Shown: positions 1-64,000 of the stretch, one piece after another
How positions within the stretch are numbered: the stretch's first letter is position 1
How the letters are laid out: every line of letters starts with the position of its first letter
Assembly: GCA_028821455.1 (NCBI GenBank)
Contig: JAPPGE010000014.1
Location: 1 to 64,000, forward strand
From: a bacterium
GTDB lineage: Bacteria > Pseudomonadota > Alphaproteobacteria > SP197
Direction: 5' to 3'
Length of the DNA: 64,000 nt
Made by a program: the position numbers and the translations under genes
Notes under the pieces: model-generated
Seen by the model: only the letters and a program-made list of their open reading frames with translations
What the model was told of the DNA's origin: nothing
The model's database searches: none

Positions 1-2368
1 TGCGCGTCCAGCGGATCTTCTCGCCGGCCTGGAGTTCGATCGTGTCCGTCTCGAAAAGATCGACCCGGTAGCGCAGGTACTTCGACGGATCGGCCCGCCG
101 GGTCCTGCCGTCGGGGTGCCTGAGAAGCACCTTCTCGTCTTGCGCGCCAATCACCTCGAAGATGTCGCCCGACTGCGCCTGGACGCCGTAGACCTGCGCA
201 TGGAACACCGCGACGTCGCCCTCGCGCCAGTTGGCGAGATCCCCTTTCTGGGCCCGGGTGAGGTGAAGGTTGACGTAGCGCTCCACCTCGATGGTCCTTC
301 CGTGGAGACTCCCTTCGGCCTTCAGGCCCTCACGGATGGCGCCCGCGATCTCGCGGCGCAGCAGATGGGTCGGGGCCAGCACCGCCGTGGCGTCGCGTTC
401 TCTTTTGTCGAGATCTAGCCACAGGGCCGCGGCTCTGGATCCGAGCTCATCGGCATCCATCTCGAGGACGCCGGGACCGAGTTCATCGATGGCGAGATCC
501 GGCTTGCCCTCGATCAGGTGGAGCACCGCGGCCTTGAGACCCTCGTTGCGTTGGCGCAGAACCTCGTCCATCACCGACGTCTCCATGCCGGCCTTCTGCA
601 GCACCCGGAAGGGCTGTCCGGCCTCCACCGAGCGCAGCTGCGCCGTGTCGCCCACCAGGGCGACCCGGGCGATCCCCGTCGCCTTAGCGATCCGTGTGAG
701 GCTGTGCATCTGCGCCATGCTGACCAGCGATGCTTCGTCCACCACGAGGAGCGTGCCTTCCAGGGCCGCCCGGGCCGTCTCGAAGGCCTCCTCGTCGGCG
801 CAACCGTCGCCGACATCCCGGTAGCGGGTGAGGAACCACTGCAGCGTCTTCGTGCCGAGCCCGGTCTCGCGCTGAAGCGTGCGCGCCGCGCTGCTCGAGG
901 GAGCCAGGGCGACGATCCGCTCCGCCCCTACGAGTTCCACCACCTCTCTCAGCATCGTCGTCTTGCCAGTGCCGGCGTGGCCCTGGACGCCTACGACATG
1001 GTTCGATGACAGCAGCAGGGTGGTGACGGCGTCCCGCTGGCCGGCGTTGAGAGAACCGGCGTCGAGGTGGCGCGCGACCTCGCCGGCGTCGATCCCGAAG
1101 TCGCCTGCGGCGTCGCTCTCCTTCTTCATCCAGCGAACGACGGCACGCTCGGCCTTGACCGCCCGGTCGGTGACGAAGGCGAGATCGGAGCGCGCCTTGA
1201 TTGCTTCGACGAGGTGGCCCTCCTCGCGCATCCGGGCGATGGCCGCATCGATCTCCGGCAGCGTCCACTGACCCGGCGCCAGGACCAGAGCCCGCAGCAT
1301 GGTGGCGGTGAAGACCGTGCGCCGCTCCTCGAGATGCTCCACCGCCTGGCGCACCGCGTGAAGCGCCGAGGGAGACCGCCGGTTCGCGGCGTCCCGGCGT
1401 CTGAGGTGCCAGCGTTCCAGGTCCGCCTGAGAGCGGGTCGGAGGGCGGTTGCGGGCGACGCGCCGGTTGCGGGGTTCCAGTTCCGCCATCCGCGCCTGCC
1501 ATATGCGGGTGAGTTCCTCGCGCGACGGCTCGTCTTTGCGCTTGCGGGTGTAGAGCACCGCTTGCTGCATCACCGCGGCGGAAGCCGAATCGAGGTTGCG
1601 TTCCCTCGCCCAGGCGAGTGCTTGAGCCCGGCGGGTGGAGAAGGCCCTGAGGGTGGCCTTGTCGTATCCGGCGATCTCGAAACCCGGCACGCTGCCCACC
1701 ATGGTCTGCTCCGTGGCGTAGCCCAGGGCCTCCAGCCGGCGTTTGAGTTCGCCGCGGTAGTGAGCGCCGATCAGGTGCTTCGCGCGTTCGATCTTGATGA
1801 AGTCGGCGCTTCGCCATTCGCCCTGGCTGTTCTGCGTCATGTTGGCGACGACGCTGTGGGTATGAAGCTGCGGGTCGAGATTGCGGCTGGCGACGTGGCG
1901 GAAGGTGGCCGCCACCAGGCCATGACCCCTGATGCGGGGACGCCTGCGGGTCGCCGGGTCCCAGCCCCGGGTCTCCAGCAGCTCGTTCTCGATGAAGTCC
2001 AGCGTCGCCGTCACCGCCTCGTCGTGGGCCCGGACGATCCGGGCCGAGGCCTTCGGCGCGGCGTGCACCAGGGCCTCGAGGGAAACGGACTTAGGCGCTG
2101 AGAAGGTGATGTCGAGCCCGGGCCTGTGCTCGTGTTTGCCGTCCCGCAGGCGGCCGAGGCGGGTCGCCGTGCCGGGAATGCGGCCGGAGAGGACCTCCTC
2201 GAAGCGCTTGGGTTTGACGGGGCCGTGAAGGCCCAGCGCTTCGACGCCCTTGCCGTGCCAGCGGCTCGCCTTGCGGTGCTCAACGTCGTTCTTCGCGTAA
2301 TAGCCATCCGCTTCGAAGTAGTGGACCGTCGAGGCGGCTTCACTCAGGCGGGTGACCGTGGCAACCAT
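1..2368 (-). CDS. MobF-family conjugative relaxase/helicase (TraA/TrwC-like), 3' end outside window
   Basis: Nicks plasmid or ICE DNA at oriT and unwinds it for transfer. Translation from the ATG at 2368 gives an open frame of about 789 codons that leaves the window. The N-terminus has the clustered tyrosines of TrwC-type relaxases (Y17, then Y23-Y24). The stretch PKSVSLEALVHAAP follows, then the metal-binding histidine signature LDPQLHTHSVV. Further on comes a RecD-like helicase part with Walker A GHAGTGKTTM and Walker B VVDEASLVSM. Forms on the other two frames across this region are shadows. The matching transfer genes are absent here apart from remnants near 18.6-21.2 kb and 48.7 kb, so the gene probably belongs to a decayed or partly included mobile element. 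The family call is firm; whether the protein is complete cannot be seen. Confidence 0.93.
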   Translation of the reverse strand, partial: MVATVTRLSEAASTVHYFEADGYYAKNDVEHRKASRWHGKGVEALGLHGPVKPKRFEEVLSGRIPGTATRLGRLRDGKHEHRPGLDITFSAPKSVSLEALVHAAPKASARIVRAHDEAVTATLDFIENELLETRGWDPATRRRPRIRGHGLVAATFRHVASRNLDPQLHTHSVVANMTQNSQGEWRSADFIKIERAKHLIGAHYRGELKRRLEALGYATEQTMVGSVPGFEIAGYDKATLRAFSTRRAQALAWARERNLDSASAAVMQQAVLYTRKRKDEPSREELTRIWQARMAELEPRNRRVARNRPPTRSQADLERWHLRRRDAANRRSPSALHAVRQAVEHLEERRTVFTATMLRALVLAPGQWTLPEIDAAIARMREEGHLVEAIKARSDLAFVTDRAVKAERAVVRWMKKESDAAGDFGIDAGEVARHLDAGSLNAGQRDAVTTLLLSSNHVVGVQGHAGTGKTTMLREVVELVGAERIVALAPSSSAARTLQRETGLGTKTLQWFLTRYRDVGDGCADEEAFETARAALEGTLLVVDEASLVSMAQMHSLTRIAKATGIARVALVGDTAQLRSVEAGQPFRVLQKAGMETSVMDEVLRQRNEGLKAAVLHLIEGKPDLAIDELGPGVLEMDADELGSRAAALWLDLDKRERDATAVLAPTHLLRREIAGAIREGLKAEGSLHGRTIEVERYVNLHLTRAQKGDLANWREGDVAVFHAQVYGVQAQSGDIFEVIGAQDEKVLLRHPDGRTRRADPSKYLRYRVDLFETDTIELQAGEKIRWTR

Positions 2369-2387
2369 CAGCTATCGGGACTCGCAA

Positions 2388-2402
2388 GACATTCAAGATG
2401 TC
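2388..2402. repeat. Short inverted repeat upstream of the relaxase
   Basis: GACAT-TCAAG-ATGTC is a perfect 5-bp inverted repeat 20 bp upstream of the relaxase start, in a locally AT-richer gap (2369-2503). oriT often lies next to its relaxase gene, so this could be part of oriT or an operator. The repeat is short and may be chance. Nothing else was seen in this gap. Confidence 0.25.
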
Positions 2403-2503
2403 AATGTAACTGCAACCCATTCAATCGCTAAACAAGACATCGTACTCGGCCCCGGTGCGGCGCCATTCACATCTTTCAACCCAGCCAGACGTTGGCAGTG
2501 CAT

Positions 2504-2731
2504 TCACCCGGGCCAGCGGATCAGGAGACCAAGAACTGCCACGGCGAAGGCTAGGAGCCCTGCAATCGTCACAATCAGTCGAGTTTCCCTCTTGGCAGCT
2601 TCCGCATCCCGCTTGGCGTTGTCCTCGGCCAGCCGGGCGATGTCGGTCTTGTACTCGGCCTGCATAGTCTTCATGCGTTCCTCCAGGACGGCCAACTTCG
2701 CCGCCAGTTCCGCGGTGCATGGATCGCTCAT
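2504..2731 (-). CDS. Small coiled-coil, single-TM protein, copy 1 (third gene of porin cassette 1)
   Basis: A 75-residue protein. Residues about 10-50 are a charged heptad-like helix (LAVLEERMKTMQAEYKTDIA), followed by one hydrophobic segment (about 52-70) and a short tail, the layout of a small membrane-anchored coiled-coil protein. No named family is recognised. Near-identical N-termini (MSDPCT.ELAAK) occur at 4952-5170 and 13052-13381, each time just downstream of a sulfotransferase, so it is the distal gene of a porin/sulfotransferase/coiled-coil cassette. It lies 69 bp after sulfotransferase 1. The conserved position suggests a role linked to the cassette, but the function is unknown. 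Confidence 0.7.
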   Translation of the reverse strand: MSDPCTAELAAKLAVLEERMKTMQAEYKTDIARLAEDNAKRDAEAAKRETRLIVTIAGLLAFAVAVLGLLIRWPG

Positions 2732-2800
2732 ATGCAGCAGAATAGCCGATGCCTTGCGGATTGGCGAATTCCCTTGAGCAAAGCAAAATCGAGCATGCTG

Positions 2801-3646
2801 TCAACTGTCTCTAGGAAGATAGTCGAAGCGCTCCATCTGGACGCGGTGCTGGGAACAGACCCTTTCAACCTGTTCTGGCGTCAGTTCCTGCCGCCAATGA
2901 CCGGCCGTGCCCCGGCGAAAGAACTTCTCCTGGGTAGGCGGTTTCTCCTTGAAACCCCGTTGATCCTCCTGGCGCCTCAGGGCCTTGAAAGAGGAATTCC
3001 TGATCGCCCGCAGAAGTCTCTGCCGCGACGGCTTCAGACCGAGAAACCGCGCTGTTGCCCCGAAGGTTTTCGAGGGGTGGTCCAGCATGTCCTCATAGCG
3101 CACCACGTGAAGGCGCGGATTGGGATTGCCGGTCCAGCTTTCGACGTGTTGCGACCAGCTCCCGAGAATGATCCCGACATTGTTCATCGCCGGATCATGC
3201 GGCGTCTCGAGGTTGTCGGTCGCCATGTGTTCGATCGCGTCGTCGACGCCGAATCCCATGAAGTCCGCAAACGACACGGCGACGTCCAGGGGATTTCTGA
3301 CGATGTAGATGGCACCGGACGTCACGGCAAGATTGATGGTTGGATACCCGCATATGGTCATCAGCGCGTTGTGAGTCTTGCAGAAGAGTGAGCCCTTCTG
3401 CGCCCGCGCGATCAGTTCGTTGACCCTTGGCCGCATGCTTGCCACGTCCTCGGGCAACCATTCGGCGAGCGGTCGCCGGTCGAGCATTTGAAACCACATT
3501 AGTGCGCCGTCGCTCTGCAGGAGTTCGCCTGCCATCCGGTTGACGTCGAACGAACGCTCTCGATTACTGAAAAGGTTGTGCAGGAACGCCCGCATCCACG
3601 TGTTCCCCGACTTCGGGAAACTTGCGAGCCAGACAATGTCACCCAT
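2801..3646 (-). CDS. PAPS-dependent sulfotransferase, cassette 1
   Basis: Transfers sulfonate from PAPS to an acceptor in the cytoplasm. It has 281 residues, the usual size of the Sulfotransfer_1 family. The 5'-phosphosulfate loop FPKSGNTW is at residues 10-17. The 3'-phosphate motif is IYIVRNPLDVAVSFADF in the middle, and near the C-terminus is RRGTAGHWRQELTPEQ, matching the family RKGxxGxWK-type motif. It starts MGDIVWLAS like its four paralogues. It follows porin 1 by about 70 bp with a conserved hairpin between them. Acceptor unknown; a cell-surface glycan is the natural guess given the porin linkage, but that is inference. Confidence 0.9.
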   Translation of the reverse strand: MGDIVWLASFPKSGNTWMRAFLHNLFSNRERSFDVNRMAGELLQSDGALMWFQMLDRRPLAEWLPEDVASMRPRVNELIARAQKGSLFCKTHNALMTICGYPTINLAVTSGAIYIVRNPLDVAVSFADFMGFGVDDAIEHMATDNLETPHDPAMNNVGIILGSWSQHVESWTGNPNPRLHVVRYEDMLDHPSKTFGATARFLGLKPSRQRLLRAIRNSSFKALRRQEDQRGFKEKPPTQEKFFRRGTAGHWRQELTPEQVERVCSQHRVQMERFDYLPRDS

Positions 3647-3668
3647 GAAATGCAGTCACACAGAAGAA

Positions 3669-3693
3669 GGGAGCGGCCACAAGGACCGCTCCC
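3669..3693 (-). terminator. Conserved porin-sulfotransferase intercistronic hairpin 1
   Basis: GGGAGCGG...CCGCTCCC, an 8-bp stem with a 9-nt loop between the porin 1 stop and the sulfotransferase 1 start. Read on the minus strand it is followed by TTCTTCTG. The same hairpin occurs in all five cassettes, so it probably acts as a terminator or attenuator setting the porin:sulfotransferase ratio. Confidence 0.7.
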
Positions 3694-3716
3694 GTCAACC
3701 AATCTCGAACGTGACC

Positions 3717-4712
3717 TCAGAAGCTGACTGCGAGTGCAATTCCGGCGAAGGTCGTGTCCTCATCATTGATGTTCGAATCGGCGCCGAGAGCACCGACAAC
3801 ATTGACGCCCGGGCCAAGGTTGTAGTTGGCCAGCAGGCGGGCCAAGTCGGTATCGACGGCATTGTCCTTCCGTCTCGTGCCGAAGTTCGCGCTGACCGAC
3901 AGCGAATCATCCACGCTGTAGCTGATGCCCATGTCCATCTGCTCAAGCTTGTCGCTGCCATCGTCCGTGTCGGTCGTCAGGTAAGCACCACCGATCGCGA
4001 CACCGGCCATGGAGACCTGGAGTCCGGCACCCGTCTCAGTGATCGTGGCACCGCCAGGCGTGTCATTTGACGCATGCCCGACTGACAGGGCAACGCCTGC
4101 ATCGCCGACCGCCCCGTCGTAGCGGGCACCGATGGAAATGAGATCGTTGCTTTCGCTCATGTCTCCCGTGCCGTGGCCTCCCCTGACTTCCCTCCCGGCC
4201 TCCGGTGCATAGGAGACACCGAACTGGAAGCCGTTGATCGACGGTGAGAAGTACATGATGGACGCGGAATCTCCCCACCATGCGCCGGGAAGCGTCCAAT
4301 GCCATCCACCGCTGCTGATGGAACCTGACCAGTAAGGCGTGTTGATGCCATAGATGAACGAAGCATATGGTGCCGTCGTGGCCATTGAGTACGATGCCGC
4401 ATCGTCATTGCCGATACGCAACGTACCGAACGAGCCTTCGACATAGGCGTAGGTCTCGTCCATCTGGTCACCGTTGGCCTCGCCATCTTCTTCGCCTTGG
4501 GAGGCTTCCTCACCCTCAAGTTCGAAGCGCACGCCGATCTCCAAGCCGCTGTCGAGCACCGTGCTGCCCTTGAAGTTGAGCTCGACATCGCTCGAGATGG
4601 CGATGTCGTCGGTTTCGGCGGCTGCGTCGTTGTCGACGACAGCGATGCCCCAGAACGAATTACCGCCGATGGCAATCGAGATCGGTTCGGCCATCATCTC
4701 GTCCGCAGCCAC
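3717..4712 (-). CDS. Silent outer-membrane porin 1, lacking a signal peptide
   Basis: A 331-residue beta-barrel porin of the Gram-negative porin type. The mature start is EMMAEPISIAIGG; in the middle is INGFQFGVSYAPEAG; the end is FAGIALAVSF, with the C-terminal Phe of outer-membrane barrels. The frame opens only at a GTG corresponding to the last residues of the signal peptide of porin 4 (SGVAA-EEMMAEP). An in-frame TGA lies 11 codons upstream with no ATG between, so as arranged it has no signal peptide and no recognisable promoter. The mature frame is undamaged, arguing for a donor or switchable copy rather than a pseudogene. Confidence 0.88.
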   Translation of the reverse strand: MAADEMMAEPISIAIGGNSFWGIAVVDNDAAAETDDIAISSDVELNFKGSTVLDSGLEIGVRFELEGEEASQGEEDGEANGDQMDETYAYVEGSFGTLRIGNDDAASYSMATTAPYASFIYGINTPYWSGSISSGGWHWTLPGAWWGDSASIMYFSPSINGFQFGVSYAPEAGREVRGGHGTGDMSESNDLISIGARYDGAVGDAGVALSVGHASNDTPGGATITETGAGLQVSMAGVAIGGAYLTTDTDDGSDKLEQMDMGISYSVDDSLSVSANFGTRRKDNAVDTDLARLLANYNLGPGVNVVGALGADSNINDEDTTFAGIALAVSF

Positions 4713-4840
4713 ACCCGAAGACGCACGAGTGGAACTAACTCACTGCTTCAACGCCGTACTTTTTCTCGCTATTCTGCAACTTCTGGCGAATTCGCGAGCG
4801 GATTCACTCGCGTTTGCAATCCGATTGCGAGGCGGTCTAC
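4713..4840. other. 128-bp recombination-site-like module 1
   Basis: The gap between the porin 1 GTG and the recombinase remnant ATG is exactly 128 bp, as in three other places (7238-7365, 10310-10437, 15846-15973). Read toward the porin it holds two TTGCA motifs about 37 bp apart (near GGATTGCAAACGCG and AGAAGTTGCAG), a GCGTTGAAGCAGTGA block containing the in-frame stop, and a CCAC-TC-GTGCG motif just before the porin homology begins. The arrangement resembles arm and core sites of a tyrosine-recombinase att site. Confidence 0.6.
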
Positions 4841-4925
4841 ATGGGCGCAACCATGACCTTACAGAGGCCGTAATCAAGGCCCTCCCGTTCGAGCAAAGCC
4901 ACCCGCGACATCGTGCGTTCAGTCA
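4841..4925 (+). pseudogene. Tyrosine recombinase IntA, 5' remnant 1
   Basis: The translation from 4841, MGATMTLQRP-stop-SRPSRSKATRDI, aligns with the start of the intact recombinase at 14721-15845 (MAATHLTEARIKALRSRKTTRDI). Only about 25 codons remain, with a stop inside. It abuts the end of the cassette 2 coiled-coil gene. Confidence 0.7.
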
Positions 4926-4951
4926 TCCCCGACAAGCGACCGTGTCGGAGA

Positions 4952-5170
4952 TCAGGTGCCGGTTCGGATAAGGAAGCCGAGAACCGCGATGATCACTACG
5001 ACCGCAGCTGCCCAAAGACCGACCATCCATCGTGTATTGTCACGGTCACGCTTGGCGATATCTTCAGCCAGTCGGGCGATGTCAGTCTTGTACTCGGCTT
5101 GCATGGTCTTCATGCGCTCCTCCAGGACGGCCAGCTTCGCCGCCAGTTCCACGGTGCATGGGTCGCTCAT
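4952..5170 (-). CDS. Small coiled-coil, single-TM protein, copy 2
   Basis: A 72-residue paralogue of the 2504-2731 protein: MSDPCTVELAAKLAVLEE, a charged helix, then a TM segment (about residues 50-67) and a short tail. The first 40 residues are almost identical to copy 1, while the TM part has diverged. The ATG at 5170 is chosen because it matches copy 1; a TTG two codons upstream is possible. It is the third gene of cassette 2, 74 bp after sulfotransferase 2. Function unknown. Confidence 0.68.
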   Translation of the reverse strand: MSDPCTVELAAKLAVLEERMKTMQAEYKTDIARLAEDIAKRDRDNTRWMVGLWAAAVVVIIAVLGFLIRTGT

Positions 5171-5244
5171 GTTCAACAGAATAGCCCATGTATCACGGAT
5201 TGGCGAGTTCCCCTGATCAAGTACAACAAAGTAACCCCGCAGAT

Positions 5245-6084
5245 CTACCTAGGGAGGTAGTCGAAGCGTTTCATCTGCTCGTGGTGATCCGAGCAAATGC
5301 GTTCGACCTGCTTGTCAGTCAGTTCCTCCCTCCAACCGTTCGCAACACCACGGCGGAAGAAGCGTCGCTGAAAAGGGGAGCGTTCCTTGAAACCTAGTCT
5401 CTTCTCCTGACTCTGCATGACCTTGAATGACGAGTTTTTGATTGCCTTCAGCAATCTCTGTCGTGACGGCTTCAAGCCCAGGAAGCGGGTCAACTTTCTC
5501 AATATTCGAACCGGATCGTCATGCAAGTCCTCGTAGCGAACTACATGAAGCTGACGGTTGGGTCTGCCTGTCCAACTCTTGACATGCTGCGACCAGCTTC
5601 CAAGCAATAGCTGAACATTGTTGTACGCAGGGTCACTCTGTGTCTCCAAGTCGACGGTGCCCATGTGATTGATTGCCGTGTCAAGGTCGACCCCCAGGAA
5701 GTCAGCGAACGAGGGGGTCACATCAAGGGGGTTTCTCACTATGTAGACTGCGCCGGATGTCACTTCCATGTTGATGGTCGGATAGCCCCGTGACACGAGC
5801 AGTGCATTGTGTGTTTTGCAGACAATGGACCCCGGTGACGTCTGGGCAATCAGTTCGTCAACCTTGGGGCGCATCCGCGCCACGTCATCCGCACTCCATT
5901 CCTGGCAGGGTCGCTTGTCCAGCATGCGGTACCATGTGAGCATTCCGTCACTTTGGGTGAGGTCTCCCTGCATTCTGTTCACATTGATGGGATCGCTTCG
6001 GTTCCAAAAGAGGTTGTGAAGAAGCGCACGAATCCACGTGTTGCCCGACTTCGGATAGCTGGCCAGCCAGACTATGTCACCCAT
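5245..6084 (-). CDS. PAPS-dependent sulfotransferase, cassette 2
   Basis: A 279-residue sulfotransferase. The ATG at 6084 is chosen because it gives MGDIVWLASYPKSGNTW, aligned with the paralogues; the frame stays open upstream into the porin 2 gene on another frame, which is a shadow. The 5'-PSB loop is YPKSGNTW, the 3'-PB motif YIVRNPLDVTPSFADF and the C-terminal motif RRGVANGWREELTDKQ. It is the most divergent of the five in the middle region. It follows the cassette hairpin at 6114-6138. Likely cytoplasmic; acceptor unknown. Confidence 0.9.
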   Translation of the reverse strand: MGDIVWLASYPKSGNTWIRALLHNLFWNRSDPINVNRMQGDLTQSDGMLTWYRMLDKRPCQEWSADDVARMRPKVDELIAQTSPGSIVCKTHNALLVSRGYPTINMEVTSGAVYIVRNPLDVTPSFADFLGVDLDTAINHMGTVDLETQSDPAYNNVQLLLGSWSQHVKSWTGRPNRQLHVVRYEDLHDDPVRILRKLTRFLGLKPSRQRLLKAIKNSSFKVMQSQEKRLGFKERSPFQRRFFRRGVANGWREELTDKQVERICSDHHEQMKRFDYLPR

Positions 6085-6113
6085 GGTGTCTTTCTCAGCG
6101 TCCCGAAAGAAAA

Positions 6114-6138
6114 TGGAGCGGCCACAAGGGCCGCTCCA
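6114..6138 (-). terminator. Conserved porin-sulfotransferase intercistronic hairpin 2
   Basis: TGGAGCGGCC / GGCCGCTCCA is a perfect 10-bp stem with a 5-nt loop, between porin 2 and sulfotransferase 2. On the minus strand it is followed by TTTTCTTTC, giving it the shape of an intrinsic terminator. Confidence 0.75.
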
Positions 6139-6169
6139 GAGAACATGGAAACTTGTACCGGTTTGATGG

Positions 6170-7237
6170 TCAGAAACTGATCCCCAACGCAATACCTGCA
6201 AAGGTAGTGTCCATGCCGGACACTTCGTTGGAGTCCAAGCCGACCGCACCAGCAATGTTGACGCCAGGACCAACATTGTAGTTGGCGAGCAACCGCATGT
6301 AGTCATTGTCAAGCGCGTCGCCCTGATCCTGATTGCCATAGTTCGCGCTGACCGCCCAGGGACCTTCACCATACATGATACCAAGATCGAACTGGGTCAG
6401 ATCATCGCTGGCGTTGTCGTTATCCTGGACGCTCATGGAACCGCCGATCGACACACCTGCCATGGAGACGACAACGCCTCCACCCCACTCCGTCACGGTC
6501 CTGCCGGGCGCTGCGGTCACTGCCTTCCGGACTGCGTCATCCGTCTTTCCGGTTCCTATGGTCCCGTCACCCTGGACGTACGCCCCAATCACGGCATCCA
6601 CTGCCGCAACGTCCTTGCTGGAGTAACCACCGGCAACTGTGACACCAGTGTCACCGAAGGCGCCGTCGTAGCGGACACCAAGGGACATCACCTCGCCCCC
6701 TTCGGCAGTCGGTGCGGTGGCGCTCTCCGCCTCCTTACCCGCCTCAGGTGCATAGGACAGACCGAACTGGAAGCCGTTGATGACCGGCGAGAAATATGTG
6801 ACACCTGCGGAAGCACCAGCGCCAGCGTCAGCATATGTGGTCATCCAAGGACTAGATCCAACGCTCGTCCCGGAATTGGCCCAGTAGTTGTCGTTGATCC
6901 CATAGAAGTATGTGGCATACGGCGCGACCGTCGCCATCTTCTTGCCGGCGGGGTCGTCGTTGCCAACGCGGATCGCGCCAAATGAACCGGAAATCTCGGC
7001 GAACTTCGCATCCCCCTGATCGGCATTCTTCTCGCCTTCGATCTCGATGCGTACGGCGACTTCAACACCGCTATCGAGAACAGTTGAACCGGAGAACGTC
7101 AGAAGAGCATCATTCGAAATGCGCGCATCGTCATCATTGGGAGCGGCTTCGTTATCGAATATCGCAACGCCCCAGTGTGATCTGCCGCCAATGGTCAGCG
7201 AGATCGGCTCGGCCATCATCTCTTCGGCAACGGCCAC
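6170..7237 (-). CDS. Silent outer-membrane porin 2, lacking a signal peptide
   Basis: A 355-residue porin, the longest of the five; the extra length lies around the middle (an insertion near KDVAAVDAVIGAYVQGDG), probably a surface loop. The core motifs INGFQFGLSYAPEAG, GISF-type C-terminus and final Phe are retained. The only in-frame start after the upstream TGA is the GTG at 7237 (GTG-GCC-GTT-GCC), which is the tail of a signal peptide. No promoter or Shine-Dalgarno sequence is seen. The reading frame is intact. It is followed by the conserved hairpin, sulfotransferase 2 and coiled-coil gene 2. Confidence 0.88.
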   Translation of the reverse strand: MAVAEEMMAEPISLTIGGRSHWGVAIFDNEAAPNDDDARISNDALLTFSGSTVLDSGVEVAVRIEIEGEKNADQGDAKFAEISGSFGAIRVGNDDPAGKKMATVAPYATYFYGINDNYWANSGTSVGSSPWMTTYADAGAGASAGVTYFSPVINGFQFGLSYAPEAGKEAESATAPTAEGGEVMSLGVRYDGAFGDTGVTVAGGYSSKDVAAVDAVIGAYVQGDGTIGTGKTDDAVRKAVTAAPGRTVTEWGGGVVVSMAGVSIGGSMSVQDNDNASDDLTQFDLGIMYGEGPWAVSANYGNQDQGDALDNDYMRLLANYNVGPGVNIAGAVGLDSNEVSGMDTTFAGIALGISF

Positions 7238-7365
7238 ACCCGAAGACGCACTTGTGAATCTAAATCACTGCTTCAACGCCATACTTTCTTTCGCCATGCT
7301 GCAACTTCTGGTGAATCCGCGAGTGGAATCACTCGTGTCTGCAACTCGATTGCGAAAGAGACTCT
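7238..7365. other. 128-bp recombination-site-like module 2
   Basis: It has the same length and motif order as module 1: GAGTTGCAGACACG, about 25 bp later CAGAAGTTGCAGCATGG, then GCGTTGAAGCAGTGA with the in-frame TGA, then TCAC-AA-GTGCG, then CTTCGGGTGTGGCC where similarity to the porin 4 signal-peptide region begins. Confidence 0.6.
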
Positions 7366-7430
7366 ATGGCCGCAAGACATCTCACATGGGTCCGAAGCAA
7401 GGCCCTCTGCCGTCGCAAGGCCACCCGCGC
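7366..7430 (+). pseudogene. Tyrosine recombinase IntA, 5' remnant 2
   Basis: MAARHLTWVRSKALCRRKATR aligns with the N-terminus of the intact recombinase (MAATHLTEARIKALRSRKTTR). Similarity stops near 7430. Between here and 7534 nothing else is recognised. Confidence 0.7.
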
Positions 7431-7534
7431 TTCCACTATTGCTGCCGGACAAGTGTGACGTTCGAATCTGCAATCTTCCCGTGAGCGTGCCGGTCATTCG
7501 ACGTTGCACGGTTATCGCAAAGGACCTTCCTGTT

Positions 7535-7864
7535 TCAGACCGCAGCTACCGTCGTGGTCTCTTCTTCGTGTCCCCTATCGACATGTACCGTGATCCGAAT
7601 GCCCTTATCGAGGGCGGCCAACACCCTGATCAGGCGGTCAAGCGTGAACCGGCCGAGATCAGCGTTGCGAATACGAGAGAAATCAGCCGCAGCGAAGCCG
7701 GTCAAGTCGCCAGCCCTTCGAACCGACAGCCCGCGCTCGTTCAGTATCGCGATGATGCGTGCTGCAAGAATCGCTTTGGCCTGCTTCAAGTCGGCATCCG
7801 GGTCACCGAGATCGCGAAATACATTGCCACTGCCCCTCACCAATTTTATGTTGTTTTCGCTCAT
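7535..7864 (-). CDS. XRE/HigA-like antitoxin
   Basis: A 109-residue helix-turn-helix protein. The central part, LAARIIAILNERGLSVRRAGDLTGF and onward to FSRIRNADLGRFTLDRLIRVLAAL, is the helix-turn-helix arrangement of antitoxins paired with HigB/Gp49-like toxins, and the C-terminal strand GIRITVHVDRG is typical of that subfamily. It overlaps the upstream toxin gene by 4 bp, the usual toxin-first order of higBA. It would neutralise the toxin and repress the shared promoter. Confidence 0.82.
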   Translation of the reverse strand: MSENNIKLVRGSGNVFRDLGDPDADLKQAKAILAARIIAILNERGLSVRRAGDLTGFAAADFSRIRNADLGRFTLDRLIRVLAALDKGIRITVHVDRGHEEETTTVAAV

Positions 7865-8211
7865 GACATCATCTCCCTTCGCAGTCGTGCCAGCCGGTTC
7901 CGGACGAGATCGATTTCGGCCTTCGGCGTCTTGATCCCCGTTTTCGATTTTTTACGAAACGCGTGGATCACCCAAAGCTGACTCGCAACTTCCGTCGCAT
8001 ACACCACGCGCCAAGCATCGGTTCTGTAGCGGACGGCGATCTCCAAGACACCCGACCCGAAACCCTTCAGTGGCTTGGCAATGTCCGCCTTTCCGCCCTC
8101 GGCCGCGATCGTCAATGCCGAATTGACCCTGTCCCGCACGGCGACGGGAAACGATTCAAACGCCTTTTGTGCGGCACTGACCCAACCGACCGGTCTCGAA
8201 TCACGGTTCAT
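7861..8211 (-). CDS. HigB/Gp49-like RelE-superfamily toxin
   Basis: A 116-residue mRNA-interferase-type toxin. FGSGVLEIAVRYRTDAWRVV followed by LWVIHAFRKKSKTGIKTP is the typical Gp49/HigB core. The ATG at 8211 is preferred over an in-frame TTG at 8226, since the TTGACA there looks more like promoter sequence. It is the first gene of the pair, immediately downstream of the inverted repeat at 8231-8243. The module sits between cassettes 2 and 3 in the porin array and may stabilise it (inference). Confidence 0.83.
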   Translation of the reverse strand: MNRDSRPVGWVSAAQKAFESFPVAVRDRVNSALTIAAEGGKADIAKPLKGFGSGVLEIAVRYRTDAWRVVYATEVASQLWVIHAFRKKSKTGIKTPKAEIDLVRNRLARLRREMMS

Positions 8212-8230
8212 ACGGTATGTTGTCAAAAGT

Positions 8231-8243
8231 GACTACGGTAGTC
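8231..8243. promoter_or_regulatory. Probable toxin-antitoxin operator
   Basis: GACTAC-G-GTAGTC is a perfect inverted repeat about 20 bp upstream of the toxin ATG, overlapping where the promoter should be. This is the usual position for an autoregulatory HigA operator. Confidence 0.5.
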
Positions 8244-8307
8244 AACAGACAACGAGAGGTGAAACAACCGCCGCCTTTGTCGGTCCTATTTGCCAGTGTC
8301 CCAAGAT

Positions 8308-8340
<33 letters not shown>

Positions 8341-8415
8341 CAGCCCGTCATGTTGTGGCGGGGCTTCATTGGCGCATGGCGTCATGTGACAAGGCAACGC
8401 CGGGAATGATAACGG

Positions 8416-9270
8416 TCAGATTCCAACGTACTCCGGTGGGAGATAGTCGAAACGTTTCATTTGGACGCGGTGTTGCGAACAGATCCTCTCCACCTGGTCG
8501 GGTGTCAGTTCCTGCCGCCAATGTCCGGCGGTGCCTCGACGGAAGAACTTCTCCTGGTTGGGCGACCTCTCCTTGAACCCGCCAGCCACCTCCTGGCTCT
8601 GCAGGGTCCTGAACGAGGAGTTCCGGATAGCTCGCAATAGCCTCTGGTGCGACGGCTTCAGTCCCAGAAACCGCGCCACGCCTCCGAATGTTGCGGAAGG
8701 CTTGTCGATCATGTCCTCATAGCGCACAACATGGAGACGCGCATTGGGGCTGCCCGTCCAACTCTCGACGTGCTGCGTCCAGCTCCCCGAGACGATCGAG
8801 ACATTGTTGCGCTCCGGGTCATGAGGCATCTCCAGGTAGTCGGTCGCCATCAATTCGATTGCCTGGTCAAGATCGGTTCCCATGAAGTTTGCCGAGGATG
8901 CTGCCACATCGAGAGGATTGCGCACGATGTAGAGGGCGCCCGATGTCACACCCAGATTGATGGTCGGGTGCCCACGCACAGTCATCAGGGCATTGTGTGT
9001 CTTGCAGAAGATGGATCCCGGCTGTCCCCGGGCGATCAGTTCGCAGACCTTCGACCGCATGGCGGCCACGTCCTCGGGCGACCATTCGCTCACCGGGCGC
9101 CTGTCCACCATCTGGAACCACATCAGGGACCCGTCGCTCTGCAGGATCTCTCCCTGCATCCTGTTGAGATCAGCCGGCTTCGCCTCGTTGTGGAACAGAT
9201 TGTGCAGAAACGCCCGCATCCACGTGTTGCCAGATTTCGGGTAGCTGGCCAGCCAGACGATGTCGCCCAC
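8416..9270 (-). CDS. PAPS-dependent sulfotransferase, cassette 3
   Basis: A 284-residue sulfotransferase. The GTG at 9270 is taken as start because it gives (V)GDIVWLASYPKSGNTW aligned with the MGDIV start of the paralogues; a TTG two codons upstream is the alternative. The 3'-PB motif is YIVRNPLDVAASSANF and the C-terminal motif RRGTAGHWRQELTPDQ. It is closest by eye to sulfotransferase 4 over the first 200 residues and to sulfotransferase 1 at the C-terminus, a mosaic pattern consistent with recombination between copies. Unlike cassettes 1, 2 and 4, no coiled-coil gene follows. Confidence 0.88.
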   Translation of the reverse strand: MGDIVWLASYPKSGNTWMRAFLHNLFHNEAKPADLNRMQGEILQSDGSLMWFQMVDRRPVSEWSPEDVAAMRSKVCELIARGQPGSIFCKTHNALMTVRGHPTINLGVTSGALYIVRNPLDVAASSANFMGTDLDQAIELMATDYLEMPHDPERNNVSIVSGSWTQHVESWTGSPNARLHVVRYEDMIDKPSATFGGVARFLGLKPSHQRLLRAIRNSSFRTLQSQEVAGGFKERSPNQEKFFRRGTAGHWRQELTPDQVERICSQHRVQMKRFDYLPPEYVGI

Positions 9271-9292
9271 GCACAAGACCCCTCAATGAAAA

Positions 9293-9318
9293 GGGAGCGG
9301 CCACAAAGAGCCGCTCCC
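9293..9318 (-). terminator. Conserved porin-sulfotransferase intercistronic hairpin 3
   Basis: GGGAGCGGC / GCCGCTCCC is a 9-bp stem between porin 3 and sulfotransferase 3, followed on the minus strand by TTTTCATTG, the same tail as in cassette 5. Confidence 0.73.
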
Positions 9319-9349
9319 TGAAGATACTTGGGATATCAGATGGCGGCGA

Positions 9350-10309
9350 TCAGAAGCTGATCAGCAACGCAATGGCGGCGAAGGTCGTATCACCATCGTC
9401 TTGTGGGGAATCACCCCCGAGGACACCGGCCATGCTGACGCCCGGGCCAAGATTGTAGGTCCCCATCAGACGGGTAAAGTCTGTGTCGACACCTTCACTG
9501 TCCTGACTCGTGTTGCCGTAGTTGGCGCTGACCGCCCACGGACCATCACCGTACTTGATGCCAACATCGAACTGGGTCGTGTCGTCCATCGCATTGTCGT
9601 GGTCCTGAACGCGATAAGAACCGCCGATGGAAACTCCGGACATCGACACCACGAGACCTGTGTTCCAGTCCGTCTCCGTCGTATTCTCCATATCTTTGCT
9701 CGTCATGCCTGCAGCAGCTGTGACGCCGGTGTCACCGAACGCACCATCATAGCGCGAACCGACGGACCACGCGTCACCACCTTCCGCAGAATACACGGAG
9801 CCTGAGTCCACATTTGTGCCGGCCTCCGGCGCATATGACGCACCAAACTGGAAACCGTTGATCACGGGCGAAAAGTACAGCAGGGATGCCCCGTCCGAAC
9901 CTGCGCCGGCAAATGTCGAGTGCCAGTGACCGCTCAGATGCCCGGACCACCATGGCGTGTTGATGCCATACCAGTATGTGGCATAGGGGGCAGCCGTCGA
10001 CATCTTGTACGAAGCGGTGTCTTGGTTGCCGACGCGAAGCTCGCCGAAGGATCCGCTGACAGAGGCGAACTGCCCGTGGGCCGGCGATTTACCCGCTCCA
10101 CCATCGACATCGATTCGCATAGCGACTTCCAGACCATTGTCTAGAACAGTGGAGCCCTTGAAGACGAGCAAGACATCGTTGGAGATCGCGAGGTCGTCTT
10201 TGTTTGCATTGGCTTCGGCATCGCTGTCTACAATCGCGACGCCCCACATGGACCGGCCGCCAATGCTCAGAGAGATCGGCTCGGCCATCATCTCCTCCGC
10301 GACGGCCAC
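9350..10309 (-). CDS. Silent outer-membrane porin 3, lacking a signal peptide
   Basis: A 319-residue porin, the shortest of the five. It has EEMMAEPISLSIGG at the mature start, INGFQFGASYAPEAG in the middle, GIKYGDGPWAVSANYG, and AAIALLISF at the end with terminal Phe. The in-frame stop TGA lies 11 codons before the GTG start, with no start codon or signal peptide in between. It points left, away from the single expressed porin promoter at 10949-10977, and its 5' end is only about 0.7 kb from the 5' end of porin 4. The frame is intact. Confidence 0.88.
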   Translation of the reverse strand: MAVAEEMMAEPISLSIGGRSMWGVAIVDSDAEANANKDDLAISNDVLLVFKGSTVLDNGLEVAMRIDVDGGAGKSPAHGQFASVSGSFGELRVGNQDTASYKMSTAAPYATYWYGINTPWWSGHLSGHWHSTFAGAGSDGASLLYFSPVINGFQFGASYAPEAGTNVDSGSVYSAEGGDAWSVGSRYDGAFGDTGVTAAAGMTSKDMENTTETDWNTGLVVSMSGVSIGGSYRVQDHDNAMDDTTQFDVGIKYGDGPWAVSANYGNTSQDSEGVDTDFTRLMGTYNLGPGVSMAGVLGGDSPQDDGDTTFAAIALLISF

Positions 10310-10437
10310 ACCCGAAGCCGCACATGTGGTGTTAACTCATTGCTTCAACGCCGTACCTTCTTTCTGCATGCTGCAACTTCTGACGGATCCACGAGTGGAC
10401 TCACTCGCGTCTGCAACTCGACTACGAGGGAGACGCC
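10310..10437. other. 128-bp recombination-site-like module 3
   Basis: Exactly 128 bp between porin 3 and the recombinase remnant. It carries GAGTTGCAGACGCG, CAGAAGTTGCAGCATG, GCGTTGAAGCAATGA with the in-frame TGA, CCAC-AT-GTGCG, then CTTCGGGTGTGGCC joining the porin-homologous sequence. It lies in inverted orientation relative to the signal-peptide region of porin 4. Confidence 0.6.
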
Positions 10438-10712
10438 ATGGCCACAATGCATCTCACACGGGCCTTACGGCGCCAAAAGGCCACCCGCGACATCCGAGCC
10501 GAGTAGGCCTGTCGGATGTCCGTCTCCACGATCTGCGGCAACCGTGCGCCTCCCTTACCATCATGTGGAGAACATCCCCGCCGGTTGTGAAGCGCCTGAT
10601 TGGACACGCGCGGCCGACCATGACAGTCCGATCCGTACGGATCGGCGACCGGGGACCCGAGGCGGCAGCGGAGCGCATCGGAACCCTGATCGCCGGCATG
10701 CTTGGCATGGAC
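10438..10712 (+). pseudogene. Tyrosine recombinase remnant 3 (IntA start joined to IntB end)
   Basis: The first 20 codons, MATMHLTRALRRQKATRDI, match the start of IntA (14721-15845). After a stop, the translation SDVRLHDLRQPCASL followed by VVKRLIGHARPTMTVRSV and AAAERIGTLIAGMLGMD matches the last 70 residues of IntB (13597-14724; VRLHDLRHTYAS, AGMLDMG). About 2 kb of the two-gene operon has been deleted between the two points. The catalytic His of LRH and the Tyr of RYAH are lost (LRQ, VRSV), so it is dead. It shows that the IntA-IntB pair once stood next to porin 3 too. Confidence 0.8.
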
Positions 10713-10904
10713 CAACGAGTGCTGCCCCACGAATCGCCTGATGACTGTCCGTTGAGAACCTCGACGGCCGTAAATCGGGTGGTACCTGGCAAACAGCCGG
10801 TGCAACCTTCCCAGAAATGCAACTGCTACTTGCTCCAACATCGTCTAGGAGGGACCCAACAAGCAGTGCCGCTTCGCCCAAGGCCGTGCCTGTGCATAAA
10901 TCCT

Positions 10905-10920
10905 GTTGCAATCTTGCAAC
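10905..10920. repeat. GTTGCA-ATCT-TGCAAC inverted repeat
   Basis: A perfect 6-bp inverted repeat with a 4-bp centre, about 30 bp upstream of the porin 4 promoter -35 box. GTTGCA is the same word that recurs in the 128-bp modules, so this may be a recombinase or regulator binding site. Confidence 0.45.
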
Positions 10921-10948
10921 ACCTGTTGAACTTACGCCATACATACCT

Positions 10949-10977
10949 TTGACGGAACCGCGGTATCGCGCTACATA
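10949..10977 (+). promoter_or_regulatory. Promoter of the expressed porin 4 (sigma-70 type)
   Basis: TTGACG (10949-10954), a 17-bp spacer and TACATA (10972-10977) give a good sigma-70-like promoter about 65 bp upstream of the porin 4 ATG. A perfect palindrome TAGGATCCTA follows at 11016-11025 and may be an operator. No such promoter was found in front of the other four porins. Confidence 0.6.
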
Positions 10978-11044
10978 GGCCCCTGCCAGCACCGTTGTGC
11001 CGGCATTTCCTTGATTAGGATCCTATCATGAAAGGAAGTGAACA

Positions 11045-12070
11045 ATGAAAAAGGCCCTTATGGGAACCACTGCCCTTGTGGCGGCCGCGGTGACTTCGGG
11101 TGTGGCCGCCGAGGAGATGATGGCCGAGCCGGTCTCGCTGACCATCGGCGGCAACTCGCACTGGGGTATTGCCATCGTCGACAACGAGGCAAAGGAAGAT
11201 CCAGATGACCTCGCCCTCTCGAACGACGTGGAACTCAGGTTCCACGGTTCAACAGTTCTGGACAGCGGAGTCGAGGTTGGTGTGCGCATCGAGATCGAAG
11301 GCGAGCAGAGCGGCGACCAAGGTGACGAGACCTACATGTACCTGGAAGGCTCGTTCGGCACGATCCGCATCGGCAACGATGATGCAGCAGGTGCCCAGAT
11401 GGGTACGGCGGCGCCCTATGCCACGTACTTCTATGGCATCAATACGCCTTGGTGGGTGGGCACATTCAGCGGCGCTAACAGCAACTGGCACACTACGTTC
11501 GCCGGTGCGAACGCGGGCGATGCCGCTTCCGTGATGTATTTCTCGCCGACCATCAACGGTTTCCAGTTCGGTCTCTCCTATGCCCCTGAGGCGGGTGTGG
11601 AAGCACGAAGCGGTACAGCTTCAAATGGCCCGGGGAACGAACTCGTCTCGATCGGTGCTCGCTATGACGGTGCCTTCGGTGATGCCGGTGTCACGATTGC
11701 CGCCGGGCATTCCAGCCACGACATGGAGGGAGGCCCGACCCCGACGGACACCTCTCTTGGCGTGGTGGTGTCCATGTCCGGAGTGTCAGTCGGCGGGTCG
11801 TACATGGTTACGGACCCAGACACAGACGGGGTAGACGACGTTGAGCAGATGGACGTCGGCATTAGCTATGGTGAGGGTCCGTGGACCGTCAGCGTCAACT
11901 ACGGCGAGAAGAGCCAAGACAGTTCCAATCTTGACAACACCTACGCCCGTCTGTTGGCCAACTACAACCTTGGCCCAGGCATCAATCTTGCCGGTGCTCT
12001 CGGTCAGGACACGTTTGAAGACGACGAAAACACGACGTTTGCCGGTATTGCGATGGCGATCAACTTCTGA
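11045..12070 (+). CDS. Expressed outer-membrane porin 4 with signal peptide
   Basis: A 341-residue porin and the only complete one of five. MKKALMGTTALVAAAVTSGVAA is a Sec signal peptide (quoted as MKKALMGTTALV then AAAVTSGVAA), with cleavage probably before EEMMAEP. The barrel has INGFQFGLSYAPEAG, GISYGEGPWTVSVNYG and the C-terminal AGIAMAINF. A Shine-Dalgarno sequence AAGGAAG ends 7 bp before the ATG, and a promoter lies at 10949. The signal-peptide 3' end (CTTCGGGTGTGGCC) is exactly where the silent copies start to be similar. It heads an operon with a sulfotransferase and a coiled-coil protein. It would form a general diffusion pore in the outer membrane. Confidence 0.92.
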   Translation: MKKALMGTTALVAAAVTSGVAAEEMMAEPVSLTIGGNSHWGIAIVDNEAKEDPDDLALSNDVELRFHGSTVLDSGVEVGVRIEIEGEQSGDQGDETYMYLEGSFGTIRIGNDDAAGAQMGTAAPYATYFYGINTPWWVGTFSGANSNWHTTFAGANAGDAASVMYFSPTINGFQFGLSYAPEAGVEARSGTASNGPGNELVSIGARYDGAFGDAGVTIAAGHSSHDMEGGPTPTDTSLGVVVSMSGVSVGGSYMVTDPDTDGVDDVEQMDVGISYGEGPWTVSVNYGEKSQDSSNLDNTYARLLANYNLGPGINLAGALGQDTFEDDENTTFAGIAMAINF

Positions 12071-12100
12071 TCATCAATATCTGATATCGCATGTTCTTTG

Positions 12101-12126
12101 AGGAGCGGCCCTTGGGGGCCGCTCCT
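12101..12126 (+). terminator. Conserved porin-sulfotransferase intercistronic hairpin 4
   Basis: AGGAGCGGCCC / GGGCCGCTCCT is a perfect 11-bp stem with loop TTGG, followed by TTCCGTT, 30 bp after the porin 4 stop and 20 bp before sulfotransferase 4. It is a strong structure without a long T tract, so partial read-through is plausible. Confidence 0.75.
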
Positions 12127-12145
12127 TTCCGTTGGGGTTTCATTC

Positions 12146-12991
12146 ATGGGCGACATTGTCTGGCTGGCCAGCTATCCGAAATCGGGCAACACATGGATGC
12201 GAGCGTTCCTGCACAACCTCTTCCACAACGAGGCGAAGCCGACTGACTTGAACAGGATGCAGGGCGAGATCCTACAGAGCGACGGTTCGCTGATGTGGTT
12301 CAGGATGGTGGACAAGCGTCCGGTGAGCGAATGGTCGCCCGAGGATGTGGCCGCCATGCGGCCGAAGGTCTGCGAACTGATCGCCCGGGGACAGCCGGGA
12401 TCCATCTTCTGCAAGACCCACAATGCCCTGATGACGGTGCACGGGTATCCAACCATCAATCTGGGTGTGACATCGGGCGCCATCTACATCGTGCGCAATC
12501 CTCTCGATGTGGCGGCCTCTTCGGCGGACTTTATGGGAACCGATCTTGACCAGGCGATCGCGTTGATGGCGACCGACTACCTGGAGACGCCCCATGACCC
12601 GGAGCGCAACAATGCCTCGATTGTCTCGGGCAGTTGGTCACAGCATGTGGCGAGCTGGACCGGCCGGAAGAATGAGCGTCTCCACGTGGTCAGGTATGAA
12701 GACATGATCGACAAGCCTTCCGCAACCTTTGGAGGGGTGGCGCGATTTCTGGGGCTGAAGCCGTCGCGCCAGAGACTTTTGCGGGCCATCCGCAACTCCT
12801 CGTTTCGGACCATGCAGCGCCAGGAGGAGGCTGGCGGGTTCAAGGAGAGGTCGGAGCACCAGAAAAGCTTCTTCCGCCGCGGCAAGGCCGGGGGCTGGAA
12901 GGATGAACTGAGCGAGAACCAGATTCAGCAGATCTGCGAGGACCATGGCGAGCAGATGAAACGCTTCGGCTACCTCCCTGGGGACGGCTGA
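12146..12991 (+). CDS. PAPS-dependent sulfotransferase, cassette 4 (expressed)
   Basis: A 281-residue sulfotransferase downstream of the expressed porin. The ATG at 12146 gives MGDIVWLASYPKSGNTW; the upstream extension of the frame covers the hairpin and is not coding. The 3'-PB motif is YIVRNPLDVAASSADF and the C-terminal motif RRGKAGGWKDELSENQ. Being behind the only porin promoter in the array, it is probably the sulfotransferase currently made, by read-through of the 12101-12126 hairpin. Substrate unknown. Confidence 0.91.
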   Translation: MGDIVWLASYPKSGNTWMRAFLHNLFHNEAKPTDLNRMQGEILQSDGSLMWFRMVDKRPVSEWSPEDVAAMRPKVCELIARGQPGSIFCKTHNALMTVHGYPTINLGVTSGAIYIVRNPLDVAASSADFMGTDLDQAIALMATDYLETPHDPERNNASIVSGSWSQHVASWTGRKNERLHVVRYEDMIDKPSATFGGVARFLGLKPSRQRLLRAIRNSSFRTMQRQEEAGGFKERSEHQKSFFRRGKAGGWKDELSENQIQQICEDHGEQMKRFGYLPGDG

Positions 12992-13051
12992 GCGCCTGCT
13001 CCGTTGATCTTGATCAGGGGAATTCACCAACCCGTTACGCGTCGCCTATTC

Positions 13052-13381
13052 ATGTTGCACACGAGCGACCCATGCACCTTGGAGCTGGCGGCGAAGCAGC
13101 CCGTTCTGGAGCGACGCACGAAGATCATGCAATCCGAGTTCAAGGCCGATGTTGCCCGGCTGTCCGAGGACAACAACACCAAGCGGAATGCGGAAGCCGC
13201 CAAAAGGGAAACTCGGCTCATTGTGGCGACTGCAGGGCTCTTGACCTTCGCCGTGGCAGTTCTCGGTCTCTTGATCTGCTGGCCTCGGAGAATGAACTGC
13301 AAACGCCTTTCTGGGCTGAAGGATACGCATGGAAGCCTGTACAGGCCGAGTACGATGTCTTTCGGTGACAGCAAGGGTTAA
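13052..13381 (+). CDS. Small coiled-coil, single-TM protein, copy 4, with C-terminal extension
   Basis: A 109-residue protein whose first 75 residues match copy 1 (SDPCT.ELAAK, ARLSEDN, KRETRLIV and the TM segment TFAVAVLGLLI). Copy 1 stops just after the TM. Here that stop is lost and about 33 residues follow that come from sequence that is non-coding downstream of copy 1 (GLKDTHGSLYRPSTMSF), so the tail is probably not functional. It lies 60 bp after sulfotransferase 4, as third gene of the expressed cassette. The gap to 13597 shows no further gene. Confidence 0.62.
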   Translation: MLHTSDPCTLELAAKQPVLERRTKIMQSEFKADVARLSEDNNTKRNAEAAKRETRLIVATAGLLTFAVAVLGLLICWPRRMNCKRLSGLKDTHGSLYRPSTMSFGDSKG

Positions 13382-13596
13382 AGCGCGGCGCACACAGAGA
13401 GCGGGCGTCCCTGTCAAGCACACTGATTCGAAATCCCACCAATCCGGACACAAGACCATCCGCGGCAGAAGACCCCTCAGCCACGCCGCAACCCAAGATT
13501 CAACACCTGGTCGTCATATTCCGACCGGTCGACGGCGGTTCTGGAGCAACGAGGTTCTCGACCGTGGCCATCGCGAGTTTCACCGGAAAGCCCTCG

Positions 13597-14724
13597 TCAT
13601 CCCATGTCCAGCATGCCGGCGATCGCCGTTCCGATGCGTTCCGATGCCGCTTCAGTTTCCCGGTCGCCCATGTGTGCGTACCGCATTGTCATTGTCATCT
13701 GCGAGTGACCAAGGAGCTTTGCCACCACGGGAAGCGGCGTTCCCTGCATGACGGCATGGCTGGCATATGTGTGACGAAGATCGTGAAGACGGACATCCTC
13801 GATGCCAGCGTCCCTGCGAATTGTGTACCACAGCGAAAGATCGTCGGAGAGCGGTCGGCCTTGATCCAGGGGCGAAGGGAAAACGAAAGCGCTGTCACCC
13901 GTCATGTGGCGCTCAATGATGGTCCTTGCACCGGAATTCAGAAAGACCCTTCGAGGCCCCGTCTTGCTGTCGAGAAGCCGGAGGCCGTCATCGAACACTT
14001 CTCTCTTTTGCAGACGGACGATCTCGTTCCTGCGGCACCCGGTGAGCACAAGAAGCCGGATGATGTCGATCTGCACTCGCTGTGTGGGACTGATTCCATC
14101 GGAGTTGTCATGATGATCGAGAGCGTCGTGCAGGCGATGAAGTTCGTCCTCCGAAAGGAAGCGGGTGAGTTTTGGTCTGTGGTTGGGTCTGATGTTGCTG
14201 GTCGGGTTCGCGGCGATGTGGCCGCGGGAGACGGCATGATTGAAGATGTGGCGCAGGATCTTCAGACAGTGGTTGGCGCCGCCAGGCGCTGTTCTGCTGT
14301 AGTCGTCGAACCACCGGTGCACCATGGAAGGGGTGATTCGGTCCAGGCGCCGGGATCCGAACGTGGGCAATAGACGGCCAAGGTTTCTGTCATGCCACCG
14401 GATGGTGGCGGGCTTGCAGCGATAAATCCAAGAATCTCTCCAGGGCCCGGCAGCGAAGTCCCTGAAGCAAGGGACTGCTGTGTCATCTTCGCCGCGACGG
14501 GTCAGTCGCTCAAGGCTCTCCGTGCGGGCCTGCCTGACGGTCTTGAACGAGATCGGACCAAGTGACGCTCTCTTCCCGCTTTCGACATGGATGAAGCTGC
14601 GACCACCTGATGGGTACACCCGGACACCGAGGGAGGGAACGACTGTGTCGCAGAGTGTGTATTCCCGGGAGTTCGGCTTGAGTTTCCGAACGAGGGTGTC
14701 GGTCAGGCGCTCCCTGCGGTTCAT
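13597..14724 (-). CDS. Tyrosine recombinase IntB
   Basis: A 375-residue site-specific recombinase of the phage-integrase family. An N-terminal DUF4102-like segment (LVRKLKPNSREYTLCDTVVP) is followed by a core-binding domain and a catalytic domain. The catalytic set is visible: TGCRRNEI (Arg), DSKTGPRR (Lys), LHDLRHTYAS (His-x-x-Arg), LLGH (His) and MRYAHM (Tyr). Its start overlaps the IntA stop by 4 bp (ATGA), so the two are translationally coupled. The product presumably acts at the 128-bp modules or the porin signal-peptide sites. IntB-derived sequence also survives in remnant 3. Confidence 0.93.
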   Translation of the reverse strand: MNRRERLTDTLVRKLKPNSREYTLCDTVVPSLGVRVYPSGGRSFIHVESGKRASLGPISFKTVRQARTESLERLTRRGEDDTAVPCFRDFAAGPWRDSWIYRCKPATIRWHDRNLGRLLPTFGSRRLDRITPSMVHRWFDDYSRTAPGGANHCLKILRHIFNHAVSRGHIAANPTSNIRPNHRPKLTRFLSEDELHRLHDALDHHDNSDGISPTQRVQIDIIRLLVLTGCRRNEIVRLQKREVFDDGLRLLDSKTGPRRVFLNSGARTIIERHMTGDSAFVFPSPLDQGRPLSDDLSLWYTIRRDAGIEDVRLHDLRHTYASHAVMQGTPLPVVAKLLGHSQMTMTMRYAHMGDRETEAASERIGTAIAGMLDMG

Positions 14725-15845
14725 GTCCTGGCCCTCCCGAGAACGGTGCCGACGGCCTCGGCCGCTTCGGCCACTACGTTATCGGCAAGGTGCGTGTACT
14801 TGAGGGTGGTCGCGGGATCGCTGTGGCCGAGAAGTCGGCCGACGGTGAGGATGCTCTCTCCCTGCATGACAGCAAGGGAGGCGTACGTGTGGCGCAAGTC
14901 GTGAAGGCGGACATCTGACAGAGCTGCTTCGGCACGGATGGATGTCCAGAGTTTGCCGACACTACTGCTGGAGATGTGTCCCTTGGTGCGCGTCGACGGA
15001 AACACCCAGGGCGAGTTCTTGGGAAGGCCATCCAGGATTTGCCGGGCCGGAGACGACAGCCAGACCATGCGAGGTCCCGTCTTGCTGTCACGGAGATGAA
15101 GATGACCCTGCCGGTATTCCGTCCAGCGGAGCGACACGATTTCCTGACTGCGGCATCCCGTCAGAAGAAGGAGTCGGATGATCGCTACTTCGGTCGGAAA
15201 GCGCTGTTCATGTGTCTTCAGCACCAACCCGAGCCGGCGAACTTCTTCGACGGAGCAGTAACGCTCCCGTCCTTTCCGGCGATAACGCCTGATGCCCTTG
15301 CATGGATTGCTTCCCTGAGGCCGGTAGCCATAGTCCTCGGCACGCGCCATGATGACGGAGAGGATCGGGGCGGATCGGTCGGCGGCCCCAGGCGTGGCAT
15401 GGAGGGAGGCGAACCACTCCCGGACATCGGTGCCCGTGATTCCCGCAATCTGACGTCCTCGGAACCATGGCAGAATCTGTTTGCGGTAGTAGCCCCGGTT
15501 GACGGTGAGTGTCCCAGGCTTCCATGCGCGTCCGTAACGGCGAAAGACCTCCTCGGCGACCGTCTCGAACAGAGTCTCTTCCGTTGATGCGGGCGTGCCG
15601 ATTCGGGTGGCGGCAAGCAATGCCTGGGCACGTTTGCGGGCTTCGATGAGGCTGATCTCGGAGGCATCGCCGACGATCTTCCAGATTCGATATCCCTGAT
15701 GCTGTGTATGAACAAAGAAACGTTTGCGCCCGGTCGGATAGACACGGATTCCGAAACCCTTGAGACCGGCGTCACGGATGTCGCGGGTGGTCTTGCGGGA
15801 CCGGAGGGCCTTGATGCGAGCCTCGGTGAGATGTGTTGCGGCCAT
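14721..15845 (-). CDS. Tyrosine recombinase IntA
   Basis: A 374-residue phage-integrase-family recombinase. The ATG at 15845 is preferred (Shine-Dalgarno GAGAGAG upstream; the remnants in the other cassettes start at the equivalent ATG) over an in-frame TTG 9 codons upstream. The catalytic residues are in TGCRSQEI, DSKTGPRM, LHDLRHTYAS, LLGHSDPATT and LKYTHL. The N-terminal DUF4102-like domain is GFGIRVYPTGRKRFFVH. It is divergent from porin 5 across a 128-bp gap, and first of the two-gene recombinase operon. Its 5' end is duplicated, decayed, beside porins 1, 2 and 3. Confidence 0.93.
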   Translation of the reverse strand: MAATHLTEARIKALRSRKTTRDIRDAGLKGFGIRVYPTGRKRFFVHTQHQGYRIWKIVGDASEISLIEARKRAQALLAATRIGTPASTEETLFETVAEEVFRRYGRAWKPGTLTVNRGYYRKQILPWFRGRQIAGITGTDVREWFASLHATPGAADRSAPILSVIMARAEDYGYRPQGSNPCKGIRRYRRKGRERYCSVEEVRRLGLVLKTHEQRFPTEVAIIRLLLLTGCRSQEIVSLRWTEYRQGHLHLRDSKTGPRMVWLSSPARQILDGLPKNSPWVFPSTRTKGHISSSSVGKLWTSIRAEAALSDVRLHDLRHTYASLAVMQGESILTVGRLLGHSDPATTLKYTHLADNVVAEAAEAVGTVLGRART

Positions 15846-15973
15846 GGATTCTCTCTCGCAATTTCGTTGCAAACGCGGGAGAATCCATTAGAGAATTCCA
15901 CCGCAGTTGCAGAATAGAAAGAGAAAATAAGACGTATTATTAGTTAGTTAGCACCACGGGTGCGCCCACTGGT
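15846..15973. other. 128-bp recombination-site-like module 5 (next to intact recombinases)
   Basis: The gap between IntA and porin 5 is again exactly 128 bp. It contains CGTTGCAAACGCG, CGCAGTTGCAGAATAG, an AT-rich stretch (AAAGAGAAAATAAGACGTA), TTAGTTAGTTAG with the in-frame TAG, CCAC-GG-GTGCG, then GGTGTGGCCGTTGCC. Compared with modules 1-3 the GCGTTGAAGCAGTGA block is replaced by AT-rich sequence. It is the best candidate for the functional att site because the recombinases are intact. Confidence 0.62.
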
Positions 15974-16954
15974 GTGGCCGTTGCCGAGGAGATGATGGCC
16001 GAGCCGATCTCGCTCACCATTGGCGGCAGGTCGCACTGGGGTGTAGCGTTGTTTGACGACGAGGCAGCGGGGGAGCGTGACGATGTCCAGATTTCGAACG
16101 ATGCCCTGCTGACGTTCTCGGGTTCGACAGTTCTCGACAATGGTGTCGAAGTCGCCATCCGCATCGAGGTCGAAGGCGAGAAAGCCAGTGATAACGCGGA
16201 TGCGAAGTTCGCTGAATTGTCGGGCTCCTTTGGCGCGATTCGTGTCGGCAATGACGATGTTGCCGGCAAGAAGATGGCCACGCTCGCACCGTACGCGACG
16301 TACTTCTACGGTATCAACGATGCGTACTGGTCGTTCTCGTATTCAAGCGCGTTTGATGGCGCTACGAGTGGTCAGACCTGGACGGACACGTACGCCAATG
16401 CCGGTGTAGGCGCTTCCGCGAATCTCACATATTTCTCGCCTGTGATCAACGGATTCCAGTTCGGCGCTACTTATGTGCCGGAAGCTGGTCAAGAAGCACC
16501 GTCGGGCACTGCGCCCGTCGGCAAGGGGAATGATGCGGTTTCCGTCGGCCTGCGCTACGACGGCGCGTTCGGCGATACTGGCATCGCCGCTTCTTTTGGA
16601 TTCACGAACCACGACGGTGCTGAAGTCACCACAAGTGAGTGGGGTGCTGGTCTGGTCGTCTCCATGATGGGTGTGTCACTCGGCGGCTCCATGAGTGTGC
16701 AGGACGATGAGAGCAACGACGACCTGACTCAGATGGACCTCGGAATCAGTTATGGCGAAGGTGCCTGGACAGTCAGTGCGAATGTCGGCAATGCCACCGA
16801 CGACGATGCGAACATTGACACTGACTTTGCACGTCTGCTGGCCAACTACAATCTCGGGCCAGGTATCAACGTGGCAGGCGCGCTCGGCAATGATTCGCCG
16901 ATCACTGGCAACGACACCTCGTTCGCCGGTATCGCGTTGGGTATCAGTTTCTGA
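15974..16954 (+). CDS. Silent outer-membrane porin 5, lacking a signal peptide
   Basis: A 326-residue porin. GTG-GCC-GTT-GCC leads into EEMMAEPISLTIGG; INGFQFGATYVPEAG and GISYGEGAWTVSANVG follow; it ends AGIALGISF with terminal Phe. An in-frame TAG at 15941 and the absence of any ATG before the mature sequence leave it without a signal peptide. It is closest to porin 2 (RSHWGVALFDDEA versus RSHWGVAIFDNEA). The frame is intact and it is followed by the hairpin and sulfotransferase 5. It lies in the same orientation as porin 4, so recombination between their 5' ends would delete, not invert, the 4.9 kb between. Confidence 0.88.
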   Translation: MAVAEEMMAEPISLTIGGRSHWGVALFDDEAAGERDDVQISNDALLTFSGSTVLDNGVEVAIRIEVEGEKASDNADAKFAELSGSFGAIRVGNDDVAGKKMATLAPYATYFYGINDAYWSFSYSSAFDGATSGQTWTDTYANAGVGASANLTYFSPVINGFQFGATYVPEAGQEAPSGTAPVGKGNDAVSVGLRYDGAFGDTGIAASFGFTNHDGAEVTTSEWGAGLVVSMMGVSLGGSMSVQDDESNDDLTQMDLGISYGEGAWTVSANVGNATDDDANIDTDFARLLANYNLGPGINVAGALGNDSPITGNDTSFAGIALGISF

Positions 16955-16980
16955 TCAGTTCGACTGAAGTCTGATTTGCA

Positions 16981-17011
16981 AGGGAGCGATCCTCGTGGTC
17001 GCTCCCTTTTC
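16981..17011 (+). terminator. Conserved porin-sulfotransferase intercistronic hairpin 5
   Basis: AGGGAGCGA...TCGCTCCCT, a 9-bp stem extended by a wobble pair, followed by TTTTC, 27 bp after the porin 5 stop. It has the best intrinsic-terminator shape of the five. Confidence 0.8.
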
Positions 17012-17028
17012 ATTGGGGCAGTTCGGAA

Positions 17029-17889
17029 ATGGGTGACATAGTCTGGCTCGCCAGCTACCCCAAGTCAGGCAACACGTGGATGCGTGCGTTCCTGCACAAT
17101 TTCTTCTTCAATGCGAAGCGTCCGGTCAATCTCAATAAATTGCAGGGCCAGGTTTCCCAGAGCGACGGAATGCTCATGTGGTTCCAGATGCTCGACAAAC
17201 GTCCTTGCGAAGAATGGACGGCGGAAGACGTGGCGCGCATGCGGCCCAAGGTCAATGAACTCATTGCCAGAGGTCAAACCGGGTCCGTGTTCTGCAAGAC
17301 CCATAACGCGATGGTGACCGCATACGGCTTTCCCACCATCAATCTTCAGGTGACCTCAGGGGCAATCTACATCGTGAGAAATCCTCTCGACTTGGCTTCA
17401 TCGCTTGCCGACTACTCGGGGATCACCGTGGAGAAGGCAGTCGACTGGTTGGAGACAGACGATCTCGAAACTGAGAGTAATCCAGCATTCAATCACATCA
17501 AGCTCAGGCTCGGAAGCTGGTCTCAACATGTCGAGAGCTGGACCGGACGGCCCAATCCTCGTCTCCATGTCGTGCGCTATGAAGATATGCTGGCGAATCC
17601 TGAAAGGGCCTTCGGGGAGGTATCCCGTTTCCTGCGGCTGAAGCCATCTCGCCAGAGGCTCCTTCGAGCCGTCAGGAATTCATCGTTTGACACCATGCGG
17701 CGACAGGAGGAGAGACACGGTTTCAACGAACGCTCTGCGCACCAGGAGAGGTTCTTCCGCCGTGGCACGGCCGGGGGATGGAAAGAGGAATTGACAGATG
17801 AGCAGGTCAGGCGGATCTGCGAAACCCATGGAGACCAGATGAAGCGCTTCGGCTACCTGTCACCGGGCGGACAGCCCACCATCGGGTGA
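17029..17889 (+). CDS. PAPS-dependent sulfotransferase, cassette 5
   Basis: A 286-residue sulfotransferase starting MGDIVWLASYPKSGNTW. The 3'-PB motif is YIVRNPLDLASSLADY and the C-terminal motif RRGTAGGWKEELTDEQ. The segment after the 3'-PB (SGITVEKAVDWLETDDLE) is clearly different from the other copies, suggesting a different acceptor (inference). A GGGG-rich Shine-Dalgarno follows the hairpin. No coiled-coil gene follows; the array ends here, next to an NCS2 gene fragment. Confidence 0.9.
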   Translation: MGDIVWLASYPKSGNTWMRAFLHNFFFNAKRPVNLNKLQGQVSQSDGMLMWFQMLDKRPCEEWTAEDVARMRPKVNELIARGQTGSVFCKTHNAMVTAYGFPTINLQVTSGAIYIVRNPLDLASSLADYSGITVEKAVDWLETDDLETESNPAFNHIKLRLGSWSQHVESWTGRPNPRLHVVRYEDMLANPERAFGEVSRFLRLKPSRQRLLRAVRNSSFDTMRRQEERHGFNERSAHQERFFRRGTAGGWKEELTDEQVRRICETHGDQMKRFGYLSPGGQPTIG

Positions 17890-17989
17890 ATTGCCCGTGA
17901 CCTCCCGATCACGTCGTTGCGATCGGAAGTGGGGTCGGGATTCGATTGCTGGCACCGGACAGTTGCAAGGCTGCGGACGATATTGGGAG

Positions 17990-18420
17990 TCAGATGTCCT
18001 CGGGCAGGACCTGGTTCAGCACGATGGCGATGATGGCCGTGGGAAGCAGGCCGGAAACGGCCATGGTGTGGAGGACGCCCGGCAGGTATTGGACTGCGGT
18101 GGGGACCAGGTTGAGACCGAGCCCGAAGACTAGGGAAACGGCGATGATCACCATGTTCCAGCGGTTCATGGTGACTCCTGCCAGCATGTTGAGGCCGGCG
18201 GCGGCCACCATGCCGAACATCACGATGACGCCGCCGAGGACGGGGAGCGGCATGGAGGCGATCACCGCGCCGATCTTCGGCAGGAATCCGCAGAGGACGA
18301 GGATGATGGCGCCGATCGTGACGACGTGCCGGCTCATGATTCCGGTCATGCCGACAATGCCGACGTTCTGGCTGAACGAGGTGTTGGGAAGGCCGCCGAA
18401 GACAGATGCCACCGCGGTTC
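17990..18420 (-). pseudogene. 3' fragment of an NCS2 uracil/xanthine permease gene
   Basis: About 430 bp that match the 3' end of the intact permease at 58513-59832. The translation runs from SVFGGLPNTSFSQNVGIVG to TAIIAIVLNQVLPEDI, about 140 residues, with over 90 percent nucleotide identity by eye. Similarity stops sharply near 18420 (CCACCGCGGTT). No 5' part is present, so it is not functional. Both copies lie in the same orientation. Confidence 0.88.
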
Positions 18421-18627
18421 ATGGCCATCCCCTTGGTGGGTCTGAATGCCCCGAGATCGCTCCTGGTCTCAAGCCAAGTTCACGTCGGCGCGGTGAAAAC
18501 CCGGGTCGGCACTGAAGACACGCGCGGAGCCGTGATGGTCATTCGGCATGGTCGGAGAAGGCCATGGCCATGCGTCAACTGCGCCGTTGGACATCCCTGG
18601 CAAATCCGGCGGCATCCGTACCAGGCG

Positions 18628-19098
18628 TCATGGCTCTCGCTGGTCGGGGGGAGGGCGCCAGGGGAGCACATGGCTCGCCGCTCCGGCAACCCGGACGCCC
18701 GGCGGGCGGGAGTGGATGGCGACGATGGCGATATCGCCGGGAAGCGTGGCGCCCTCTCTCACCCACCAGGTGTCCGTGCCGTCGGTGATGCCGGCACGAA
18801 GGTCGCCTGATGTTCCAAGGATGCTGAACCAGTCGTAGTCCGGAGGCGGCTCCGGAATGTCGAGGGGTGAGTCAGGAGCCTCGAAGACTGTGGCGATGAC
18901 GGTTTCATCGACGAGCGGTTCGCCGGGTTGCAGTGCGGCGAGGCGTTCCTCGTTCTCCAGGACTTCGGCCACGAGTTCCTGGCGCTTGCTGCACAGCGTG
19001 AGGAGTTCACTCTCGATGGCGAGGGCCGCCAGGACGTCGTCGCCCGCCACCGCCGGGACCGCCACATCCGCTGCCGTTGCCGCCGCTGTTGCCATCAT
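18628..19098 (-). CDS. Possible type IVb pilus/conjugation PilP-like protein
   Basis: A 156-residue frame from the ATG at 19098. Residues 15-50 form a helix (ESELLTLCSKRQELVAEVLE), then there is a Pro-rich linker, then ILGTSGDLRAGITDGTDTWW and VREGATLPGDIAIVAI, a pattern like the C-domain of PilP-family proteins (a beta module ending in a 'sets ... V/G...' turn). The tail after VRVAG may be read in the wrong frame. It lies downstream of two other degraded pilus-like genes in the same orientation. The assignment is tentative and the gene may be decayed. The 18430-18627 gap shows nothing. Confidence 0.35.
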   Translation of the reverse strand: MMATAAATAADVAVPAVAGDDVLAALAIESELLTLCSKRQELVAEVLENEERLAALQPGEPLVDETVIATVFEAPDSPLDIPEPPPDYDWFSILGTSGDLRAGITDGTDTWWVREGATLPGDIAIVAIHSRPPGVRVAGAASHVLPWRPPPDQREP

Positions 19099-19299
19099 TG
19101 TCCGCGGCCGGTCCGCCGCGATCGCCGCCATTCCTTCCGCCGTGACCCTCGGTCGTGCCGGGAACGGGGGTCGGAGTTGCCCTGTCCATGAGATTGCTGG
19201 GGACGTCGTTGAAGGAATCATAGTCCGCGGCGTTGTCGCCGTCGGTGTCGAATCCCATCTCGCGCCCACCGTCCCGATCCCGGCCTTCCGGGCTGTCGG

Positions 19300-20349
19300 C
19301 TACGTCGTTGCCGGAATTGTGGTCCGTGACGTCGTTTCCATCTGTGTTGATTCCGGTCCCGCGTTCGTCGTCCGGAGTGTCAGGCGAAGCGTGCGCGACT
19401 GGTATCGGGTGTCCGTCGCCGGCGAGATGCAGGCAACACTTCGGGTATCGGTCCTGGACGACACCTGGATGTCGGGTTGAGGCACAAGGGGGTCCGGATC
19501 CTGCCAGCAGCTCGATGAGACGAACTCCGGCGGGCCCCAGGAGGTTCCTGATGCCGTGACCGTCTTTAGGCGGCGGTAGATATCCTCACCGCTGATCGTG
19601 CGGTTATGGGGCTCTCCGGCATCGAACGAGCAGGCGAGGCGGTAGGTCACCCAGGTGCTCGTGTCTCCCCGGCATAAGACGCTCACGAGCTGCCAGGGCA
19701 GGTGTGCCGGGGCGCCGAGCGGGTCGTCCCTGCCGTTGACCGCTTGGACGATGTCGCGAGCGAAGACGCAGCGGCTCCCGTGGGTTTCGGTGGGGCAGGG
19801 CCTGATTTCCCCGTCGCGATCAAGGGCGGTCGTGACGACGGCAAAGGGATCCCCCACCTCGCCCGCCAACGCGACACGGCCGGAAGGGAGGCCCGTCATG
19901 CGCGCCGGGAGAACGGCATCGTCGCGCCCGGATCCGCCGACGGCCCTGGACCCGGCTAGCCAGTGGAGCGGTGGCGGCGGCGGAACGTCATCGGACTGCA
20001 GGTGCGGTGCCAAACGGACGCTGCGCTGATCGCGGCCCACACCCTTGAGGCGTTCAGGCTCGGCGTAGACGGTGAGGATGTCGTCGCAGTAGCGCGCGGA
20101 GAGGCCTCGTTGCGTCCACGAGTCCCGCCAGGGTGTCACGGGTGGCGCCGCCGTCCACCGGGTGAGGGACGTCGACTCGTCGAGGATGAATGTCTCGAGA
20201 CGATGCCACTCTCCTTCCAGTGCGTGGGCGTGGGAGAGCGCTTCCTGATCGGCGAGGGCTTGAGGAGTCGCTGAGACGGCGGGCGAGGCCGCCAGAAGGG
20301 ATGCAGCAACAAGGGGGCCAAGACGTCCCCGGTGACGGATATCAAGCAT
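19300..20349 (-). CDS. Secreted protein of the pilus-like cluster, probably frameshifted near the end
   Basis: 349 residues from an ATG that overlaps the previous stop by 8 bp (translational coupling). The N-terminus (RLGPLVAASLLAASPAVSA) is a signal peptide. The body contains Cys pairs (CDDILTVY, RPCPTETHGSRC, LVSVLCRG, RLACSFDAG, SSSCWQDPDP). After about residue 290 the sequence becomes Thr/Arg-rich and looks out of frame. In another frame the region 19100-19400 is Asp/Gly-rich (DTDGDNAADYDSF), so a frameshift near 19470 is likely. No family is recognised; the position suggests an outer-membrane or periplasmic pilus component. Confidence 0.4.
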   Translation of the reverse strand: MLDIRHRGRLGPLVAASLLAASPAVSATPQALADQEALSHAHALEGEWHRLETFILDESTSLTRWTAAPPVTPWRDSWTQRGLSARYCDDILTVYAEPERLKGVGRDQRSVRLAPHLQSDDVPPPPPLHWLAGSRAVGGSGRDDAVLPARMTGLPSGRVALAGEVGDPFAVVTTALDRDGEIRPCPTETHGSRCVFARDIVQAVNGRDDPLGAPAHLPWQLVSVLCRGDTSTWVTYRLACSFDAGEPHNRTISGEDIYRRLKTVTASGTSWGPPEFVSSSCWQDPDPLVPQPDIQVSSRTDTRSVACISPATDTRYQSRTLRLTLRTTNAGPESTQMETTSRTTIPATT

Positions 20350-21230
20350 CCCTATCTCCTGTTCCGGAAGCTGCGAGCGGGGTGGCGAGTGCCTCGAAGG
20401 CCTCTTTGAGGAGGCGGCGCGGCGTCAGCATGCGGCCGTCGACGCGCCGACCGGTGCGTCCTGTGCCGACGACGCGGGTGATCTCGAGGCCGGCGATGGG
20501 CGCCAGCGCATCGTGGGTGCGCCGCAGGGGCGGCGGACCGGTTAGCGTCACGGTCCAGGGTTGCGAGGGCGCGCGCTAGAAGGTGATGGTCGTTGCCCAG
20601 GGCCCGGCTATACGATCGACCTTCTCTCTCAGGGCAAGGAAGGTGGACCGCTCACCGCCCGTCCATTGGACGAGAACGGGATCGAGTTCCGTCACCGACC
20701 ATGCCATCTGGCCGATCATCGAAGAAAGCCGCCACGATCGCGTGACATGCTCTTCCGTGAGGCGCCTTGAGAGTTCGATGTCGTGTCCGGGCTCGAGGGA
20801 CCAGCGGACCACCAGGGCAGGGCGTGACCGAAAGGCGGGCCATTCGCTCAAGATTCCCGGGTCCTGCAGCGAGGCCACGCAGGAAACCTCGTCCGTGTGC
20901 CATCCCGGGACCTCCACCAGCGCGGATTTGAGCGCACGGTCGCAGGCCTCGATCAGCGCGGCGCCTGCGATCGCGACCTCGACCTCGGTGGGTGGTGCAG
21001 GGAGTGCAACCTTCTCCCTCTCCTCGAGGGGGGTGCCGGTCAACAGCCAACCGGCGACCGCGGCGCTCCAGGCCCGTGTAGGGACAGGTGCTCTCGAGGT
21101 GCAGGACACGATAGCCCGCTGCCGGTTCCTGCATGCCGGCGATATCGGCGGCAAGGTCTCTCGTCGCGTCTTCTGTCGCCTGGTGACAGGCCGCAAGGCC
21201 GGCCACCAGGCGACAGAAGAATAGGTCTCA
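20342..21230 (-). pseudogene. Degraded type IVb pilus accessory gene (PilO/TcpD-like guess)
   Basis: Coherent coding sequence is split three ways. First, AACHQATEDATRDLAADIAG to VLHLESTCPYTGLE at about 21200-21060. After a frameshift near 21060 comes WLLTGTPLEEREKVALPAPP through to PWATTITF at 20579. An in-frame TAG at 20576 is followed in the same frame by PWTVTLTGPPPLRRTH and AGLEITRVVGTGRTG to 20342. One frameshift and one nonsense codon make it non-functional. The family guess rests on neighbours and on the repeated W-x-L/T-x-T-G pattern and is weak. Confidence 0.4.
21169..21220. repeat. Perfect 17-bp inverted repeat (large hairpin)
   Basis: TCTTCTGTCGCCTGGTG at 21169-21185 is the exact reverse complement of 21204-21220. 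The 18-nt centre itself contains GGCC-GCAA-GGCC, so the whole 52 bp folds into one long hairpin. It sits directly after the stop of the regulator gene at 21228. There is no T tract, so it is not a classical terminator. Confidence 0.85.
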
Positions 21231-21713
21231 ATGCACCAGCCGGGTGTTGAGCGAGTTGAAGGGCCCGTGATCGAAGGGCAGCGGCATGCCACGCCGGCAG
21301 GGCGCCTGCGATGCACAATGGTCCCTGATCGCCCTGTGTTCCTCGGCGCTGGAATTCTCGACGATCCAGTTGCGGACCTGGTCGACCGTCGTCAGGCGCG
21401 GCGATGTGCCGCGCCTCAACCTGTTGACGAAGGAGGGATTGCCGGTGGCGGCGTAGCCGAGTTCGGACGACTTGATGCCGGTGATGGAAAGAACGGCTTC
21501 CACTTCGTCGACGAAGGCCTGGCCGAGCGGCGCGAAGCCCATGAAGACGAGAACCTTGTCTGCTGTCCTGAGAGAGGGGGAGCGTCCCCTGGCGAGGTCG
21601 GCCACGAAACAGGGATCGCCCAGCGACCGCTGTCCGAAGCTTGCCGGACTCATCTCGTGGCGGCGCATGTACGCCTCAACGGTCCAGAAGAAGGCTTTGT
21701 CGAGCTTGATCAT
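21228..21713 (-). CDS. Two-domain helix-turn-helix regulator
   Basis: A 161-residue DNA-binding protein starting MIKLDKAFFWTVEAYMRR (ATG 21713). It holds two similar HTH units: GDPCFVADLARGRSPSLRTA at about residues 25-60 and GNPSFVNRLRRGTSPRLTTV at about 85-120. Each has the shape of the small repressor-like domain in which FV..L..G.SP.L.T.D contacts DNA. The last 30 residues are different. Inverted CGGAACA repeats lie just before the start, suggesting autoregulation. No named family is claimed. Confidence 0.68.
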   Translation of the reverse strand: MIKLDKAFFWTVEAYMRRHEMSPASFGQRSLGDPCFVADLARGRSPSLRTADKVLVFMGFAPLGQAFVDEVEAVLSITGIKSSELGYAATGNPSFVNRLRRGTSPRLTTVDQVRNWIVENSSAEEHRAIRDHCASQAPCRRGMPLPFDHGPFNSLNTRLVH

Positions 21714-21715
21714 GA

Positions 21716-21743
21716 CGGAACATATGCGGAACAATCTGTTCCG
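21716..21743. promoter_or_regulatory. CGGAACA operator repeats before the HTH regulator
   Basis: CGGAACA occurs at 21716-21722 and 21727-21733, and its reverse complement TGTTCCG at 21737-21743. The last two form a perfect 7-3-7 inverted repeat (CGGAACA-ATC-TGTTCCG). A protein with two HTH units could bind these directly. Confidence 0.55.
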
Positions 21744-22014
21744 GCACAACCGCTCGTCGCTATCGCATTTCCTCAGAACCCCTCCGAAATTGTAGGTGGC
21801 TCAAGCTTCCATCATCCGGTCATCTTCACAGGATCGTCGGGGCCACCTGATGAGAATGTGTGCGGAGAATCACGAGTTTAGCCGCCGAGTTTCACGCAAG
21901 GCCACTCCTTGAGGCGACGGAACTTGGAACGACACAGGGTGCTGTCCAACGCCTCGGGCATTCCCGATCAGTCCGACAAGGAAGGAATGGCACGGCGAAG
22001 GCTGCTGGCCCTCT

Positions 22015-22344
22015 CTACCGAAGTTGTCTCAAAGCGAAGGGCCACGGGTTCAGTAGATGGAGCAAGAGACTGCCCGCATCCGCAAACCCCACGGCGTCGT
22101 GTATCGCCGATGTGTCTTCGGGCGAGAGCCTGCGGAGTGCCACCGAGTCCGGCTCCACGCCTGCGCGGATAAGCGCGGCCTCCATCAGCTGGGTGATCGC
22201 AGCGAGTCTGGCAGGTTCCTCGGCAAGGGCGCTCTTGCCCATGCCGATCGCATCGGTCCAGAGAGTCGTCTCCGAGCTCAGCCTTGGCGCACCGGCCACA
22301 ATTGGTGCGAGGTCCTCCGAGGTCTCGCCCTGCGCCGCCGCCAC
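22015..22344 (-). CDS. Hypothetical protein
   Basis: A 109-residue frame from a GTG. The composition looks coding (Asp/Glu-rich, SPEDTSAIHDAVGFADAG; ARLAAITQLMEAALIRAG) but no family is recognised and no good Shine-Dalgarno is seen. Neighbouring genes are decayed, so it may be a remnant. The 21744-22014 gap holds nothing recognisable. Confidence 0.35.
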   Translation of the reverse strand: MAAAQGETSEDLAPIVAGAPRLSSETTLWTDAIGMGKSALAEEPARLAAITQLMEAALIRAGVEPDSVALRRLSPEDTSAIHDAVGFADAGSLLLHLLNPWPFALRQLR

Positions 22345-22429
22345 GAGAACATGGAGTGATGCAGGATCCAGATTTTGCGCTGCCGCACCATCGATTCAGC
22401 AAAGACCAGGCACACGAGGACCACGGTTC

Positions 22430-22730
22430 TCATCGCGGCACCAAGTCGAATCGGATCTCGTCCAGCACAACCCGGACGTTCTTGGAACGTGACACGTTGA
22501 TGGCCACGCCCCGATTGCCATCAATTGGCGATCCATCGCTGGCGAGTACCTCAAGGTCTTCAATGAGCGTGCCGGCTGGCGAGAAGAACGCGGGTACCAC
22601 CCGTATCTCGCCGCCCATGCGCGGCATGGCTGGAATCGGGCAGAAGTTGACGTAGGCCACGTCACCTTCCCTTTCTGCCAACATGCGCGGACGAAGCACG
22701 ATGTACCGTAGGCCTCCCGAGAATACATCC
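22430..22730 (-). CDS. Hypothetical protein, C-terminal fragment
   Basis: The last about 100 residues of a longer open frame look coding (LRYIVLRPRMLAEREGDVAY, FFSPAGTLIEDLEVLASDG, VRVVLDEIRFDLVPR). It resembles a beta-rich domain, but no family is recognised. The part upstream of 22730 looks non-coding, so a start is missing and the gene is probably truncated. Confidence 0.35.
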
Positions 22731-22925
22731 GGCGACAACCACGGTGAGCCGGGCGAGTCGATGTGAGTCCTCCTGAGCGGGCCGCACACCGGAGAGTGGC
22801 AGGACGAGGCGACGGGCGACGAGGGTGACCTGGTCGATCTCATCATGGCTGTGCGCGGGCTGCCCGACATCGCCTCCACGTTGCCGTAGGCGAGCATCTT
22901 CCTCGGCGGCGCCAACGTCATCGCC

Positions 22926-23657
22926 ATGCCTCGTCCGTCGGCCAGGGCCGATGCGAAACCGGTTGCGGTCGATGAGAGCACCGATGCCCAGGCGAGGCGG
23001 AAGAAGGCGGCGAAGACCTGGGAGAAGTGCCGTCCCTTGCGGCAGGGCGAACAGTCGCCAGGGGCGGCCTATCTCATCAAGCGGAAGATCGCGGTCGACA
23101 AGGCTTCGAGCCTGCGCTGGTCGCCGCGGCTTGCCACACCGAACGACGACGGCGAGCTCGTGAAGATGCCGGCACTCGTGGCGAGGATCGAGACCTGGGA
23201 CGGCCGGTTCCGCGGCGTCCAGCGGGTCTTCCTCGACCGCAGCGGCGAGAAGGCGGCCTTGACCGGCGGCGCGAAAAAGCACCAGGGCGACCTCGGTGAG
23301 GGCGGCGTGTGGTCCGGCAACCGGCAGGCGCGACGGGTCTTGCTGACCGAGGGCGTAGAGGACGCACTTGCCGCCATCACAGCGTTGCCGTCGGATACGC
23401 TCGAGACTCACGCCGTAGTGGCGAGCGCCGGGGCGCCCCGCATGGTGCTGGATTGCGAGAACCTGACCTGCATCAACAGCACCGGACGGCGCGCGAACCT
23501 CATCGGGGCCAGGGCATGCCGTCAGGCGGACGGGAAACTCACCGGCTACTTTGGCGATATCCGGCAGCAATGCCGCCCGGTCATGGAGATGAACGGCTTT
23601 CTTTCGGTGATCGATTGCCAGGGGACATGCGAGGCAGCGCTCGACGCGCTCGCCTGA
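22926..23657 (+). pseudogene. Chimera: plasmid primase/Toprim fragment joined to a STAS domain
   Basis: 243 codons. The first about 170 look like the primase/Toprim proteins of mobile elements: TWEKCRPLRQGEQSPGAAYL, RWSPRL, MPALVARIETWDG, GVQRVFLDRSGEKA and the Toprim start LLTEGVEDALAAITALP. Right after VVASAGAPRM the sequence switches to a STAS domain of anti-sigma-factor antagonists: VLDCENLTCINSTGRRANL, RACRQADGKL, QQCRPVMEMNGFLSVIDC, EAALDALA. The Toprim acidic motif (DxD) is missing. It is probably the product of a deletion joining two genes, and neither half is complete. Confidence 0.6.
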
Positions 23658-23878
23658 GGGAGAAAACCGGTGAGCATCGCATGCCTGCCTGGTTCCGGCC
23701 GTCTCAAGGAACGCGCGGAACCGGGAGTCGAAGGGATTGGCGGGCAGTGGCAACTTTCCCGTTCTGCGTGCGAGGCGATGTCCGCAGCCATCGATGGCGC
23801 CCCGGGACCGGATTGCCGCAATGCCCGAAGCGGGTCCGTAGGGCCGCGCCCGCTGCCAACAGTCCGAAGCTGCTGGCG

Positions 23879-25399
23879 TCAGTCGCCGGGCGCAACACCC
23901 CGCCGCCGCCACTTGGCGAGCCGGGCCCGCATCGAGGGCAGGAGGATCAGGACCGCGGAGAACACCAGCAGGCCCGCAGTCATCGGTCGTTCCCACATGA
24001 AACTGACGCCGTCGCTCAGATTCATGGCGCGGGCGAAGTTGTTCTCCAGAAGCTGGCCGAGAATGAACCCGATGAGCAACGGCGCCAGGGGAAAGCCGGC
24101 GAAACGCATGATCGTCGCTGCAATCCCCATTCCCGTCAGCAGCAGAAGCTCGGTCGCGTTGTTCTGGCCGATATAGCTGCCCATCATGGTGAAGAACAGG
24201 ATGAACGGGATCAGGTAGTTCCGGGGAACCTGCAGCAGTTTTGCGATGTAGGGAATGAGCGGAAGGTTGAGAATCAGCAGCACCAGATTGCCGATGTACA
24301 TCGAGATGATCACGGCCCAGAAAATCGAGGGATTGTCCACCATGAGCCTGGGGCCCGGAGCGACATTGAGGGCGATCAGTGCGCCCATCAGGATCGCGGT
24401 TGTGCCGGAGCCCGGGATTCCCAATGTCAGCAGGGGGACGAACGACCCCGTGCAGGCCGCGTTGTTGGCGGCCTCCGGGGCCGCGAGGCCCCTGATCGAG
24501 CCCTTGCCGAACTTGGCCTGGTCCTCGCCCCTGGCGATATTGTGTTCGACGGCGTAGCCGAGAAAGGACGCAATCGTTGCCCCCGCCCCCGGCATCACGC
24601 CGACAAAGAATCCCTGGAGCGACTGGCGGCCTATGACCGGCGCGATTTCCCTGGCTTCGGAGCGCGAGATGCGCAGTTTCTCAATGGCGTCGCCGTTTCC
24701 TCTGCCCCGGTTCGAGCGCCTCGGGTCGAGAACCAGATACAGGGCTTCCGGCAAGGCGAACAGCGCCATGGCGAGCGTGATGAAGCTGATCCCGCTCTGC
24801 AGGTCCTGGATGCCCATGGTGAAACGCGGCGCGTTGAACAGCGCGCTCTCGCCCAGGGTCGCCAGCATCACGCCCATCACGGTCATCATCAGCGCCTTGG
24901 CGACCTGTCCGGTGCCTGCGAAGGCCGCAACGGCGGCCAGGCCGACAATCATGAGGGCGAAGTATTCCGCCGAATGGAACAGCAAGGCGACGGTTGCAAG
25001 GCTGGGCGCAAATCCCAGCAGCAGAAGGGCACCCACCGTACCGCCGCAGAAGGACGCGATGGCGGCGATGGTCAGCGCCTTGCCGGCTTGCCCCTGGCGC
25101 GCCAGGGGGTATCCGTCGAAAGACGTGGCTACGGTCCCGGCGACCCCAGGCGCATTGATCAGGATGGATGAGGTGGATCCGCCGAATATGGCGCCGTAAT
25201 AGACCCCTGCAAGGAGGATCAGGGCCGCAGACGGATCGCCGATCTTGATGGCGATCGGGATCATGATTGCGATGATCGACATGGGGCCGAGGCCCGGAAG
25301 CATGCCGATCAGCGTGCCGATCAGGCAACCGGCCACCACCATGAGCAGGTTTTGAAAGGAAAGCGCCGTCTCAAGGCCGCTGAGGATTCCTTCAAGCAT
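23879..25399 (-). CDS. tctA: Tripartite tricarboxylate transporter, large permease TctA
   Basis: A 506-residue integral membrane protein, full length for the TctA family. The typical start is LLMVVAGCLIGTLIGMLPGL, followed by the conserved YYGAIFGGSTSSILINAPG segment and a second GIPGSGTTAILMGAL repeat in the middle, which correspond to the two pseudo-repeats of the family. It forms the ion-coupled channel with TctB. It is last in a tctC-tctB-tctA order on the minus strand, 12 bp after tctB. The substrate is a carboxylate delivered by the neighbouring TctC; its identity is not predictable. Confidence 0.95.
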   Translation of the reverse strand: MLEGILSGLETALSFQNLLMVVAGCLIGTLIGMLPGLGPMSIIAIMIPIAIKIGDPSAALILLAGVYYGAIFGGSTSSILINAPGVAGTVATSFDGYPLARQGQAGKALTIAAIASFCGGTVGALLLLGFAPSLATVALLFHSAEYFALMIVGLAAVAAFAGTGQVAKALMMTVMGVMLATLGESALFNAPRFTMGIQDLQSGISFITLAMALFALPEALYLVLDPRRSNRGRGNGDAIEKLRISRSEAREIAPVIGRQSLQGFFVGVMPGAGATIASFLGYAVEHNIARGEDQAKFGKGSIRGLAAPEAANNAACTGSFVPLLTLGIPGSGTTAILMGALIALNVAPGPRLMVDNPSIFWAVIISMYIGNLVLLILNLPLIPYIAKLLQVPRNYLIPFILFFTMMGSYIGQNNATELLLLTGMGIAATIMRFAGFPLAPLLIGFILGQLLENNFARAMNLSDGVSFMWERPMTAGLLVFSAVLILLPSMRARLAKWRRRGVAPGD

Positions 25400-25411
25400 C
25401 GGCAGGGCTAC

Positions 25412-25897
25412 TCAGAAGAACCACGGCAGGGGGCGAAGGAAAATGCCCAGCATTTCCTGCACCAGGTACCAGATGAACAACGAGGCGAACAGCGACACGG
25501 GAACCAGGACGAGATACCGCCGTTCGCCCAGGACCGTGGCGCCCGCCGTCAGGAACAGCGTCGTCGCGGCGATGAAGCCGATGGGCCGCAACAACAGCGC
25601 ATACGCCGCCATGAGGGCCAGCAGGGAAAGCGCCTGGCCGACCTTGTACTGACGGATGTTCCGCACATCGATTTCGTCGGGATCGGCCTCCGGCCGGGAA
25701 GCCGGCCCGGACTGGATGACAACGATCAGACCCGTCAGGATGCCAATCACGCTCAGCCATTTGGGCAGGGTGTTGGGCAGGAACATCATGTTGCGCTCGA
25801 ACGGCAGGAGCGCCTCTTCCATGGTCACGAAGGCGGTGTATCCGTAAACCAGGCAGACGACGACGAATATCCCGGCAATAGCGCGTTCCAGCGTCAT
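25412..25897 (-). CDS. tctB: Tripartite tricarboxylate transporter, small permease TctB
   Basis: A 161-residue membrane protein with about four hydrophobic segments (IAGIFVVVCLVYGYTAF, a segment after LPKWLSVIGILTGLIVVI, and two near the C-terminus), the size and layout of TctB. It lies between tctC and tctA. TctB is poorly conserved in sequence; the context makes the call secure. Confidence 0.88.
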   Translation of the reverse strand: MTLERAIAGIFVVVCLVYGYTAFVTMEEALLPFERNMMFLPNTLPKWLSVIGILTGLIVVIQSGPASRPEADPDEIDVRNIRQYKVGQALSLLALMAAYALLLRPIGFIAATTLFLTAGATVLGERRYLVLVPVSLFASLFIWYLVQEMLGIFLRPLPWFF

Positions 25898-25979
25898 GGC
25901 GCCGTCCAGTCCCTTCTTTCGTATGCCGACGGGAAACGGCCGTCCGGGCGTACCGGAGAAGCGCTCCCGGCGGGCCGAC

Positions 25980-26975
25980 CTAGTTCCCCAGGAAACCGAG
26001 CTTCTGCATCAGTTCCTTGACCACCTCTTCCTGGTTCTCGAGGAAGGCGGCGAAGTCCTCGCCGGAATTGTGGATGTCCACCCAGCCGTTGCGGTCGCGC
26101 ACGGCCTCCCACTCAGGGGTGCCGTACATGGCGGCTATGGCCTTGCGGAACAGCGCCGCCTTGTCTTCAGGCAATCCCGGTGCGCCGAAGAATCCGCGCC
26201 AATTGACGAAGGTTGCATCGACGCCCTGTTCTCTCAGCGTCGGCGCATCCGGGAACGCCGCCACGCGCTCGTCGGAGGTCACCGCAAGAATTCGCATCTC
26301 GCCAGCCCTGACAAGATCGACAGCTTCGGAAAACCCGGTCGAGCCCGCCTGGACCTCGCCGGACAGGATTGCCGCATTCAGTTTGCCGCCGGCGTCATAG
26401 GGAATGTACTTCATCCTGGTCGGATCGGCGCCCGCAGCCTGAAAGGCCAGGGCCGCGACCAGATGGTCCATGCCGCCAGGCACGGAGCCGCCGCCGATCG
26501 ACACGCTGCGCGGGTCTTCCTTGAACGCCGCGACGAGCGCCGGAAAATCTTCGTAGGCGCTGTTCTTTCCGGTGATGATGGCCGCGTAGTCGCCGATCGT
26601 ACCCGCGATCATGGTCAGGTCGCGGAAATTGTGCGGGAAACGCCCGATCAGCGACCGTATGATGATCGGCGTCGAGTTGACCATCAGCGTGCCGTGGTTG
26701 GATCCGGCGTTCTCGATCAGGTAGCCGATGGCCTTGCCGCCGCCGCCGCCCGACATGTTTTCGTAGGATGCGCTGCCGACGATGCCCGACTTCGTGAGGG
26801 CCTCTCCGGTGCCGCGGGCCGTGCCGTCCCAGCCGCCGCCGGCGCCGCCCGGAATCAGGAAATGGATGCTGTCGAGTACTTTTTGGTCACCCTGTGCCGG
26901 CGCCCACGCGCCGGTCGCGATCACGGCCGCGGCAAGGACGGCCAAGCCTGCACGTCGGGCGAGAGTTGTTCTCAT
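25980..26975 (-). CDS. tctC: Tripartite tricarboxylate transporter, solute-binding protein TctC (Bug family)
   Basis: A 331-residue periplasmic binding protein. A Sec signal peptide (GLAVLAAAVIATGAWAPAQG) is followed by HFLIPGGAGGGWDGTARGTG, the Bug-family phosphate-loop-like signature, and later SVSIGGGSVPGGMDHLVAAL and KYIPYDAGGKLNAAILSGEV. It is the first gene of the operon, with a 82-bp gap before tctB. It captures the carboxylate and delivers it to TctAB. Confidence 0.95.
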   Translation of the reverse strand: MRTTLARRAGLAVLAAAVIATGAWAPAQGDQKVLDSIHFLIPGGAGGGWDGTARGTGEALTKSGIVGSASYENMSGGGGGKAIGYLIENAGSNHGTLMVNSTPIIIRSLIGRFPHNFRDLTMIAGTIGDYAAIITGKNSAYEDFPALVAAFKEDPRSVSIGGGSVPGGMDHLVAALAFQAAGADPTRMKYIPYDAGGKLNAAILSGEVQAGSTGFSEAVDLVRAGEMRILAVTSDERVAAFPDAPTLREQGVDATFVNWRGFFGAPGLPEDKAALFRKAIAAMYGTPEWEAVRDRNGWVDIHNSGEDFAAFLENQEEVVKELMQKLGFLGN

Positions 26976-27654
26976 TGGTCACCACTCCTGTCTGCTGGTT
27001 CGAGGACGTTCTCCTTCGAGGGAAACTTCCGAGGGGCGACATTGCCCGCTGATTGTGGACCGTATCACCGCCCGGGGAACTTTCAATGCCTTGGTGACGA
27101 TAGTGCAGTTGCGGACTTCCGGGCGTCCCCAACATTGGGGATGCCTAGACAAATTCCTGCGTGCGGGCGTACGGGACGCAGCCCGTCTGGCGCCGACTGC
27201 TCCGTTGAAGCGCCTTCGCCGCCAGGGAGCGCCGCCGGACTGTCGGCTCTCTTGTCGCTCGGCGGGCCGACTGGATGCCGACCGGCGCCATGAGTGATCG
27301 ATCGTGCTGGACCAGGAAGGGTCGGGATCCGGCGCGTGGCTGCATGTCCACCGTCAAGTACGCCGGATTGGCGATGACACCGATATCGAGGTCCGGATCT
27401 TCGCCGCCGACGCCATCGGCAAGCCCGACTCCGAACTCCACGTGCCGACCAAGTGCGGACGGATCCCAGTTCGGAGAGCAGCGGCGTTGCCAGCGGACGG
27501 AGCATCGCGAACCAACGCTGCCGGCAGCAATTCTCCAGCGATGACTGGAGCAGAGACATCGGCACCGTCAAGATCTCCACCTCCGCCGCGGCCTCCGCCG
27601 GATTGCGACGTTGAGAACCTGAGGGAGATAGGCGTGAGACCCGTGATCGTTGAG
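26976..27654. other. About 0.68 kb without a confident gene
   Basis: This is the upstream region of tctC. Several overlapping frames exist on both strands but none has convincing composition. On the minus strand EFGVGLADGVGGEDPDLDIG (about 27440-27380) looks most like a protein fragment; it is not recognised and is short. The tctC promoter should lie within 26976-27130. Confidence 0.5.
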
Positions 27655-27774
27655 TCATGACACGTCCAGAGTGTTCGGGATGGCTTGCCTGACCCGGCCG
27701 GCGGTTGCCCCGATGTCGCGGTCGGCGAGATGAGCGTAGCTCAGTTGTCGGTAGGCGTGAGACATAAGAACCGT
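27655..27774 (-). pseudogene. Possible C-terminal scrap of a tyrosine recombinase
   Basis: A minus-strand frame ends in SYAHLADRDIGATAGRV-RQAI, the usual end of phage-type integrases (RYAHLAD...A..R...I). Only about 40 codons resemble one, and the upstream catalytic parts are absent. Weak evidence. Confidence 0.3.
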
Positions 27775-27865
27775 CAGATTCGTGATCTGAAGGGTGTGTC
27801 GGCGCGCCGGATGGGGAACCCGAGTCTCCACCGGTTCTGGTGCACCAGGGACTCGGGCGACAGTT

Positions 27866-28859
27866 CTATCGGTCCACCCTTCGGGCACCCAAACCCTGAT
27901 GCTTGCGAACATGTCGGGTCTTCCATGCGAGCATCGGCATGTTCTCTATTCGGACACGGATCTCCGGCGCGGGGTCCAGCAAGCGAGCGTCAATCTCGCC
28001 ACGATCGAGCACGCCATCCAGAAACGCCTGTTCGTTCGCTGTCAGATCGAACAGGAAGGCGAATCTGTCGCGGCAGAGGGCAATGGTCTCCTCGATCCAC
28101 GCGTCGGTTTCTATCCTGGCGGCAAGACGGTCACGTGGCAGGCAGATTGTGAGTTTGTGGCGGAACTCGTGCGGATCTCCCTCGATGGCGTCGATCGACC
28201 TGGTGCGCCAGTCGCGTCATCCACTGGCTCCCATGGCCAGCCCGGCAGCCTTGATCCGGCCCCGGTCGAGCCCGTCGATGCAAAGGATACGCCTCGCGTC
28301 GATAGAGATCGCGGGCAGCATGCCTGTCGATGAGCGCCACAAGCTTGCCGGCTACGATTTCGTGGAGGTCGAGGACGAGAACGCTCCTGGCCTGTATGCC
28401 GTTTAGGGGAGGGGAGTCCATGCGCGCCATGCCGAACAGCGGCTGACGTGCCATGTGGTTGACGTCGACCTCCAACGTGACGTTGCCGCCGAGCGCCGAA
28501 GAGTAGCGCGCGAGCCACTTGCCGCCGGCATGTCCTTCGGGCCTGCGACGAATGCCGTATCCCCGGGAAGCGAGGAGACGGTCGAGCGCGGCGTTGACGT
28601 CGGGGCGTTCGGCTTCCATTGCGGCCCGGCCGAGCGCACCGACATGGTTGAGGTCGATATCGACCGAGAGCCGGTCGAGAGCGAGATGGAAGAGGTTGAG
28701 CGCCGTCCCGCCCTTGAGGACCAATCGATCCGCCAGAACCCGATCCCGCGCGATCTCCTGCAAGAGGCCCAGGAGCCGCAGCACCTTCTCGAGCGTGCCG
28801 GGCTGGTGACCGGTCTCGTCGGCGAGACGCTGCAGGGTCTGGGCGGACGGCGCCGCCAT
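27866..28859 (-). pseudogene. AbiEii/AbiGii-type nucleotidyltransferase toxin, frameshifted
   Basis: It starts MAAPSAQTLQRLADETG and contains the family core LVLKGGTALNLFHLALDRLS and VDIDLNHVG (the nucleotidyltransferase GG...S and DxD motif). After HAARDLY near 28305 the frame breaks: the continuing homologous sequence DARRILCIDGLDRGRIKAAG is in another frame. The C-terminal part (DWRTRSIDAIEGDPHEFRHK, DAWIEETIALCRDRFAFLFD, NEQAFLDGVLDRGEIDARLL, ending near 27866) is again open. At least one frameshift and one stop inactivate it. It follows a possible antitoxin gene directly. Confidence 0.78.
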
Positions 28860-29153
28860 CTACGGGCCCTCGAAACGGCGCTCGATGACGTCGACGGGGA
28901 GAATGACGGTCCAGTCCCGGGCTGACTTTCCCCCGCCCGGTTTGCCGCCAAGAGCGTACAGGGGCTGAGTCGGCATGAGCGTTCGAAGGTCCTCGAGCGC
29001 AGCATCCGGAACACCCAGCCGGCTCTGCTCGCGCTCCAGCCAGAAATCCATGGTATCGGCTGCGGTGGCCTTGCCGAGCGCGTGCACGTCGTGGATCAGC
29101 GCCTGGGCATCGATCCGCACCGCTAGGTCCAGGGAGTCGAAGAGATTCTCCAC
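28860..29153 (-). CDS. Possible AbiEi-type antitoxin partner (short)
   Basis: A 97-residue frame that ends on the base before the nucleotidyltransferase ATG, so the two are coupled as in abiEi-abiEii pairs. The sequence (DLAVRIDAQALIHDVHALGK, ERRFEGP at the end) shows no HTH and is shorter than AbiEi, so it may be a C-terminal remnant. The call rests on context only. Confidence 0.4.
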   Translation of the reverse strand: MENLFDSLDLAVRIDAQALIHDVHALGKATAADTMDFWLEREQSRLGVPDAALEDLRTLMPTQPLYALGGKPGGGKSARDWTVILPVDVIERRFEGP

Positions 29154-29638
29154 GCCTCCGGTTCAGTATCGCGTGGTACCGCACAAGGACCGATTGGACG
29201 AGATTCCCGAGAGGTGTTTCTGTTTCGGGAGCTGCCGCCTTTTTGCGACTGCGACGGCGCAAGGCTGCCAGGGAGTTGTCCGGATGCCCTCGCTCCGGGA
29301 TCCGTGTTGTAGTGCCGACCCGCTCGAGGCGCGTGATCGACTTCAAGAACATGATGGATCGTCGCCTTCCGGCCGAGCGAATTCAGACAGACGACACGTT
29401 CACGCCGGGCGTGGTCGATCTTCTTGTTAGTGGACCGGGAGGGATCCGGAGTCTCGTCTCCGGCCTGGCAGGGAGATCGTCTTTCCGGCGCCGAAACCGG
29501 ACGTCGCGGTGATGCCTTGCAAGACTTCCGCAATGTTCCGCGACCTGACCTGCAGGTTCGTCAACAATACGAAGATACAACGACCGGTCCCGGTTCATCA
29601 TCGTTGCCTCCGTTCCCAACCCCAACGGAGGATTCGAA
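29154..29638. other. About 0.48 kb without a confident gene
   Basis: Overlapping weak frames only. On the minus strand NIAEVLQGITATSGFGAGKT includes a GxGAGKT Walker-A-like string but is only about 45 codons long. The sequence TGCAAGACTTCCGCAA (about 29518-29533) recurs at about 31158-31173 after the protease gene, so the protease is flanked by a short direct repeat. Confidence 0.4.
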
Positions 29639-31087
29639 ATGTGCATTAAGACCTTATCATTCCTTGGCGGCACAGTTATCGGAACACTCGCTGCATCGGC
29701 ATGGGTTGCGGTTTCGGAACCTCCCCAGCCTTGGTCCCTGGAAGCAGGCTTCGAGGACGATCCCAGGTCCGTCGAGATTGCCGCCGGCGGTCCGAGCCAT
29801 GACGGTTGGGGCGGTTGCGGTTTCCTCCCTGACGAGCCCCAGCTCGTCTTCGACTACGTCAGCGGAGACTCCACACTCAGCATCGGCACGGTGAGTCGCG
29901 AGGCGGACACCACGCTTGAGGTCACAACGCCCTTGGGCCACGTCCTGTGCGATGACGACAGCGGCGGCGATGGCGATGCGCTTGTGACACTGCAGAGCCC
30001 GGAAAGCGGCCAGTACGAAATTCGGGTCGGAACCTACTCCAACGCAGAGATCGGCAGCCGTTCCGACGTGTACGTCACCGAATTCATCGCCGGTGATGGC
30101 AGCATCAAGACGACCGCACAGTCAACGCACCGATGGTCTCTGGAAGCAGGCTTCGAGGACGATCCCAGGTTCGTCGAGATTGCCGCCGGCGGTCCGAACC
30201 ATGGCGATTGCGGTTTCCTTCCGAACGAACCCCAGCTCGTCGTCGACTATGTCAGTGGAGACTACACGCTCAGCATCGGCACCGAGAGCTACCAGGCGGA
30301 CACCACGCTTGAGGTCACAATGCCCTCGGGCGATGTCCTGTGCGATGACGACAGTGGTGGTGTCAGCAACGCGCTCGTCACACTGGACGACCCGGAAAGC
30401 GGCCAGTACGAGATTCGGATCGGAACCTACTCCTACGACGAGGTCGGCAGCCGTTCCGATGTCTTCGTCACGGAACTGACAGGCGAGAGCGACGTTTTTT
30501 CCGGAACGGGCTTCCTGGTCTCCGGCCATCATATCGTCACGAACTGGCATGTCGTTGATGAGGCTGTCGGCAGCGTGACCGTGCGGGCGCTGGGTCTCCC
30601 GGAGTTTCAGGCCGAGATCGTGACGTACAACGAAGAGGACGACATCGCGCTGCTCTACGCCGAAGAGATGCCCGAAGGTCTGAACGAGGTGGTCTTCCGC
30701 TCACGGCCGCCGGTCTCCATCGGCGAGACGATCTTCGCCTTCGGGTTCCCCGTGTCGCACGGCAACTTCACGCAAGGCAATGTCTCGGCACTGACCGGCG
30801 CCGATGGCGATCTCGCCGGTCTCCAGTTCACGGCCCCGGTCCAGCCGGGCAGTTCCGGTTCGCCGCTGTTTGACGCGGAGGGACATGTGATCGGCATGGT
30901 GACATCGAGAGTCGCGGACGGACAACTGGTCAACTTCGCACTGCGCGGCACCCTGGTCAGGGTCTTCCTCGATACGAACAATGTCGACTACGAGCTCGCG
31001 GATTCGGACGACATCCTTCCACCTCAAGACATCGGCAACGATGCTCAGGATTCCGTGGTGGAGCTGATCGTCAACTCCGGTTGGTAA
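29639..31087 (+). CDS. Secreted trypsin-like serine protease with two N-terminal repeat domains
   Basis: 482 residues. The N-terminus has an uncleaved-looking or Sec signal segment (LSFLGGTVIGTLAASAWVAV). Then there are two tandem beta-sandwich repeats of about 115 residues, each beginning WSLEAGFEDDPR.VEIAAGG and containing LCDDDSGG and ESGQYEIR.GTYS, resembling bacterial pre-peptidase-type domains. The protease domain follows, with the catalytic triad visible: His in VTNWHVVD, Asp in EEDDIALLY, Ser in VQPGSSGSPLF. The Shine-Dalgarno GGAGG is 8 bp before the ATG. It probably acts in the periplasm or outside the cell. The next gene is also secreted. Confidence 0.88.
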   Translation: MCIKTLSFLGGTVIGTLAASAWVAVSEPPQPWSLEAGFEDDPRSVEIAAGGPSHDGWGGCGFLPDEPQLVFDYVSGDSTLSIGTVSREADTTLEVTTPLGHVLCDDDSGGDGDALVTLQSPESGQYEIRVGTYSNAEIGSRSDVYVTEFIAGDGSIKTTAQSTHRWSLEAGFEDDPRFVEIAAGGPNHGDCGFLPNEPQLVVDYVSGDYTLSIGTESYQADTTLEVTMPSGDVLCDDDSGGVSNALVTLDDPESGQYEIRIGTYSYDEVGSRSDVFVTELTGESDVFSGTGFLVSGHHIVTNWHVVDEAVGSVTVRALGLPEFQAEIVTYNEEDDIALLYAEEMPEGLNEVVFRSRPPVSIGETIFAFGFPVSHGNFTQGNVSALTGADGDLAGLQFTAPVQPGSSGSPLFDAEGHVIGMVTSRVADGQLVNFALRGTLVRVFLDTNNVDYELADSDDILPPQDIGNDAQDSVVELIVNSGW

Positions 31088-31253
31088 CGATCCCCAGTCC
31101 CGGGCGCTGCCTCGGCGAGGCGGCACCCGGGATGATTCGTGCCGCGGTGAACGTGATGCTGCAAGACTTCCGCAAGACTCCGAGACCTCCCGAACATGTT
31201 GCCTGCGTCGTCACTGTGCTTGAATGGGATACATGGACAGCAGGGTGGACGTC

Positions 31254-32762
31254 ATGTCTCATCGCAACTGGTGGGTTGCACTTGTCCTTGGCGCGGTGAT
31301 GGTGACGTCGACGGCCGTGGCAGCGTCCGAGCCCGCCGTCAGCGAACCCGAATTCGGCATCAACCGTGGCGCACTGGCATTCGATGGCGCGTGCAACGAT
31401 CCCCGGTTCGTCACCAGGGATGGTCCGGACGCAAGCAATCTTGCGCAGATCTTCGGCGATGCCGCGGATTGCCATGCCGCCTGGGAAAAGGGTGAGATTG
31501 CCCTGCGGCAGACAGGGCACTTCCTGGTGAGCCGCATGGCAGCGATCGCAGATCTCGACGACGACCTTGGCGACCTTGATCGGCCGTCGGAAGAAACCGG
31601 CGACACCCTGGGCTCCGACCAAGGTCCCTGGTCCTCGGATGGCGTGTGCAACGATCCCCGGTTCGCGGCCGATCCACGTTGGCTCAGGGCCGTCGATCAG
31701 ATTGACGAAGCCCGGGGCAAGGACTCCACTGACTGCCTCTTAGGCTACCTGTCCCGCCAGGCGTGGCCGATCCGGTTTCGACCGACGGACGGCGAGGGTC
31801 TCGTGTTCGGCGATGACAGCGGCGAGTGGGCCGGCGATGGCGAATGTGACGATCCCAGGTTCATTGGAGTTGCATCCGCCGAAAGCGCCAGCGTGTCAGA
31901 CCTCCTGCGCGATGCTTCGGATTGTTACGAGGCCTGGACCAACGGGCACGTCACACTGATCGTGCCGCTCGCTGTCCTCGACAGGCTGCCGGCCGGATTC
32001 GACCTTGGCGGCGACACCAGCGAATGGGCCTTCGATGGCGAATGCGATGATCCGCGGTTCGAAGGGGCGGGCATGGCCCGCGATCCGCTGACCGTGGATC
32101 AGGCGCGTGACGCAACCGATTGCGTCAAGGGTCTCCTGAGCGGCGCGGTCGAACTGAAGCTTCCAAGACTGCAGGACGGGACGATCCTGTCCTTCGGAGG
32201 CAACGCAGGCGAGTGGGCTGGTGATGGCGTATGCAACGACCCCCGATTCAAGGCCGATCCGCGATGGCCGGATGTCGCTCGTCCTGTCGGTGACGCCCGA
32301 CACCAGGATGGCGCCGACTGCGAGCAGGGGTTCCTTGAGCGCCGCGTCTGGCCGGCATGGGCACAGACGACGGACAACAGGGGCATCGTGTTTGGCGATG
32401 ACAGCGGTGAGTGGGCGGACGACGGCGAATGTGACGATCCCAGGTTCTTCGGTGTTGCTGCCGCCGAAAGCGCCAGCGTATCGAACCTCCTGCGCGATGC
32501 TTCAGATTGTCACGAGGCCTGGATCAATGGGCAGGTCACATTGATCTCGCCGGTCGCTGTTCTCGAGGGGCTGCCGGCCGGATTCGACCTTGGCAGCGAC
32601 ACCAGCGAATGGGCCTTCGATGGCGAATGCGACGATCCACGGTTTGAAGGTGAACACGTGGCGTCCGAATTGCACCCGGAGAATGAGCGACGTGACGCAA
32701 CCGACTGTGGACGGGCCTTCCTGAAGGGCAAGGCGGACATCAGGAAGCAAGCGCTGCAGTGA
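31254..32762 (+). CDS. Secreted seven-repeat Cys-rich protein (DG-C-DPRF repeats)
   Basis: About 502 residues from the ATG at 31254 (ATGs at 31224 and 31233 are alternatives). After a signal peptide (WWVALVLGAVMVTSTAVA) come seven repeats of W-x-x-DG-C-(D/N)DPRF, each followed 30-40 residues later by D-A-x-DC, so each repeat carries two Cys, probably one disulfide. Repeats 2-3-4 and 5-6-7 match each other in order (SDGVC/GDGVC, GDGEC/DDGEC, FDGEC/FDGEC), showing duplication of a three-repeat block. The Asp-rich turns could bind calcium. No named family or function is claimed. It is followed 20 bp later by a response regulator gene. Confidence 0.75.
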   Translation: MSHRNWWVALVLGAVMVTSTAVAASEPAVSEPEFGINRGALAFDGACNDPRFVTRDGPDASNLAQIFGDAADCHAAWEKGEIALRQTGHFLVSRMAAIADLDDDLGDLDRPSEETGDTLGSDQGPWSSDGVCNDPRFAADPRWLRAVDQIDEARGKDSTDCLLGYLSRQAWPIRFRPTDGEGLVFGDDSGEWAGDGECDDPRFIGVASAESASVSDLLRDASDCYEAWTNGHVTLIVPLAVLDRLPAGFDLGGDTSEWAFDGECDDPRFEGAGMARDPLTVDQARDATDCVKGLLSGAVELKLPRLQDGTILSFGGNAGEWAGDGVCNDPRFKADPRWPDVARPVGDARHQDGADCEQGFLERRVWPAWAQTTDNRGIVFGDDSGEWADDGECDDPRFFGVAAAESASVSNLLRDASDCHEAWINGQVTLISPVAVLEGLPAGFDLGSDTSEWAFDGECDDPRFEGEHVASELHPENERRDATDCGRAFLKGKADIRKQALQ

Positions 32763-32781
32763 CCACCGTGCGAGGCATCGA

Positions 32782-33636
32782 ATGGACAACTACGAATACA
32801 AGGTTCTGATCGTCGACGATGAGGATGACGTCCGCAACGGCTGGGTGGCGGGATTGTGTGCGCTGGGTGTGCGCGGGCGGGAGTTCTTCGCCATGGGCGC
32901 CAGGACGGCCGGGGACGCCCTTGACCTCCTCTCGGAAGAGAGGGCACGTGGCGCCCCCTTCAACGTCGCGGTGCTTGACCTGCATCTCGAGGGAAGTGGC
33001 GAGCCCTACGAGACTGACCGTTGGGCTCTCGCAAGGCAGTTGAAGGAACTCTATCAGCCCTATCCCGACCTGGGGATCATCGTGGTGACGGCCATCCACC
33101 ACGATCCGGCCGATTTCAAGACTGCCAGCGACATGGCCGACGGAGGCTATCTCTCCAAGGCTGCAATCGACGCCGAGAATCTCGCCGAGGTCATCAGAAC
33201 GCGCTTTCCGCCGCGAGAGGCTCCCGTCTTCTGGTTCTCTCCTGCGCACCAGGACAACCAGGACAAAGCCTTCATCCTGAACACCGGCACCATGACGCTG
33301 CGTCGCCTCCCGGGCCGGGCCAAGGTATCGACACCGCGCGGCACAGGTGATCTCTGGTTTCTGGAGGTGTTCTTGCGCGAGGCCCTGGACAGGTCCCCGG
33401 AAACCCTGGTCGGATACGACACGATCTATGCCTACAAGGACGGCCGCCATCAGACGACCATCCCGATACCCTGGCACCTGGGCACACAGCGCACCCAGGG
33501 AGAGGACAACAGCTGGATTCATCAACCCGTGTCCCGGTTGCGCACTCTCCTCGATCCGGTGGAAAAGGGCATCTTCGAGAACCGGCGCAATGAAGGCTAC
33601 GTGGTGGCGGCGAGGGTCAAGAGGGTCGACGATTGA
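32782..33636 (+). CDS. Response regulator with receiver and winged-helix-like output
   Basis: 284 residues. The receiver domain runs from KVLIVDDEDDVRNGW (acidic pocket) through the phospho-acceptor Asp in VAVLDLHLEG to GIIVVTAIHH and the Lys in GGYLSKAAID. The C-terminal part (about residues 150-284) ends FENRRNEGYVVAARV, like the end of an OmpR-type winged helix, but the rest is unusual, with an extended strand region (FWFSPAHQDNQDKAF). It overlaps the kinase gene (TGATG), so they form a two-component pair. It may control the secreted proteins just upstream. Confidence 0.8.
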   Translation: MDNYEYKVLIVDDEDDVRNGWVAGLCALGVRGREFFAMGARTAGDALDLLSEERARGAPFNVAVLDLHLEGSGEPYETDRWALARQLKELYQPYPDLGIIVVTAIHHDPADFKTASDMADGGYLSKAAIDAENLAEVIRTRFPPREAPVFWFSPAHQDNQDKAFILNTGTMTLRRLPGRAKVSTPRGTGDLWFLEVFLREALDRSPETLVGYDTIYAYKDGRHQTTIPIPWHLGTQRTQGEDNSWIHQPVSRLRTLLDPVEKGIFENRRNEGYVVAARVKRVDD

Positions 33637-34949
33637 TGGGATGGCACCCCTTGTTCAGGGGAGTCCGGCCCCTGTTGCTGCTCGCACTTTCGTTCGTCAT
33701 CGCCGGCGTGATTCTCCATCTTCTGCATATCACCGTTCCGCCGGCGCTACCCTCGAACACCCAGGAATTGTTCCAGTCGAAGTGCCACCTGAGCGATGCT
33801 GCCAGAAAGCACTTTTCGGAAAACCAGGCGGCTTACGCCGAAACTCGCGCTGACACTGAACTGCGATGGTATCCGAGCGCCAGGTATCCCCGGTTCGAGG
33901 GCATGCATGGAGTTGTTCTGGGTGTACCGGACATCCCGGAGGAGGGCGTGTCCGGTCGGAGCAAGAACGGCGCCTACGGCACCAGGGACGCGGTTCGCGT
34001 CTGGCCCGCCGTGGAAGGAGAATGGCCCTTTCTCCGGGCGAGGGTGACGGCGTCCAGGATCATTCATTGCGTCAACAAGGATCCATCCCTGAAGGGCAGC
34101 GACGATGAGGGGACGTACATCCTCGTCGAAAGCAGATGGGTGCACGATGACACGTTCGAGATGAAGGCGATCCTGACTCTGGTTCTCTTCCTGGTCGGCA
34201 CCGGCGTGTTTGCCCTGGTTGTCTGGTATGCCGGCCGTCGCCGCCAGATGATGGATATCAGGCATGATCTCAGAAACATGTTGAACGGGCTCGTCAATGT
34301 CCTCGGCCAGCAGCTGCGCGAAGAGCATGATCCGCAGACCGCCCAGACGATCATGAAGACCGTCACCACCCGCATCGACTACCTGGTCCAGATGGTGGAG
34401 CCGGGACGCTACAAGAGCGAAACCGAGATCCTGCATCTTCGCTCGCTGTTTCTCGATCTCGGCATGAACGTTCCGACGGATGTCGAGGTCGACCTGGACT
34501 GTCCGGATGCGATCGACATCGAATGCTGGGAGGAGTACTTCAGGCGGGCCATCGACAACGCTCTCGTGAACGCGGCCTCGGCAGCACGGGCGGCATCCCG
34601 TCCCCTGGTGCGAATCCGCGTCCACGCCACGGCGAGGACGGTGAGGATTGTCATCGAAAACAACGGAAAGCGGGTTCCTGACCATGTGTTGCGGAGCTTT
34701 GGACGCCGTCATTCGCTGCGCGTGCGGGGCAGCAGCGTGGGACTTGGCCTCAACATCGTGCGATCCGTGATATGGCGCCATGGCGGCAGGGTCGCGCTCG
34801 ACAACGTTGCGCCCGGCGACGAGGTCAGTGTGCGCCTCACACTTCGCCTGCCGCGCCGACAGACTCATCCGTTGTCACTGCTTTCCCGACAATTGCGATC
34901 CCCTGACAGGCGCCGGGATGCAACGAGCGCTCCCATCCATGACAGTTGA
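33636..34949 (+). CDS. Sensor histidine kinase
   Basis: 437 residues. TM1 is LLLLALSFVIAGVILHLLHI; a periplasmic sensor of about 150 residues follows; TM2 is ILTLVLFLVGTGVFALVVWY. The dimerisation/phospho-acceptor motif is MDIRHDLRNMLNGL (His). The HATPase has an N-box-like DNALVNAASAAR, followed by VIENNGKRVP and GSSVGLGLNIVRSV. The ATG at 33636 overlaps the response regulator stop. The D-H-L-R-N motif around the His is slightly unusual. The ligand is unknown. The catalytic half is duplicated almost exactly at 37801-38416. Confidence 0.9.
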   Translation: MGWHPLFRGVRPLLLLALSFVIAGVILHLLHITVPPALPSNTQELFQSKCHLSDAARKHFSENQAAYAETRADTELRWYPSARYPRFEGMHGVVLGVPDIPEEGVSGRSKNGAYGTRDAVRVWPAVEGEWPFLRARVTASRIIHCVNKDPSLKGSDDEGTYILVESRWVHDDTFEMKAILTLVLFLVGTGVFALVVWYAGRRRQMMDIRHDLRNMLNGLVNVLGQQLREEHDPQTAQTIMKTVTTRIDYLVQMVEPGRYKSETEILHLRSLFLDLGMNVPTDVEVDLDCPDAIDIECWEEYFRRAIDNALVNAASAARAASRPLVRIRVHATARTVRIVIENNGKRVPDHVLRSFGRRHSLRVRGSSVGLGLNIVRSVIWRHGGRVALDNVAPGDEVSVRLTLRLPRRQTHPLSLLSRQLRSPDRRRDATSAPIHDS

Positions 34950-35050
34950 TGCGACACTGCACCCTGATCGATAGGCGCCCCGGCGAGAAGGTTGAATTCC
35001 GGGGATAGAAGACCGGTTTCGACATCGTCCAAATGCAAGGTCAGAGTGCG
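34256..35050 (+). repeat. Near-identical repeat, copy A (kinase catalytic half and downstream)
   Basis: About 0.8 kb matching 37801-38597. By eye the kinase-coding part (34272-34871) is essentially identical to 37817-38416, while the upstream sensor-domain part (33828-34250) is clearly more diverged. This gradient suggests gene conversion. Confidence 0.85.
34950..35050 (-). pseudogene. PIN-domain (VapC-like) gene scrap A
   Basis: Minus-strand LDDVETGLLSPEFNLLAGAP-IDQGAVSHQLS matches LKGVRLLETSPEIDLLAAAL-VDQGAVPHHAA in the PIN protein at 36195-36665. Only about 33 codons remain. Confidence 0.6.
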
Positions 35051-35427
35051 ACAAACTCCAACAGGGCCGCTGGCTCGGCTTGACCGTCGCGATCTGCCGG
35101 TTTGGTCCGTGCAGTCCATTGACGGAGCTTCCCAAGCCTGCCGACGCCAGTATCCCGGTGGACGTGAACCGGCGCGATTGAGGCACTCTATCCGGTCACG
35201 GCCCGACCAGCACAAGAGCCAGCGCGATAGGTACATAACCGGTCCCATAGACAAACAAGAAGGTGCAGTCCGACCACCAACATGATGACGAGGCCCGCAG
35301 AATTCCAGAATCCCGGATGTCAGGTCACTGGAGGCAGCAAGCACTGTTGAACGCTCGCTCACGCGTATTGCGTTGCCAGCGGTCGCATGCTGGAAGGACG
35401 CATGAAGACTGACGGGCAGGCAACTTG
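35051..35427. other. About 0.38 kb without a recognisable gene
   Basis: Only short, unconvincing frames on either strand. It lies between the kinase/PIN scrap and the HTH gene. Confidence 0.5.
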
Positions 35428-35943
35428 TCAGTCGACCACGTTGTCGATGGCATCCGAGGCGGCCTCGAGAAGTCGCGTCAGAGCTTCGCCGCTGGGCGGG
35501 CGATCGATCCAGTCGAATTCGGCGAGCACGGTATCAGGTGAGGCCGCATAGATCAGTCCGCGCTCGACATCGGCCGGCTGCTCTGCTTCCACTGGCAGGC
35601 CGGTATGGCTGTCGATCACGACCGCCCGGCAGCGGAACCGTGGCGGCCAGGTGTGAACGATGTACCTGCGCCTCTGTTCGTCTGTTCTCGACTGCCCCCC
35701 GCAGGTCAGCCACTCGTCGCGGCGCCAGGCTGTCTCGGGCGGCGCGGAGATCCCGGTGATCGCCTCGATCCTGTGCACAACATCTACAGGAACGGGAATA
35801 CTGCCACTGGTCCACCTGCGAACCAGACGCTGGTCTACGTCCAGGCATCGTGCCAGTGCAGGAACGGCACCTTGGGGCGAGCCGTGCAGTGCAGTGGCAA
35901 CCGCTCGCAGGTCCGACGCGGTCCAGACAGCCCTGTCAGTCAC
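35428..35943 (-). CDS. Helix-turn-helix protein, possible third gene of PIN module
   Basis: 171 residues from the GTG at 35943. The first 60 residues have an XRE-like HTH (GAVPALARCLDVDQRLVRRW-TSGSIPVP, followed by VVHRIEAITG). The remainder is an Asp/Arg-rich domain ending DAIDNVVD. Upstream extension of the frame overlaps the next gene and is not coding. It lies 43 bp downstream of the small antitoxin-like gene in the same direction, so it may be co-transcribed. The HTH call is reasonable; the C-terminal domain is not recognised. Confidence 0.6.
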   Translation of the reverse strand: MTDRAVWTASDLRAVATALHGSPQGAVPALARCLDVDQRLVRRWTSGSIPVPVDVVHRIEAITGISAPPETAWRRDEWLTCGGQSRTDEQRRRYIVHTWPPRFRCRAVVIDSHTGLPVEAEQPADVERGLIYAASPDTVLAEFDWIDRPPSGEALTRLLEAASDAIDNVVD

Positions 35944-35986
35944 AGATCGGAGTCCCCTGAAAGTGCCTCTCCGATGGTCGCTACCG

Positions 35987-36190
35987 TCATGAATCGCTCC
36001 CGTGGTTCTCGCCGTCCGTATCATCACCGATAGCCAGCGAGGCGTAGTGGGCGGCGGCCCGATCGAAGGACCCCTCCAAGGATCGAATATCGCGGCATAT
36101 CGCGACGGGGTCGTGGTTGAAGCGGGCGGAATTTGCATCCCGCACGGCCCACAGTTCGGAGATGACTGAATCAGCCTTGAGCGTCGACAT
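35987..36190 (-). CDS. Small antitoxin-like protein paired with PIN toxin
   Basis: 67 residues starting MSTLKADSVISELWAVRD. SVISELWAVRDANSARFNHD resembles the short antitoxins encoded after MKPVVYIETSVISYLT-type PIN proteins (EVWAIRE..a...n.D...). It starts 4 bp after the PIN stop. Confidence 0.6.
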   Translation of the reverse strand: MSTLKADSVISELWAVRDANSARFNHDPVAICRDIRSLEGSFDRAAAHYASLAIGDDTDGENHGSDS

Positions 36191-36194
36191 GGTT

Positions 36195-36665
36195 CTACTC
36201 CATGAGTTGACTTGGTGTGCAAATGAACGGCAGTTCATACCCTTCCTGCCGGCAGACGCGGGCGATTCGCGGGTTCATGGCGGCGTTGGCAATATGCCGA
36301 AAATTCCAGCTCACCAGATAGTTTGCGGCATGACAGGAGGCAGTCGCGATGTGCACCGCATCACCTGCGGCATGGTGCGGCACTGCACCTTGGTCGACTA
36401 GCGCCGCGGCGAGAAGGTCGATTTCCGGGGACGTCTCGAGCAGCCGCACCCCCTTGAGGGTGTCCAGCCTCGATCGAGCGGCATCGCGATCGCCGGCGCC
36501 GGCTTCCGCGATCACGAGGAGCGACGCAACAAGCTCGTACCTGTCTGACGCCGCGGTCCACCATTCGCGCGTTGCCACCTGATAGGCAGAGACAAGCATG
36601 TCCCGCGACGGCCGGGCCGTCAGATAGCTGATGACCGACGTCTCGATGTAGACGACAGGTTTCAC
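36195..36665 (-). CDS. PIN-domain ribonuclease toxin (VapC-like)
   Basis: 156 residues. The start MKPVVYIETSVISYLTARPS is characteristic of one PIN/VapC subfamily, with Glu in place of the first Asp (YIET). Acidic residues follow at LVIAEAGAGD and AAGDAVHIATA, and the C-terminal LVSWNFRHIANA carries the N/W motif. It would be a Mg-dependent RNase. It is first in a PIN/antitoxin/HTH set. Confidence 0.83.
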   Translation of the reverse strand: MKPVVYIETSVISYLTARPSRDMLVSAYQVATREWWTAASDRYELVASLLVIAEAGAGDRDAARSRLDTLKGVRLLETSPEIDLLAAALVDQGAVPHHAAGDAVHIATASCHAANYLVSWNFRHIANAAMNPRIARVCRQEGYELPFICTPSQLME

Positions 36666-37189
36666 GGGCCGACCCTTGGCTTTGCGCGGGTAGTCCCGCC
36701 GCGGTCCCCGTGCTCGCGCAGTCTATTCGCCGTCGCCTCGAAGATGACCGTGCCACCGACGTCGTCGTCGCCAGTACAATTGATGCAACAATTGCTAGGA
36801 ATGATGGTCATCGGGATCTCCCTGATAGACGCGGGCATGGCCCTGCGTGCGCCTGACTTTAGGGGAGGCCCTCTTGGATCTCAAGCGTCATCCGCTGGAC
36901 CAGAAGCCATTGCCTTCCGGCTTCCGGCCCGAGCGTTATCAGTCGCGTCACCAACCCGCTGAGGTCCTAAATGTTGGTCAGTCTTCCGCCACGGATGGCC
37001 CGACGCTCGACGTGCCTGACGAGTCCCGCTGTTTCACGGTCAGTGATGTAGCGTTGCGCCTGACAGGGACTGGGATCCGACCGCTCGGCTGCGACTGCCT
37101 CGCTGGGTTACGGTTTGCGGTCGCGTTCCCGCCAAATGTCGTAGAGCTGCACCCGCATGGCGTGCTGCGTCGGTCTGAGACCCAGATCG
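36666..37189. other. About 0.5 kb without a confident gene
   Basis: This is the upstream region of the PIN gene and the left border of the partial two-component repeat. No convincing frame; no clear remnant of the missing receiver domain. Confidence 0.45.
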
Positions 37190-38488
37190 TTTCTGCGTCA
37201 TCAAGAATTTTGCCACTTGTGGTTCTCTCCAGTTCACCAGAACAACCAGGTAAAGGCCTTCTTTCTGGTCACGGGCACCAGGACGTTGCACCACCTCCCG
37301 GGCGGCGCCAAGGTATCGACACCGCACGGCACAGGCGATCTCTGGTTTCTTGCAAGCCAGGAGGCTTACGCCGAAACTCGGGCCGACACCGAATTGCGAC
37401 GGTACCCAAGCGTCAGGTATCCCCGGTTCGAGGGCATGCATGGTGTTGTTCTAGGTGTACCGGATATCCCGGAGGAGGGCGCGTCCGGTCAGAACAAGGA
37501 CGATCCTTCGAACGGCGCCTACGGCACCAGGGACGGAGTTCGCGTCTGGCCAGCCGTCGAAGGAGATTGGCCCTTTCTCCGGGCGAGAGTGCCGGCGTCC
37601 AGGATCATCCATTGTGTCAACAAGGCCCCATCCTTGAAGACCAGCGACGGCGAGGGAAAGTACATCCTCGTCGAAAGCAAATGGGTGCACGATGACTCGT
37701 TTGAGATGAAAGCGATTCTGACCCTGGTTCTCTTCCTGGTCAGCACCGGCGCGTTTGCCCTGGTTGTCTGGTATGCCGGCTGTCGCCGCCAGATGATGGA
37801 TATCAGACATGATCTCAGAAACATGTTGAACGGGCTCGTCAATGTCCTCGGCCAGCAGCTGCGCGAAGAGCATGATCCGCAGACCGCCCAGACGATCATG
37901 AAGACCGTCACCACCCGCATCGACTACCTGGTCCAGATGGTGGAGCCGGGACGCTACAAGAGCGAAACCGAGATCCTGCATCTTCGCTCGCTGTTTCTCG
38001 ATCTCGGCATGAACGTTCCGACGGATGTCGAGGTCGACCTGGACTGTCCGGATGCGATCGACATCGAATGCTGGGAGGAGTACTTCAGGCGGGCCATCGA
38101 CAACGCTCTCGTGAACGCGGCCTCGGCAGCACGGGCGGCATCCCGTCCCCTGGTGCGAATCCGCGTCCACGCCACGGCGAGGACGGTGAGGATTGTCATC
38201 GAAAACAACGGAAAGCGGGTTCCTGACCATGTGTTGCGGAGCTTTGGACGCCGTCATTCGCTGCGCGTGCGGGGCAGCAGCGTGGGACTTGGCCTCAACA
38301 TCGTGCGATCCGTGATATGGCGCCATGGCGGCAGGGTCGCGCTCGACAACGTTGCGCCCGGCGACGAGGTCAGTGTGCGCCTCACACTTCGCCTGCCGCG
38401 CCGACAGACTCATCCGTTGTCACGGCTTTCCCGACAATTGCGATCCCCTGACAGGCGCCGGGACGCAACGCGCGTCCCCCATTCATGA
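37190..38488 (+). pseudogene. Fused remnant: response-regulator middle joined to second histidine kinase
   Basis: The frame begins with a piece of the response regulator (LWFSPVHQNNQVKAFFLVTG to STPHGTGDLWFLASQ, matching FWFSPAHQDNQDKAFILNTG to STPRGTGDLWFLEVF). It then jumps to the kinase at EAYAETRADTELR (kinase residue about 65), so the regulator C-terminus, the kinase TM1 and the start of its sensor are deleted. The remaining sensor part has changes and a small insertion (GQNKDDPSNGAYG), while TM2, the MDIRHDLRN box and the HATPase are kept. The receiver and TM1 are absent, so it may be inactive or work without a proper sensor. No good start codon. Confidence 0.72.
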
Positions 38489-38597
38489 CAGTTGATGCGA
38501 CACGGCACCCTGATCGACAGGGACCCCGGCGAGAAGGTTGATTTCCGGGGATAGAAGACCGGTTTCGACATCGTCCAAATGCAAGGTCAAAGTGCGG
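37801..38597 (+). repeat. Near-identical repeat, copy B
   Basis: Matches 34256-35050 (kinase catalytic half plus the PIN scrap). Same orientation, 3545 bp apart. The end of each copy is a PIN-gene scrap, so the unit ends in the same place. Confidence 0.85.
38492..38597 (-). pseudogene. PIN-domain gene scrap B
   Basis: LDDVETGLLSPEINLLAGVP-VDQGAVSHQLS on the minus strand, the second copy of the scrap at 34950-35050. Confidence 0.6.
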
Positions 38598-38952
38598 CTG
38601 ATTGCAAGATTACGTCTCGGCCCATTGAAGAGTGATCCATCGATTGCAGGTGGCTGACCGACTCGTCTTCGGCGCGCGGTCGCGCCGTCTCGTCGGCGGT
38701 GAGGTGGCATCCACAATTGCGGCACTTGACCTTGCAACCCAGCCGACGGGACTTCGCTGATCACAGGCCGATCCCGCCCTTCGGCCGCCGACGGAAGCCA
38801 CTTGTTTGATACGCCGCTTCGCCTCCTGGGCAAGCCACAAACTGATGCGCTCGCTTCACCCTGCCTCGCGCTGAGCCATGACTTCCTCCTCCTTCAGGAA
38901 CAGGGATGTACGTCATTTTTGGCGGCCCTTGAAGGAACTGCTGTTCCTGCTG
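38598..38952. other. About 0.35 kb without a confident gene
   Basis: A short minus-strand frame reads CKVKCRNCGCHLTADE, a Cys-rich zinc-knuckle-like string, but it is too short and isolated to call. Confidence 0.35.
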
Positions 38953-39219
38953 TCAGCCAAACAGGTCTGAATGGGTTCCGGTACGGGTCAAAACGAGAGC
39001 ATCATCCTGGATATGCCAGACGAGCAACCAATCAGGTTCAATATGGTACTCCCAGGAACGAGCCCACTGACCAGACAGCCGGTGGGCTCGATGACGCGGT
39101 TCGAGACGCCCTCCAGCTAGCAGCCGGTCCACGACAGCCCAGAGCTTGTCGAGATCCTTGCCGCGCCTTCAGGCACGATGGACATCCCGTTCGAACCGGC
39201 CTGTCGTGAGCAGGCGCAT
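38953..39219 (-). pseudogene. YafQ/RelE-family toxin with in-frame stop
   Basis: Starting at the ATG 39219, 3 bp after the antitoxin stop: MRLLTTGRFERDVHRA-stop-RRGKDLDKLWAVVDRLL, then HRAHRLSGQWARSWEYHIEP, DWLLVWHIQDDALVLTRTGT-HSDLFG. This is a full YafQ-type toxin (89 codons) interrupted by TGA at codon 17. The frame is otherwise intact, so the mutation is recent. The antitoxin remains intact. Confidence 0.85.
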
Positions 39220-39222
39220 GCT

Positions 39223-39480
39223 TCAACCAAGCACAGCCTTGAGTGCGTCCAGACTCTCGTGCTCGGTGAGGTTCTCGCCGTCATATGCTTCCTGCAGCGC
39301 CTTGCGTGTCTCGGTATTCGGAATCTTCACCGCGAAGGGAAGACCCTGCTGGAGGGTCACCTGCTTGTAGAACAGCGTGATGGCCTGCGTTGTCGAAAGT
39401 CCGAGCCTGGAGAACACGGCTTCAGCTTCTTGCTTGAGTTCCGGTTCGACGCGGGCCCGGATCATTTCCGATTTGGTCAT
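39223..39480 (-). CDS. RelB/DinJ-family antitoxin
   Basis: 85 residues from the ATG at 39480. MTKSEMIRARVEPELKQEAE is the ribbon-helix-helix start of DinJ/RelB proteins, followed by RLGLSTTQAITLFYKQVTLQ and GLPFAVKIPN. The C-terminus (SLDALKAVLG) would wrap the toxin. The adjacent toxin gene is broken, so this antitoxin is an orphan or helps repress other modules. Confidence 0.9.
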   Translation of the reverse strand: MTKSEMIRARVEPELKQEAEAVFSRLGLSTTQAITLFYKQVTLQQGLPFAVKIPNTETRKALQEAYDGENLTEHESLDALKAVLG

Positions 39481-39692
39481 TGGCCACCTCCCGGCACCTC
39501 GGAGCCTGGAATGTATCACAAATGGGGTACATGTTGAAGTGTTTTCGGCGGAAGTCTTCGATGGCTAAGCAGTCCAATGTAACAACCGGTGGTGGGCCGA
39601 AGGCAAACAACTTCCAGCGGAGAGGATCCTGGTTCGCCAGTGGGCTGGGCTCACGGAGGATGGTGGCGAACGTCGAAGGCGGTTCGGGGCGA

Positions 39693-40865
39693 CTACGGAG
39701 GGCAAGGGCGAAACTCGATTTCGTTTACCTCGACCAGGGGTAGCGCGGTGATCCTGTCGGTCAGGGGATAACGAAGGTCGCCCGGATATACGATCCAGAG
39801 GTGCTCCAGACCGAGGTCGTCGATTGCAATGTGCATCGCCTTCGTCGTGCGTGGTGCATCCGTGCACTTGAACTCGAAACCCCAGCGTCTCCCCCGGCGC
39901 AGAAGCAGCAGGTCCAGCTCCGCGCCGCGCAGGGTCGCGTAGAAGTAGGCTTCCCGGGCGCCATGCACGACGAGAGTTTGCTCCAGAGCGAATCCCTCCC
40001 AGCTTGCGCCGTAGCGAGGATGCATCGGCAGCTCGTCGGCGTCTTCCATTCCGAGCAGGAAGTGGAGGACGCCGGTATCCCGCAGATACACCTTCGGCGA
40101 TTTCACCAGCCGCTTGCCGAGATTCTCGAACCAGGGGGGCAGCACGCGAATCATGAAGGTTCCTGCCAGCAAATCGCGGTAGCGGTTCACGGCCGTCACA
40201 CTGACATCCATCGAACGCGCAAGTTCGGACGCGTTCCAGACCTGTCCGTGATAGTGGGCAAGCATCCGCCAGAATCGTCCGATCACCGCCGGAGAAACGC
40301 GCGATCCCAGGCCGGGAACGTCCCGCTCGAGAAATGTCTGCGTGAAGGACTGCATCCATTGCACCCATTCCTGAGACGAGGAGGCGAGGAAGGCCCGCGG
40401 AAATCCGCCACGCATCCACAGCCGTTGCTGATGCTCCACCCCGACCTCGAAGAGGGAGAGGCCCGATATGTCGACGAAGAGAATCCTGCCGGCAAGGGTC
40501 TCCGAAACTCGCTTGATCAAGTCCAGGGAGGCGCTGCCGAGCAGAAGGAAAACGGCGCGTCGATCCGGGTCGTCGCAGATCGGGCGCAGGACCTCGAAGA
40601 GTGCCGGCAGGCGCTGCACCTCGTCGACCACGACGAGTCCGTCGCTGCCGCGCAGGAGTGCGATCGGCGTTTGCGTCAGTGCCTCCCGAACGGCGGGGAC
40701 CTCCAGATCGAGAATCCTGGACTGTCCCGGCCACGTGTCTGCGGTTTGTCGTGCCAGGGTCGTCTTGCCGACCTGCCGTGCACCCAGCAGGGCAACGACC
40801 GACGCCTCCTGCAGATGGCCGGAGACCGCAGTCAGCAAGTTCAGGCGAGGAATATATCGTTGCAT
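39693..40865 (-). CDS. AAA ATPase with C-terminal DUF4143 domain
   Basis: 390 residues from the ATG at 40865 (the upstream extension is not coding). Walker A is LLGARQVGKTTLAR and Walker B is GLVVVDEVQRLP, followed by sensor-like FLLLGSASLDLIKR. The middle has the conserved LSLFEVG and MRGGFPRAFL, and the C-terminal DUF4143 half has DTGVLHFLLG and FEFKCTDAPRTTKAM, the PD-(D/E)XK-like fold. The family is common in bacteria; its role is unclear. No obvious partner gene. Confidence 0.88.
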   Translation of the reverse strand: MQRYIPRLNLLTAVSGHLQEASVVALLGARQVGKTTLARQTADTWPGQSRILDLEVPAVREALTQTPIALLRGSDGLVVVDEVQRLPALFEVLRPICDDPDRRAVFLLLGSASLDLIKRVSETLAGRILFVDISGLSLFEVGVEHQQRLWMRGGFPRAFLASSSQEWVQWMQSFTQTFLERDVPGLGSRVSPAVIGRFWRMLAHYHGQVWNASELARSMDVSVTAVNRYRDLLAGTFMIRVLPPWFENLGKRLVKSPKVYLRDTGVLHFLLGMEDADELPMHPRYGASWEGFALEQTLVVHGAREAYFYATLRGAELDLLLLRRGRRWGFEFKCTDAPRTTKAMHIAIDDLGLEHLWIVYPGDLRYPLTDRITALPLVEVNEIEFRPCPP

Positions 40866-40989
40866 ATCTATTGTCAACAGTAGAATATTCAACAATAACG
40901 CCCCACTTTCTGTCGTGTCAAGTGTCCGTTGGCGGGCCACATGCCCCATCAGGGCTCCGTGCGGACAATTGGCAACGTTGCTGCAATGC

Positions 40990-41640
40990 CGCTGGCCAGC
41001 CTGTGCGTGTCGGGATGCCTGCAGTACCTTCGCGGGCACGGTCCTGTTGACGTCGAGTGTCGGTGAAGTAGCCCTTCCACAGGCGTGGCGTCATCTGTGC
41101 CACATCCAGAGCGGGAAGGGCCACGACCCGCCGAGGACATCGACCATCCACGTCCAGGGGTCGATGCTGTGCAGGCGACTGAAATACGATCAGGCCACGA
41201 CTGCAGCGAGCCAGTTTCGAATTCGGGTGTTTCGTCGTCGCGGCCGCTGCACATTGCCGCGACGAACTGGGGGTATCGAGCCAAGCGTTTGGGGTCGCAT
41301 TGGAGAATGTCCAGAACAGCCGACACACGCTCAGCCGGCCAAAGCGCGGCGACGTCAAGCGCACCCAGCACTCTCGAGGCGTTATCAATCAAGAGGGTTC
41401 TGAGCAGGGCCGGAAAACCCGGGTGGTCCAACGCGTAGCCTTCGAGGGCCGCCAAATCGTGAACGTGGCGGACGACGGTGGAATCGCCATCTGCTCCATG
41501 ATGCTGCGAAAGAACCCGCCAGGCTCGTGCCACCCGAGAAGACGGGCGCAAGTCGGGCAGAGTCCCGCGTGGCAATGCCGAAAATGACTTGCGTGGCGTG
41601 CCGATCCTTTTCGACGAAGGACGGGTCGACGACCAATTCT
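40990..41640 (-). pseudogene. Second AbiEii-type nucleotidyltransferase, frameshifted
   Basis: Minus-strand pieces in two frames. First, VVDPSFVEKDRHATQVIFGI followed by PVFSGGTSLAGSFAASW (41636-41480), the family N-terminus (VEKD, F-GGTSL). After a frame change comes LAALEGYALDHPGFPALLRT with DVAALWPAERVSAVLDILQC (about 41470-41260). The catalytic DxD region between them is lost. Confidence 0.65.
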
Positions 41641-41682
41641 GTCGCGACCGCCTCAAGAAGCGGTTGACTGGGACAGTCGCTC

Positions 41683-43695
41683 CTATTCCACTGCGTTCAG
41701 CGCCGGGAGTTCGTCTGTCTCCAGGTGGCAATAGATGACGTGACCGGTCTCGGGGTGTCGTGGTGGCGGGAGAATCTCGTCGCACCGAGCGTCAATTCGT
41801 CGCGAGCAGCGGCGCTGAAACGGGCATCCCGTCGACGGCGGCTCTCGATCGATGACATCATCGGCGAGCAGTCTTGGCACCGCATCCGGATCAGGTTGAA
41901 GAATGGCGCCCAGCAGGACTTCGGTATAGGGGTGAAACGGCGGTCGGAAGACGGCTTCGGTAGGGCCTGATTCGCAAATCCTCCCTTGATAGAGAACGGC
42001 GATCTGGTCCGAAATCGCGCGCACCACGGCGAGATCATGGCTGACGAAGACGTATGCCGCACCTCGCATCTCCTGAAGTTGCTTCAGCAACAACAGAGCG
42101 GCGGCTTGAACCGAAACATCGAGTGCGGAAGTGATTTCGTCACACAGCACCAGTTCTGGCTCGGCGGCGAACGCCCGCGCAATTGCGACACGTTGCTTTT
42201 CGCCACCGGAGAGCTGGCCCGGGAACCGATCGAGATAGGTCTTGGGCAAGCGCACGGCGTCGATGAGCTCTTCGCAGCGGGTTTCCATTTCCTGATGCGA
42301 CAGCTCGAAGTACAGCCTGAGCGGCGCTTGCAATATCTCACGAACTGACCGTCGTGGATTGAGCGAACTGTCGGCGTTCTGGAACACCATCTGCAACGGC
42401 TTGATCACGTCAAGGGTACGCTGGGCCACACGGCCGGGAATCTCCTGGCCGTCAATCACCATGCGCCCATGCTTCGGCGCCTTGAGGCCCGACAACGCCT
42501 TGAGGATCGTGGATTTTCCGCAGCCGGACTCACCGACCAGACCCAGGGTTTCCCCCTTGTTCACGGAAAAACCGACCCGTGCCACCGTATCGGGCGGGAC
42601 CTCCTTGCCGAGGAGAAGATCGATGATACCGCGATGATGGTAGCTTATCGCCAGGTCATCGGCCTCGACGGCGACCTCGTCCTTGCGCGTCGAAACGACC
42701 GGCGTGCCTTCAATCTTCTCCATGCCATCCGAGTCAGCGTAGAAGCACTTCGCCTGACCGTGCGCAACATCGACCATCGCCGGCACGGTTGCACGGCATC
42801 TCTCTTGCGCGATCGGACATCGCGCGACGAAAGCGCAGCCCTGCCGGTCCTCGCCGACGATTGGATGGAAACCATCAAGGGCTGCAGGAATGACTTTTGC
42901 GCCGAGGCGCGGGATCGAGGCTAGCAGCGCGCGTGTATAGGGATGCGCCGGCGACGCCAAGAGCCCGCGGGCACCGCCCAACTCGACGAGCTCTCCGGCG
43001 TACATCACGGCGATGCGATCGGCGACTTGTGCAATGACGCCAAGGTCGTGGCTGACGTAGACCATCGAGACGCCGGTGTCGCTGACAAGCGAACGAAGGA
43101 ACTGGAGAATGTGGGCCTGTGTCGTGACGTCCAGCCCGGTCGTCGGCTCGTCGAGAAGCAGCGCCTTCGCCCCGGTGCCAAGCGCCATGCCAATCACAAC
43201 GCGCTGCTGTTGGCCGCCTGAGAGTTCATGTGGATAGCGGCGCGCGATATCCTGGGCGGAGGGGAGCCGGACCCGATTGAGAATCTCGCCCATCTTTGAC
43301 TGACGTTGCTCGGCGTTGAGCCGGGTGTGGAGTCTCAACGCCTCGTCTATCTGGTCACCAACTCTCATGGTCGGCGTCAGGGACTGGCCCGCGTCCTGCG
43401 GGATCAATGCGATGCTGCCACCGCGCAACCTGGTGCGCGCTTCCTCGGAGATTTCGAACATGTCGTGACCATCAAAGACCACGTGACCGGAGAACACCTT
43501 CAAGCCCGGTTTCAGATAACCCATCATCGCCAATGCGACCGTCGACTTGCCCGAGCCCGACTCACCGACAATGCCGATCGTCTGACCGGCGGCAACGTTC
43601 AGGCTCAAGTCGCGCAGGATCGGCCGTTCCTGGCCCCCGCGGCTCGTGAATCCAAGGGTCAGATTCTTGATCTCGATGAGCGTCGTCTCGGTCAT
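41683..43695 (-). CDS. Peptide/dipeptide ABC transporter, fused DppD-DppF-type ATPase, system 1
   Basis: 670 residues. Two ATPase halves: the first with Walker [10 protein letters not shown], signature LSGGQQQR and Walker [12 protein letters not shown]; the second with [17 protein letters not shown] and [11 protein letters not shown]. Each half ends in a Cys-rich oligopeptide-type tail ([31 protein letters not shown]). The ATG at 43695 overlaps the permease gene by 4 bp. Upstream reading in this frame is a shadow. It energises the DppBC-like permeases encoded just before it. Confidence 0.94.
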
Positions 43696-44588
43696 GTCGG
43701 CTTCTCTCGGGCCCGATCGACACCGAGCGCCTTGCCGAGGGCATCGGCCGTCAGGTTGATACCGACGATCAACGTTGAAAGCGCAAAGCATGGCCAAAGC
43801 ACCGACCACGGTGCGATGGCCAACAAACTGCGCTCGCTGGCGATCATCAACCCCCAGTCCGGTGTCGGTGGCGCCGCGCCGAAGCCGAGGAACGACAGTG
43901 ACGAGAACGCCAGCAACATCCAACTCCACTGCATGGCGCCCTCGACCAACAGTATATCCGCAACGTTGGGAAAGACTTCACGCGTCACGACTGCCCACAG
44001 GCTTTCGCCGCGCGCCCTGGCCGCGGTAACGAAGTCGCGGGCCGAAACCTGGAGCGCGGCGGCCCGGCTGATGCGAATGATGGAGATTCCGTAAAAGAAT
44101 CCCAATATTGGCACCACGATCCATGCCCCGCCCCCGATGATCGACACCATGAGCAACAGGAACAGCAGCCAGGGGATCGAGAGCATCGCGTCGACGAACC
44201 GCATGGCGATCTCATCGGTACGGCCGCCGATAACGCCCAGCAGTATCCCGACAAGGCCGCCCCAGGTGACAGCAATGGCGACGGCGCAAGCGGTGACCAT
44301 CATGGCAAGCTGACCACCGTAGATGACGCGGGTATAGACGTCGCGTCCCAGACTGTCCGTGCCCATCCAGTGCTCAAAGGACGGTGCCAGATTGATCGTG
44401 TCGGCGTTCGGCGTTGCCGGATCGTAGCTGGTCAACAGCGGTGCGGCGATTGCCACAACCACATTGAACAAGGTGAGACCCAAGCCGATCGCGCCTGACG
44501 GCCGCGACACCATGCGGCGCAAAACTGGCCAAAACCCTGAAACGGCCGAACCTGATCTGGGACGCACGTTGACGGATGCGATTGTCAC
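43692..44588 (-). CDS. Peptide/dipeptide ABC transporter permease (DppC-type), system 1
   Basis: 298 residues with about six TM segments. The N-terminal OppC_N-like segment GAIGLGLTLFNVVVAIAAPL is followed by the LGTD-type loop WMGTDSLGRDVYTRVIYG. The EAA-like loop is VTAARARGESLWAVVTREV. It overlaps the genes on both sides by 4 bp, so it is one operon with translational coupling. Confidence 0.94.
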   Translation of the reverse strand: MTIASVNVRPRSGSAVSGFWPVLRRMVSRPSGAIGLGLTLFNVVVAIAAPLLTSYDPATPNADTINLAPSFEHWMGTDSLGRDVYTRVIYGGQLAMMVTACAVAIAVTWGGLVGILLGVIGGRTDEIAMRFVDAMLSIPWLLFLLLMVSIIGGGAWIVVPILGFFYGISIIRISRAAALQVSARDFVTAARARGESLWAVVTREVFPNVADILLVEGAMQWSWMLLAFSSLSFLGFGAAPPTPDWGLMIASERSLLAIAPWSVLWPCFALSTLIVGINLTADALGKALGVDRAREKPT

Positions 44589-45541
44589 CGCGTTTCCTTC
44601 GCGGTCCGGATCCTGGGGTCGAGGATCACCATCGCGATATCGGCCAGCAGATTGGCGACGATGTAGATCATCGCAAAGATCAGCGCGATTGCCTGAACAA
44701 GCGGCAAGTCGCGATCATAGATGGCCTGCAGCATCAGATTTCCGACACCCGGGTAATTGAACACCTGCTCGATGATGACAACGCCGCCCAACAGCCACGC
44801 GATCGTCAGTGCGATGACGTTGACGGCCGGTATCAGTGCCGATGGCGCGAGGTGTCGCCAGAACAACTGGCGAGGCGGAACGCCCTTGAGCCGCGCCATC
44901 TGGATAAAGTCGGACGTCATGACCTCGATGACGGAAGCGCGGGTCATGCGCAGAATATGCGCCGTCATGACAAAGGCGAGAACCACCACCGGAAGGATGA
45001 TGTTGGGCAGGAGATCCGCAATCGAGGCGGTAGGCGGCACGATGGTGACCGCCGGGAACCAGTTGAGCGATATGGCAAAGACAAACATCAGGACCGACGC
45101 TGTGACGAACTCGGGAATTGTCATCGCCAGCATGGCGACGGTCGAGACGACGAGATCTGCCGGTTTGTCGCGGCGTACTCCAGCCCAGAATCCGAACACC
45201 AGCGCCAGCGGTATGCCGATGGCCGCGGCGGCGCTGGCGAGCAAGACCGTGTTGCGGAAACGTTCGGCCAGCAAGTCCGAAATCGGGCGTCGCTTCTTGA
45301 GGGATGTGCCGAGGTCGCCCTGGAACGCGCCGGATATCCACAAAGCGTAGCGTTCGATGGCTGGATTCTTCAGGCCCTGTTCTTCAATGCAGCGTTCAAG
45401 CCGCGGGCCCTGCGCATAGCGCTGGAAGAAGGCCGTGCAGACATCTCCGGGCAGGGCTTCCACCGAAACGAACACCACGCCGGAGACAAAGACAATGGTA
45501 AACGCGGCGAATCCGAAACGCCGAAGAATGGTCCTGAGCAT
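44585..45541 (-). CDS. Peptide/dipeptide ABC transporter permease (DppB-type), system 1
   Basis: 318 residues. N-terminal TM FGFAAFTIVFVSGVVFVSVE, followed by VEALPGD and the coupling loop FIQMARLKGVPPRQLFWRHL, then PGVGNLMLQAIYDRDLPLVQ. It overlaps the downstream permease by 4 bp and lies 75 bp after the binding-protein gene, whose gap holds a GC-rich hairpin-prone stretch. Confidence 0.94.
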   Translation of the reverse strand: MLRTILRRFGFAAFTIVFVSGVVFVSVEALPGDVCTAFFQRYAQGPRLERCIEEQGLKNPAIERYALWISGAFQGDLGTSLKKRRPISDLLAERFRNTVLLASAAAAIGIPLALVFGFWAGVRRDKPADLVVSTVAMLAMTIPEFVTASVLMFVFAISLNWFPAVTIVPPTASIADLLPNIILPVVVLAFVMTAHILRMTRASVIEVMTSDFIQMARLKGVPPRQLFWRHLAPSALIPAVNVIALTIAWLLGGVVIIEQVFNYPGVGNLMLQAIYDRDLPLVQAIALIFAMIYIVANLLADIAMVILDPRIRTAKETR

Positions 45542-45616
45542 GGCCTGACCGGAGCAAGCGCTGCATGCGAAGCCGGCCCACCCCGGGACGGGGCGGGGCG
45601 GCTTCGGACTTGCAAC

Positions 45617-47182
45617 TTACTCGGATTTTTCGATGTTCTGGAAACGAACCGCGTACTTGGCGACTTCTTCAATGCCGGAGACGTCCGAGGACATCACCCG
45701 TATCGCGCTCTGGTGGAACGGAATGAGTGTGCCGCCCTGCTCCCAAAGCAACATCTGGACGTCACCGTAGAGTTCCTTGCGCCGATCGAAGTCCAGCTCT
45801 TGGCGCGCCGCGTCAAGCGCCGCGTCAAACTCCGCGCTTTTCCAATGGGTCTCGTTCCACGGCGCGGTACTGCGGTACGCTTCGTTCAGGATCTGATCCG
45901 CCGGCCGTTCGGACCACCCCGTCGCAAAGAAGGGCTCAACCGCCCAAACCTCGTCCCAGTACCCGTCGGCCGGGACGATAACGAGTTCGATGTCAACGCC
46001 GATCTCCTTCATCTGCGCCTGGTAAACCTCGGCCATTTGCATGGCGCCCTCGGAGACGGGGGATACGAACAATTCGATCGTCGGAAGCTCACTCCCGTAC
46101 TCTTCTGACAGCAACCTCTGAGCTTCGGCCGGGTTCGGCCCGCAGTCGATGTCGGTGCGGTACTGATCGCCGGTCCAAACCGGGTGATCGCACGTCACGG
46201 CGAAGGCGCCTGCACCGGCTACCAGCTTGCCCATGGCCTCGCGATCGACACCGATACGCAGGGCCTTTCGCAGAACGGGGTTATCGTACGGCGGCGTGTC
46301 GGTGCGCATGGCGAGCCCCGTCCAACCGCCGCTCGGAACCGACTGCACCACGAAGTCGTCGCTTCCTTCAAACAGCTGGCGCTGTTGACCGGTGACCCCG
46401 AAGACGATGTCGATTTGACCGGCTTGGAGCGCGGCGACGCGGGCCTGCTGGTCCGGGATCGCGATGATCTCCATGGCTTCGACCTTCGCGGGGCCCTCCC
46501 AGTAGTCATCGTACCGCTCAAGCGTCGTCGTCCCCAACGCATCAAGTGTCACCAACTTGAACGGACCCGTACCGATACCGGTCTCGCAGACCGAGTCCAG
46601 ATCGTTGTTGCAGGTGTCCGCATCGAGGATCCGCATCCGGTAATCCCTCAGCAACAGCGGAAAGTCTGCGTGACCTGATGACAACGTGACGACGACTGTC
46701 ATGTCGTCGACCGCCTCGACGCTCTCGATCAGCGCGAGTCCGTCCCTGAGCGGGCTGTCGATCACCTCTGACTGCGTGCGCAACAGCGAGAACACCACGT
46801 CATCGGCCGTAAAGTCGTTGCCGTTGTGGAACGTGACACCGTCGCGCAGCTTGAATGTCCAGACCGCGGCGTCTGGCGACGCAGACCACTCAGTGGCGAG
46901 ATCCGGCACGATCAGACCGTCGGCATCTTCGCGGACAAGGCGCGAATAGACGGTAATGGCGATCTCGGCGAAGCGGTTGGTCGATACGGGATCGACGGAG
47001 TCCGCGCCACCTGATTCGACGATGTGCGCGACGCGCAGGGTCTGGGCCTGGGCGGGCTGCACGGCAGCAACAACCGCGGCAACACCGAATGCACCGAGCA
47101 AACAACCAACGTGACGGCGCCAGGGCTTTCCCCCCTTGGGCGTCGCAGCCGTATCTTTTGCAAAGGATTTTCTTGCTGACAT
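45617..47182 (-). CDS. Peptide/dipeptide ABC transporter, substrate-binding protein (DppA-type), system 1
   Basis: 521 residues from the ATG at 47182. Long N-terminal region with a signal segment (VGCLLGAFGVAAVVAAVQPA-QAQ), possibly Sec or Tat-like. The SBP_bac_5 core has LRDGVTFHNGNDFTADDVVF, YWEGPAKVEAMEIIAIPDQQ and VRKALRIGVDREAM-like PVLRKALRIGVDREAMGKLV. The ligand could be a peptide, amine or glycoside. First gene of the operon. Confidence 0.93.
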   Translation of the reverse strand: MSARKSFAKDTAATPKGGKPWRRHVGCLLGAFGVAAVVAAVQPAQAQTLRVAHIVESGGADSVDPVSTNRFAEIAITVYSRLVREDADGLIVPDLATEWSASPDAAVWTFKLRDGVTFHNGNDFTADDVVFSLLRTQSEVIDSPLRDGLALIESVEAVDDMTVVVTLSSGHADFPLLLRDYRMRILDADTCNNDLDSVCETGIGTGPFKLVTLDALGTTTLERYDDYWEGPAKVEAMEIIAIPDQQARVAALQAGQIDIVFGVTGQQRQLFEGSDDFVVQSVPSGGWTGLAMRTDTPPYDNPVLRKALRIGVDREAMGKLVAGAGAFAVTCDHPVWTGDQYRTDIDCGPNPAEAQRLLSEEYGSELPTIELFVSPVSEGAMQMAEVYQAQMKEIGVDIELVIVPADGYWDEVWAVEPFFATGWSERPADQILNEAYRSTAPWNETHWKSAEFDAALDAARQELDFDRRKELYGDVQMLLWEQGGTLIPFHQSAIRVMSSDVSGIEEVAKYAVRFQNIEKSE

Positions 47183-47414
47183 GGCGATTGCCTTCCTGTT
47201 GGGGTGGGAGTTGGTCCTCCACCAACTCCGTCCGTCAGCGTAGGTCGCTCCTCGAGGCGGGTCAATTTCCTCAACTGTCCGCTCAGTTTGAACATTTGTG
47301 TCAGAAGGACGACATTTTTGCTCCCAGGACACGTCGCTCCCGCTGATGAGCGATCGGCTCGGCATAAGGCCAAACCGCCGCAACAATCGGAGCAGGAGAA
47401 CGCCGCGCGGCGCG

Positions 47415-48182
47415 TTACCAGGTGATCAGATCTGACGGAAGATGGAACGTCTGGTTGGTGTAAACAATGGCACGCGATTCGCCGACATAGTCAATGCGGG
47501 TAACGGCCGTGTTGAGAATGGCCCAGTTGGCAAACCAATGGCTTGCGTAGTCGGCGGGACGCCGCACCGCACCGGTCAACGCGTTGACGATCTGGTCGAT
47601 CGTGTCGCCGTGGGACACGAGCGCGATGCAATCATCGGTCCCACCGTGCCGCTCTTCGAAGGCCGGCATGATCGTCTTTGCCCGCTCGAGGAACATGTCC
47701 TCGGTCTCGACCGGACGGTTGTACCATCCGGTCGGGTCAACATGGTCCGGCAGTTGCAGGTCGGGGAATCGCTCTGCGAAGTAGTCCCTGCCAGGGCCTG
47801 GTATGCCGACGAGGTTGCCATTTTCGTCGTAGTCGCATACGCCGCCGTATTCGAACAGATCAGGGTACGCGATCAACGGCAGCCCGCAGGCCTCGGCAAC
47901 ATGCTGGGCCGTTTGAATGGAACGAAGCATCAGGCTGCAGTAGACATGGGTGATCCCAAATCCAACGGGTACGCGTTCCTCGTCGGGCAGCCACGGGGCG
48001 CGTACAGGTTCGCCCTCCGGGTGCGCCAGATGCTCACCCAACAGTCTTGCCTGTCGATGTCCCGCTTCGGTGAGCTCCGGGTCCGGCCAATGGTGTTCGG
48101 GCCCCCGGCTGGGATCACCGATATTGTCGAGGTAGTTGACGTTGCCGGCGGACTGCCCGTGGCGAATGAGGTAGACTCTCAT
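47415..48182 (-). CDS. Histidine-phosphatase-superfamily protein (phosphoglycerate-mutase-like)
   Basis: 255 residues from the ATG at 48182. MRVYLIRHGQSAGNVNYLDN carries the RHG catalytic His; then LTEAGHRQARLLGEHL, a second Arg/Glu region (YCSLMLRSIQTAQHVAEACG), and the second His in ALVSHGDTIDQIVNALTG. It is upstream of, and in the same direction as, the ABC operon 1, 232 bp away, and may be co-regulated. The substrate phosphate ester is unknown. Confidence 0.9.
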   Translation of the reverse strand: MRVYLIRHGQSAGNVNYLDNIGDPSRGPEHHWPDPELTEAGHRQARLLGEHLAHPEGEPVRAPWLPDEERVPVGFGITHVYCSLMLRSIQTAQHVAEACGLPLIAYPDLFEYGGVCDYDENGNLVGIPGPGRDYFAERFPDLQLPDHVDPTGWYNRPVETEDMFLERAKTIMPAFEERHGGTDDCIALVSHGDTIDQIVNALTGAVRRPADYASHWFANWAILNTAVTRIDYVGESRAIVYTNQTFHLPSDLITW

Positions 48183-48422
48183 GATGCTCCCAATCCCATC
48201 GAAGACGGATCCGTCGACCCGCTTCAAACCGGCCAGTCTGTCCGGTCACCTCTGTTCATCCATCTGCCGGCACCGCGTATCCGGCGCGATGATGTTGCCT
48301 CACCGATTTGGCGTCTGTCGCCCGGTCTGAGCGCCACGACGTTGCCTCAGGGATGAACAAGCCCAGACCGAATTGTGCATACCGACCTATTGATGCCATC
48401 AGGAATTCTCGGTAACCTGTTG

Positions 48423-48689
48423 TTATCGAATAAACAACAGCAGGCGAAGAGTCGTTCCCTCTGACAACGCAGTGTATCCGGGCAACGTTCTCCTGTCCAA
48501 CCCCTCACGGCGCCAGGCCAGGGCGAAGCGGTGGAAGGCGCTGCGCCCTTTGGCACGGGTCTGGTGGAAGTCCGCCACGTGGATTGTGATGGCGGCATCG
48601 AGGTCGTCGAGGGAGTCGTGCGGGTGTTCGGCCGGGACTTGAGGGATGATGCCGGGTGCGGGATGGCCGCCCAGGGTGACGCTATTCAC
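48423..48689 (-). CDS. Hypothetical protein next to coupling-protein remnant
   Basis: 88 residues from a GTG that overlaps the preceding stop by 8 bp, so it is translationally coupled to the coupling-protein fragment. It has Asp/Glu-rich SLDDLDAAITIHVADFHQTR followed by AFHRFALAWRREGLDRRTLP. Not recognised; probably a relic of the same transfer operon. Confidence 0.45.
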   Translation of the reverse strand: MNSVTLGGHPAPGIIPQVPAEHPHDSLDDLDAAITIHVADFHQTRAKGRSAFHRFALAWRREGLDRRTLPGYTALSEGTTLRLLLFIR

Positions 48690-48930
48690 GGGCCTTCTCC
48701 TTCCTGATGACGAAGGGGTTGGGATCGGCGAGGTGGCGGCTGTCGCTTCGGTTCCAGTAACGGGCGTGGCGGAGGTGGAGGGCATGGCGCGGGGCGGCCT
48801 CGCCGGCGGTGACGACGTACTGCTCGTCCGGGCCCATGGTCATCAGCTGATCGGGAGTGACAATGCGCTCGCGCACCGTGACAGTTGAGATACCGTGACG
48901 CGCGCCTTCGAACGCCCAACACCGGGTTGT
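48682..48930 (-). pseudogene. C-terminal remnant of a TraD/VirD4-like coupling protein
   Basis: RERIVTPDQLMTMGPDEQYV followed by RHALHLRHARYWNRSDSRHL matches the end of type IV coupling proteins (x-TPDEIM-x-M-x-x-D-x-Q-x-V ... R-Y). Only about 70 codons remain, without the ATPase motifs. It is the only coupling-protein sequence in the window. The call is by pattern and moderate. Confidence 0.45.
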
Positions 48931-49093
48931 CACGAGTCCGCGTCCGCGCATCGGTGTTGACCACGCTTTGATCGCGCGAATTCAGAATCGAAAAACCCCC
49001 GATGACGTTGGTGCTTTTCGGGGCTTCCTCATGTCGACCCATCTGCGCGTTGTCGGATTGATGGGTTGATCTTCCGAATGTATGGACGGTGGC

Positions 49094-49294
49094 ATGAACG
49101 AGTACAGGCATGCAGCCCAGCCGCCCGATATCCCGGGGCGCCCGAAAGACTGGCGCGATCAGATCAGGGCTGACCTGGCAGCCCAGGTCGAAGCCGGAGG
49201 TACACTTTACGGTGTCCGTTCGGACGGTGCCTACATTGCACGCACCAAGCACGGGGACCGGGTGCTCCTTCCGCCTGAGCGGAAGCCCTCCTGA
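49094..49294 (+). CDS. Small antitoxin-like protein upstream of zeta-type kinase
   Basis: 66 residues from the ATG at 49094 (MNEYRHAAQPPDIPGRPKDW), ending HGDRVLLPPERKPS. It matches the pattern of short proteins paired with zeta-like kinases in alphaproteobacteria. The kinase gene starts at its stop. Intact. Confidence 0.6.
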   Translation: MNEYRHAAQPPDIPGRPKDWRDQIRADLAAQVEAGGTLYGVRSDGAYIARTKHGDRVLLPPERKPS

Positions 49295-49879
49295 CCCGGT
49301 CGGCGTCCGCGGCCAATCCGACCCTTCTCGTTGTTGCCGGCCCGAATGGATGCGGCAAGTCCAGCCTGACGCGCACGACCTGGTTTGATGGCGTTGACAT
49401 CATCGACGCGGATGAAATCGCGCGCGGCAAGATTGCCGGCGATCCCGGGCAGGCAGCGCGCGAAGCGCTGACCCGGCGACAGGATGCGCTTTCCGCCAGA
49501 CGGTCGCACCTCGTGGAGATCACGTCTGCCGGTTTCGGCAGTCTCCGCCACATGACGACTGCGCGGCGGGAAGGCTACAGGATCATCCTGCACTATGTGT
49601 CGCTTGATTCGCCGGACCGGGCGCTCGACCGTATCCGCAAACCGGGTGGCGCTTGGCGGTCACGATGTCCCGGAAGCGGATGTCCGGCGGCGGTTTGCAC
49701 GCTCGCGCGCCAATCTCCCGGCGGCCATCGCGCAAACGGAGATGGCTCTGCTCTACGACAACTCCGATCCCGACTGGCCGCACCGGGAGGTCGCCATCCT
49801 GAAGGACGGTGTCTGGTGGCTGGCCGGATCCGTTCCCGGCTGGGCGAACGGGGCTTTCGTTCAGCCGCATCGTCGTTGA
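49292..49879 (+). pseudogene. Zeta-type toxin kinase with +1 frameshift
   Basis: The frame TLLVVAGPNGCGKSSLTRTT has a Walker A (GPNGCGKS), then DIIDADEIARG and RSHLVEITSAGFGSLRHM. At about 49640 an extra A in CGCAAACCGG shifts the frame; the rest (VALGGHDVPEADVRRRFARS, LYDNSDPDWPHREVAILKDG) continues in the next frame. No ATG/GTG start is visible; CTG at 49292 overlapping the antitoxin stop is the only candidate. Removing one A restores a 195-codon gene. Confidence 0.8.
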
Positions 49880-49891
49880 CGCTGGTGGTCC

Positions 49892-50125
49892 ATGAACGCA
49901 ACGAACGGAATGAAACCGGAACATCCCGGCGATGTCCTGTGCGACGAGCTGGATGAGCTTCGACTGTCGGCCAATGCGCTGTCGAAGGCGTTGGGCGTGC
50001 TGGTGATCCGGGTAACGATGATCCTGAATGACCAACGGGGCGTGAGCGCGGACACAGCACTGCGACCGGCGCGGTACTTCGGGACAATGCCGCAACCGAC
50101 CTCGTCCATGTCGAGACTGCCCTGA
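49892..50125 (+). CDS. HigA-like XRE antitoxin, C-terminus altered
   Basis: 77 residues. MKPEHPGDVLCDELDELRLS, then ANALSKALGVLVIRVTMILN and VSADTALRPARYFG are the HigA helix-turn-helix with its conserved ITxILN..R.vtADTALRLARyFG. After that the usual QFWLNLQ is missing and the sequence ends PTSSMSRLP, so the C-terminus is probably damaged. No toxin gene precedes it; the zeta-type remnant does. Confidence 0.65.
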   Translation: MNATNGMKPEHPGDVLCDELDELRLSANALSKALGVLVIRVTMILNDQRGVSADTALRPARYFGTMPQPTSSMSRLP

Positions 50126-50206
50126 GCCCGCGTGACGTGCAGGTCGAGCCAAATCGCGGGGAGATTGGTGCGATCGAGTGAACGCAGAAGAACTTCTGCC
50201 GCGGAC

Positions 50207-51835
50207 CTACTCTTCGGTTTCCCTCAACGCCTTCGACACGGTCTTGACCTTGGGCAGACGGGCGCGGTCTTCGATTGATTGCCAATACTCGGTTTCCGGT
50301 CTCATGTATCGAGCAAGAGGATCGCCGGGCACCGCGTAGTCCCAGATGGGCGGCTGGCCGATTTTGTGAGCGTGGCAGACAAGCATCCGCGCCCGTTGAG
50401 ATTCGAGGACGGCGGATTTCAGTGACTCGACATTCCAGCGCTCCTCAAGCTGAGCCTCGAAGCTCGCCAGGGTATCGTGATGATCAGATTCGCCAGCGAG
50501 GTTCAACTGCTCGTCTGGATCGGCATCGAGATCAAAGAGCATCGGGGGATTGCCGTGACTGTACCAGTACTTCCATCGATCCTCCCGGATCATCATGTTT
50601 GGTCCGGTGACGCCGTCGCAGAGCAGTTCCGAGACAACTCGATTCTCGGCCTCGAGGGGATTGCCAGCCAACAAGGGCGAAAGATCGCGACCATCCGGTG
50701 ATCCCACGAAGTTGTCCGCCCGGCCGCCCGCAACCGAGAAGAGCGTAGGCAACAGATCCAGCTGGGACACATGCAGGCCGATCCGGCTTGGCGCAGCCTC
50801 GCCAAGGGGGCCGCAAAACACGAGCGGGACCCGCACCGAAGGCTCGAAGAAGTTTCGTTTGTACCATTGTCCCCGCTCGCCCAGCATCTCGCCATGGTCA
50901 GCGGTCAGGATGACCAGGGTATCGTTGAGTTGACCTGTGCGTCGCAGTGCTTCGAGGAGCTCGCCAATCCTGGCATCCACGTCACTGATCATGCCGTAGT
51001 AGGCACGACGCGCGGCGACAATCTCCGCTTCAGTGACAGTTTCTCTTTTCCAGAATCCGGTGAACTCCAGCAGGGACTTCTCGACCGGGTGCATCGCCTC
51101 ATCATCAGGCCTCGGAATCTTGGGCAGGCCGACCTCTTCGTCACTGTAGAGATCCCAATAGGCCTGGGCGCACGTGAACGGATCGTGGGGTTGCGTAAAC
51201 GAGACGGTCAGGAAAAAGGGGCGCTGGTCGTCGTCGCGTGCGAAGTCGTAGATCTGGCGCACCGCGTGGAACTGGACTTCGTCGTCATAGTCGATCTGGA
51301 GGCTGCGTTCACACGGGCCGGCGTTGACCACTGCTCCGACAGCACCACCCCAGTCAGGAGGAAAGCCCAGTTGCGTGGCCAGCTGGGCATTCTCCGGCCA
51401 AATCGCCAGCGCAAGCTCCAGCCCGGCCGAGTAGATTTCGGTCGTAAGCCGGGTTTCGTAGCCGTGGAGCTGGTCGGGCCCTATGAAATGCATCTTGCCC
51501 GACAAGCAGGTGCGGTATCCCAGGAACCGGAGATAGTGAGCAATGGTCGGTACGGTAGCCGGTAGCTCCGAGGCATTGTCGTAAGCGCCGATATGCGAGC
51601 AAAGCTTCCCCGTGAGAAGGGAAAAACGCGATGGAGCGCAGAGAGGGGACACACAGTAGGCGCTGTCAAACGTTGAGCCCGCCGCAGCCAGGCGCTCCAT
51701 GTTCGGAGCCCTTACGACCGTATTGCCATACATTGGCAAGGCAGGTGCGGCCATTTGGTCAGCGACGATGAGGAGGATGTTCGGTCGACGCGCGTTGTCC
51801 GAATACAGTGGCTCGCCTGCCTGCGATCGCGTCAT
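50207..51835 (-). CDS. betC: Choline-sulfatase-type sulfatase
   Basis: 542 residues from the ATG at 51835 (strong Shine-Dalgarno AAGGGG; an ATG six codons upstream is the alternative). It has NILLIVADQMAAPALP (metal-binding Asp), the sulfatase signature SPLCAPSR whose Cys is converted to formylglycine, then SGKMHFIGPDQLHGYETRLT and LTADHGEMLGERGQWYKRNF. SGKMHF.GPDQLHG is typical of BetC. It hydrolyses choline-O-sulfate or a similar sulfate ester in the cytoplasm. It is divergent from the second dpp-type operon and may act on an imported substrate. Confidence 0.87.
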   Translation of the reverse strand: MTRSQAGEPLYSDNARRPNILLIVADQMAAPALPMYGNTVVRAPNMERLAAAGSTFDSAYCVSPLCAPSRFSLLTGKLCSHIGAYDNASELPATVPTIAHYLRFLGYRTCLSGKMHFIGPDQLHGYETRLTTEIYSAGLELALAIWPENAQLATQLGFPPDWGGAVGAVVNAGPCERSLQIDYDDEVQFHAVRQIYDFARDDDQRPFFLTVSFTQPHDPFTCAQAYWDLYSDEEVGLPKIPRPDDEAMHPVEKSLLEFTGFWKRETVTEAEIVAARRAYYGMISDVDARIGELLEALRRTGQLNDTLVILTADHGEMLGERGQWYKRNFFEPSVRVPLVFCGPLGEAAPSRIGLHVSQLDLLPTLFSVAGGRADNFVGSPDGRDLSPLLAGNPLEAENRVVSELLCDGVTGPNMMIREDRWKYWYSHGNPPMLFDLDADPDEQLNLAGESDHHDTLASFEAQLEERWNVESLKSAVLESQRARMLVCHAHKIGQPPIWDYAVPGDPLARYMRPETEYWQSIEDRARLPKVKTVSKALRETEE

Positions 51836-51845
51836 GTCTTCCCCT

Positions 51846-52190
51846 TCAGGCATTGGAGCCCGTCAGTCTTGAGGTGAATCCTTCCCGAATGATCAGCGGT
51901 TCACAGGCCACCTGTGCAAACGCCTCGCCCACCATCGGCTTGAACTGCTCTATGGAGAGGGTGTCGCATTCGAAATCGAGGGAGTTCAGATGCCAGCGAT
52001 CACAGAACTCCGGTGAGATCCCGGAGCTGAGATGATTGCGATGCCTGTTGCGCACAACGTGGTCCCTCCCGTGTTGGTGCACAGAGGCCGGAACACTCCG
52101 TGATGTTCGACGGTCCACGCCGAGTCCCATTGGACAAGGGGACCAGGTAGCTTCTGCCACGACGCGTTCGGGGCTTTGTGGCACCAGCCC
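51846..52190 (-). pseudogene. Degenerate gene upstream of betC
   Basis: The last about 50 codons before betC look coding (WHLNSLDFECDTLSIEQFKP, MVGEAFAQVACEPLIIREGF) and end at a stop that overlaps the first possible betC ATG, so it was once translationally coupled. Upstream the coding signal moves to another frame (WQKLPGPLVQWDSAWTVEHH), indicating frameshift decay. Family not recognised. Confidence 0.4.
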
Positions 52191-52601
52191 GCCGTCGATG
52201 TCGCGAAGGGGTCTCACAATGATCCAGTTTCTTTTCCGCGCCCCTGCGTTCTGAACGTGTTGCTCGCTCAAGGCTGCGCCGAAGGCCGGCAGTCTGCAAG
52301 CCCCTTGGCTCTCGTCCTCCCGGCGATGCGACTCTGCGCGTTGGATCCGCTGATCTGACAACAAGCGGACCCGTGAGGCATCGTTCTCCATGGGCAGAGT
52401 GACGAATGAGCCGTCGCCAGGCGAAACATGACAGTGGAATCAATCGCGCCGCTGAGCCACAATCTCGCTCTCCAGTTGCCCATGTCGGTTCGGCCCTACG
52501 CGCCGGATATCGCACCGGACGTCAGGCTGTTACTCTGGCAGTCGGAACTAGAGCCGAATCTGGTTGGGGTGAAGGACAACAACAAACGGAGGAGGCACCC
52601 A
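52191..52601. other. About 0.4 kb intergenic between betC region and dpp-type operon 2
   Basis: No convincing frame. Should contain the promoter of the second ABC operon; a Shine-Dalgarno GGAGGAGG lies 8 bp before the binding-protein ATG at 52602. Confidence 0.45.
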
Positions 52602-54122
52602 ATGAAGTTCGGAAAACGAAACAATCTCGTTCAAGCGTTTGCGATCCTTTGCGTTGCGTGGGCTTCGCAGTCATGGGCCGCCAACAAGTGTGTGACAGTC
52701 GCTCACGATCTCAACAGTGGCGAAAGCCTCAGCATGGATCCGGCGCTCAACTTCGGGTTGGACAACGCCGGTCTGCTGGTCAATGTCTACGATGCCCTGG
52801 TCGATTTCGACAGCAATTTTGAGCTTGTGCCCAGGCTCGCCACGTCGTGGGAGGCGAATGCCGATGCGACCGAGTGGACGTTCCAACTGCGCGAAGGAGT
52901 CAGGTTCCACGATGGCAGTGACTTTGATGCTGCCGATGTCGTTTACTCCTACAACCGCGTCCTGGATCCGGACATCGGCTCGCCGGGCAAGGCTCTGCTC
53001 GACCCCTTTGTTGCAAGTGTCGAGGTGGTCGACACGTACACGGTGCGCTTCAATCTGACGCAGCCGACCGCCACTGCCCCGCTGCGGTTGCGGAACAAGT
53101 GGACCTACATCGTTCCGGAGGGGATCGCACGCGAACAGTTCGAACAGGCCGGAATCGGCACCGGGCCCTTCATGCAGGAATCCTTCGATCGCGGCGCGAC
53201 CTTCCACGAACTTGTGCGCAATCCCGACTACTGGGAGCCGGATCTGCCCAAGGCCGACTGCCTGCGGGTTACCGTGATCGATGAACCCATTACCCGCGCT
53301 GCCGCGCTGTTGTCCGGCGACATCGACGTTGCAAGCGTCATCGATCCCGAACTCGTCGGTCTGTTGACGAAGAACGAAGCCGTGATGGTGCAGACCGCGC
53401 CCGGTGGCGGCCCGTTGGTGCTCAACATGCTGACCGATGCACCGCCGTTCGACGATGTGAGGGTTCGTCGGGCCATGAAGCTCGTGGTGGATCGTCAGGC
53501 AATCGTTGACGGCCCGCTTCTGGGTATCGGCGAGCCCGGCAACGACACTCCGATCCCGCCCTCCAATCCATCGGCTCACCGCAACGACATCCAACCGCGC
53601 GACATCGACCAGGCTCGGTCCCTGCTCGCAGAAGCGGGGTATCCCGACGGGATCGATGTGGAACTCTACACCGCACCGGCCGGAATCGGGTACGTGAGCA
53701 CGGCGCAGGCCTATGCGCAGATGGCCGCGGAAGCGGGAATCCGCGTCAAGATCAACATCATGCCTGCTGCTGGATACTGGAGCGAGGTGTGGATGAAGAA
53801 GCCGTTCTCGTCGTCCAACTGGGGCGCGCGACATCCGGTGGAGGCACTCGGAGTAGGTTACCGCTCGGATGCCAAGTGGAACGATACCCGATGGTACAAC
53901 GACGAGTTTGACAGCCTGCTCGACAAGGCCAACGCCACCGTTGACTTGGGCGAACGAGCAGTCCACCTGAAGGCGGCGCAACAACTGCTTGCCGACGACG
54001 GAGGTGCGATCGTGCCCGCATTTTTCCCGGTCGTCTCGGCGACAAGAAGCAACTGTACCGGTTACGAGCCGCACACGATTCGCTTCTACTTCAACTTCCG
54101 CACCGTGGAGTGCGCGAATTGA
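52602..54122 (+). CDS. Peptide/dipeptide ABC transporter, substrate-binding protein, system 2
   Basis: 506 residues. ATG 52602 with GGAGGAGG upstream. Signal peptide (LVQAFAILCVAWASQSWA). SBP_bac_5 core: SLSMDPALNFGLDNAGLLVN, FQLREGVRFHDGSDFDAADV and VRRAMKLVVDRQAIVDGPLL. It is first in a four-gene operon with the same order as system 1. Because it is divergent from the choline-sulfatase gene, its ligand may be a sulfate ester or quaternary amine (inference). Confidence 0.94.
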   Translation: MKFGKRNNLVQAFAILCVAWASQSWAANKCVTVAHDLNSGESLSMDPALNFGLDNAGLLVNVYDALVDFDSNFELVPRLATSWEANADATEWTFQLREGVRFHDGSDFDAADVVYSYNRVLDPDIGSPGKALLDPFVASVEVVDTYTVRFNLTQPTATAPLRLRNKWTYIVPEGIAREQFEQAGIGTGPFMQESFDRGATFHELVRNPDYWEPDLPKADCLRVTVIDEPITRAAALLSGDIDVASVIDPELVGLLTKNEAVMVQTAPGGGPLVLNMLTDAPPFDDVRVRRAMKLVVDRQAIVDGPLLGIGEPGNDTPIPPSNPSAHRNDIQPRDIDQARSLLAEAGYPDGIDVELYTAPAGIGYVSTAQAYAQMAAEAGIRVKINIMPAAGYWSEVWMKKPFSSSNWGARHPVEALGVGYRSDAKWNDTRWYNDEFDSLLDKANATVDLGERAVHLKAAQQLLADDGGAIVPAFFPVVSATRSNCTGYEPHTIRFYFNFRTVECAN

Positions 54123-54235
54123 GGTGACGGGGATCCTTGCGAGCACTGCCGAGGTGCGGAACCGAACCGCACCTCGGTCTCGCTTGAAGAAAGAAACGGC
54201 GGCTTCGCGCCGTCGGTCTTGACAGGCCTGGCACA

Positions 54236-55186
54236 TTGAAGCTTGCGAGCCTTCTTCTCACTCGAATTGCACTGGCTGCTCTCACGCTTCTTCTGGTGTC
54301 AGTGGTCACGTTTGCGGCCGTGGAGATCATTCCCGGCGACATGGCAACCCGATATCTGGGTCAGGAAGCCACGCCCGAGGCGGTCGCCGTGCTCAAGAAA
54401 CGCATGGGGTTGGATCGTCCCGCTCCGGAGCGCTATCTCGAATGGATACGCGGAGTCCTGGCGGGAGACTTCGGCGAGTCACTGGCGAGCAGGCGCCCCG
54501 TCTCGGAGGTGCTGGGACCAAAGATCCGGAACACCGCGATTCTCGCAGTCGCGGCGTTTATCCTTTATCTGCCGCTCACTCTGATTCCGGCGGCTTTCTC
54601 CGCGATCAATCGCGACCGTGCGCCCGATCATCTGCTCACGAGCCTCAACCTGCTTGCCGTCTCGATACCGCCTTTTCTGCTCGCAACGTTCCTGCTTGTG
54701 GTGTTCGTGGTGGTATTGCCCTGGTTTCCGGCGATTTCCGCCGTCACCGAAGAGACGTCGTTGTGGGAGCTCTCGCGTGTGCTGGTCCTGCCCACCGCGA
54801 CATTGGCAATCTCCATGGCCGCCTACACAATGCGGATGCTGCGCGACAATCTGATCGAGATCCTTGATGCCGATTTCGTCCGCATGGCCGAGCTCAAGGG
54901 TATGCCACGCCGGCGAGTCCTGTGGCGTCACGCGCTACCGAACGCGCTGGGTCCGAGTCTCAACATCACCGCGCTCAATGTCGCGTTTCTGGTGAGCGGC
55001 GTGGTGGTCGTGGAGAAGGTGTTCGCCTACCCCGGATTCGGACGCCAAATGGTCGATGCGCTGCTCGTCGAGGATCAGCCGGTGGTGCAGGCGACCGTGC
55101 TGCTCGCCTCCGGCGTTTACATCGCGGCCAACCTGTTGGCCGATCTTGGTCAGATACTGCTTAATCCCAGGCTCCGGGAGAACTGA
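54236..55186 (+). CDS. Peptide/dipeptide ABC transporter permease (DppB-type), system 2
   Basis: 316 residues from a TTG at 54236 (no better start). N-terminal TM LLLTRIALAALTLLLVSVVT, then EIIPGDMATRYLG, the coupling loop FVRMAELKGMPRRRVLWRHA, and PGFGRQMVDALLVEDQPVVQ. It ends 3 bp before the next permease gene. Confidence 0.94.
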   Translation: MKLASLLLTRIALAALTLLLVSVVTFAAVEIIPGDMATRYLGQEATPEAVAVLKKRMGLDRPAPERYLEWIRGVLAGDFGESLASRRPVSEVLGPKIRNTAILAVAAFILYLPLTLIPAAFSAINRDRAPDHLLTSLNLLAVSIPPFLLATFLLVVFVVVLPWFPAISAVTEETSLWELSRVLVLPTATLAISMAAYTMRMLRDNLIEILDADFVRMAELKGMPRRRVLWRHALPNALGPSLNITALNVAFLVSGVVVVEKVFAYPGFGRQMVDALLVEDQPVVQATVLLASGVYIAANLLADLGQILLNPRLREN

Positions 55187-55189
55187 CGG

Positions 55190-56080
55190 ATGACGACTGG
55201 AGCATCGCTCGGGGCCGCCTCCTTCTCGCGGGCAACGGTGTTTCGCTTCTGGCGGCAGGCGCCTGCGAGTTTCCGCATCGGCGGCGCAATTCTCGCAGTC
55301 CACATCGCGGTGGCGATCACCGGGCCGCTCTGGGCACCGTACGGCCAGGCTGAACTCTTTGTCGGACCAGCCCTTGCCGCACCCGGCTGGGACCACCCGT
55401 TCGGCACCGACGTCCTGGGGCGCGATGTGTTCAGTCGCGTGGTGCACGGCGCGCATCTCGTCATCGTGCTCTCTGTTCTGGGAACGCTTATTGGCGTGGT
55501 CGTTGGGACCACGATCGGCCTGTTGAGTGCCTATCTTGGAGGCTGGTTCGACACACTCGTGATGCGCCTGATCGAGACCTTGATCAGCATTCCCTATCTT
55601 GTCCTCGCGCTGCTTGCTGTGGCTGCCGCGGGTCCGGAGTACGCGGGTGATCCGGTGCTCCTGATTCTGGTGGTCGGATTCGTCTTCTCGCCTCGCGTCG
55701 CGCGCATGGCCCGGGCCGCGGGACTGGACGTGGCAACACGCGATTTCGTCACCATCGCCCGCCTGCGCGGAGAGAGTCCATGGTCTGTGGTCGTCCGGGA
55801 ACTGCTTCCCAACGCTACAGGAACCCTTCTCGTCGAATTCGCACTTCGCACAGGATACGCACCGGTCCTCATCGGCACGCTCGGTTTCCTCGGCTTTGGA
55901 CTGCGCCCCCCGAGTCCGGAGTGGGGGCTCATGATCAGTGAGTACCGCAATCTGCTTCTGGCTTCGCCCATCGTGGTGCTCATGCCCGGACTGATGCTCG
56001 CCTCGCTCATCATTGGTCTCAACATGTGGACCGAGGGCCTCGCTCGTATCCTGGGTCGAAGCGTACGGTTCGACGAATGA
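55190..56080 (+). CDS. Peptide/dipeptide ABC transporter permease (DppC-type), system 2
   Basis: 296 residues, about six TM segments. HPFGTDVLGRDVFSRVVHGA is the conserved loop after TM1; the coupling loop is FVTIARLRGESPWSVVVREL. Its stop overlaps the ATPase ATG (ATGA). Confidence 0.94.
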   Translation: MTTGASLGAASFSRATVFRFWRQAPASFRIGGAILAVHIAVAITGPLWAPYGQAELFVGPALAAPGWDHPFGTDVLGRDVFSRVVHGAHLVIVLSVLGTLIGVVVGTTIGLLSAYLGGWFDTLVMRLIETLISIPYLVLALLAVAAAGPEYAGDPVLLILVVGFVFSPRVARMARAAGLDVATRDFVTIARLRGESPWSVVVRELLPNATGTLLVEFALRTGYAPVLIGTLGFLGFGLRPPSPEWGLMISEYRNLLLASPIVVLMPGLMLASLIIGLNMWTEGLARILGRSVRFDE

Positions 56081-58161
56081 GCTCGTCTTCTGAACCGGTC
56101 GCACGACTCGATCGGATATGTCTCGACTATCGGCATCACGACGGCTGGTTGCGGGTGCTTCAGGAGGTCTCGCTCGACATCTCTCCTGGCGAGGTGATTG
56201 GACTGGTCGGAGAGTCGGGATGCGGCAAATCCACGTTGAGTGCCCTGCTCCTTGGCTACCGGCACCCGAGTGCACGCGTGACGAACGGCCGGGCGCTGTT
56301 CGAGGGAACGGACCTCCTCAAGCTTGAACGCGAGGCGCTGGACCGGATTCGCGGTCGACGCGTCGCGCTCATTCCCCAGAATCCGACGACATCGCTTAAT
56401 CCCTCGATGCGCGTGGGGGACCAGATCGCGGAAGTGCTGAGGTTTCATGGCGTGACGCCGGGTGCCGCAGCGACAACCAGGCGCGTGCGCGAGGTGCTGG
56501 AGAGCGTGAGTCTTCCCGACCCGCCCCGCATAGCACGACGATATCCTCACCAACTCTCCGGCGGGCAGCAGCAGCGGGTCGCCATTGCCATGGCACTCGC
56601 CTGCAACCCGTCGTTGCTGATACTCGACGAGCCGACTACAGGGCTGGATGTCACCACCCAGGACCAGATTTTGCGGCTGCTCGCGAAGCTGCGTGAGCTG
56701 CACGATATGGCGATGCTCTATGTCACCCACGACCTCGGAGTCGTCGCCCAGATTGCCGATCGAGTATGCGTCATGTACGCCGGTCACGTGGTCGAGACAG
56801 CACACAAGGCGGTTGTTTTCGACGGCCCCCGCCATCCCTACACCCAAGGGTTGATCGCCTCCATTCCCCGTATCGCAGATGGCGAGGCGCGCACCGGGCA
56901 TCCCCTGAAGGGTCTGTTGCGGCGCTCGGAGTTGCCACGGGGCTGTCCGTTTTTTCCGCGATGCGACTTCTCCAGACCCTCGTGCGGTGACAGCCCTCAA
57001 CGCCTCGAGACCATCGGGAACGGGCATCAGGTCGCTTGTCAGCGCTGGAGAGATATCAAGCCGGATGTTGATGCGGCACGCGCGGCTCCAACAGTCCGGC
57101 GCGCAAGCGGGACGAACGAAACGCTGCTGTCGCTTGAGCACGTCTCCCTGCGCTACGGCAGGCGAGGATTTCTCGACAGGTTGCTCGGTCTGGCCGCCCC
57201 GACTGTCGTTCACGATGTCTCCCTGACGATCGAGCGTGGTGAGGTGTTCGCCCTGGTCGGCGAATCGGGCAGCGGAAAGTCAACGGTCGCGAAAGCGATC
57301 AGCGGCCTCCTTGCGCCCTTCACCGGCGAGCTACGTTTTGGTGACAATGTCCTGCCGGGATCTGTGGAGGAACGCCCCGCGAACCTGAAGCGCCGCATCC
57401 AGTACATCTTCCAGAATCCCGATGCTTCCCTCAATCCAAGGGCGCGGGTGCGGACATCCCTTACCCGGCCCATCGTCAAGTTCCTTTCCGTTTCCCGCTT
57501 GGATGTTGGTGCCCGGATTGCCACCGCACTCGGCGAGGTTCGACTACCGGAGAGCTACGCGATCCACTATCCCGACCAGCTATCGGGTGGCGAGCGTCAA
57601 CGCGTTGCTCTCGCCCGAGCACTCGTCGCGCAGCCCGATCTGCTGCTTTGCGACGAGGTGCTTTCGTCGCTCGATGTCTCGGTGCAGGCCAGTATTCTGG
57701 GTCTGCTTGAAGCGCTGAAACGCGATACCGCTGTTACAATGTTGTTCATTTCCCACGATCTGGCGGTCGTGCGCTCATTGGCCGACCGGGTCGCGGTGCT
57801 CTTCCAGGGGCACCTTTGTGAAGTCGGCGACAAGGATCTGGTTTTTGCCCCACCATTTCATCCCTACACTCACTCACTGCTCCAGGCCGTGCCGGATGTC
57901 GGCAAGCGAGCACGTTCGATTGACTCTCCGGACATCGGGGCTTCCACGCAGGCAGGAGCGGCGTGCGCGTTCGTCGGCCGATGTCCCTGGCAACTTGGAA
58001 ACCGCTGCGTCGAAGAGTCGCCGCCATGGCGCACGTTCCGCGCAGGTCTCCGTATTCGCTGCCATCACGAAACGATAGACCTTGAACGCCTCGCGAGAGG
58101 CGAGTCGTTCGATCGGACCCGCGCGGCCAGCCCCCAGCGACAACCCGGAAACGGCGATTAG
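56077..58161 (+). CDS. Peptide/dipeptide ABC transporter, fused DppD-DppF-type ATPase, system 2
   Basis: 694 residues from the ATG at 56077. Half 1: [42 protein letters not shown], with the tail [15 protein letters not shown]. Half 2: [41 protein letters not shown], with the tail [16 protein letters not shown]. The layout is the same as the ATPase of system 1, but the two are clearly diverged, so they are old paralogues rather than a recent duplication. Confidence 0.94.
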
Positions 58162-58234
58162 ACCCCGGGTTCAAGGGGCAACGATGGCTTCAGGCCCATG
58201 AGCCCTGCAGAGCCGTGACAGATGCCCTGCAGTC

Positions 58235-58470
58235 ATGGGAGAGCAGGCCGCTGTCGCGCGGCATCTGGAGCGCCCCGCCCTGCATTCCGCCGAAACCGGC
58301 TTCCCGGTCAACGGCAAGATCCAGTGGTTCCATGTCGTCAGCGACGGATCCCTGACGCTGAAGCGCCTGCACCGCAAGCGCGGACGAGAAGCGATCAAGG
58401 CGAACTGCATTATCCAGCGCTACAGCAGCATCCCGATGTACGGGCTCAAGCACTCAGGGGCGGGCCGACC
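58235..58470 (+). pseudogene. IS66-family transposase fragment
   Basis: HSAETGFPVNGKIQWFHVVS followed by SDGSLTLKRLHRKRGREAI matches the catalytic-core region of IS66 TnpC (ETG-x-R-V-x-GK-x-x-W-x-H ... L-x-x-x-H-x-x-RG). Only about 75 codons remain. It sits between the ABC operon and the NCS2 permease gene. Confidence 0.72.
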
Positions 58471-58512
58471 GCCGATCTCTCGATCAAGTCAGTTGCACAC
58501 GGGTTTCCCTTG

Positions 58513-59832
58513 TCAGATGTCCTCGGGCAGGACCTGGTTCAGCACGATGGCGATGATGGCCGTGGGAAGCAGGCCGGAGACGGCCATGGTGTGGAGGACG
58601 CCGGGCAGGTACTGGACCGCGGTGGGGACCAGGTTGAGGCCGAGCCCGAAGGCGAGGGAAACGGCGATGATCACCATGTTCCTGCGGTTCATGGTCACTT
58701 CTGACAGCATGTTGAGGCCGGCGGCGGCTACCATGCCGAACATCACGATGACACCGCCACCGAGGACAGGGAGCGGCATGGAGGCGATCACCGCACCGAT
58801 CTTCGGCAGGAAACCGCAGACCACGAGGATGATGGCGCCGATCGTGACCACGTGGCGGCTCATGATTCCGGTCATGCCGACGATGCCAACGTTCTGGCTG
58901 AAGGAGGTGTTGGGAAGGCCGCCGAAGACGGAAGCCACCGCGGTTCCCAGGCCGTCGGCGTAGGTCGCGCCGGCAATCTCCTTGTCGGTCGCGTCGCGGT
59001 TGGCGCCAGCCTTCGCCGTGGCGGAGGTGTCGCCGACAGTCTCCACGGCCGAGACGATGCAGATCAGCGTCACCGCGATAACGGCGCCAATGCTGAATTC
59101 CAGGCCATGGGGAAAGACATCGGGGACGGCGACAATGCCCGCCTTCGCCACCGGGGCGAAGCTCACCATGCCGAGGATGAGCGCCAGCACGTAGCCTGCC
59201 ACCAGGCCGACCAGCACCGCCGCGGCCGAGATGATCCCGCGGAAGTAGAACTTGGCGACGATGGCCACGATGACGACAACGAGCGCCACGGACCAGTGTT
59301 CCAGCGATCCGAAGCTCTCCGCCTCCATCTGGAACGTTGCGGCGCCGCCGGCCGCGTACTTGACGGCCACGGGTATGAGATAGAGGCCGATCGCCAGGAT
59401 CACCAGCCCGGTCACCAGAGGCGGAAAGAGGAAGCGGATGCGGCCGATGATGGTGCCGAACCCGAAGTGGATGATGCCCCCTATGAGGCAGGCTGTCAGG
59501 GCGACGCCGAGGCCTTCGGTGGCGGCAATCGCCGTCAGCACCGAGACGAAGGCAAAGCTGGTCCCCTGCATGATCGGCAGGCGCGATCCGACCGGGCCGA
59601 CGCCAACCGTCTGGAAGAGGGTGGCGACACCTGCAAAGAGCATGGCCATCTGGATGAGATAGACCTGTTCGGCGCCTCCGAAGGCCAGGCCGGCGGCGCC
59701 GGCGACGATGATGGAAGGGGTGATGTTGGAGGCGAACATCGCCAGCACGTGCTGCAGGCCAAGCGGTATCGCTTCTGCCAGCGGCGGCGTGACGTCGGGG
59801 TTCGCGTACCGGTTCTCTGCCTGGCTGGTCAT
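58513..59832 (-). CDS. NCS2-family uracil/xanthine-type permease
   Basis: 439 residues from the ATG at 59832; upstream reading is shadow. About 12-14 TM segments. AIPLGLQHVLAMFASNITPS is the family N-terminal signature, with GSRLPIMQGTSFAFVSVLTA in the middle and VFGGLPNTSFSQNVGIVGMT, the NCS2 'QNxGxxxxT' motif, in the second half. It imports a nucleobase with protons. Its last about 140 codons are repeated at 17990-18420. Confidence 0.94.
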   Translation of the reverse strand: MTSQAENRYANPDVTPPLAEAIPLGLQHVLAMFASNITPSIIVAGAAGLAFGGAEQVYLIQMAMLFAGVATLFQTVGVGPVGSRLPIMQGTSFAFVSVLTAIAATEGLGVALTACLIGGIIHFGFGTIIGRIRFLFPPLVTGLVILAIGLYLIPVAVKYAAGGAATFQMEAESFGSLEHWSVALVVVIVAIVAKFYFRGIISAAAVLVGLVAGYVLALILGMVSFAPVAKAGIVAVPDVFPHGLEFSIGAVIAVTLICIVSAVETVGDTSATAKAGANRDATDKEIAGATYADGLGTAVASVFGGLPNTSFSQNVGIVGMTGIMSRHVVTIGAIILVVCGFLPKIGAVIASMPLPVLGGGVIVMFGMVAAAGLNMLSEVTMNRRNMVIIAVSLAFGLGLNLVPTAVQYLPGVLHTMAVSGLLPTAIIAIVLNQVLPEDI

Positions 59833-59998
59833 GGCTGCCGGCGCTCCCTTGTGTTCTTGACCGGTATCATGAAGGCCACCAGAGGATTTGTCACGAGGGG
59901 TCTCGTCCTTGCACACGCATTCCGGATGCCGTCTACTCTGGCCCTGCCGGGAACCCTGTTGCCCGGCCCATGACGAGTGCGGGAACCTGTAGCCAGCG

Positions 59999-61510
59999 AT
60001 GTTCAATCTTGCCAGCAATCTGGAAAGCGCCGCCGCCAGTTTCCCGGGGCGCGAGGCCATCGTATTCGACGGCAGGAGGTGGACTTACGCCGAGATGGAG
60101 GAGCAGGCGGGCCGGGTGGCCCACGGCCTCCATCGCGCTGGTGTCCGGAACGGGGATCACGTGGCCCTGGTCTGCCCCAACCGGCCGGAGTTCGTGGCGA
60201 GCTATTTCGGCATCCTGAAAGCCGGCGCCGTGGTCGTGTGTGTCAGCGCGTTGCTGAAGGCCCGGGAGATCGCCTACCAGCTCGAGCATTCCGATGCGGT
60301 GGCCATGATCGCCTATGGCGGTGACGACATGGCAATTGGACGCCATGCACGCGAAGCCTTCGAGGAGGTCGGCGCCTGTCGCCGCGCCTGGTTCATCGGC
60401 ATGGAGAGTTTTGATGAACTGATCGGGGACGCGGACGGGAACTTCGAAAGCGCAGCCGTATCCGGTGAGGCGACGGCCGTCATCCTCTACACGTCGGGCA
60501 CCACCGGCTCTCCTCGGGGTGCGGAACTCAGCCATGCCAACATCATCATGAACGTCATGGTGCTGGCCCGCGTCAAGCCACCTCTCGAGGAAGGCGGAAA
60601 GACCCTGATCGCGCTGCCGCTCTTTCACGTCATGGCGCAGACCTGTGCCATGCATCTTGCCATCTACAACGCCATGACGATTGTCCTGGTCCAGCGCTTC
60701 AGGCCGGCCGAGGTGATCCGGCTGATGCTTGAGGAGGGCATCACCGGTCTCCATGGCGTGCCGACGATGTACCGGGCCATCCTCGACTGCCAGGAGGTGA
60801 CCGAAGCCGAGAAGACGATGCTGACCGAGCAGCTCGAGTCATTCTCGGCCGGTGGCGCTTCCCTGCTGCCTGAACTGCAGAAGGAGTGCATGGAGACCTA
60901 TTCGGTCAGCATGTCGAACGGCTATGGCGCCACGGAAACCTCGCCCGCCTCGTGCTTTCACCAGACAAGCGGTGCCATCCCTCTCGGTTCCATCGGCACC
61001 GCTGCCTGGGGCGTCCGGCTGAAGATCGTGGACGGGGCGGGTGGCGAGGTGCCGTCAGGCGAGGTCGGTGAACTCCTCGTGCGCGGCCATTGTGTCATGA
61101 AGGGCTACTACAAGGACCCGAAGGCCACGGCCGAGGCGATTCGCGACGGCTGGTATCACACCGGTGATCTCGCAAGAATGGACGAAGAAGGCCACGTCTT
61201 CATTGTCGGGCGCAAGAAGGAGTTGATCATCCGTGGCGGATTCAATGTGTACCCGGCGGAGGTTGAAGGCGTGCTCCTGGAGCACCCGGCCATCTCCCAG
61301 GCTGCTGTCGTCGGCGTGCCCGATCCGATGTACGGGGAAGAGGTGAAGGCCTTCGTGACCACGAGGCCAGGGTCGCCGCTTGACTCAGCTGAAGTCGTCA
61401 GCTGGGCAAGGAATGAACTGGGGGCGCACAAGTACCCCCGCCTTGTCGAGTTGAGGGAGACCCTGCCGCTCGGCCCCACCGGCAAGGTTCTCAAGCGAAT
61501 GCTGACGTGA
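59999..61510 (+). CDS. AMP-dependent acyl-CoA synthetase/ligase
   Basis: 503 residues. P-loop-like motif AVILYTSGTTGSPRGAELSH, the adenylate motif NGYGATETSPA, YHTGDLARMDEEGHVFIVGR, KKELIIRGGFNVYPAEVE and the C-terminal catalytic Lys in GPTGKVLKRML. It activates a carboxylic acid to the acyl-CoA through an acyl-AMP. It is first of three co-directional genes with an oxidoreductase and an RraA-like protein, suggesting a degradation pathway of an alcohol or acid. Substrate not predictable. Confidence 0.94.
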   Translation: MFNLASNLESAAASFPGREAIVFDGRRWTYAEMEEQAGRVAHGLHRAGVRNGDHVALVCPNRPEFVASYFGILKAGAVVVCVSALLKAREIAYQLEHSDAVAMIAYGGDDMAIGRHAREAFEEVGACRRAWFIGMESFDELIGDADGNFESAAVSGEATAVILYTSGTTGSPRGAELSHANIIMNVMVLARVKPPLEEGGKTLIALPLFHVMAQTCAMHLAIYNAMTIVLVQRFRPAEVIRLMLEEGITGLHGVPTMYRAILDCQEVTEAEKTMLTEQLESFSAGGASLLPELQKECMETYSVSMSNGYGATETSPASCFHQTSGAIPLGSIGTAAWGVRLKIVDGAGGEVPSGEVGELLVRGHCVMKGYYKDPKATAEAIRDGWYHTGDLARMDEEGHVFIVGRKKELIIRGGFNVYPAEVEGVLLEHPAISQAAVVGVPDPMYGEEVKAFVTTRPGSPLDSAEVVSWARNELGAHKYPRLVELRETLPLGPTGKVLKRMLT

Positions 61511-61523
61511 ATGGTGTGACGTG

Positions 61524-63179
61524 ATGGCGAAGGCGGCAGACTACATCGTGATTGGCGCGGGTTCGGCGGGTTGCGTGCTCGCAAACCGGTTGAGTGAGGA
61601 TCCGGACGTGACGGTGAAGGTCCTGGAGGCCGGCCCGTCGGATCGCAGCCTGTGGTTGCTTCGCATGCCGGCGGCGGCATGGATCATCATCAACGGCAAG
61701 CGGTACAACTGGCGGTACTTTTCCGAGCCCGAGCCGGGCATGGACAACCGCCGGCTTCTCTATCCGCGGGGCAAGGTCCTGGGCGGGTCGTCGTCGATCA
61801 ACGGCATGGTCTACCTGAGGGGCAATCCCCTCGACTATGACAATTGGGCCACCAACCGCCTCGACAACTGGTCCTTTGCCCACTGTCTTCCCTACTTCCG
61901 GAAAATGGAAAAGACAGACCGTGGCGATGACGCCTTCCGCGGCCGCGACGGTCCTCTGGAGATCACCGTGGGCGGCGACAGCAGCCCGCTTTACGAGGCC
62001 TATGTCGAGGCCGGCCAGCAGGCGGGATATCCCTTCACCGAGGATGTGAACGGCTATCGCCAGGAAGGGGTCTTCTACATGGAGCGAACGGTGCTGGGCG
62101 GAGTGCGCAACTCCGCGGCACGTGCCTGGCTTCATCCGGCACTGCGTCGCCCCAACCTCGAGGCCCTGACCAACGCCACCATCAACCGCATTCTCTTCGA
62201 GAACGGCCGCGCGGTCGGTGTCGAATACATCCAGGGCGGACGATCGAAGACCATGCGCGCCGAACGGGGTATCGTTCTCAGTGCCGGCACCTTCAACTCT
62301 CCGCAGATCCTGCTGCGTTCGGGGATCGGGCATGCCGATGAACTGAGGGAGCACGGTATCGACGTGGTGCATCACCTGCCGGGTGTCGGTCGCAACCTCC
62401 AGGACCATCTCGACTGGACCATTCAGTGGCAGTGCAAGCAGCCAGTCTCCCACTACCCTGCGACGAAGCCCCTTGGCCAGGCCCTGGCCGGCGCGGAGTG
62501 GCTGCTGGCGAAGCGGGGCGTCGCGGCCTCCAACCTTTTCGAGGCCGGCGGCTACTTTCGCAGCCGGCCTGGCATCGAATATCCCAACATCCAGCATCAC
62601 TTCGTTGCCGCCGCCATGAGCTATGACGGCACGGTGCCCGCCAGGGAGCACGCCTTCCAGATTCACATCAGCCAGATGCGCCCGACCAGCCGGGGTTATG
62701 TCCGCCTGAGATCCGCCGATCCCTTCGCCCCGCCCCGCATCCGGTTCAACCACCTTGAAACCGAAAACGACCGCCTTGAATTCCGGGAGGGACTCGAACT
62801 CACGCGCGAGATTGCCTCCCAGAAAGCCTTCGACCCCTATCGCGGACGGGAACTCGCTCCGGGCGAGGACGTCACGTCCCGCGAGGATGTCGATGCCTTC
62901 GCCCGCCGCGTCGGAGAGACCGAGCATCATCCGGCTTGCACTTGCAAGATGGGCTATGACGATGATGCCGTGGTCGACCGCGAGACCCGGGTCCATGGTG
63001 TCGACAACCTTCACGTGGTCGATGCATCGATCATGCCCAACGTGGTCACCGCCAACCTCAATGCGACCTGCCTGATGTTGGGGGAAAAGGCCGCCGATCT
63101 CATTGCCGGACGGGAACCTCTCGCTCCCGACTACACGCCGTTCCATCGGGCGCCTGACTGGCAGACCACGCAGCGCTAA
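61524..63179 (+). CDS. GMC-family FAD oxidoreductase (choline-dehydrogenase-like)
   Basis: 551 residues from the ATG at 61524. FAD-binding DYIVIGAGSAGCVLANRLSE, GMC signature 1 PRGKVLGGSSSINGMVYLRG, signature 2 GTFNSPQILLRSGIG, and the C-terminal HHPACTCKMG with the catalytic His and the NVVTANLNATCLMLGEKA segment. It oxidises a primary alcohol to the aldehyde. BetA (choline dehydrogenase) and other GMC enzymes look alike, so the substrate is open, though a BetC-like sulfatase lies 10 kb away. Confidence 0.93.
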   Translation: MAKAADYIVIGAGSAGCVLANRLSEDPDVTVKVLEAGPSDRSLWLLRMPAAAWIIINGKRYNWRYFSEPEPGMDNRRLLYPRGKVLGGSSSINGMVYLRGNPLDYDNWATNRLDNWSFAHCLPYFRKMEKTDRGDDAFRGRDGPLEITVGGDSSPLYEAYVEAGQQAGYPFTEDVNGYRQEGVFYMERTVLGGVRNSAARAWLHPALRRPNLEALTNATINRILFENGRAVGVEYIQGGRSKTMRAERGIVLSAGTFNSPQILLRSGIGHADELREHGIDVVHHLPGVGRNLQDHLDWTIQWQCKQPVSHYPATKPLGQALAGAEWLLAKRGVAASNLFEAGGYFRSRPGIEYPNIQHHFVAAAMSYDGTVPAREHAFQIHISQMRPTSRGYVRLRSADPFAPPRIRFNHLETENDRLEFREGLELTREIASQKAFDPYRGRELAPGEDVTSREDVDAFARRVGETEHHPACTCKMGYDDDAVVDRETRVHGVDNLHVVDASIMPNVVTANLNATCLMLGEKAADLIAGREPLAPDYTPFHRAPDWQTTQR

Positions 63180-63253
63180 AGCAGGATTGCTTGCGCCGAT
63201 CCGGCGAGGACCGCACGAAACGATTGTATCGAACAGGAAACGGGGACGATGCC

Positions 63254-63961
63254 ATGACTGATGAACCGACAGCCGACGAGATCGCCTCGCTCGCCGAAAT
63301 CGACACGCCGACCATCTGCAACCTGCTGGAAATGGTGGTGCCGGAAAGGCGCGGGTTCGGTTTCACCGTCCAGCACCTGCATTGCCTCTTTCCCCACATG
63401 AAACCCATTGTCGGGTTTGCCCGGACGGCGACGATGAGAGCCAAGGATCCGGCCGGATGGACGCCGGACGAGGCGCGATCCCGTCGCAACGGTTATCTCG
63501 ACTACGTTGCCGGCGGCGACGTCCCCAAGATCTGCGTGGTCCAGGACGTCGATGAACGCCCGGGCTACGGCGCGCTCTTCGGCGAAGTCAACAGCACCGT
63601 TCACAAGGCGCTGGGCTGCCTGGGACTCGTGACCGATGGCAGCGTGCGGGATATCGATCAGCTGGCCCCCGACTTCCAGGTGCTGGCCGGCCTGGTCGCG
63701 CCGTCGCATGCCTTCGTCCACGTTGCCCAATGGGCATGCGAGGTCAACATCGAGGGCATGGTCGTGCAGGACGGAGACCTCATTCACGCGGATCGTCACG
63801 GCGCGGTCGTCGTTCCGCTGACAGCGGTGCGAGGAGTTCTCGACAGCCTCGATCTGATGGTGCGCCGCGAGGCGGTCATACTCGAGGCGGCACGTCGCCC
63901 CGGAGCCACCGTCGGTGACATCAAGGATGCGTGGAAGCGGTCGGATCAGATCAGGGAGTGA
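63254..63961 (+). CDS. RraA-like protein (aldolase/demethylmenaquinone methyltransferase-like family)
   Basis: 235 residues from the ATG at 63254 (Shine-Dalgarno GGGGA). IDTPTICNLLE is the usual start; then FGEVNSTVHKALGCLGLVTD-GSVRDIDQL with the catalytic Arg/Asp of the RraA fold; then VQDGDLIHADRHGAVVVPL. Family members include 4-hydroxy-4-methyl-2-oxoglutarate aldolases and oxaloacetate decarboxylases. As last gene of the ligase-oxidoreductase-RraA set it probably acts on a ketoacid intermediate. Confidence 0.9.
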   Translation: MTDEPTADEIASLAEIDTPTICNLLEMVVPERRGFGFTVQHLHCLFPHMKPIVGFARTATMRAKDPAGWTPDEARSRRNGYLDYVAGGDVPKICVVQDVDERPGYGALFGEVNSTVHKALGCLGLVTDGSVRDIDQLAPDFQVLAGLVAPSHAFVHVAQWACEVNIEGMVVQDGDLIHADRHGAVVVPLTAVRGVLDSLDLMVRREAVILEAARRPGATVGDIKDAWKRSDQIRE

Positions 63962-64000
63962 AGCGCTCCGCCTTGCCGCCCGATCGTCTGATGCGACTGA

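Follow-up and report, generated by a model that had tools for sequence, protein, structure and literature searches.

A likely site-specific DNA-inversion switch for surface porins in an alphaproteobacterial genome

In Mycoplasma pulmonis, silent genes at the Vsa locus receive a promoter, a ribosome-binding site and 714 coding bases through inversion (PMC2268961). In the outer-membrane shufflon of Bacteroides fragilis (region EE, ragA/susC), the inverted repeats overlap the starts of alternative outer-membrane protein genes; inversion puts these under the control of one promoter, and each unit contains paired genes (PMC5729914). The fim system of Escherichia coli has two adjacent tyrosine recombinases (FimB/FimE), and its short promoter segment is flanked by inverted repeats between which it can flip. 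Porins often serve as phage receptors and as points of contact with the host, and neither a porin/sulfotransferase inversion switch nor an inversion switch in a sponge symbiont was found reported in the open-access literature searched. The locus described here is likely a site-specific DNA-inversion switch for surface porins, a reading that has comparative support, while switching was not observed directly.

The locus is located in a stretch of 64,000 nucleotides (C104:1–64000, hereafter the window), which is part of a 4.36-Mb assembly (genome G000). Five porin genes, each followed by a sulfotransferase gene, are found between 2.8 and 17.9 kb. The minus strand carries P1 (3717–4712, with sulfotransferase ST1 at 2801–3646), P2 (6170–7237, ST2 at 5245–6084) and P3 (a GTG open reading frame at 9350–10309, ST3 at 8416–9270), and the plus strand carries P4 (11045–12070, ST4 at 12146–12991, Sulfotransfer_1) and P5 (15974–16954, ST5 at 17029–17889). 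The Pfam family Porin_4 was assigned by scan to three of the porins, P4 among them, and the remaining ones were assigned by similarity; all relatives of P4 recovered from G000 in a similarity search lie within the window. Only P4, the copy with a presumed promoter (ON), has a signal peptide, and the silent P1, P2, P3 and P5 begin at the mature domain: 23 stop-free in-frame codons precede the mature start in P4 (signal peptide) versus 12–14 in the other four (no signal peptide).

The P4 leader consists of a signal-peptide coding part (MKKALMGTTALVAAAVTSGVAA, 11045–11110, plus strand) and the preceding region (10880–11044, plus strand), which is presumed to carry the promoter and a ribosome-binding site. 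This preceding region contains the near-palindrome TGTTGCAATCTTGCAACA and is conserved on contigs C93 and C99 of G004, a genome of the same genus (public records MPMV01, 'EF100-94H03 bin56') which is a metagenome-assembled genome (MAG) from the sponge Aplysina aerophoba (PMC5649159). The presumed promoter and signal-peptide DNA occurs as a single copy in the entire 4.36-Mb assembly. An earlier interpretation of the window's letters (the sequence-only reading) had placed P3 leftward from 10309 and P4 rightward from 11045, with the sole porin promoter and signal peptide between them; the open reading frame coordinates confirmed the first claim, and the second held for the leader DNA, the promoter itself being inferred. 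Indeed, a scan of the P4 upstream region for the sigma-70 consensus gave no match; the promoter status of the leader rests on its conservation, and that it drives transcription is an inference.

The near-palindrome TGTTGCAA-n-TTGCAACA at 10904–10921, upstream of the presumed promoter and conserved in the sister genome, recurs in L072 and L073 (G004 C93 and C99) and partly in the remnant L071. TTGCA half-sites are also recurrent upstream of intB recombinase genes (see below) and are possibly sites of one regulator. All five porin–sulfotransferase gaps (in P4 at about 12100–12130) contain a strong stem-loop (GGAGCGGCC...GGCCGCTCC) with a T-rich stretch behind it, and the P5 version has compensating changes; judged from sequence alone, the structure might act as a terminator or attenuator separating porin and sulfotransferase. 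In several other genomes of the genus (L075–L079), recombinases are absent and up to seven tandem sulfotransferase genes come after a single leader-bearing porin. Elsewhere in the window, a response-regulator-like and kinase-like gene pair is present twice (32782–34949 and 36847–38488), the second copy being partly rearranged.

The borders of P3 and P4 share sequences in opposite orientation, as the sequence-only reading had stated. The site core CTTCGGGTGTGGCC is found at the silent P3 (10304–10317, minus strand) and at the signal-peptide/mature junction of P4 (11094–11107, plus strand), and the 20-mer of the mature start, GAGGAGATGATGGCCGAGCC, at 11111–11130 (plus) and 10278–10297 (minus). 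In a repeat search, this border pair appeared as 29-nt arms, 86% complementary and 776 nt apart, and a 30-nt site pattern with at most 3 mismatches had 0 matches in 100 shuffles. The match of the 20-mer is expected because the porins are homologous (mature N-terminus EEMMAEP); the information lies in the 14 nt that precede the mature start, the rest of the border repeat being partly ordinary porin homology. In a comparison of P3 with P4 over 150 nt, the left flanks were 55% identical (unrelated) and the right flanks 73% (homologous).

The segment predicted to invert lies between the two site cores (10318–11093, 776 bp). Its inversion in silico gave an in-frame 338-aa P3 precursor (MKKALMGTTALVAAAVTSGVAVAEEMMAEP...), and the frame into P3 was kept for all crossover points tried within the 14-mer CTTCGGGTGTGGCC. 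At the other end, P4 loses its leader and gains an upstream sequence typical of the silent copies. The claim that an inversion of about 0.8 kb would put the leader in frame before P3 and switch P4 off thus held in silico, and the inverted junction passed the frame check, whereas the two-state picture of P3 and P4 had to be widened. The P2 site has the same core, CTTCGGGTGTGGCC, as an inverted partner 3848 bp from the P4 site, and the P1 site has the core CTTCGGGTGTGGC, 6373 bp from the P4 site; both inversions are in frame in silico. The P1 and P2 sites are oriented as that of P3, and the overlap CTTCG is common to the sites of P1, P2, P3 and P4; therefore, inversions of 776, 3848 or 6373 bp could join the leader in frame to P3, P2 or P1. 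The P5 site (GCACC-ACG-GGTGC-G-CCCACT-GGTGT, 15951–15975, plus strand) is in direct orientation and its overlap CCACT is unlike that of P4, so that activation of P5 would need a 4872-bp excision across a mismatched overlap. The sites suggest, by inference, at least four states (P1–P4), and the system is likely better called a small shufflon of the leader than a two-state switch. No inverted junction was seen in the assembly, which holds a single orientation, and reads and culture are absent; inversion as an interpretation is supported by the comparison with G004 and unobserved in living cells.

An intact pair of tyrosine recombinase genes (13597–15845) is located about 0.6 kb downstream of ST4, with intA (13597–14724, 375 aa) and intB (14721–15845, 374 aa) both on the minus strand. 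Both products match PF00589 and Arm-DNA-bind_3 and have a low-score similarity to Xer and integron integrases in family scans; dN/dS against the orthologue on contig C3 of G004 is 0.17 for intA and 0.15 for intB. P1, P2, P3 and P5 have an upstream region in common, in which a tyrosine recombinase gene starts divergently, and P4 has the promoter-leader flank instead. The recombinase gene adjoining P5 is the intact intB with its intact partner intA. Inside the invertible segment, a remnant (10439–10709, plus strand) consists of the first about 22 intB-like codons followed by an intA-like C-terminal fragment, representing decayed recombinase genes. Since the recombinase genes within the window's own segment are broken, switching there needs enzymes in trans; the action of IntA and IntB on these sites is inferred only.

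G004 holds porin–sulfotransferase units with the same sites as the window, and the strongest evidence for the switch reading comes from its contig C99 (L073). The order there is a silent porin (minus strand), a site, intB and intA (plus), the leader (plus) and an inverted site, with both site ends reading ACCACT-GGTGT. In architecture, this is an intact module with both recombinase genes inside the invertible segment. The leader meets a stop after 22 residues and is OFF at present, and inverting 8685–11392 (2708 bp) in silico creates an in-frame 417-aa porin. On C93 (L072), an active porin and a divergent silent porin flank a segment of 1299 bp whose recombinase gene is broken. With segments of 2708, 1299 and 776 bp, that of the window is therefore the most reduced of the three. 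On C3, the promoter part is kept beside intA and the leader is absent. Silent porin copies are also present in a further genome, G001; a search of viral contigs for the porin and the leader found nothing.

The sites themselves carry signs of past exchange. The three leaders are 90–92% identical over 150 nt upstream, yet the last five bases before GGTGT differ (CTTCG, CGACT and CCACT), and in 3/3 modules the leader overlap is that of the partner site in the same module. This triple match has P = 0.048 if the silent sites are paired at random, which is modest and in the expected direction. The block P4–ST4–intA–intB–porin–sulfotransferase is syntenic with G004 C3 10527–17960, and the homology begins at window position 11099, within the core; the left flank is the leader in G000 versus recombinase-type in G004. 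This synteny comparison shows the P4 unit ON in G000 and its counterpart OFF in G004. Relative to the shared left chromosomal flank (window 1995–2369, L072 127–501), the leader is directed to the right in G000 and to the left in G004. Because the array content of the two genomes is not the same, this orientation difference does not amount to a clean inversion of a single segment.

The frames of the silent porins are open (one on G004 C93 runs off the contig end), and pairwise dN/dS values of 0.16–0.31 show purifying selection; these copies are not junk, with the reservation that dN/dS between paralogues partly dates from before silencing. Such earlier divergence might explain a part of the values, less so for the pairs silent in both genomes, for which dN/dS is 0.23 (P5 versus the silent copy on C93) and 0.22 (G004 C99 versus G001 C323).

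Apart from the porin locus, G000 has about 13 further intB–intA loci (L027–L039), and G004 has a similar number. Most of the examined pairs in G000 carry the end motif GCACC-nnn-GGTGC-G-N5/6-GGTGT (GCACCnnnGGTGC-G-N5/6-GGTGT), followed by unrelated DNA. Within 12 kb of these other pairs, no inverted partner site matched exactly and none of the near matches was convincing, which makes them unlikely to be switches; they resemble a mobile element family. Direct repeats of their own N6-GGTGT, sought around the pairs as element ends, were not found except for two weak matches in L035, and in alignments the homology ends soon after intA, leaving the right end undefined. The same recombinase-pair family is patchy in other alphaproteobacterial families, whose loci contain the end motif in 1/9 cases, with most flanks being short. 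The IntB tree places the porin-linked copies in two cross-species pairs, and the other copies cluster mostly by genome.

The pairs at L027–L039 fall into two subfamilies by spacer length (5 or 6), with an undefined far end, and one locus has a compensated stem (GCACG/CGTGC). In L035 (G000 C96), part of an autotransporter-like gene is duplicated (98–99%) at 1199–1544 and 4192–4747, on both sides of the region adjoining the recombinase pair. A search for the other half of an interrupted AbiEii gene gave no match.

In the proposed mechanism, the movable leader would comprise the presumed promoter, the ribosome-binding site and most of the signal peptide, between inverted short sites at the signal-peptide/mature-porin junction. 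Strand exchange by IntA and/or IntB would take place within the N5-GGTGT core, after they have paired the leader site with the inverted site of a silent porin. Inversion of the leader would join it in frame to P3, and longer inversions to P2 or P1; P4, the porin served until then, would lose its promoter, start and export signal. Ancestrally, the recombinase genes would have been inside the invertible segment, as they still are on G004 C99; the inner genes of the window would then have decayed, and the intact pair downstream of ST4 is expected to act in their place. That switching is ongoing and reversible is inferred, and so is its benefit, which might be the evasion of phage or host recognition.

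An alternative, which we consider unlikely, is that the locus consists of insertion scars: a mobile two-tyrosine-recombinase element would integrate at the porin signal-peptide junction and bring a replacement porin, the silent porins being displaced leftovers without any reversible switch. In its favor, the recombinase pair is not confined to the porins: G000 has about 13 other copies and G004 has many, most of them carrying the same end motif beside unrelated genes, and the distribution across the class is patchy. However, those copies have no inverted partner site; the porin module does, with an identical overlap, and encloses the leader. Moreover, leftovers should decay, but the silent porins retain reading frames and purifying selection, and the porin-linked recombinases are conserved between species. 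It is likewise improbable that a former switch is now locked, past inversions explaining the architecture of a segment which no longer flips in the window's species. The recombinase genes inside the segment are indeed remnants, the P5 site beside the intact pair has an overlap unlike P1–P4, and the alternative orientation is absent from the assembly. Against this, IntA and IntB are intact and under selection at the same locus, the silent porins keep intact frames, and P1, P2, P3 and P4 still have matching cores.

General homologous recombination or gene conversion between porin copies, with the recombinases as bystanders, is very unlikely. The porins are homologous and inverted relative to one another, and two G004 copies have right flanks with 97% identity (150 nt compared), a likeness of the kind that gene conversion leaves. 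The left flanks, however, are unrelated (55–62% over 150 nt), the break falls in a short core beside recombinase genes, and the porins are merely about 60–80% identical in protein. Less probable still is an assembly artefact from a mixed metagenome population, albeit the identifiable records are all MAGs and the related locus L073 has a poly-G stretch and a local duplication: the same architecture is present in the separately assembled G000 and G004, silent copies are also found in G001, and the frames are all clean.

If the inversion-switch reading is true, uncultured sponge-type symbionts would have surface variation of a type described mostly in pathogens and gut bacteria, whereby another stored porin reaches the surface by a leader flip, without mutation. 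The intact and shrinking versions of the module would document a path by which a mobile recombinase pair may give rise to an inversion switch that later comes to depend on trans enzymes. A bolder reading, for which the case is evenly balanced, is that an alphaproteobacterial mobile two-recombinase family was domesticated as a self-contained cassette (recombinases, promoter and signal peptide) that flips between promoterless, leaderless porin–sulfotransferase units. This would be a multi-state surface switch in which only the promoter and export signal move, with a possibly surface-modifying enzyme changing together with the porin.

Compared with known systems, the locus has three of the features by which an inversion switch is recognized: inverted matching sites flank the segment, a recombinase gene is nearby, and the gene change is in frame (in silico only). 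As in Hin/Gin, the recombinase gene and the promoter are within the invertible segment on G004 C99; however, Hin is a serine recombinase and those at the porin locus are tyrosine recombinases. A Hin-type serine system was rejected, with five matches to PF00239 in the genome and none on contig C104. Since the recombinases are a tandem tyrosine pair, the comparison is with Fim and Vsa and not with Hin; the Hin- or Fim-type geometry proposed by the sequence-only reading accordingly held in part, for the likeness to Fim.

Like fim, the locus has two adjacent tyrosine recombinase genes beside an invertible presumed-promoter segment, as judged from metagenome-derived sequences only. In fimS, the promoter alone moves and turns one operon ON or OFF, whereas in the window a coding leader would move and serve several alternative genes. 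Inverted repeats at gene starts, one promoter and paired genes per unit are shared with the B. fragilis shufflon, which belongs to another phylum and another protein family; unlike there, the movable part is one small leader segment, with its own recombinase pair inside in G004. As in Vsa, with its HvsR tyrosine recombinase, silent surface-protein genes are devoid of a promoter and the 5' coding part and depend on a single expression site for both. The Vsa proteins are a lipoprotein family of a mollicute for which 714 coding bases move, whereas only the signal-peptide part would move before Gram-negative porins in the window; the latter also differs in having two recombinases and a sulfotransferase in each unit, and recombination sites of a different character. 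Overall, by analogy, the closest functional likeness is to Vsa of M. pulmonis, Fim and the outer-membrane shufflon of B. fragilis.

Follow-up and report, generated by a model that had tools for sequence, protein, structure and literature searches.

In Dichelobacter nodosus Omp1, one outer-membrane protein gene is expressed, several variants are silent, and inversion of a common 5′ segment changes which of them is expressed. Multiple site-specific inversion at Omp1 was reportedly described by Moses et al. in 1995. The sap surface-layer genes of Campylobacter fetus undergo inversion over a long stretch of 5′ identity. Both of these inversion systems are mentioned, together with shufflons and the shuffling of SusC-SusD genes in Bacteroides fragilis by Tsr0667, a dedicated single invertase, in one source (PMC11852207), and the title of the Omp1 work is cited in a second (PMC5903667). 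GInts are genomic islands with three integrases, a recombinase operon at one end, direct-repeat att sites of 10-11 nt and variable cargo (PMC5385486).

In this study, we analysed a porin locus within a 64,000-nt stretch of alphaproteobacterial DNA (the window; contig JAPPGE010000014.1 of the genome here called G000), of which no description was found in the searched open-access literature. Judged from its sequence, the locus is likely a variant of Omp1-type inversion switching that is built from island integrases. Like Omp1, it has one porin with a signal peptide (SP), silent variants and a putatively movable common 5′ segment: a single copy carries the presumed promoter and the 5′ coding segment, the others are silent and lack both, and inverted sites bound the segment in the window (attC/attD) as well as on contigs C93 and C99 of the congeneric genome G004. 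Unlike Omp1, to which the likeness is by description only, it has its core in the SP codons, paired island-type integrases within the segment and a sulfotransferase in every cassette. With C. fetus sap it has in common a single promoter that would be moved among surface-protein cassettes with common 5′ sequence; unlike sap, it has a short core belonging to an integrase site. As in shufflons and the Tsr0667 system, a recombinase and several sites would sort outer-membrane protein genes, but the recombinases are paired genomic-island integrases instead of a single dedicated invertase. The recombinase operon at one island end, the short direct-repeat att and the variable cargo resemble GInts, whereas a GInt has an operon of three recombinases plus GinD and this locus has two recombinases only, and the att is different. 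Nor does the locus qualify as an integron, since the integron-integrase model scored 35.2, far below its cut-off of 265.

The porin array and its single signal peptide

Between positions 2400 and 17900, the window holds five pairs of a porin (Porin_4) and a sulfotransferase (Sulfotransfer_1), with porins A, B and C reading leftward and D and E rightward (Table 1). Porins D and E were assigned to their family by profile search and A, B and C by homology. An SP is present in porin D only, and querying the whole genome with porin D returned these five porins alone (six match rows, one porin being split in two). Two overlapping tyrosine-recombinase genes, int1 and int2, lie upstream of porin E and divergent from it, and a degenerate int1 start is found at the equivalent place in porins A, B and C.

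Table 1. Features of the porin locus, in window coordinates
Feature	Position	Strand	Remarks
Sulfotransferase of porin A	2801..3646	-	Homology
Porin A	3717..4715	-	Intact ORF without SP
attA core	4708..4720	-	CTTCGGGTGTGGC
Sulfotransferase of porin B	5245..6085	-	Homology
Porin B	6170..7240	-	Intact ORF without SP
attB core	7233..7245	-	CTTCGGGTGTGGC
Sulfotransferase of porin C	8416..9276	-	Homology
Porin C	9350..10312	-	Intact ORF without SP
attC core	10305..10317	-	CTTCGGGTGTGGC; inverted relative to attD
Candidate invertible segment	10318..11093	.	776 bp, between inverted attC and attD
Promoter/leader region and SP codons	10880..11098	+	Promoter inferred
Porin D	11045..12070	+	Porin_4, E 4.8e-50; sole copy with SP
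attD core	11094..11106	+	CTTCGGGTGTGGC; within porin D SP codons; alignment; same core type at island ends
Sulfotransferase of porin D	12146..12991	+	Sulfotransfer_1, E 1.1e-31
int2, tyrosine recombinase	13597..14724	-	Phage_integrase
int1, tyrosine recombinase with arm-binding domain	14724..15842	-	Family search
Module 1 (int1 upstream region)	15843..15964	+	End TTAGCACC-ACG-GGTGCG
attE core	15966..15978	+	CCACTGGTGTGGC; overlap unlike A-D
Porin E	15971..16954	+	Intact ORF without SP
Sulfotransferase of porin E	17029..17889	+	Family search

Several further features were recorded in and around the array. A TrwC-type relaxase with helicase domains (1-2370, -) lies immediately past the porin A unit, and DNA matching the N-terminal part of the TrwC relaxase also adjoins the array on G004 C93. 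The porin C unit includes a Gp49/HTH_37 toxin-antitoxin-like pair (7540-8226, -). Beside the porin E unit, a C-terminal fragment (17993-18418, -) has 96% amino acid identity to a full permease gene at 58516-60060 (-); at the place of this fragment, contig C3 of G004 has a full-length permease gene. Tandem and direct internal repeats of 80-300 nt with 84-93% identity occur at 29732-30475, 31783-32667 and 33228-38607.

The junction core and the island integrases

Alignment of the five 5′ regions revealed CTTCGGGTGTGGC exactly at the porin 5′ ends of A, B, C and D, where CTTCG precedes GGTGTGGC; porin E has only GGTGTGGC in common with them (15971-15978), with CCCACT before it. To the left of the core, D has the SP codons MKKALMGTTALVAAAVTSGV, and A, B, C and E have a common module of about 130 bp. 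The SP is lost at one point in four of the five porins, the core N5-6 + GGTGTGGC. The first-pass annotation had placed an abrupt onset of similarity inside the SP codons, with these codons left in D and unrelated module sequence in the silent copies, and both statements agree with the alignment, which gave a single common point and not a different point of SP loss in each copy. Its further statement that all five copies are similar to the right of the site holds from GGTGTGGC onward but, from CTTCGGGTGTGGC, for four of the five only, E being the exception.

The exact 13-mer occurs four times in the window, always at a porin junction. With up to two mismatches it occurs six times against a shuffle mean of 3.0, which is not unusual, so that the evidence lies in the position of the core in each gene and not in the word itself; counting the word in the window was discarded as a test because near matches are equally common in shuffles. 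Followed upstream, the frame of porins A, B, C and E meets a stop after 8-9 codons and contains no ATG. When the SP of D is joined to any of these four, a single open frame of 338-374 residues results (four of four in frame), in line with the earlier claim that any join at this site keeps a secreted porin in frame.

By their substitution rates, the porins lacking an SP are under purifying selection. Pairs without an SP on both sides gave dN/dS values of 0.22 (E/C93E), 0.17 (B/E), 0.13 (B/C93E), 0.31 (p1/p2), 0.21 (C99/G001) and 0.32 (A/C), and the SP-bearing pair D/C93D gave 0.28. The range over all 12 porin pairs computed was 0.13-0.32, the values being rough in some pairs, where synonymous divergence exceeds 1.

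Matches to int1 were found at 39 places in G000, 14 of them at E <= 1e-80 and mostly as int1-int2 pairs. We examined 27 int1 upstream ends: 13 from G000 (13 of the 14 have readable upstream DNA, the copy on C39 being excluded as it lies at a contig end), 12 fetched of the 19 matches in G004, and both of those in G001. The strict pattern, CACCnnnGGTGCG-like sequence followed by 5 or 6 nt and GGTGT (or TGTGT), was present at 23 of the 27 ends across these three congeneric genomes, and L082, L064, L098 and L092 are readable variants of it. Non-porin sequence adjoins 23 of the 27, the neighbours including AbiEii-like and Rieske-oxygenase-like fragments (translations read by eye). Inspection by eye showed similar ends in most of 30 named loci listed, out of 39 found, chiefly in MAGs labelled Alphaproteobacteria, several of which we take from their names to be sponge-derived. 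What had been annotated as a 128-bp module is, by these ends, evidently the upstream/attachment region of a divergent int1-int2 pair, one of a multicopy set of genomic-island integrases. In the module (e.g., 15843-15960), two TTGCA repeats surround an inverted repeat (CGGGAgaATCC...GGAAT..TCCCG in L020), an arrangement conserved over many module copies that may represent arm or operator sites.

The core was delimited at one island, on G000 contig C90. Contig C82 of G004 carries an uninterrupted version of the right flank of the C90 pair; the matching left flank is found on C90 at a distance of 18.5 kb. The empty site on C82 reads GCCG-CCATAGGTGTAG-ATCC, the left junction of the island GCCG-CCATAGGTGTAG-AGAACCC and the right junction GTGCG-CCATAGGTGTAG-ATCC, so that CGCCATAGGTGTAG bounds the 18.5-kb island as a direct repeat. 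Taken together, the direct repeat and the empty site indicate that 5 nt + GGTGT(AG) is the att core. The porin junction is, by its sequence, of the same att-core type, and the interpretation of the junction as an att site, given in the first-pass annotation, stands: it corresponds to the att core of a tyrosine-recombinase system whose core type recurs at island ends. An integrase at one end, a direct-repeat att and an empty site in a relative were found together for the C90 island only; another candidate empty site, on G000 C38 for the G004 C29 pair, gave no left half in the stretch compared.

The view that a porin signal sequence is a special target was rejected, since other int1 ends abut unrelated sequence and the same integrase family adjoins many unrelated genes in G000 and its relative. 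In the int1 tree, the window copy beside porin E groups with G004 C3 and that of G004 C99 with G001 C323; the four do not fall together and two changes are forced. The tree thus speaks against the porin-locus integrases having a single origin, which was rejected, and two integrase lineages have reached the porin core. At 22 non-porin loci, a search for partner cores gave no exact inverted match beyond int2 (four of these loci have no DNA there), so inversion is not the usual reaction of these integrases; one exact inverted core lies on a right flank (L025, +3550), and the other non-porin loci have one-mismatch matches or none. Comparison of left with right flanks by tblastx gave, outside the porin locus, only weak scattered matches.

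A further int1-int2 pair, at L028 (G000 C96), has a truncated autotransporter-like beta-domain gene to the right of int1, with a full beta-domain homologue containing a near-identical core about 3.3 kb further on; the G004 pairs L091 and L093 flank sequence related to this region. The L028 region may be another outer-membrane locus with such an arrangement.

The promoter-SP segment in the window and in relatives

Between 10318 and 11093, the module is followed by what remains of the int1 start, then by a remnant of the int2 C-terminus (10506-10709), and finally by the promoter region and the SP. A consensus promoter scan of the leader region found none. G000 has a single copy of the promoter-SP DNA and G004 three, of which two are full and one, beside int2, is a remnant; no copy was found in the other eight of the ten genomes of the genus. 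On G004 C99 (L082) the order is intact, with an SP-less porin, divergent module-int1-int2-promoter region-SP and a terminal core; both cores are inverted and have ACCACT-GGTGT in common. The SP there runs to a stop after two codons, and an apparent island left end with a NikA-like gene follows. NikA-like matches at two left ends scored 26.6 and 21.0, below the gathering score of 27; these and the TrwC relaxase, which may or may not belong to the same island, are candidate mobilization genes of a putative integrative and mobilizable element. On G004 C93, the segment has the same layout, flanked by a D-like porin and an E-like one. Within all three SP/module partner pairs, the 5-nt overlap ahead of GGTGT agrees (CTTCG in the window, CGACT on C93, CCACT on C99), and it differs between the three porin loci; among the 22 non-porin ends listed, only one pair has a common 5-mer. 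Agreement within a locus could also stem from descent.

Two local features of these regions were noted. The leader of porin D has at about 10985-11005 a GCACC-n3-GTGC motif like the module end, a possible recombinase or operator site, which is perfect as GCACCagtGGTGC in the G004 C3 remnant. At about 8550-8600 of L082, the C99 porin has near its start a long poly-G tract and a repeated block, probably an assembly artefact.

The window order D-sulfotransferase-tail-int2-int1-module-E-sulfotransferase-permease is collinear with G004 C3. The counterpart of D there, p1 (83% amino acid identity), has the module in place of the SP, and p1 and D are 41% identical over the 60 nt that end at the core and 90% over the 60 that follow. 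The counterpart of E, p2, is D-like (82% to D, 58% to E), and the closest G004 relative of E (79%) lies on C93, across the promoter-SP segment. DNA identity between the window and C3 is about 80-90% from int1/module to the core, about 60% over the porin and sulfotransferase and about 90% in the permease. The placement of p1 and p2 and this drop in identity indicate that the SP is joined to different porins in the two species and that the breakpoint of this change is the core. Since all copies are conserved over the first ~45 nt of the mature porin, the E/p2 break is resolvable no finer than from the core to ~45 nt. On its right, the block exchanged between E and p2 extends past the sulfotransferase to a place without a recognizable core, and a further event, for instance homologous recombination, is needed to account for that edge. 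Beside the relaxase there is silent porin A in the window and an SP-bearing porin in G004, and the promoter-SP segment, which faces the relaxase on C93, is directed away from it in the window. The number of cassettes is unequal, so several events separate the two loci. Contigs C93 and C3 probably meet inside the E-like porin (C93 end and C3:1841 start, equivalent to 16548/16550 of the window); the joined order C93-C3 is thus a presumed one, of which the contig-end sequences gave no proof. An ATPase and an IS21-like element (names from reading) lie between the units on C3.

The first-pass annotation had suggested looking in relatives for empty porin genes with uninterrupted signal peptides. Intact porins with an SP do occur in relatives without a close int1 relative beside them; however, GGTGTG was found in the first 36 codons of none of the 10 porins with an SP-like start (17 loci listed, 7 of them unreadable as a start in frame), so these are not true empty sites.

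A putative switch of porin display

We consider it probable that a paired tyrosine-recombinase att core in the SP codons allows inversion of the promoter-SP-int segment to switch the displayed porin. The promoter and SP codons would form one end of the segment and the integrase gene(s) with the upstream attachment module the other, with outward-facing cores at both ends. Recombination between the inverted cores would flip the segment and join promoter and SP in frame to porin-sulfotransferase cassette D or cassette C, the unused cassette staying behind the module without a start codon or SP. Exchange with cores A and B would bring in further cassettes, as would exchange with E, though less readily given its different overlap, and variant porins with their paired sulfotransferases would be displayed in a mutually exclusive manner. 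The swapping of mature domains proposed earlier for this site is supported as in-frame exchange, with the likely route changed to inversion of the promoter-SP segment. Inversion is favoured because the segment lies between cores that are inverted relative to each other and agree in their overlaps (C/D; G004 C93 and C99). Against it, the int genes in the window segment are remnants, so that the intact int1-int2 pair beside porin E would have to act on the segment in trans, and the core of that pair (CCACT) mismatches the SP core (CTTCG). We infer that inversion still occurs, that int1-int2 is the responsible enzyme, that the leader region holds a promoter, and that the system serves surface variation.

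A rather unlikely alternative is that the SP core is a plain integration site, at which repeated int1-int2 islands left porin cassettes and then decayed into a fossil array with no programmed switching. The membership of the pair in a family of island integrases that occupy many unrelated sites, the int1 remnants at A, B and C, the two separate integrase lineages at porin loci and the island left end with its NikA-like gene after the SP on C99 are consistent with this. Yet insertion alone gives no account of the promoter-SP inverted beside int2 at three loci (window, C93 and C99), and it leaves unexplained both the intact SP-less porins under purifying selection and the overlap match within partner pairs. 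Very improbable is the release of excised circles, implied by a check that the first-pass annotation proposed, in which the D and E cores, direct repeats around int1-int2, would recombine to remove porin D, its sulfotransferase and the int genes and restore an SP joined in frame to porin E: the D and E overlaps do not match (CTTCG versus CCACT), as those of p1 and p2 on G004 C3 do not (CGACT and CCACT), while the resolved C90 island has identical overlaps at both ends. Least credible is ordinary duplication of the porin-sulfotransferase pair with homologous recombination or gene conversion, in which the core would be a conserved mature start, as the conserved first ~45 nt would allow, and the extra copies would be decaying, for the SP/module break is exact and coincides with the att-core type of unrelated island ends, and the four silent ORFs are all intact and evolve under purifying selection.

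Beyond the inversion switch preferred here, it is a tentative possibility that genomic-island integrases have been turned into a surface-protein display switch, in which an att core in SP codons lets SP-less porin-sulfotransferase cassettes be delivered, parked and exchanged, and secreted only once joined to the single promoter-SP segment. Such a platform for exported proteins would resemble an integron, and different integrase lineages would have made use of it on at least two occasions.

The proposed switch offers a concrete, testable site, the 776-bp attC × attD segment, with a complete version on G004 C99. With a core this loose (overlap + GGTGT), inversion is a reaction that an island integrase could come to perform. 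If the proposal is true, porin variation in relatives of uncultured sponge symbionts would be tied to the integrase of a mobile island, the porin being a meeting point of phages, host immunity and nutrient uptake.
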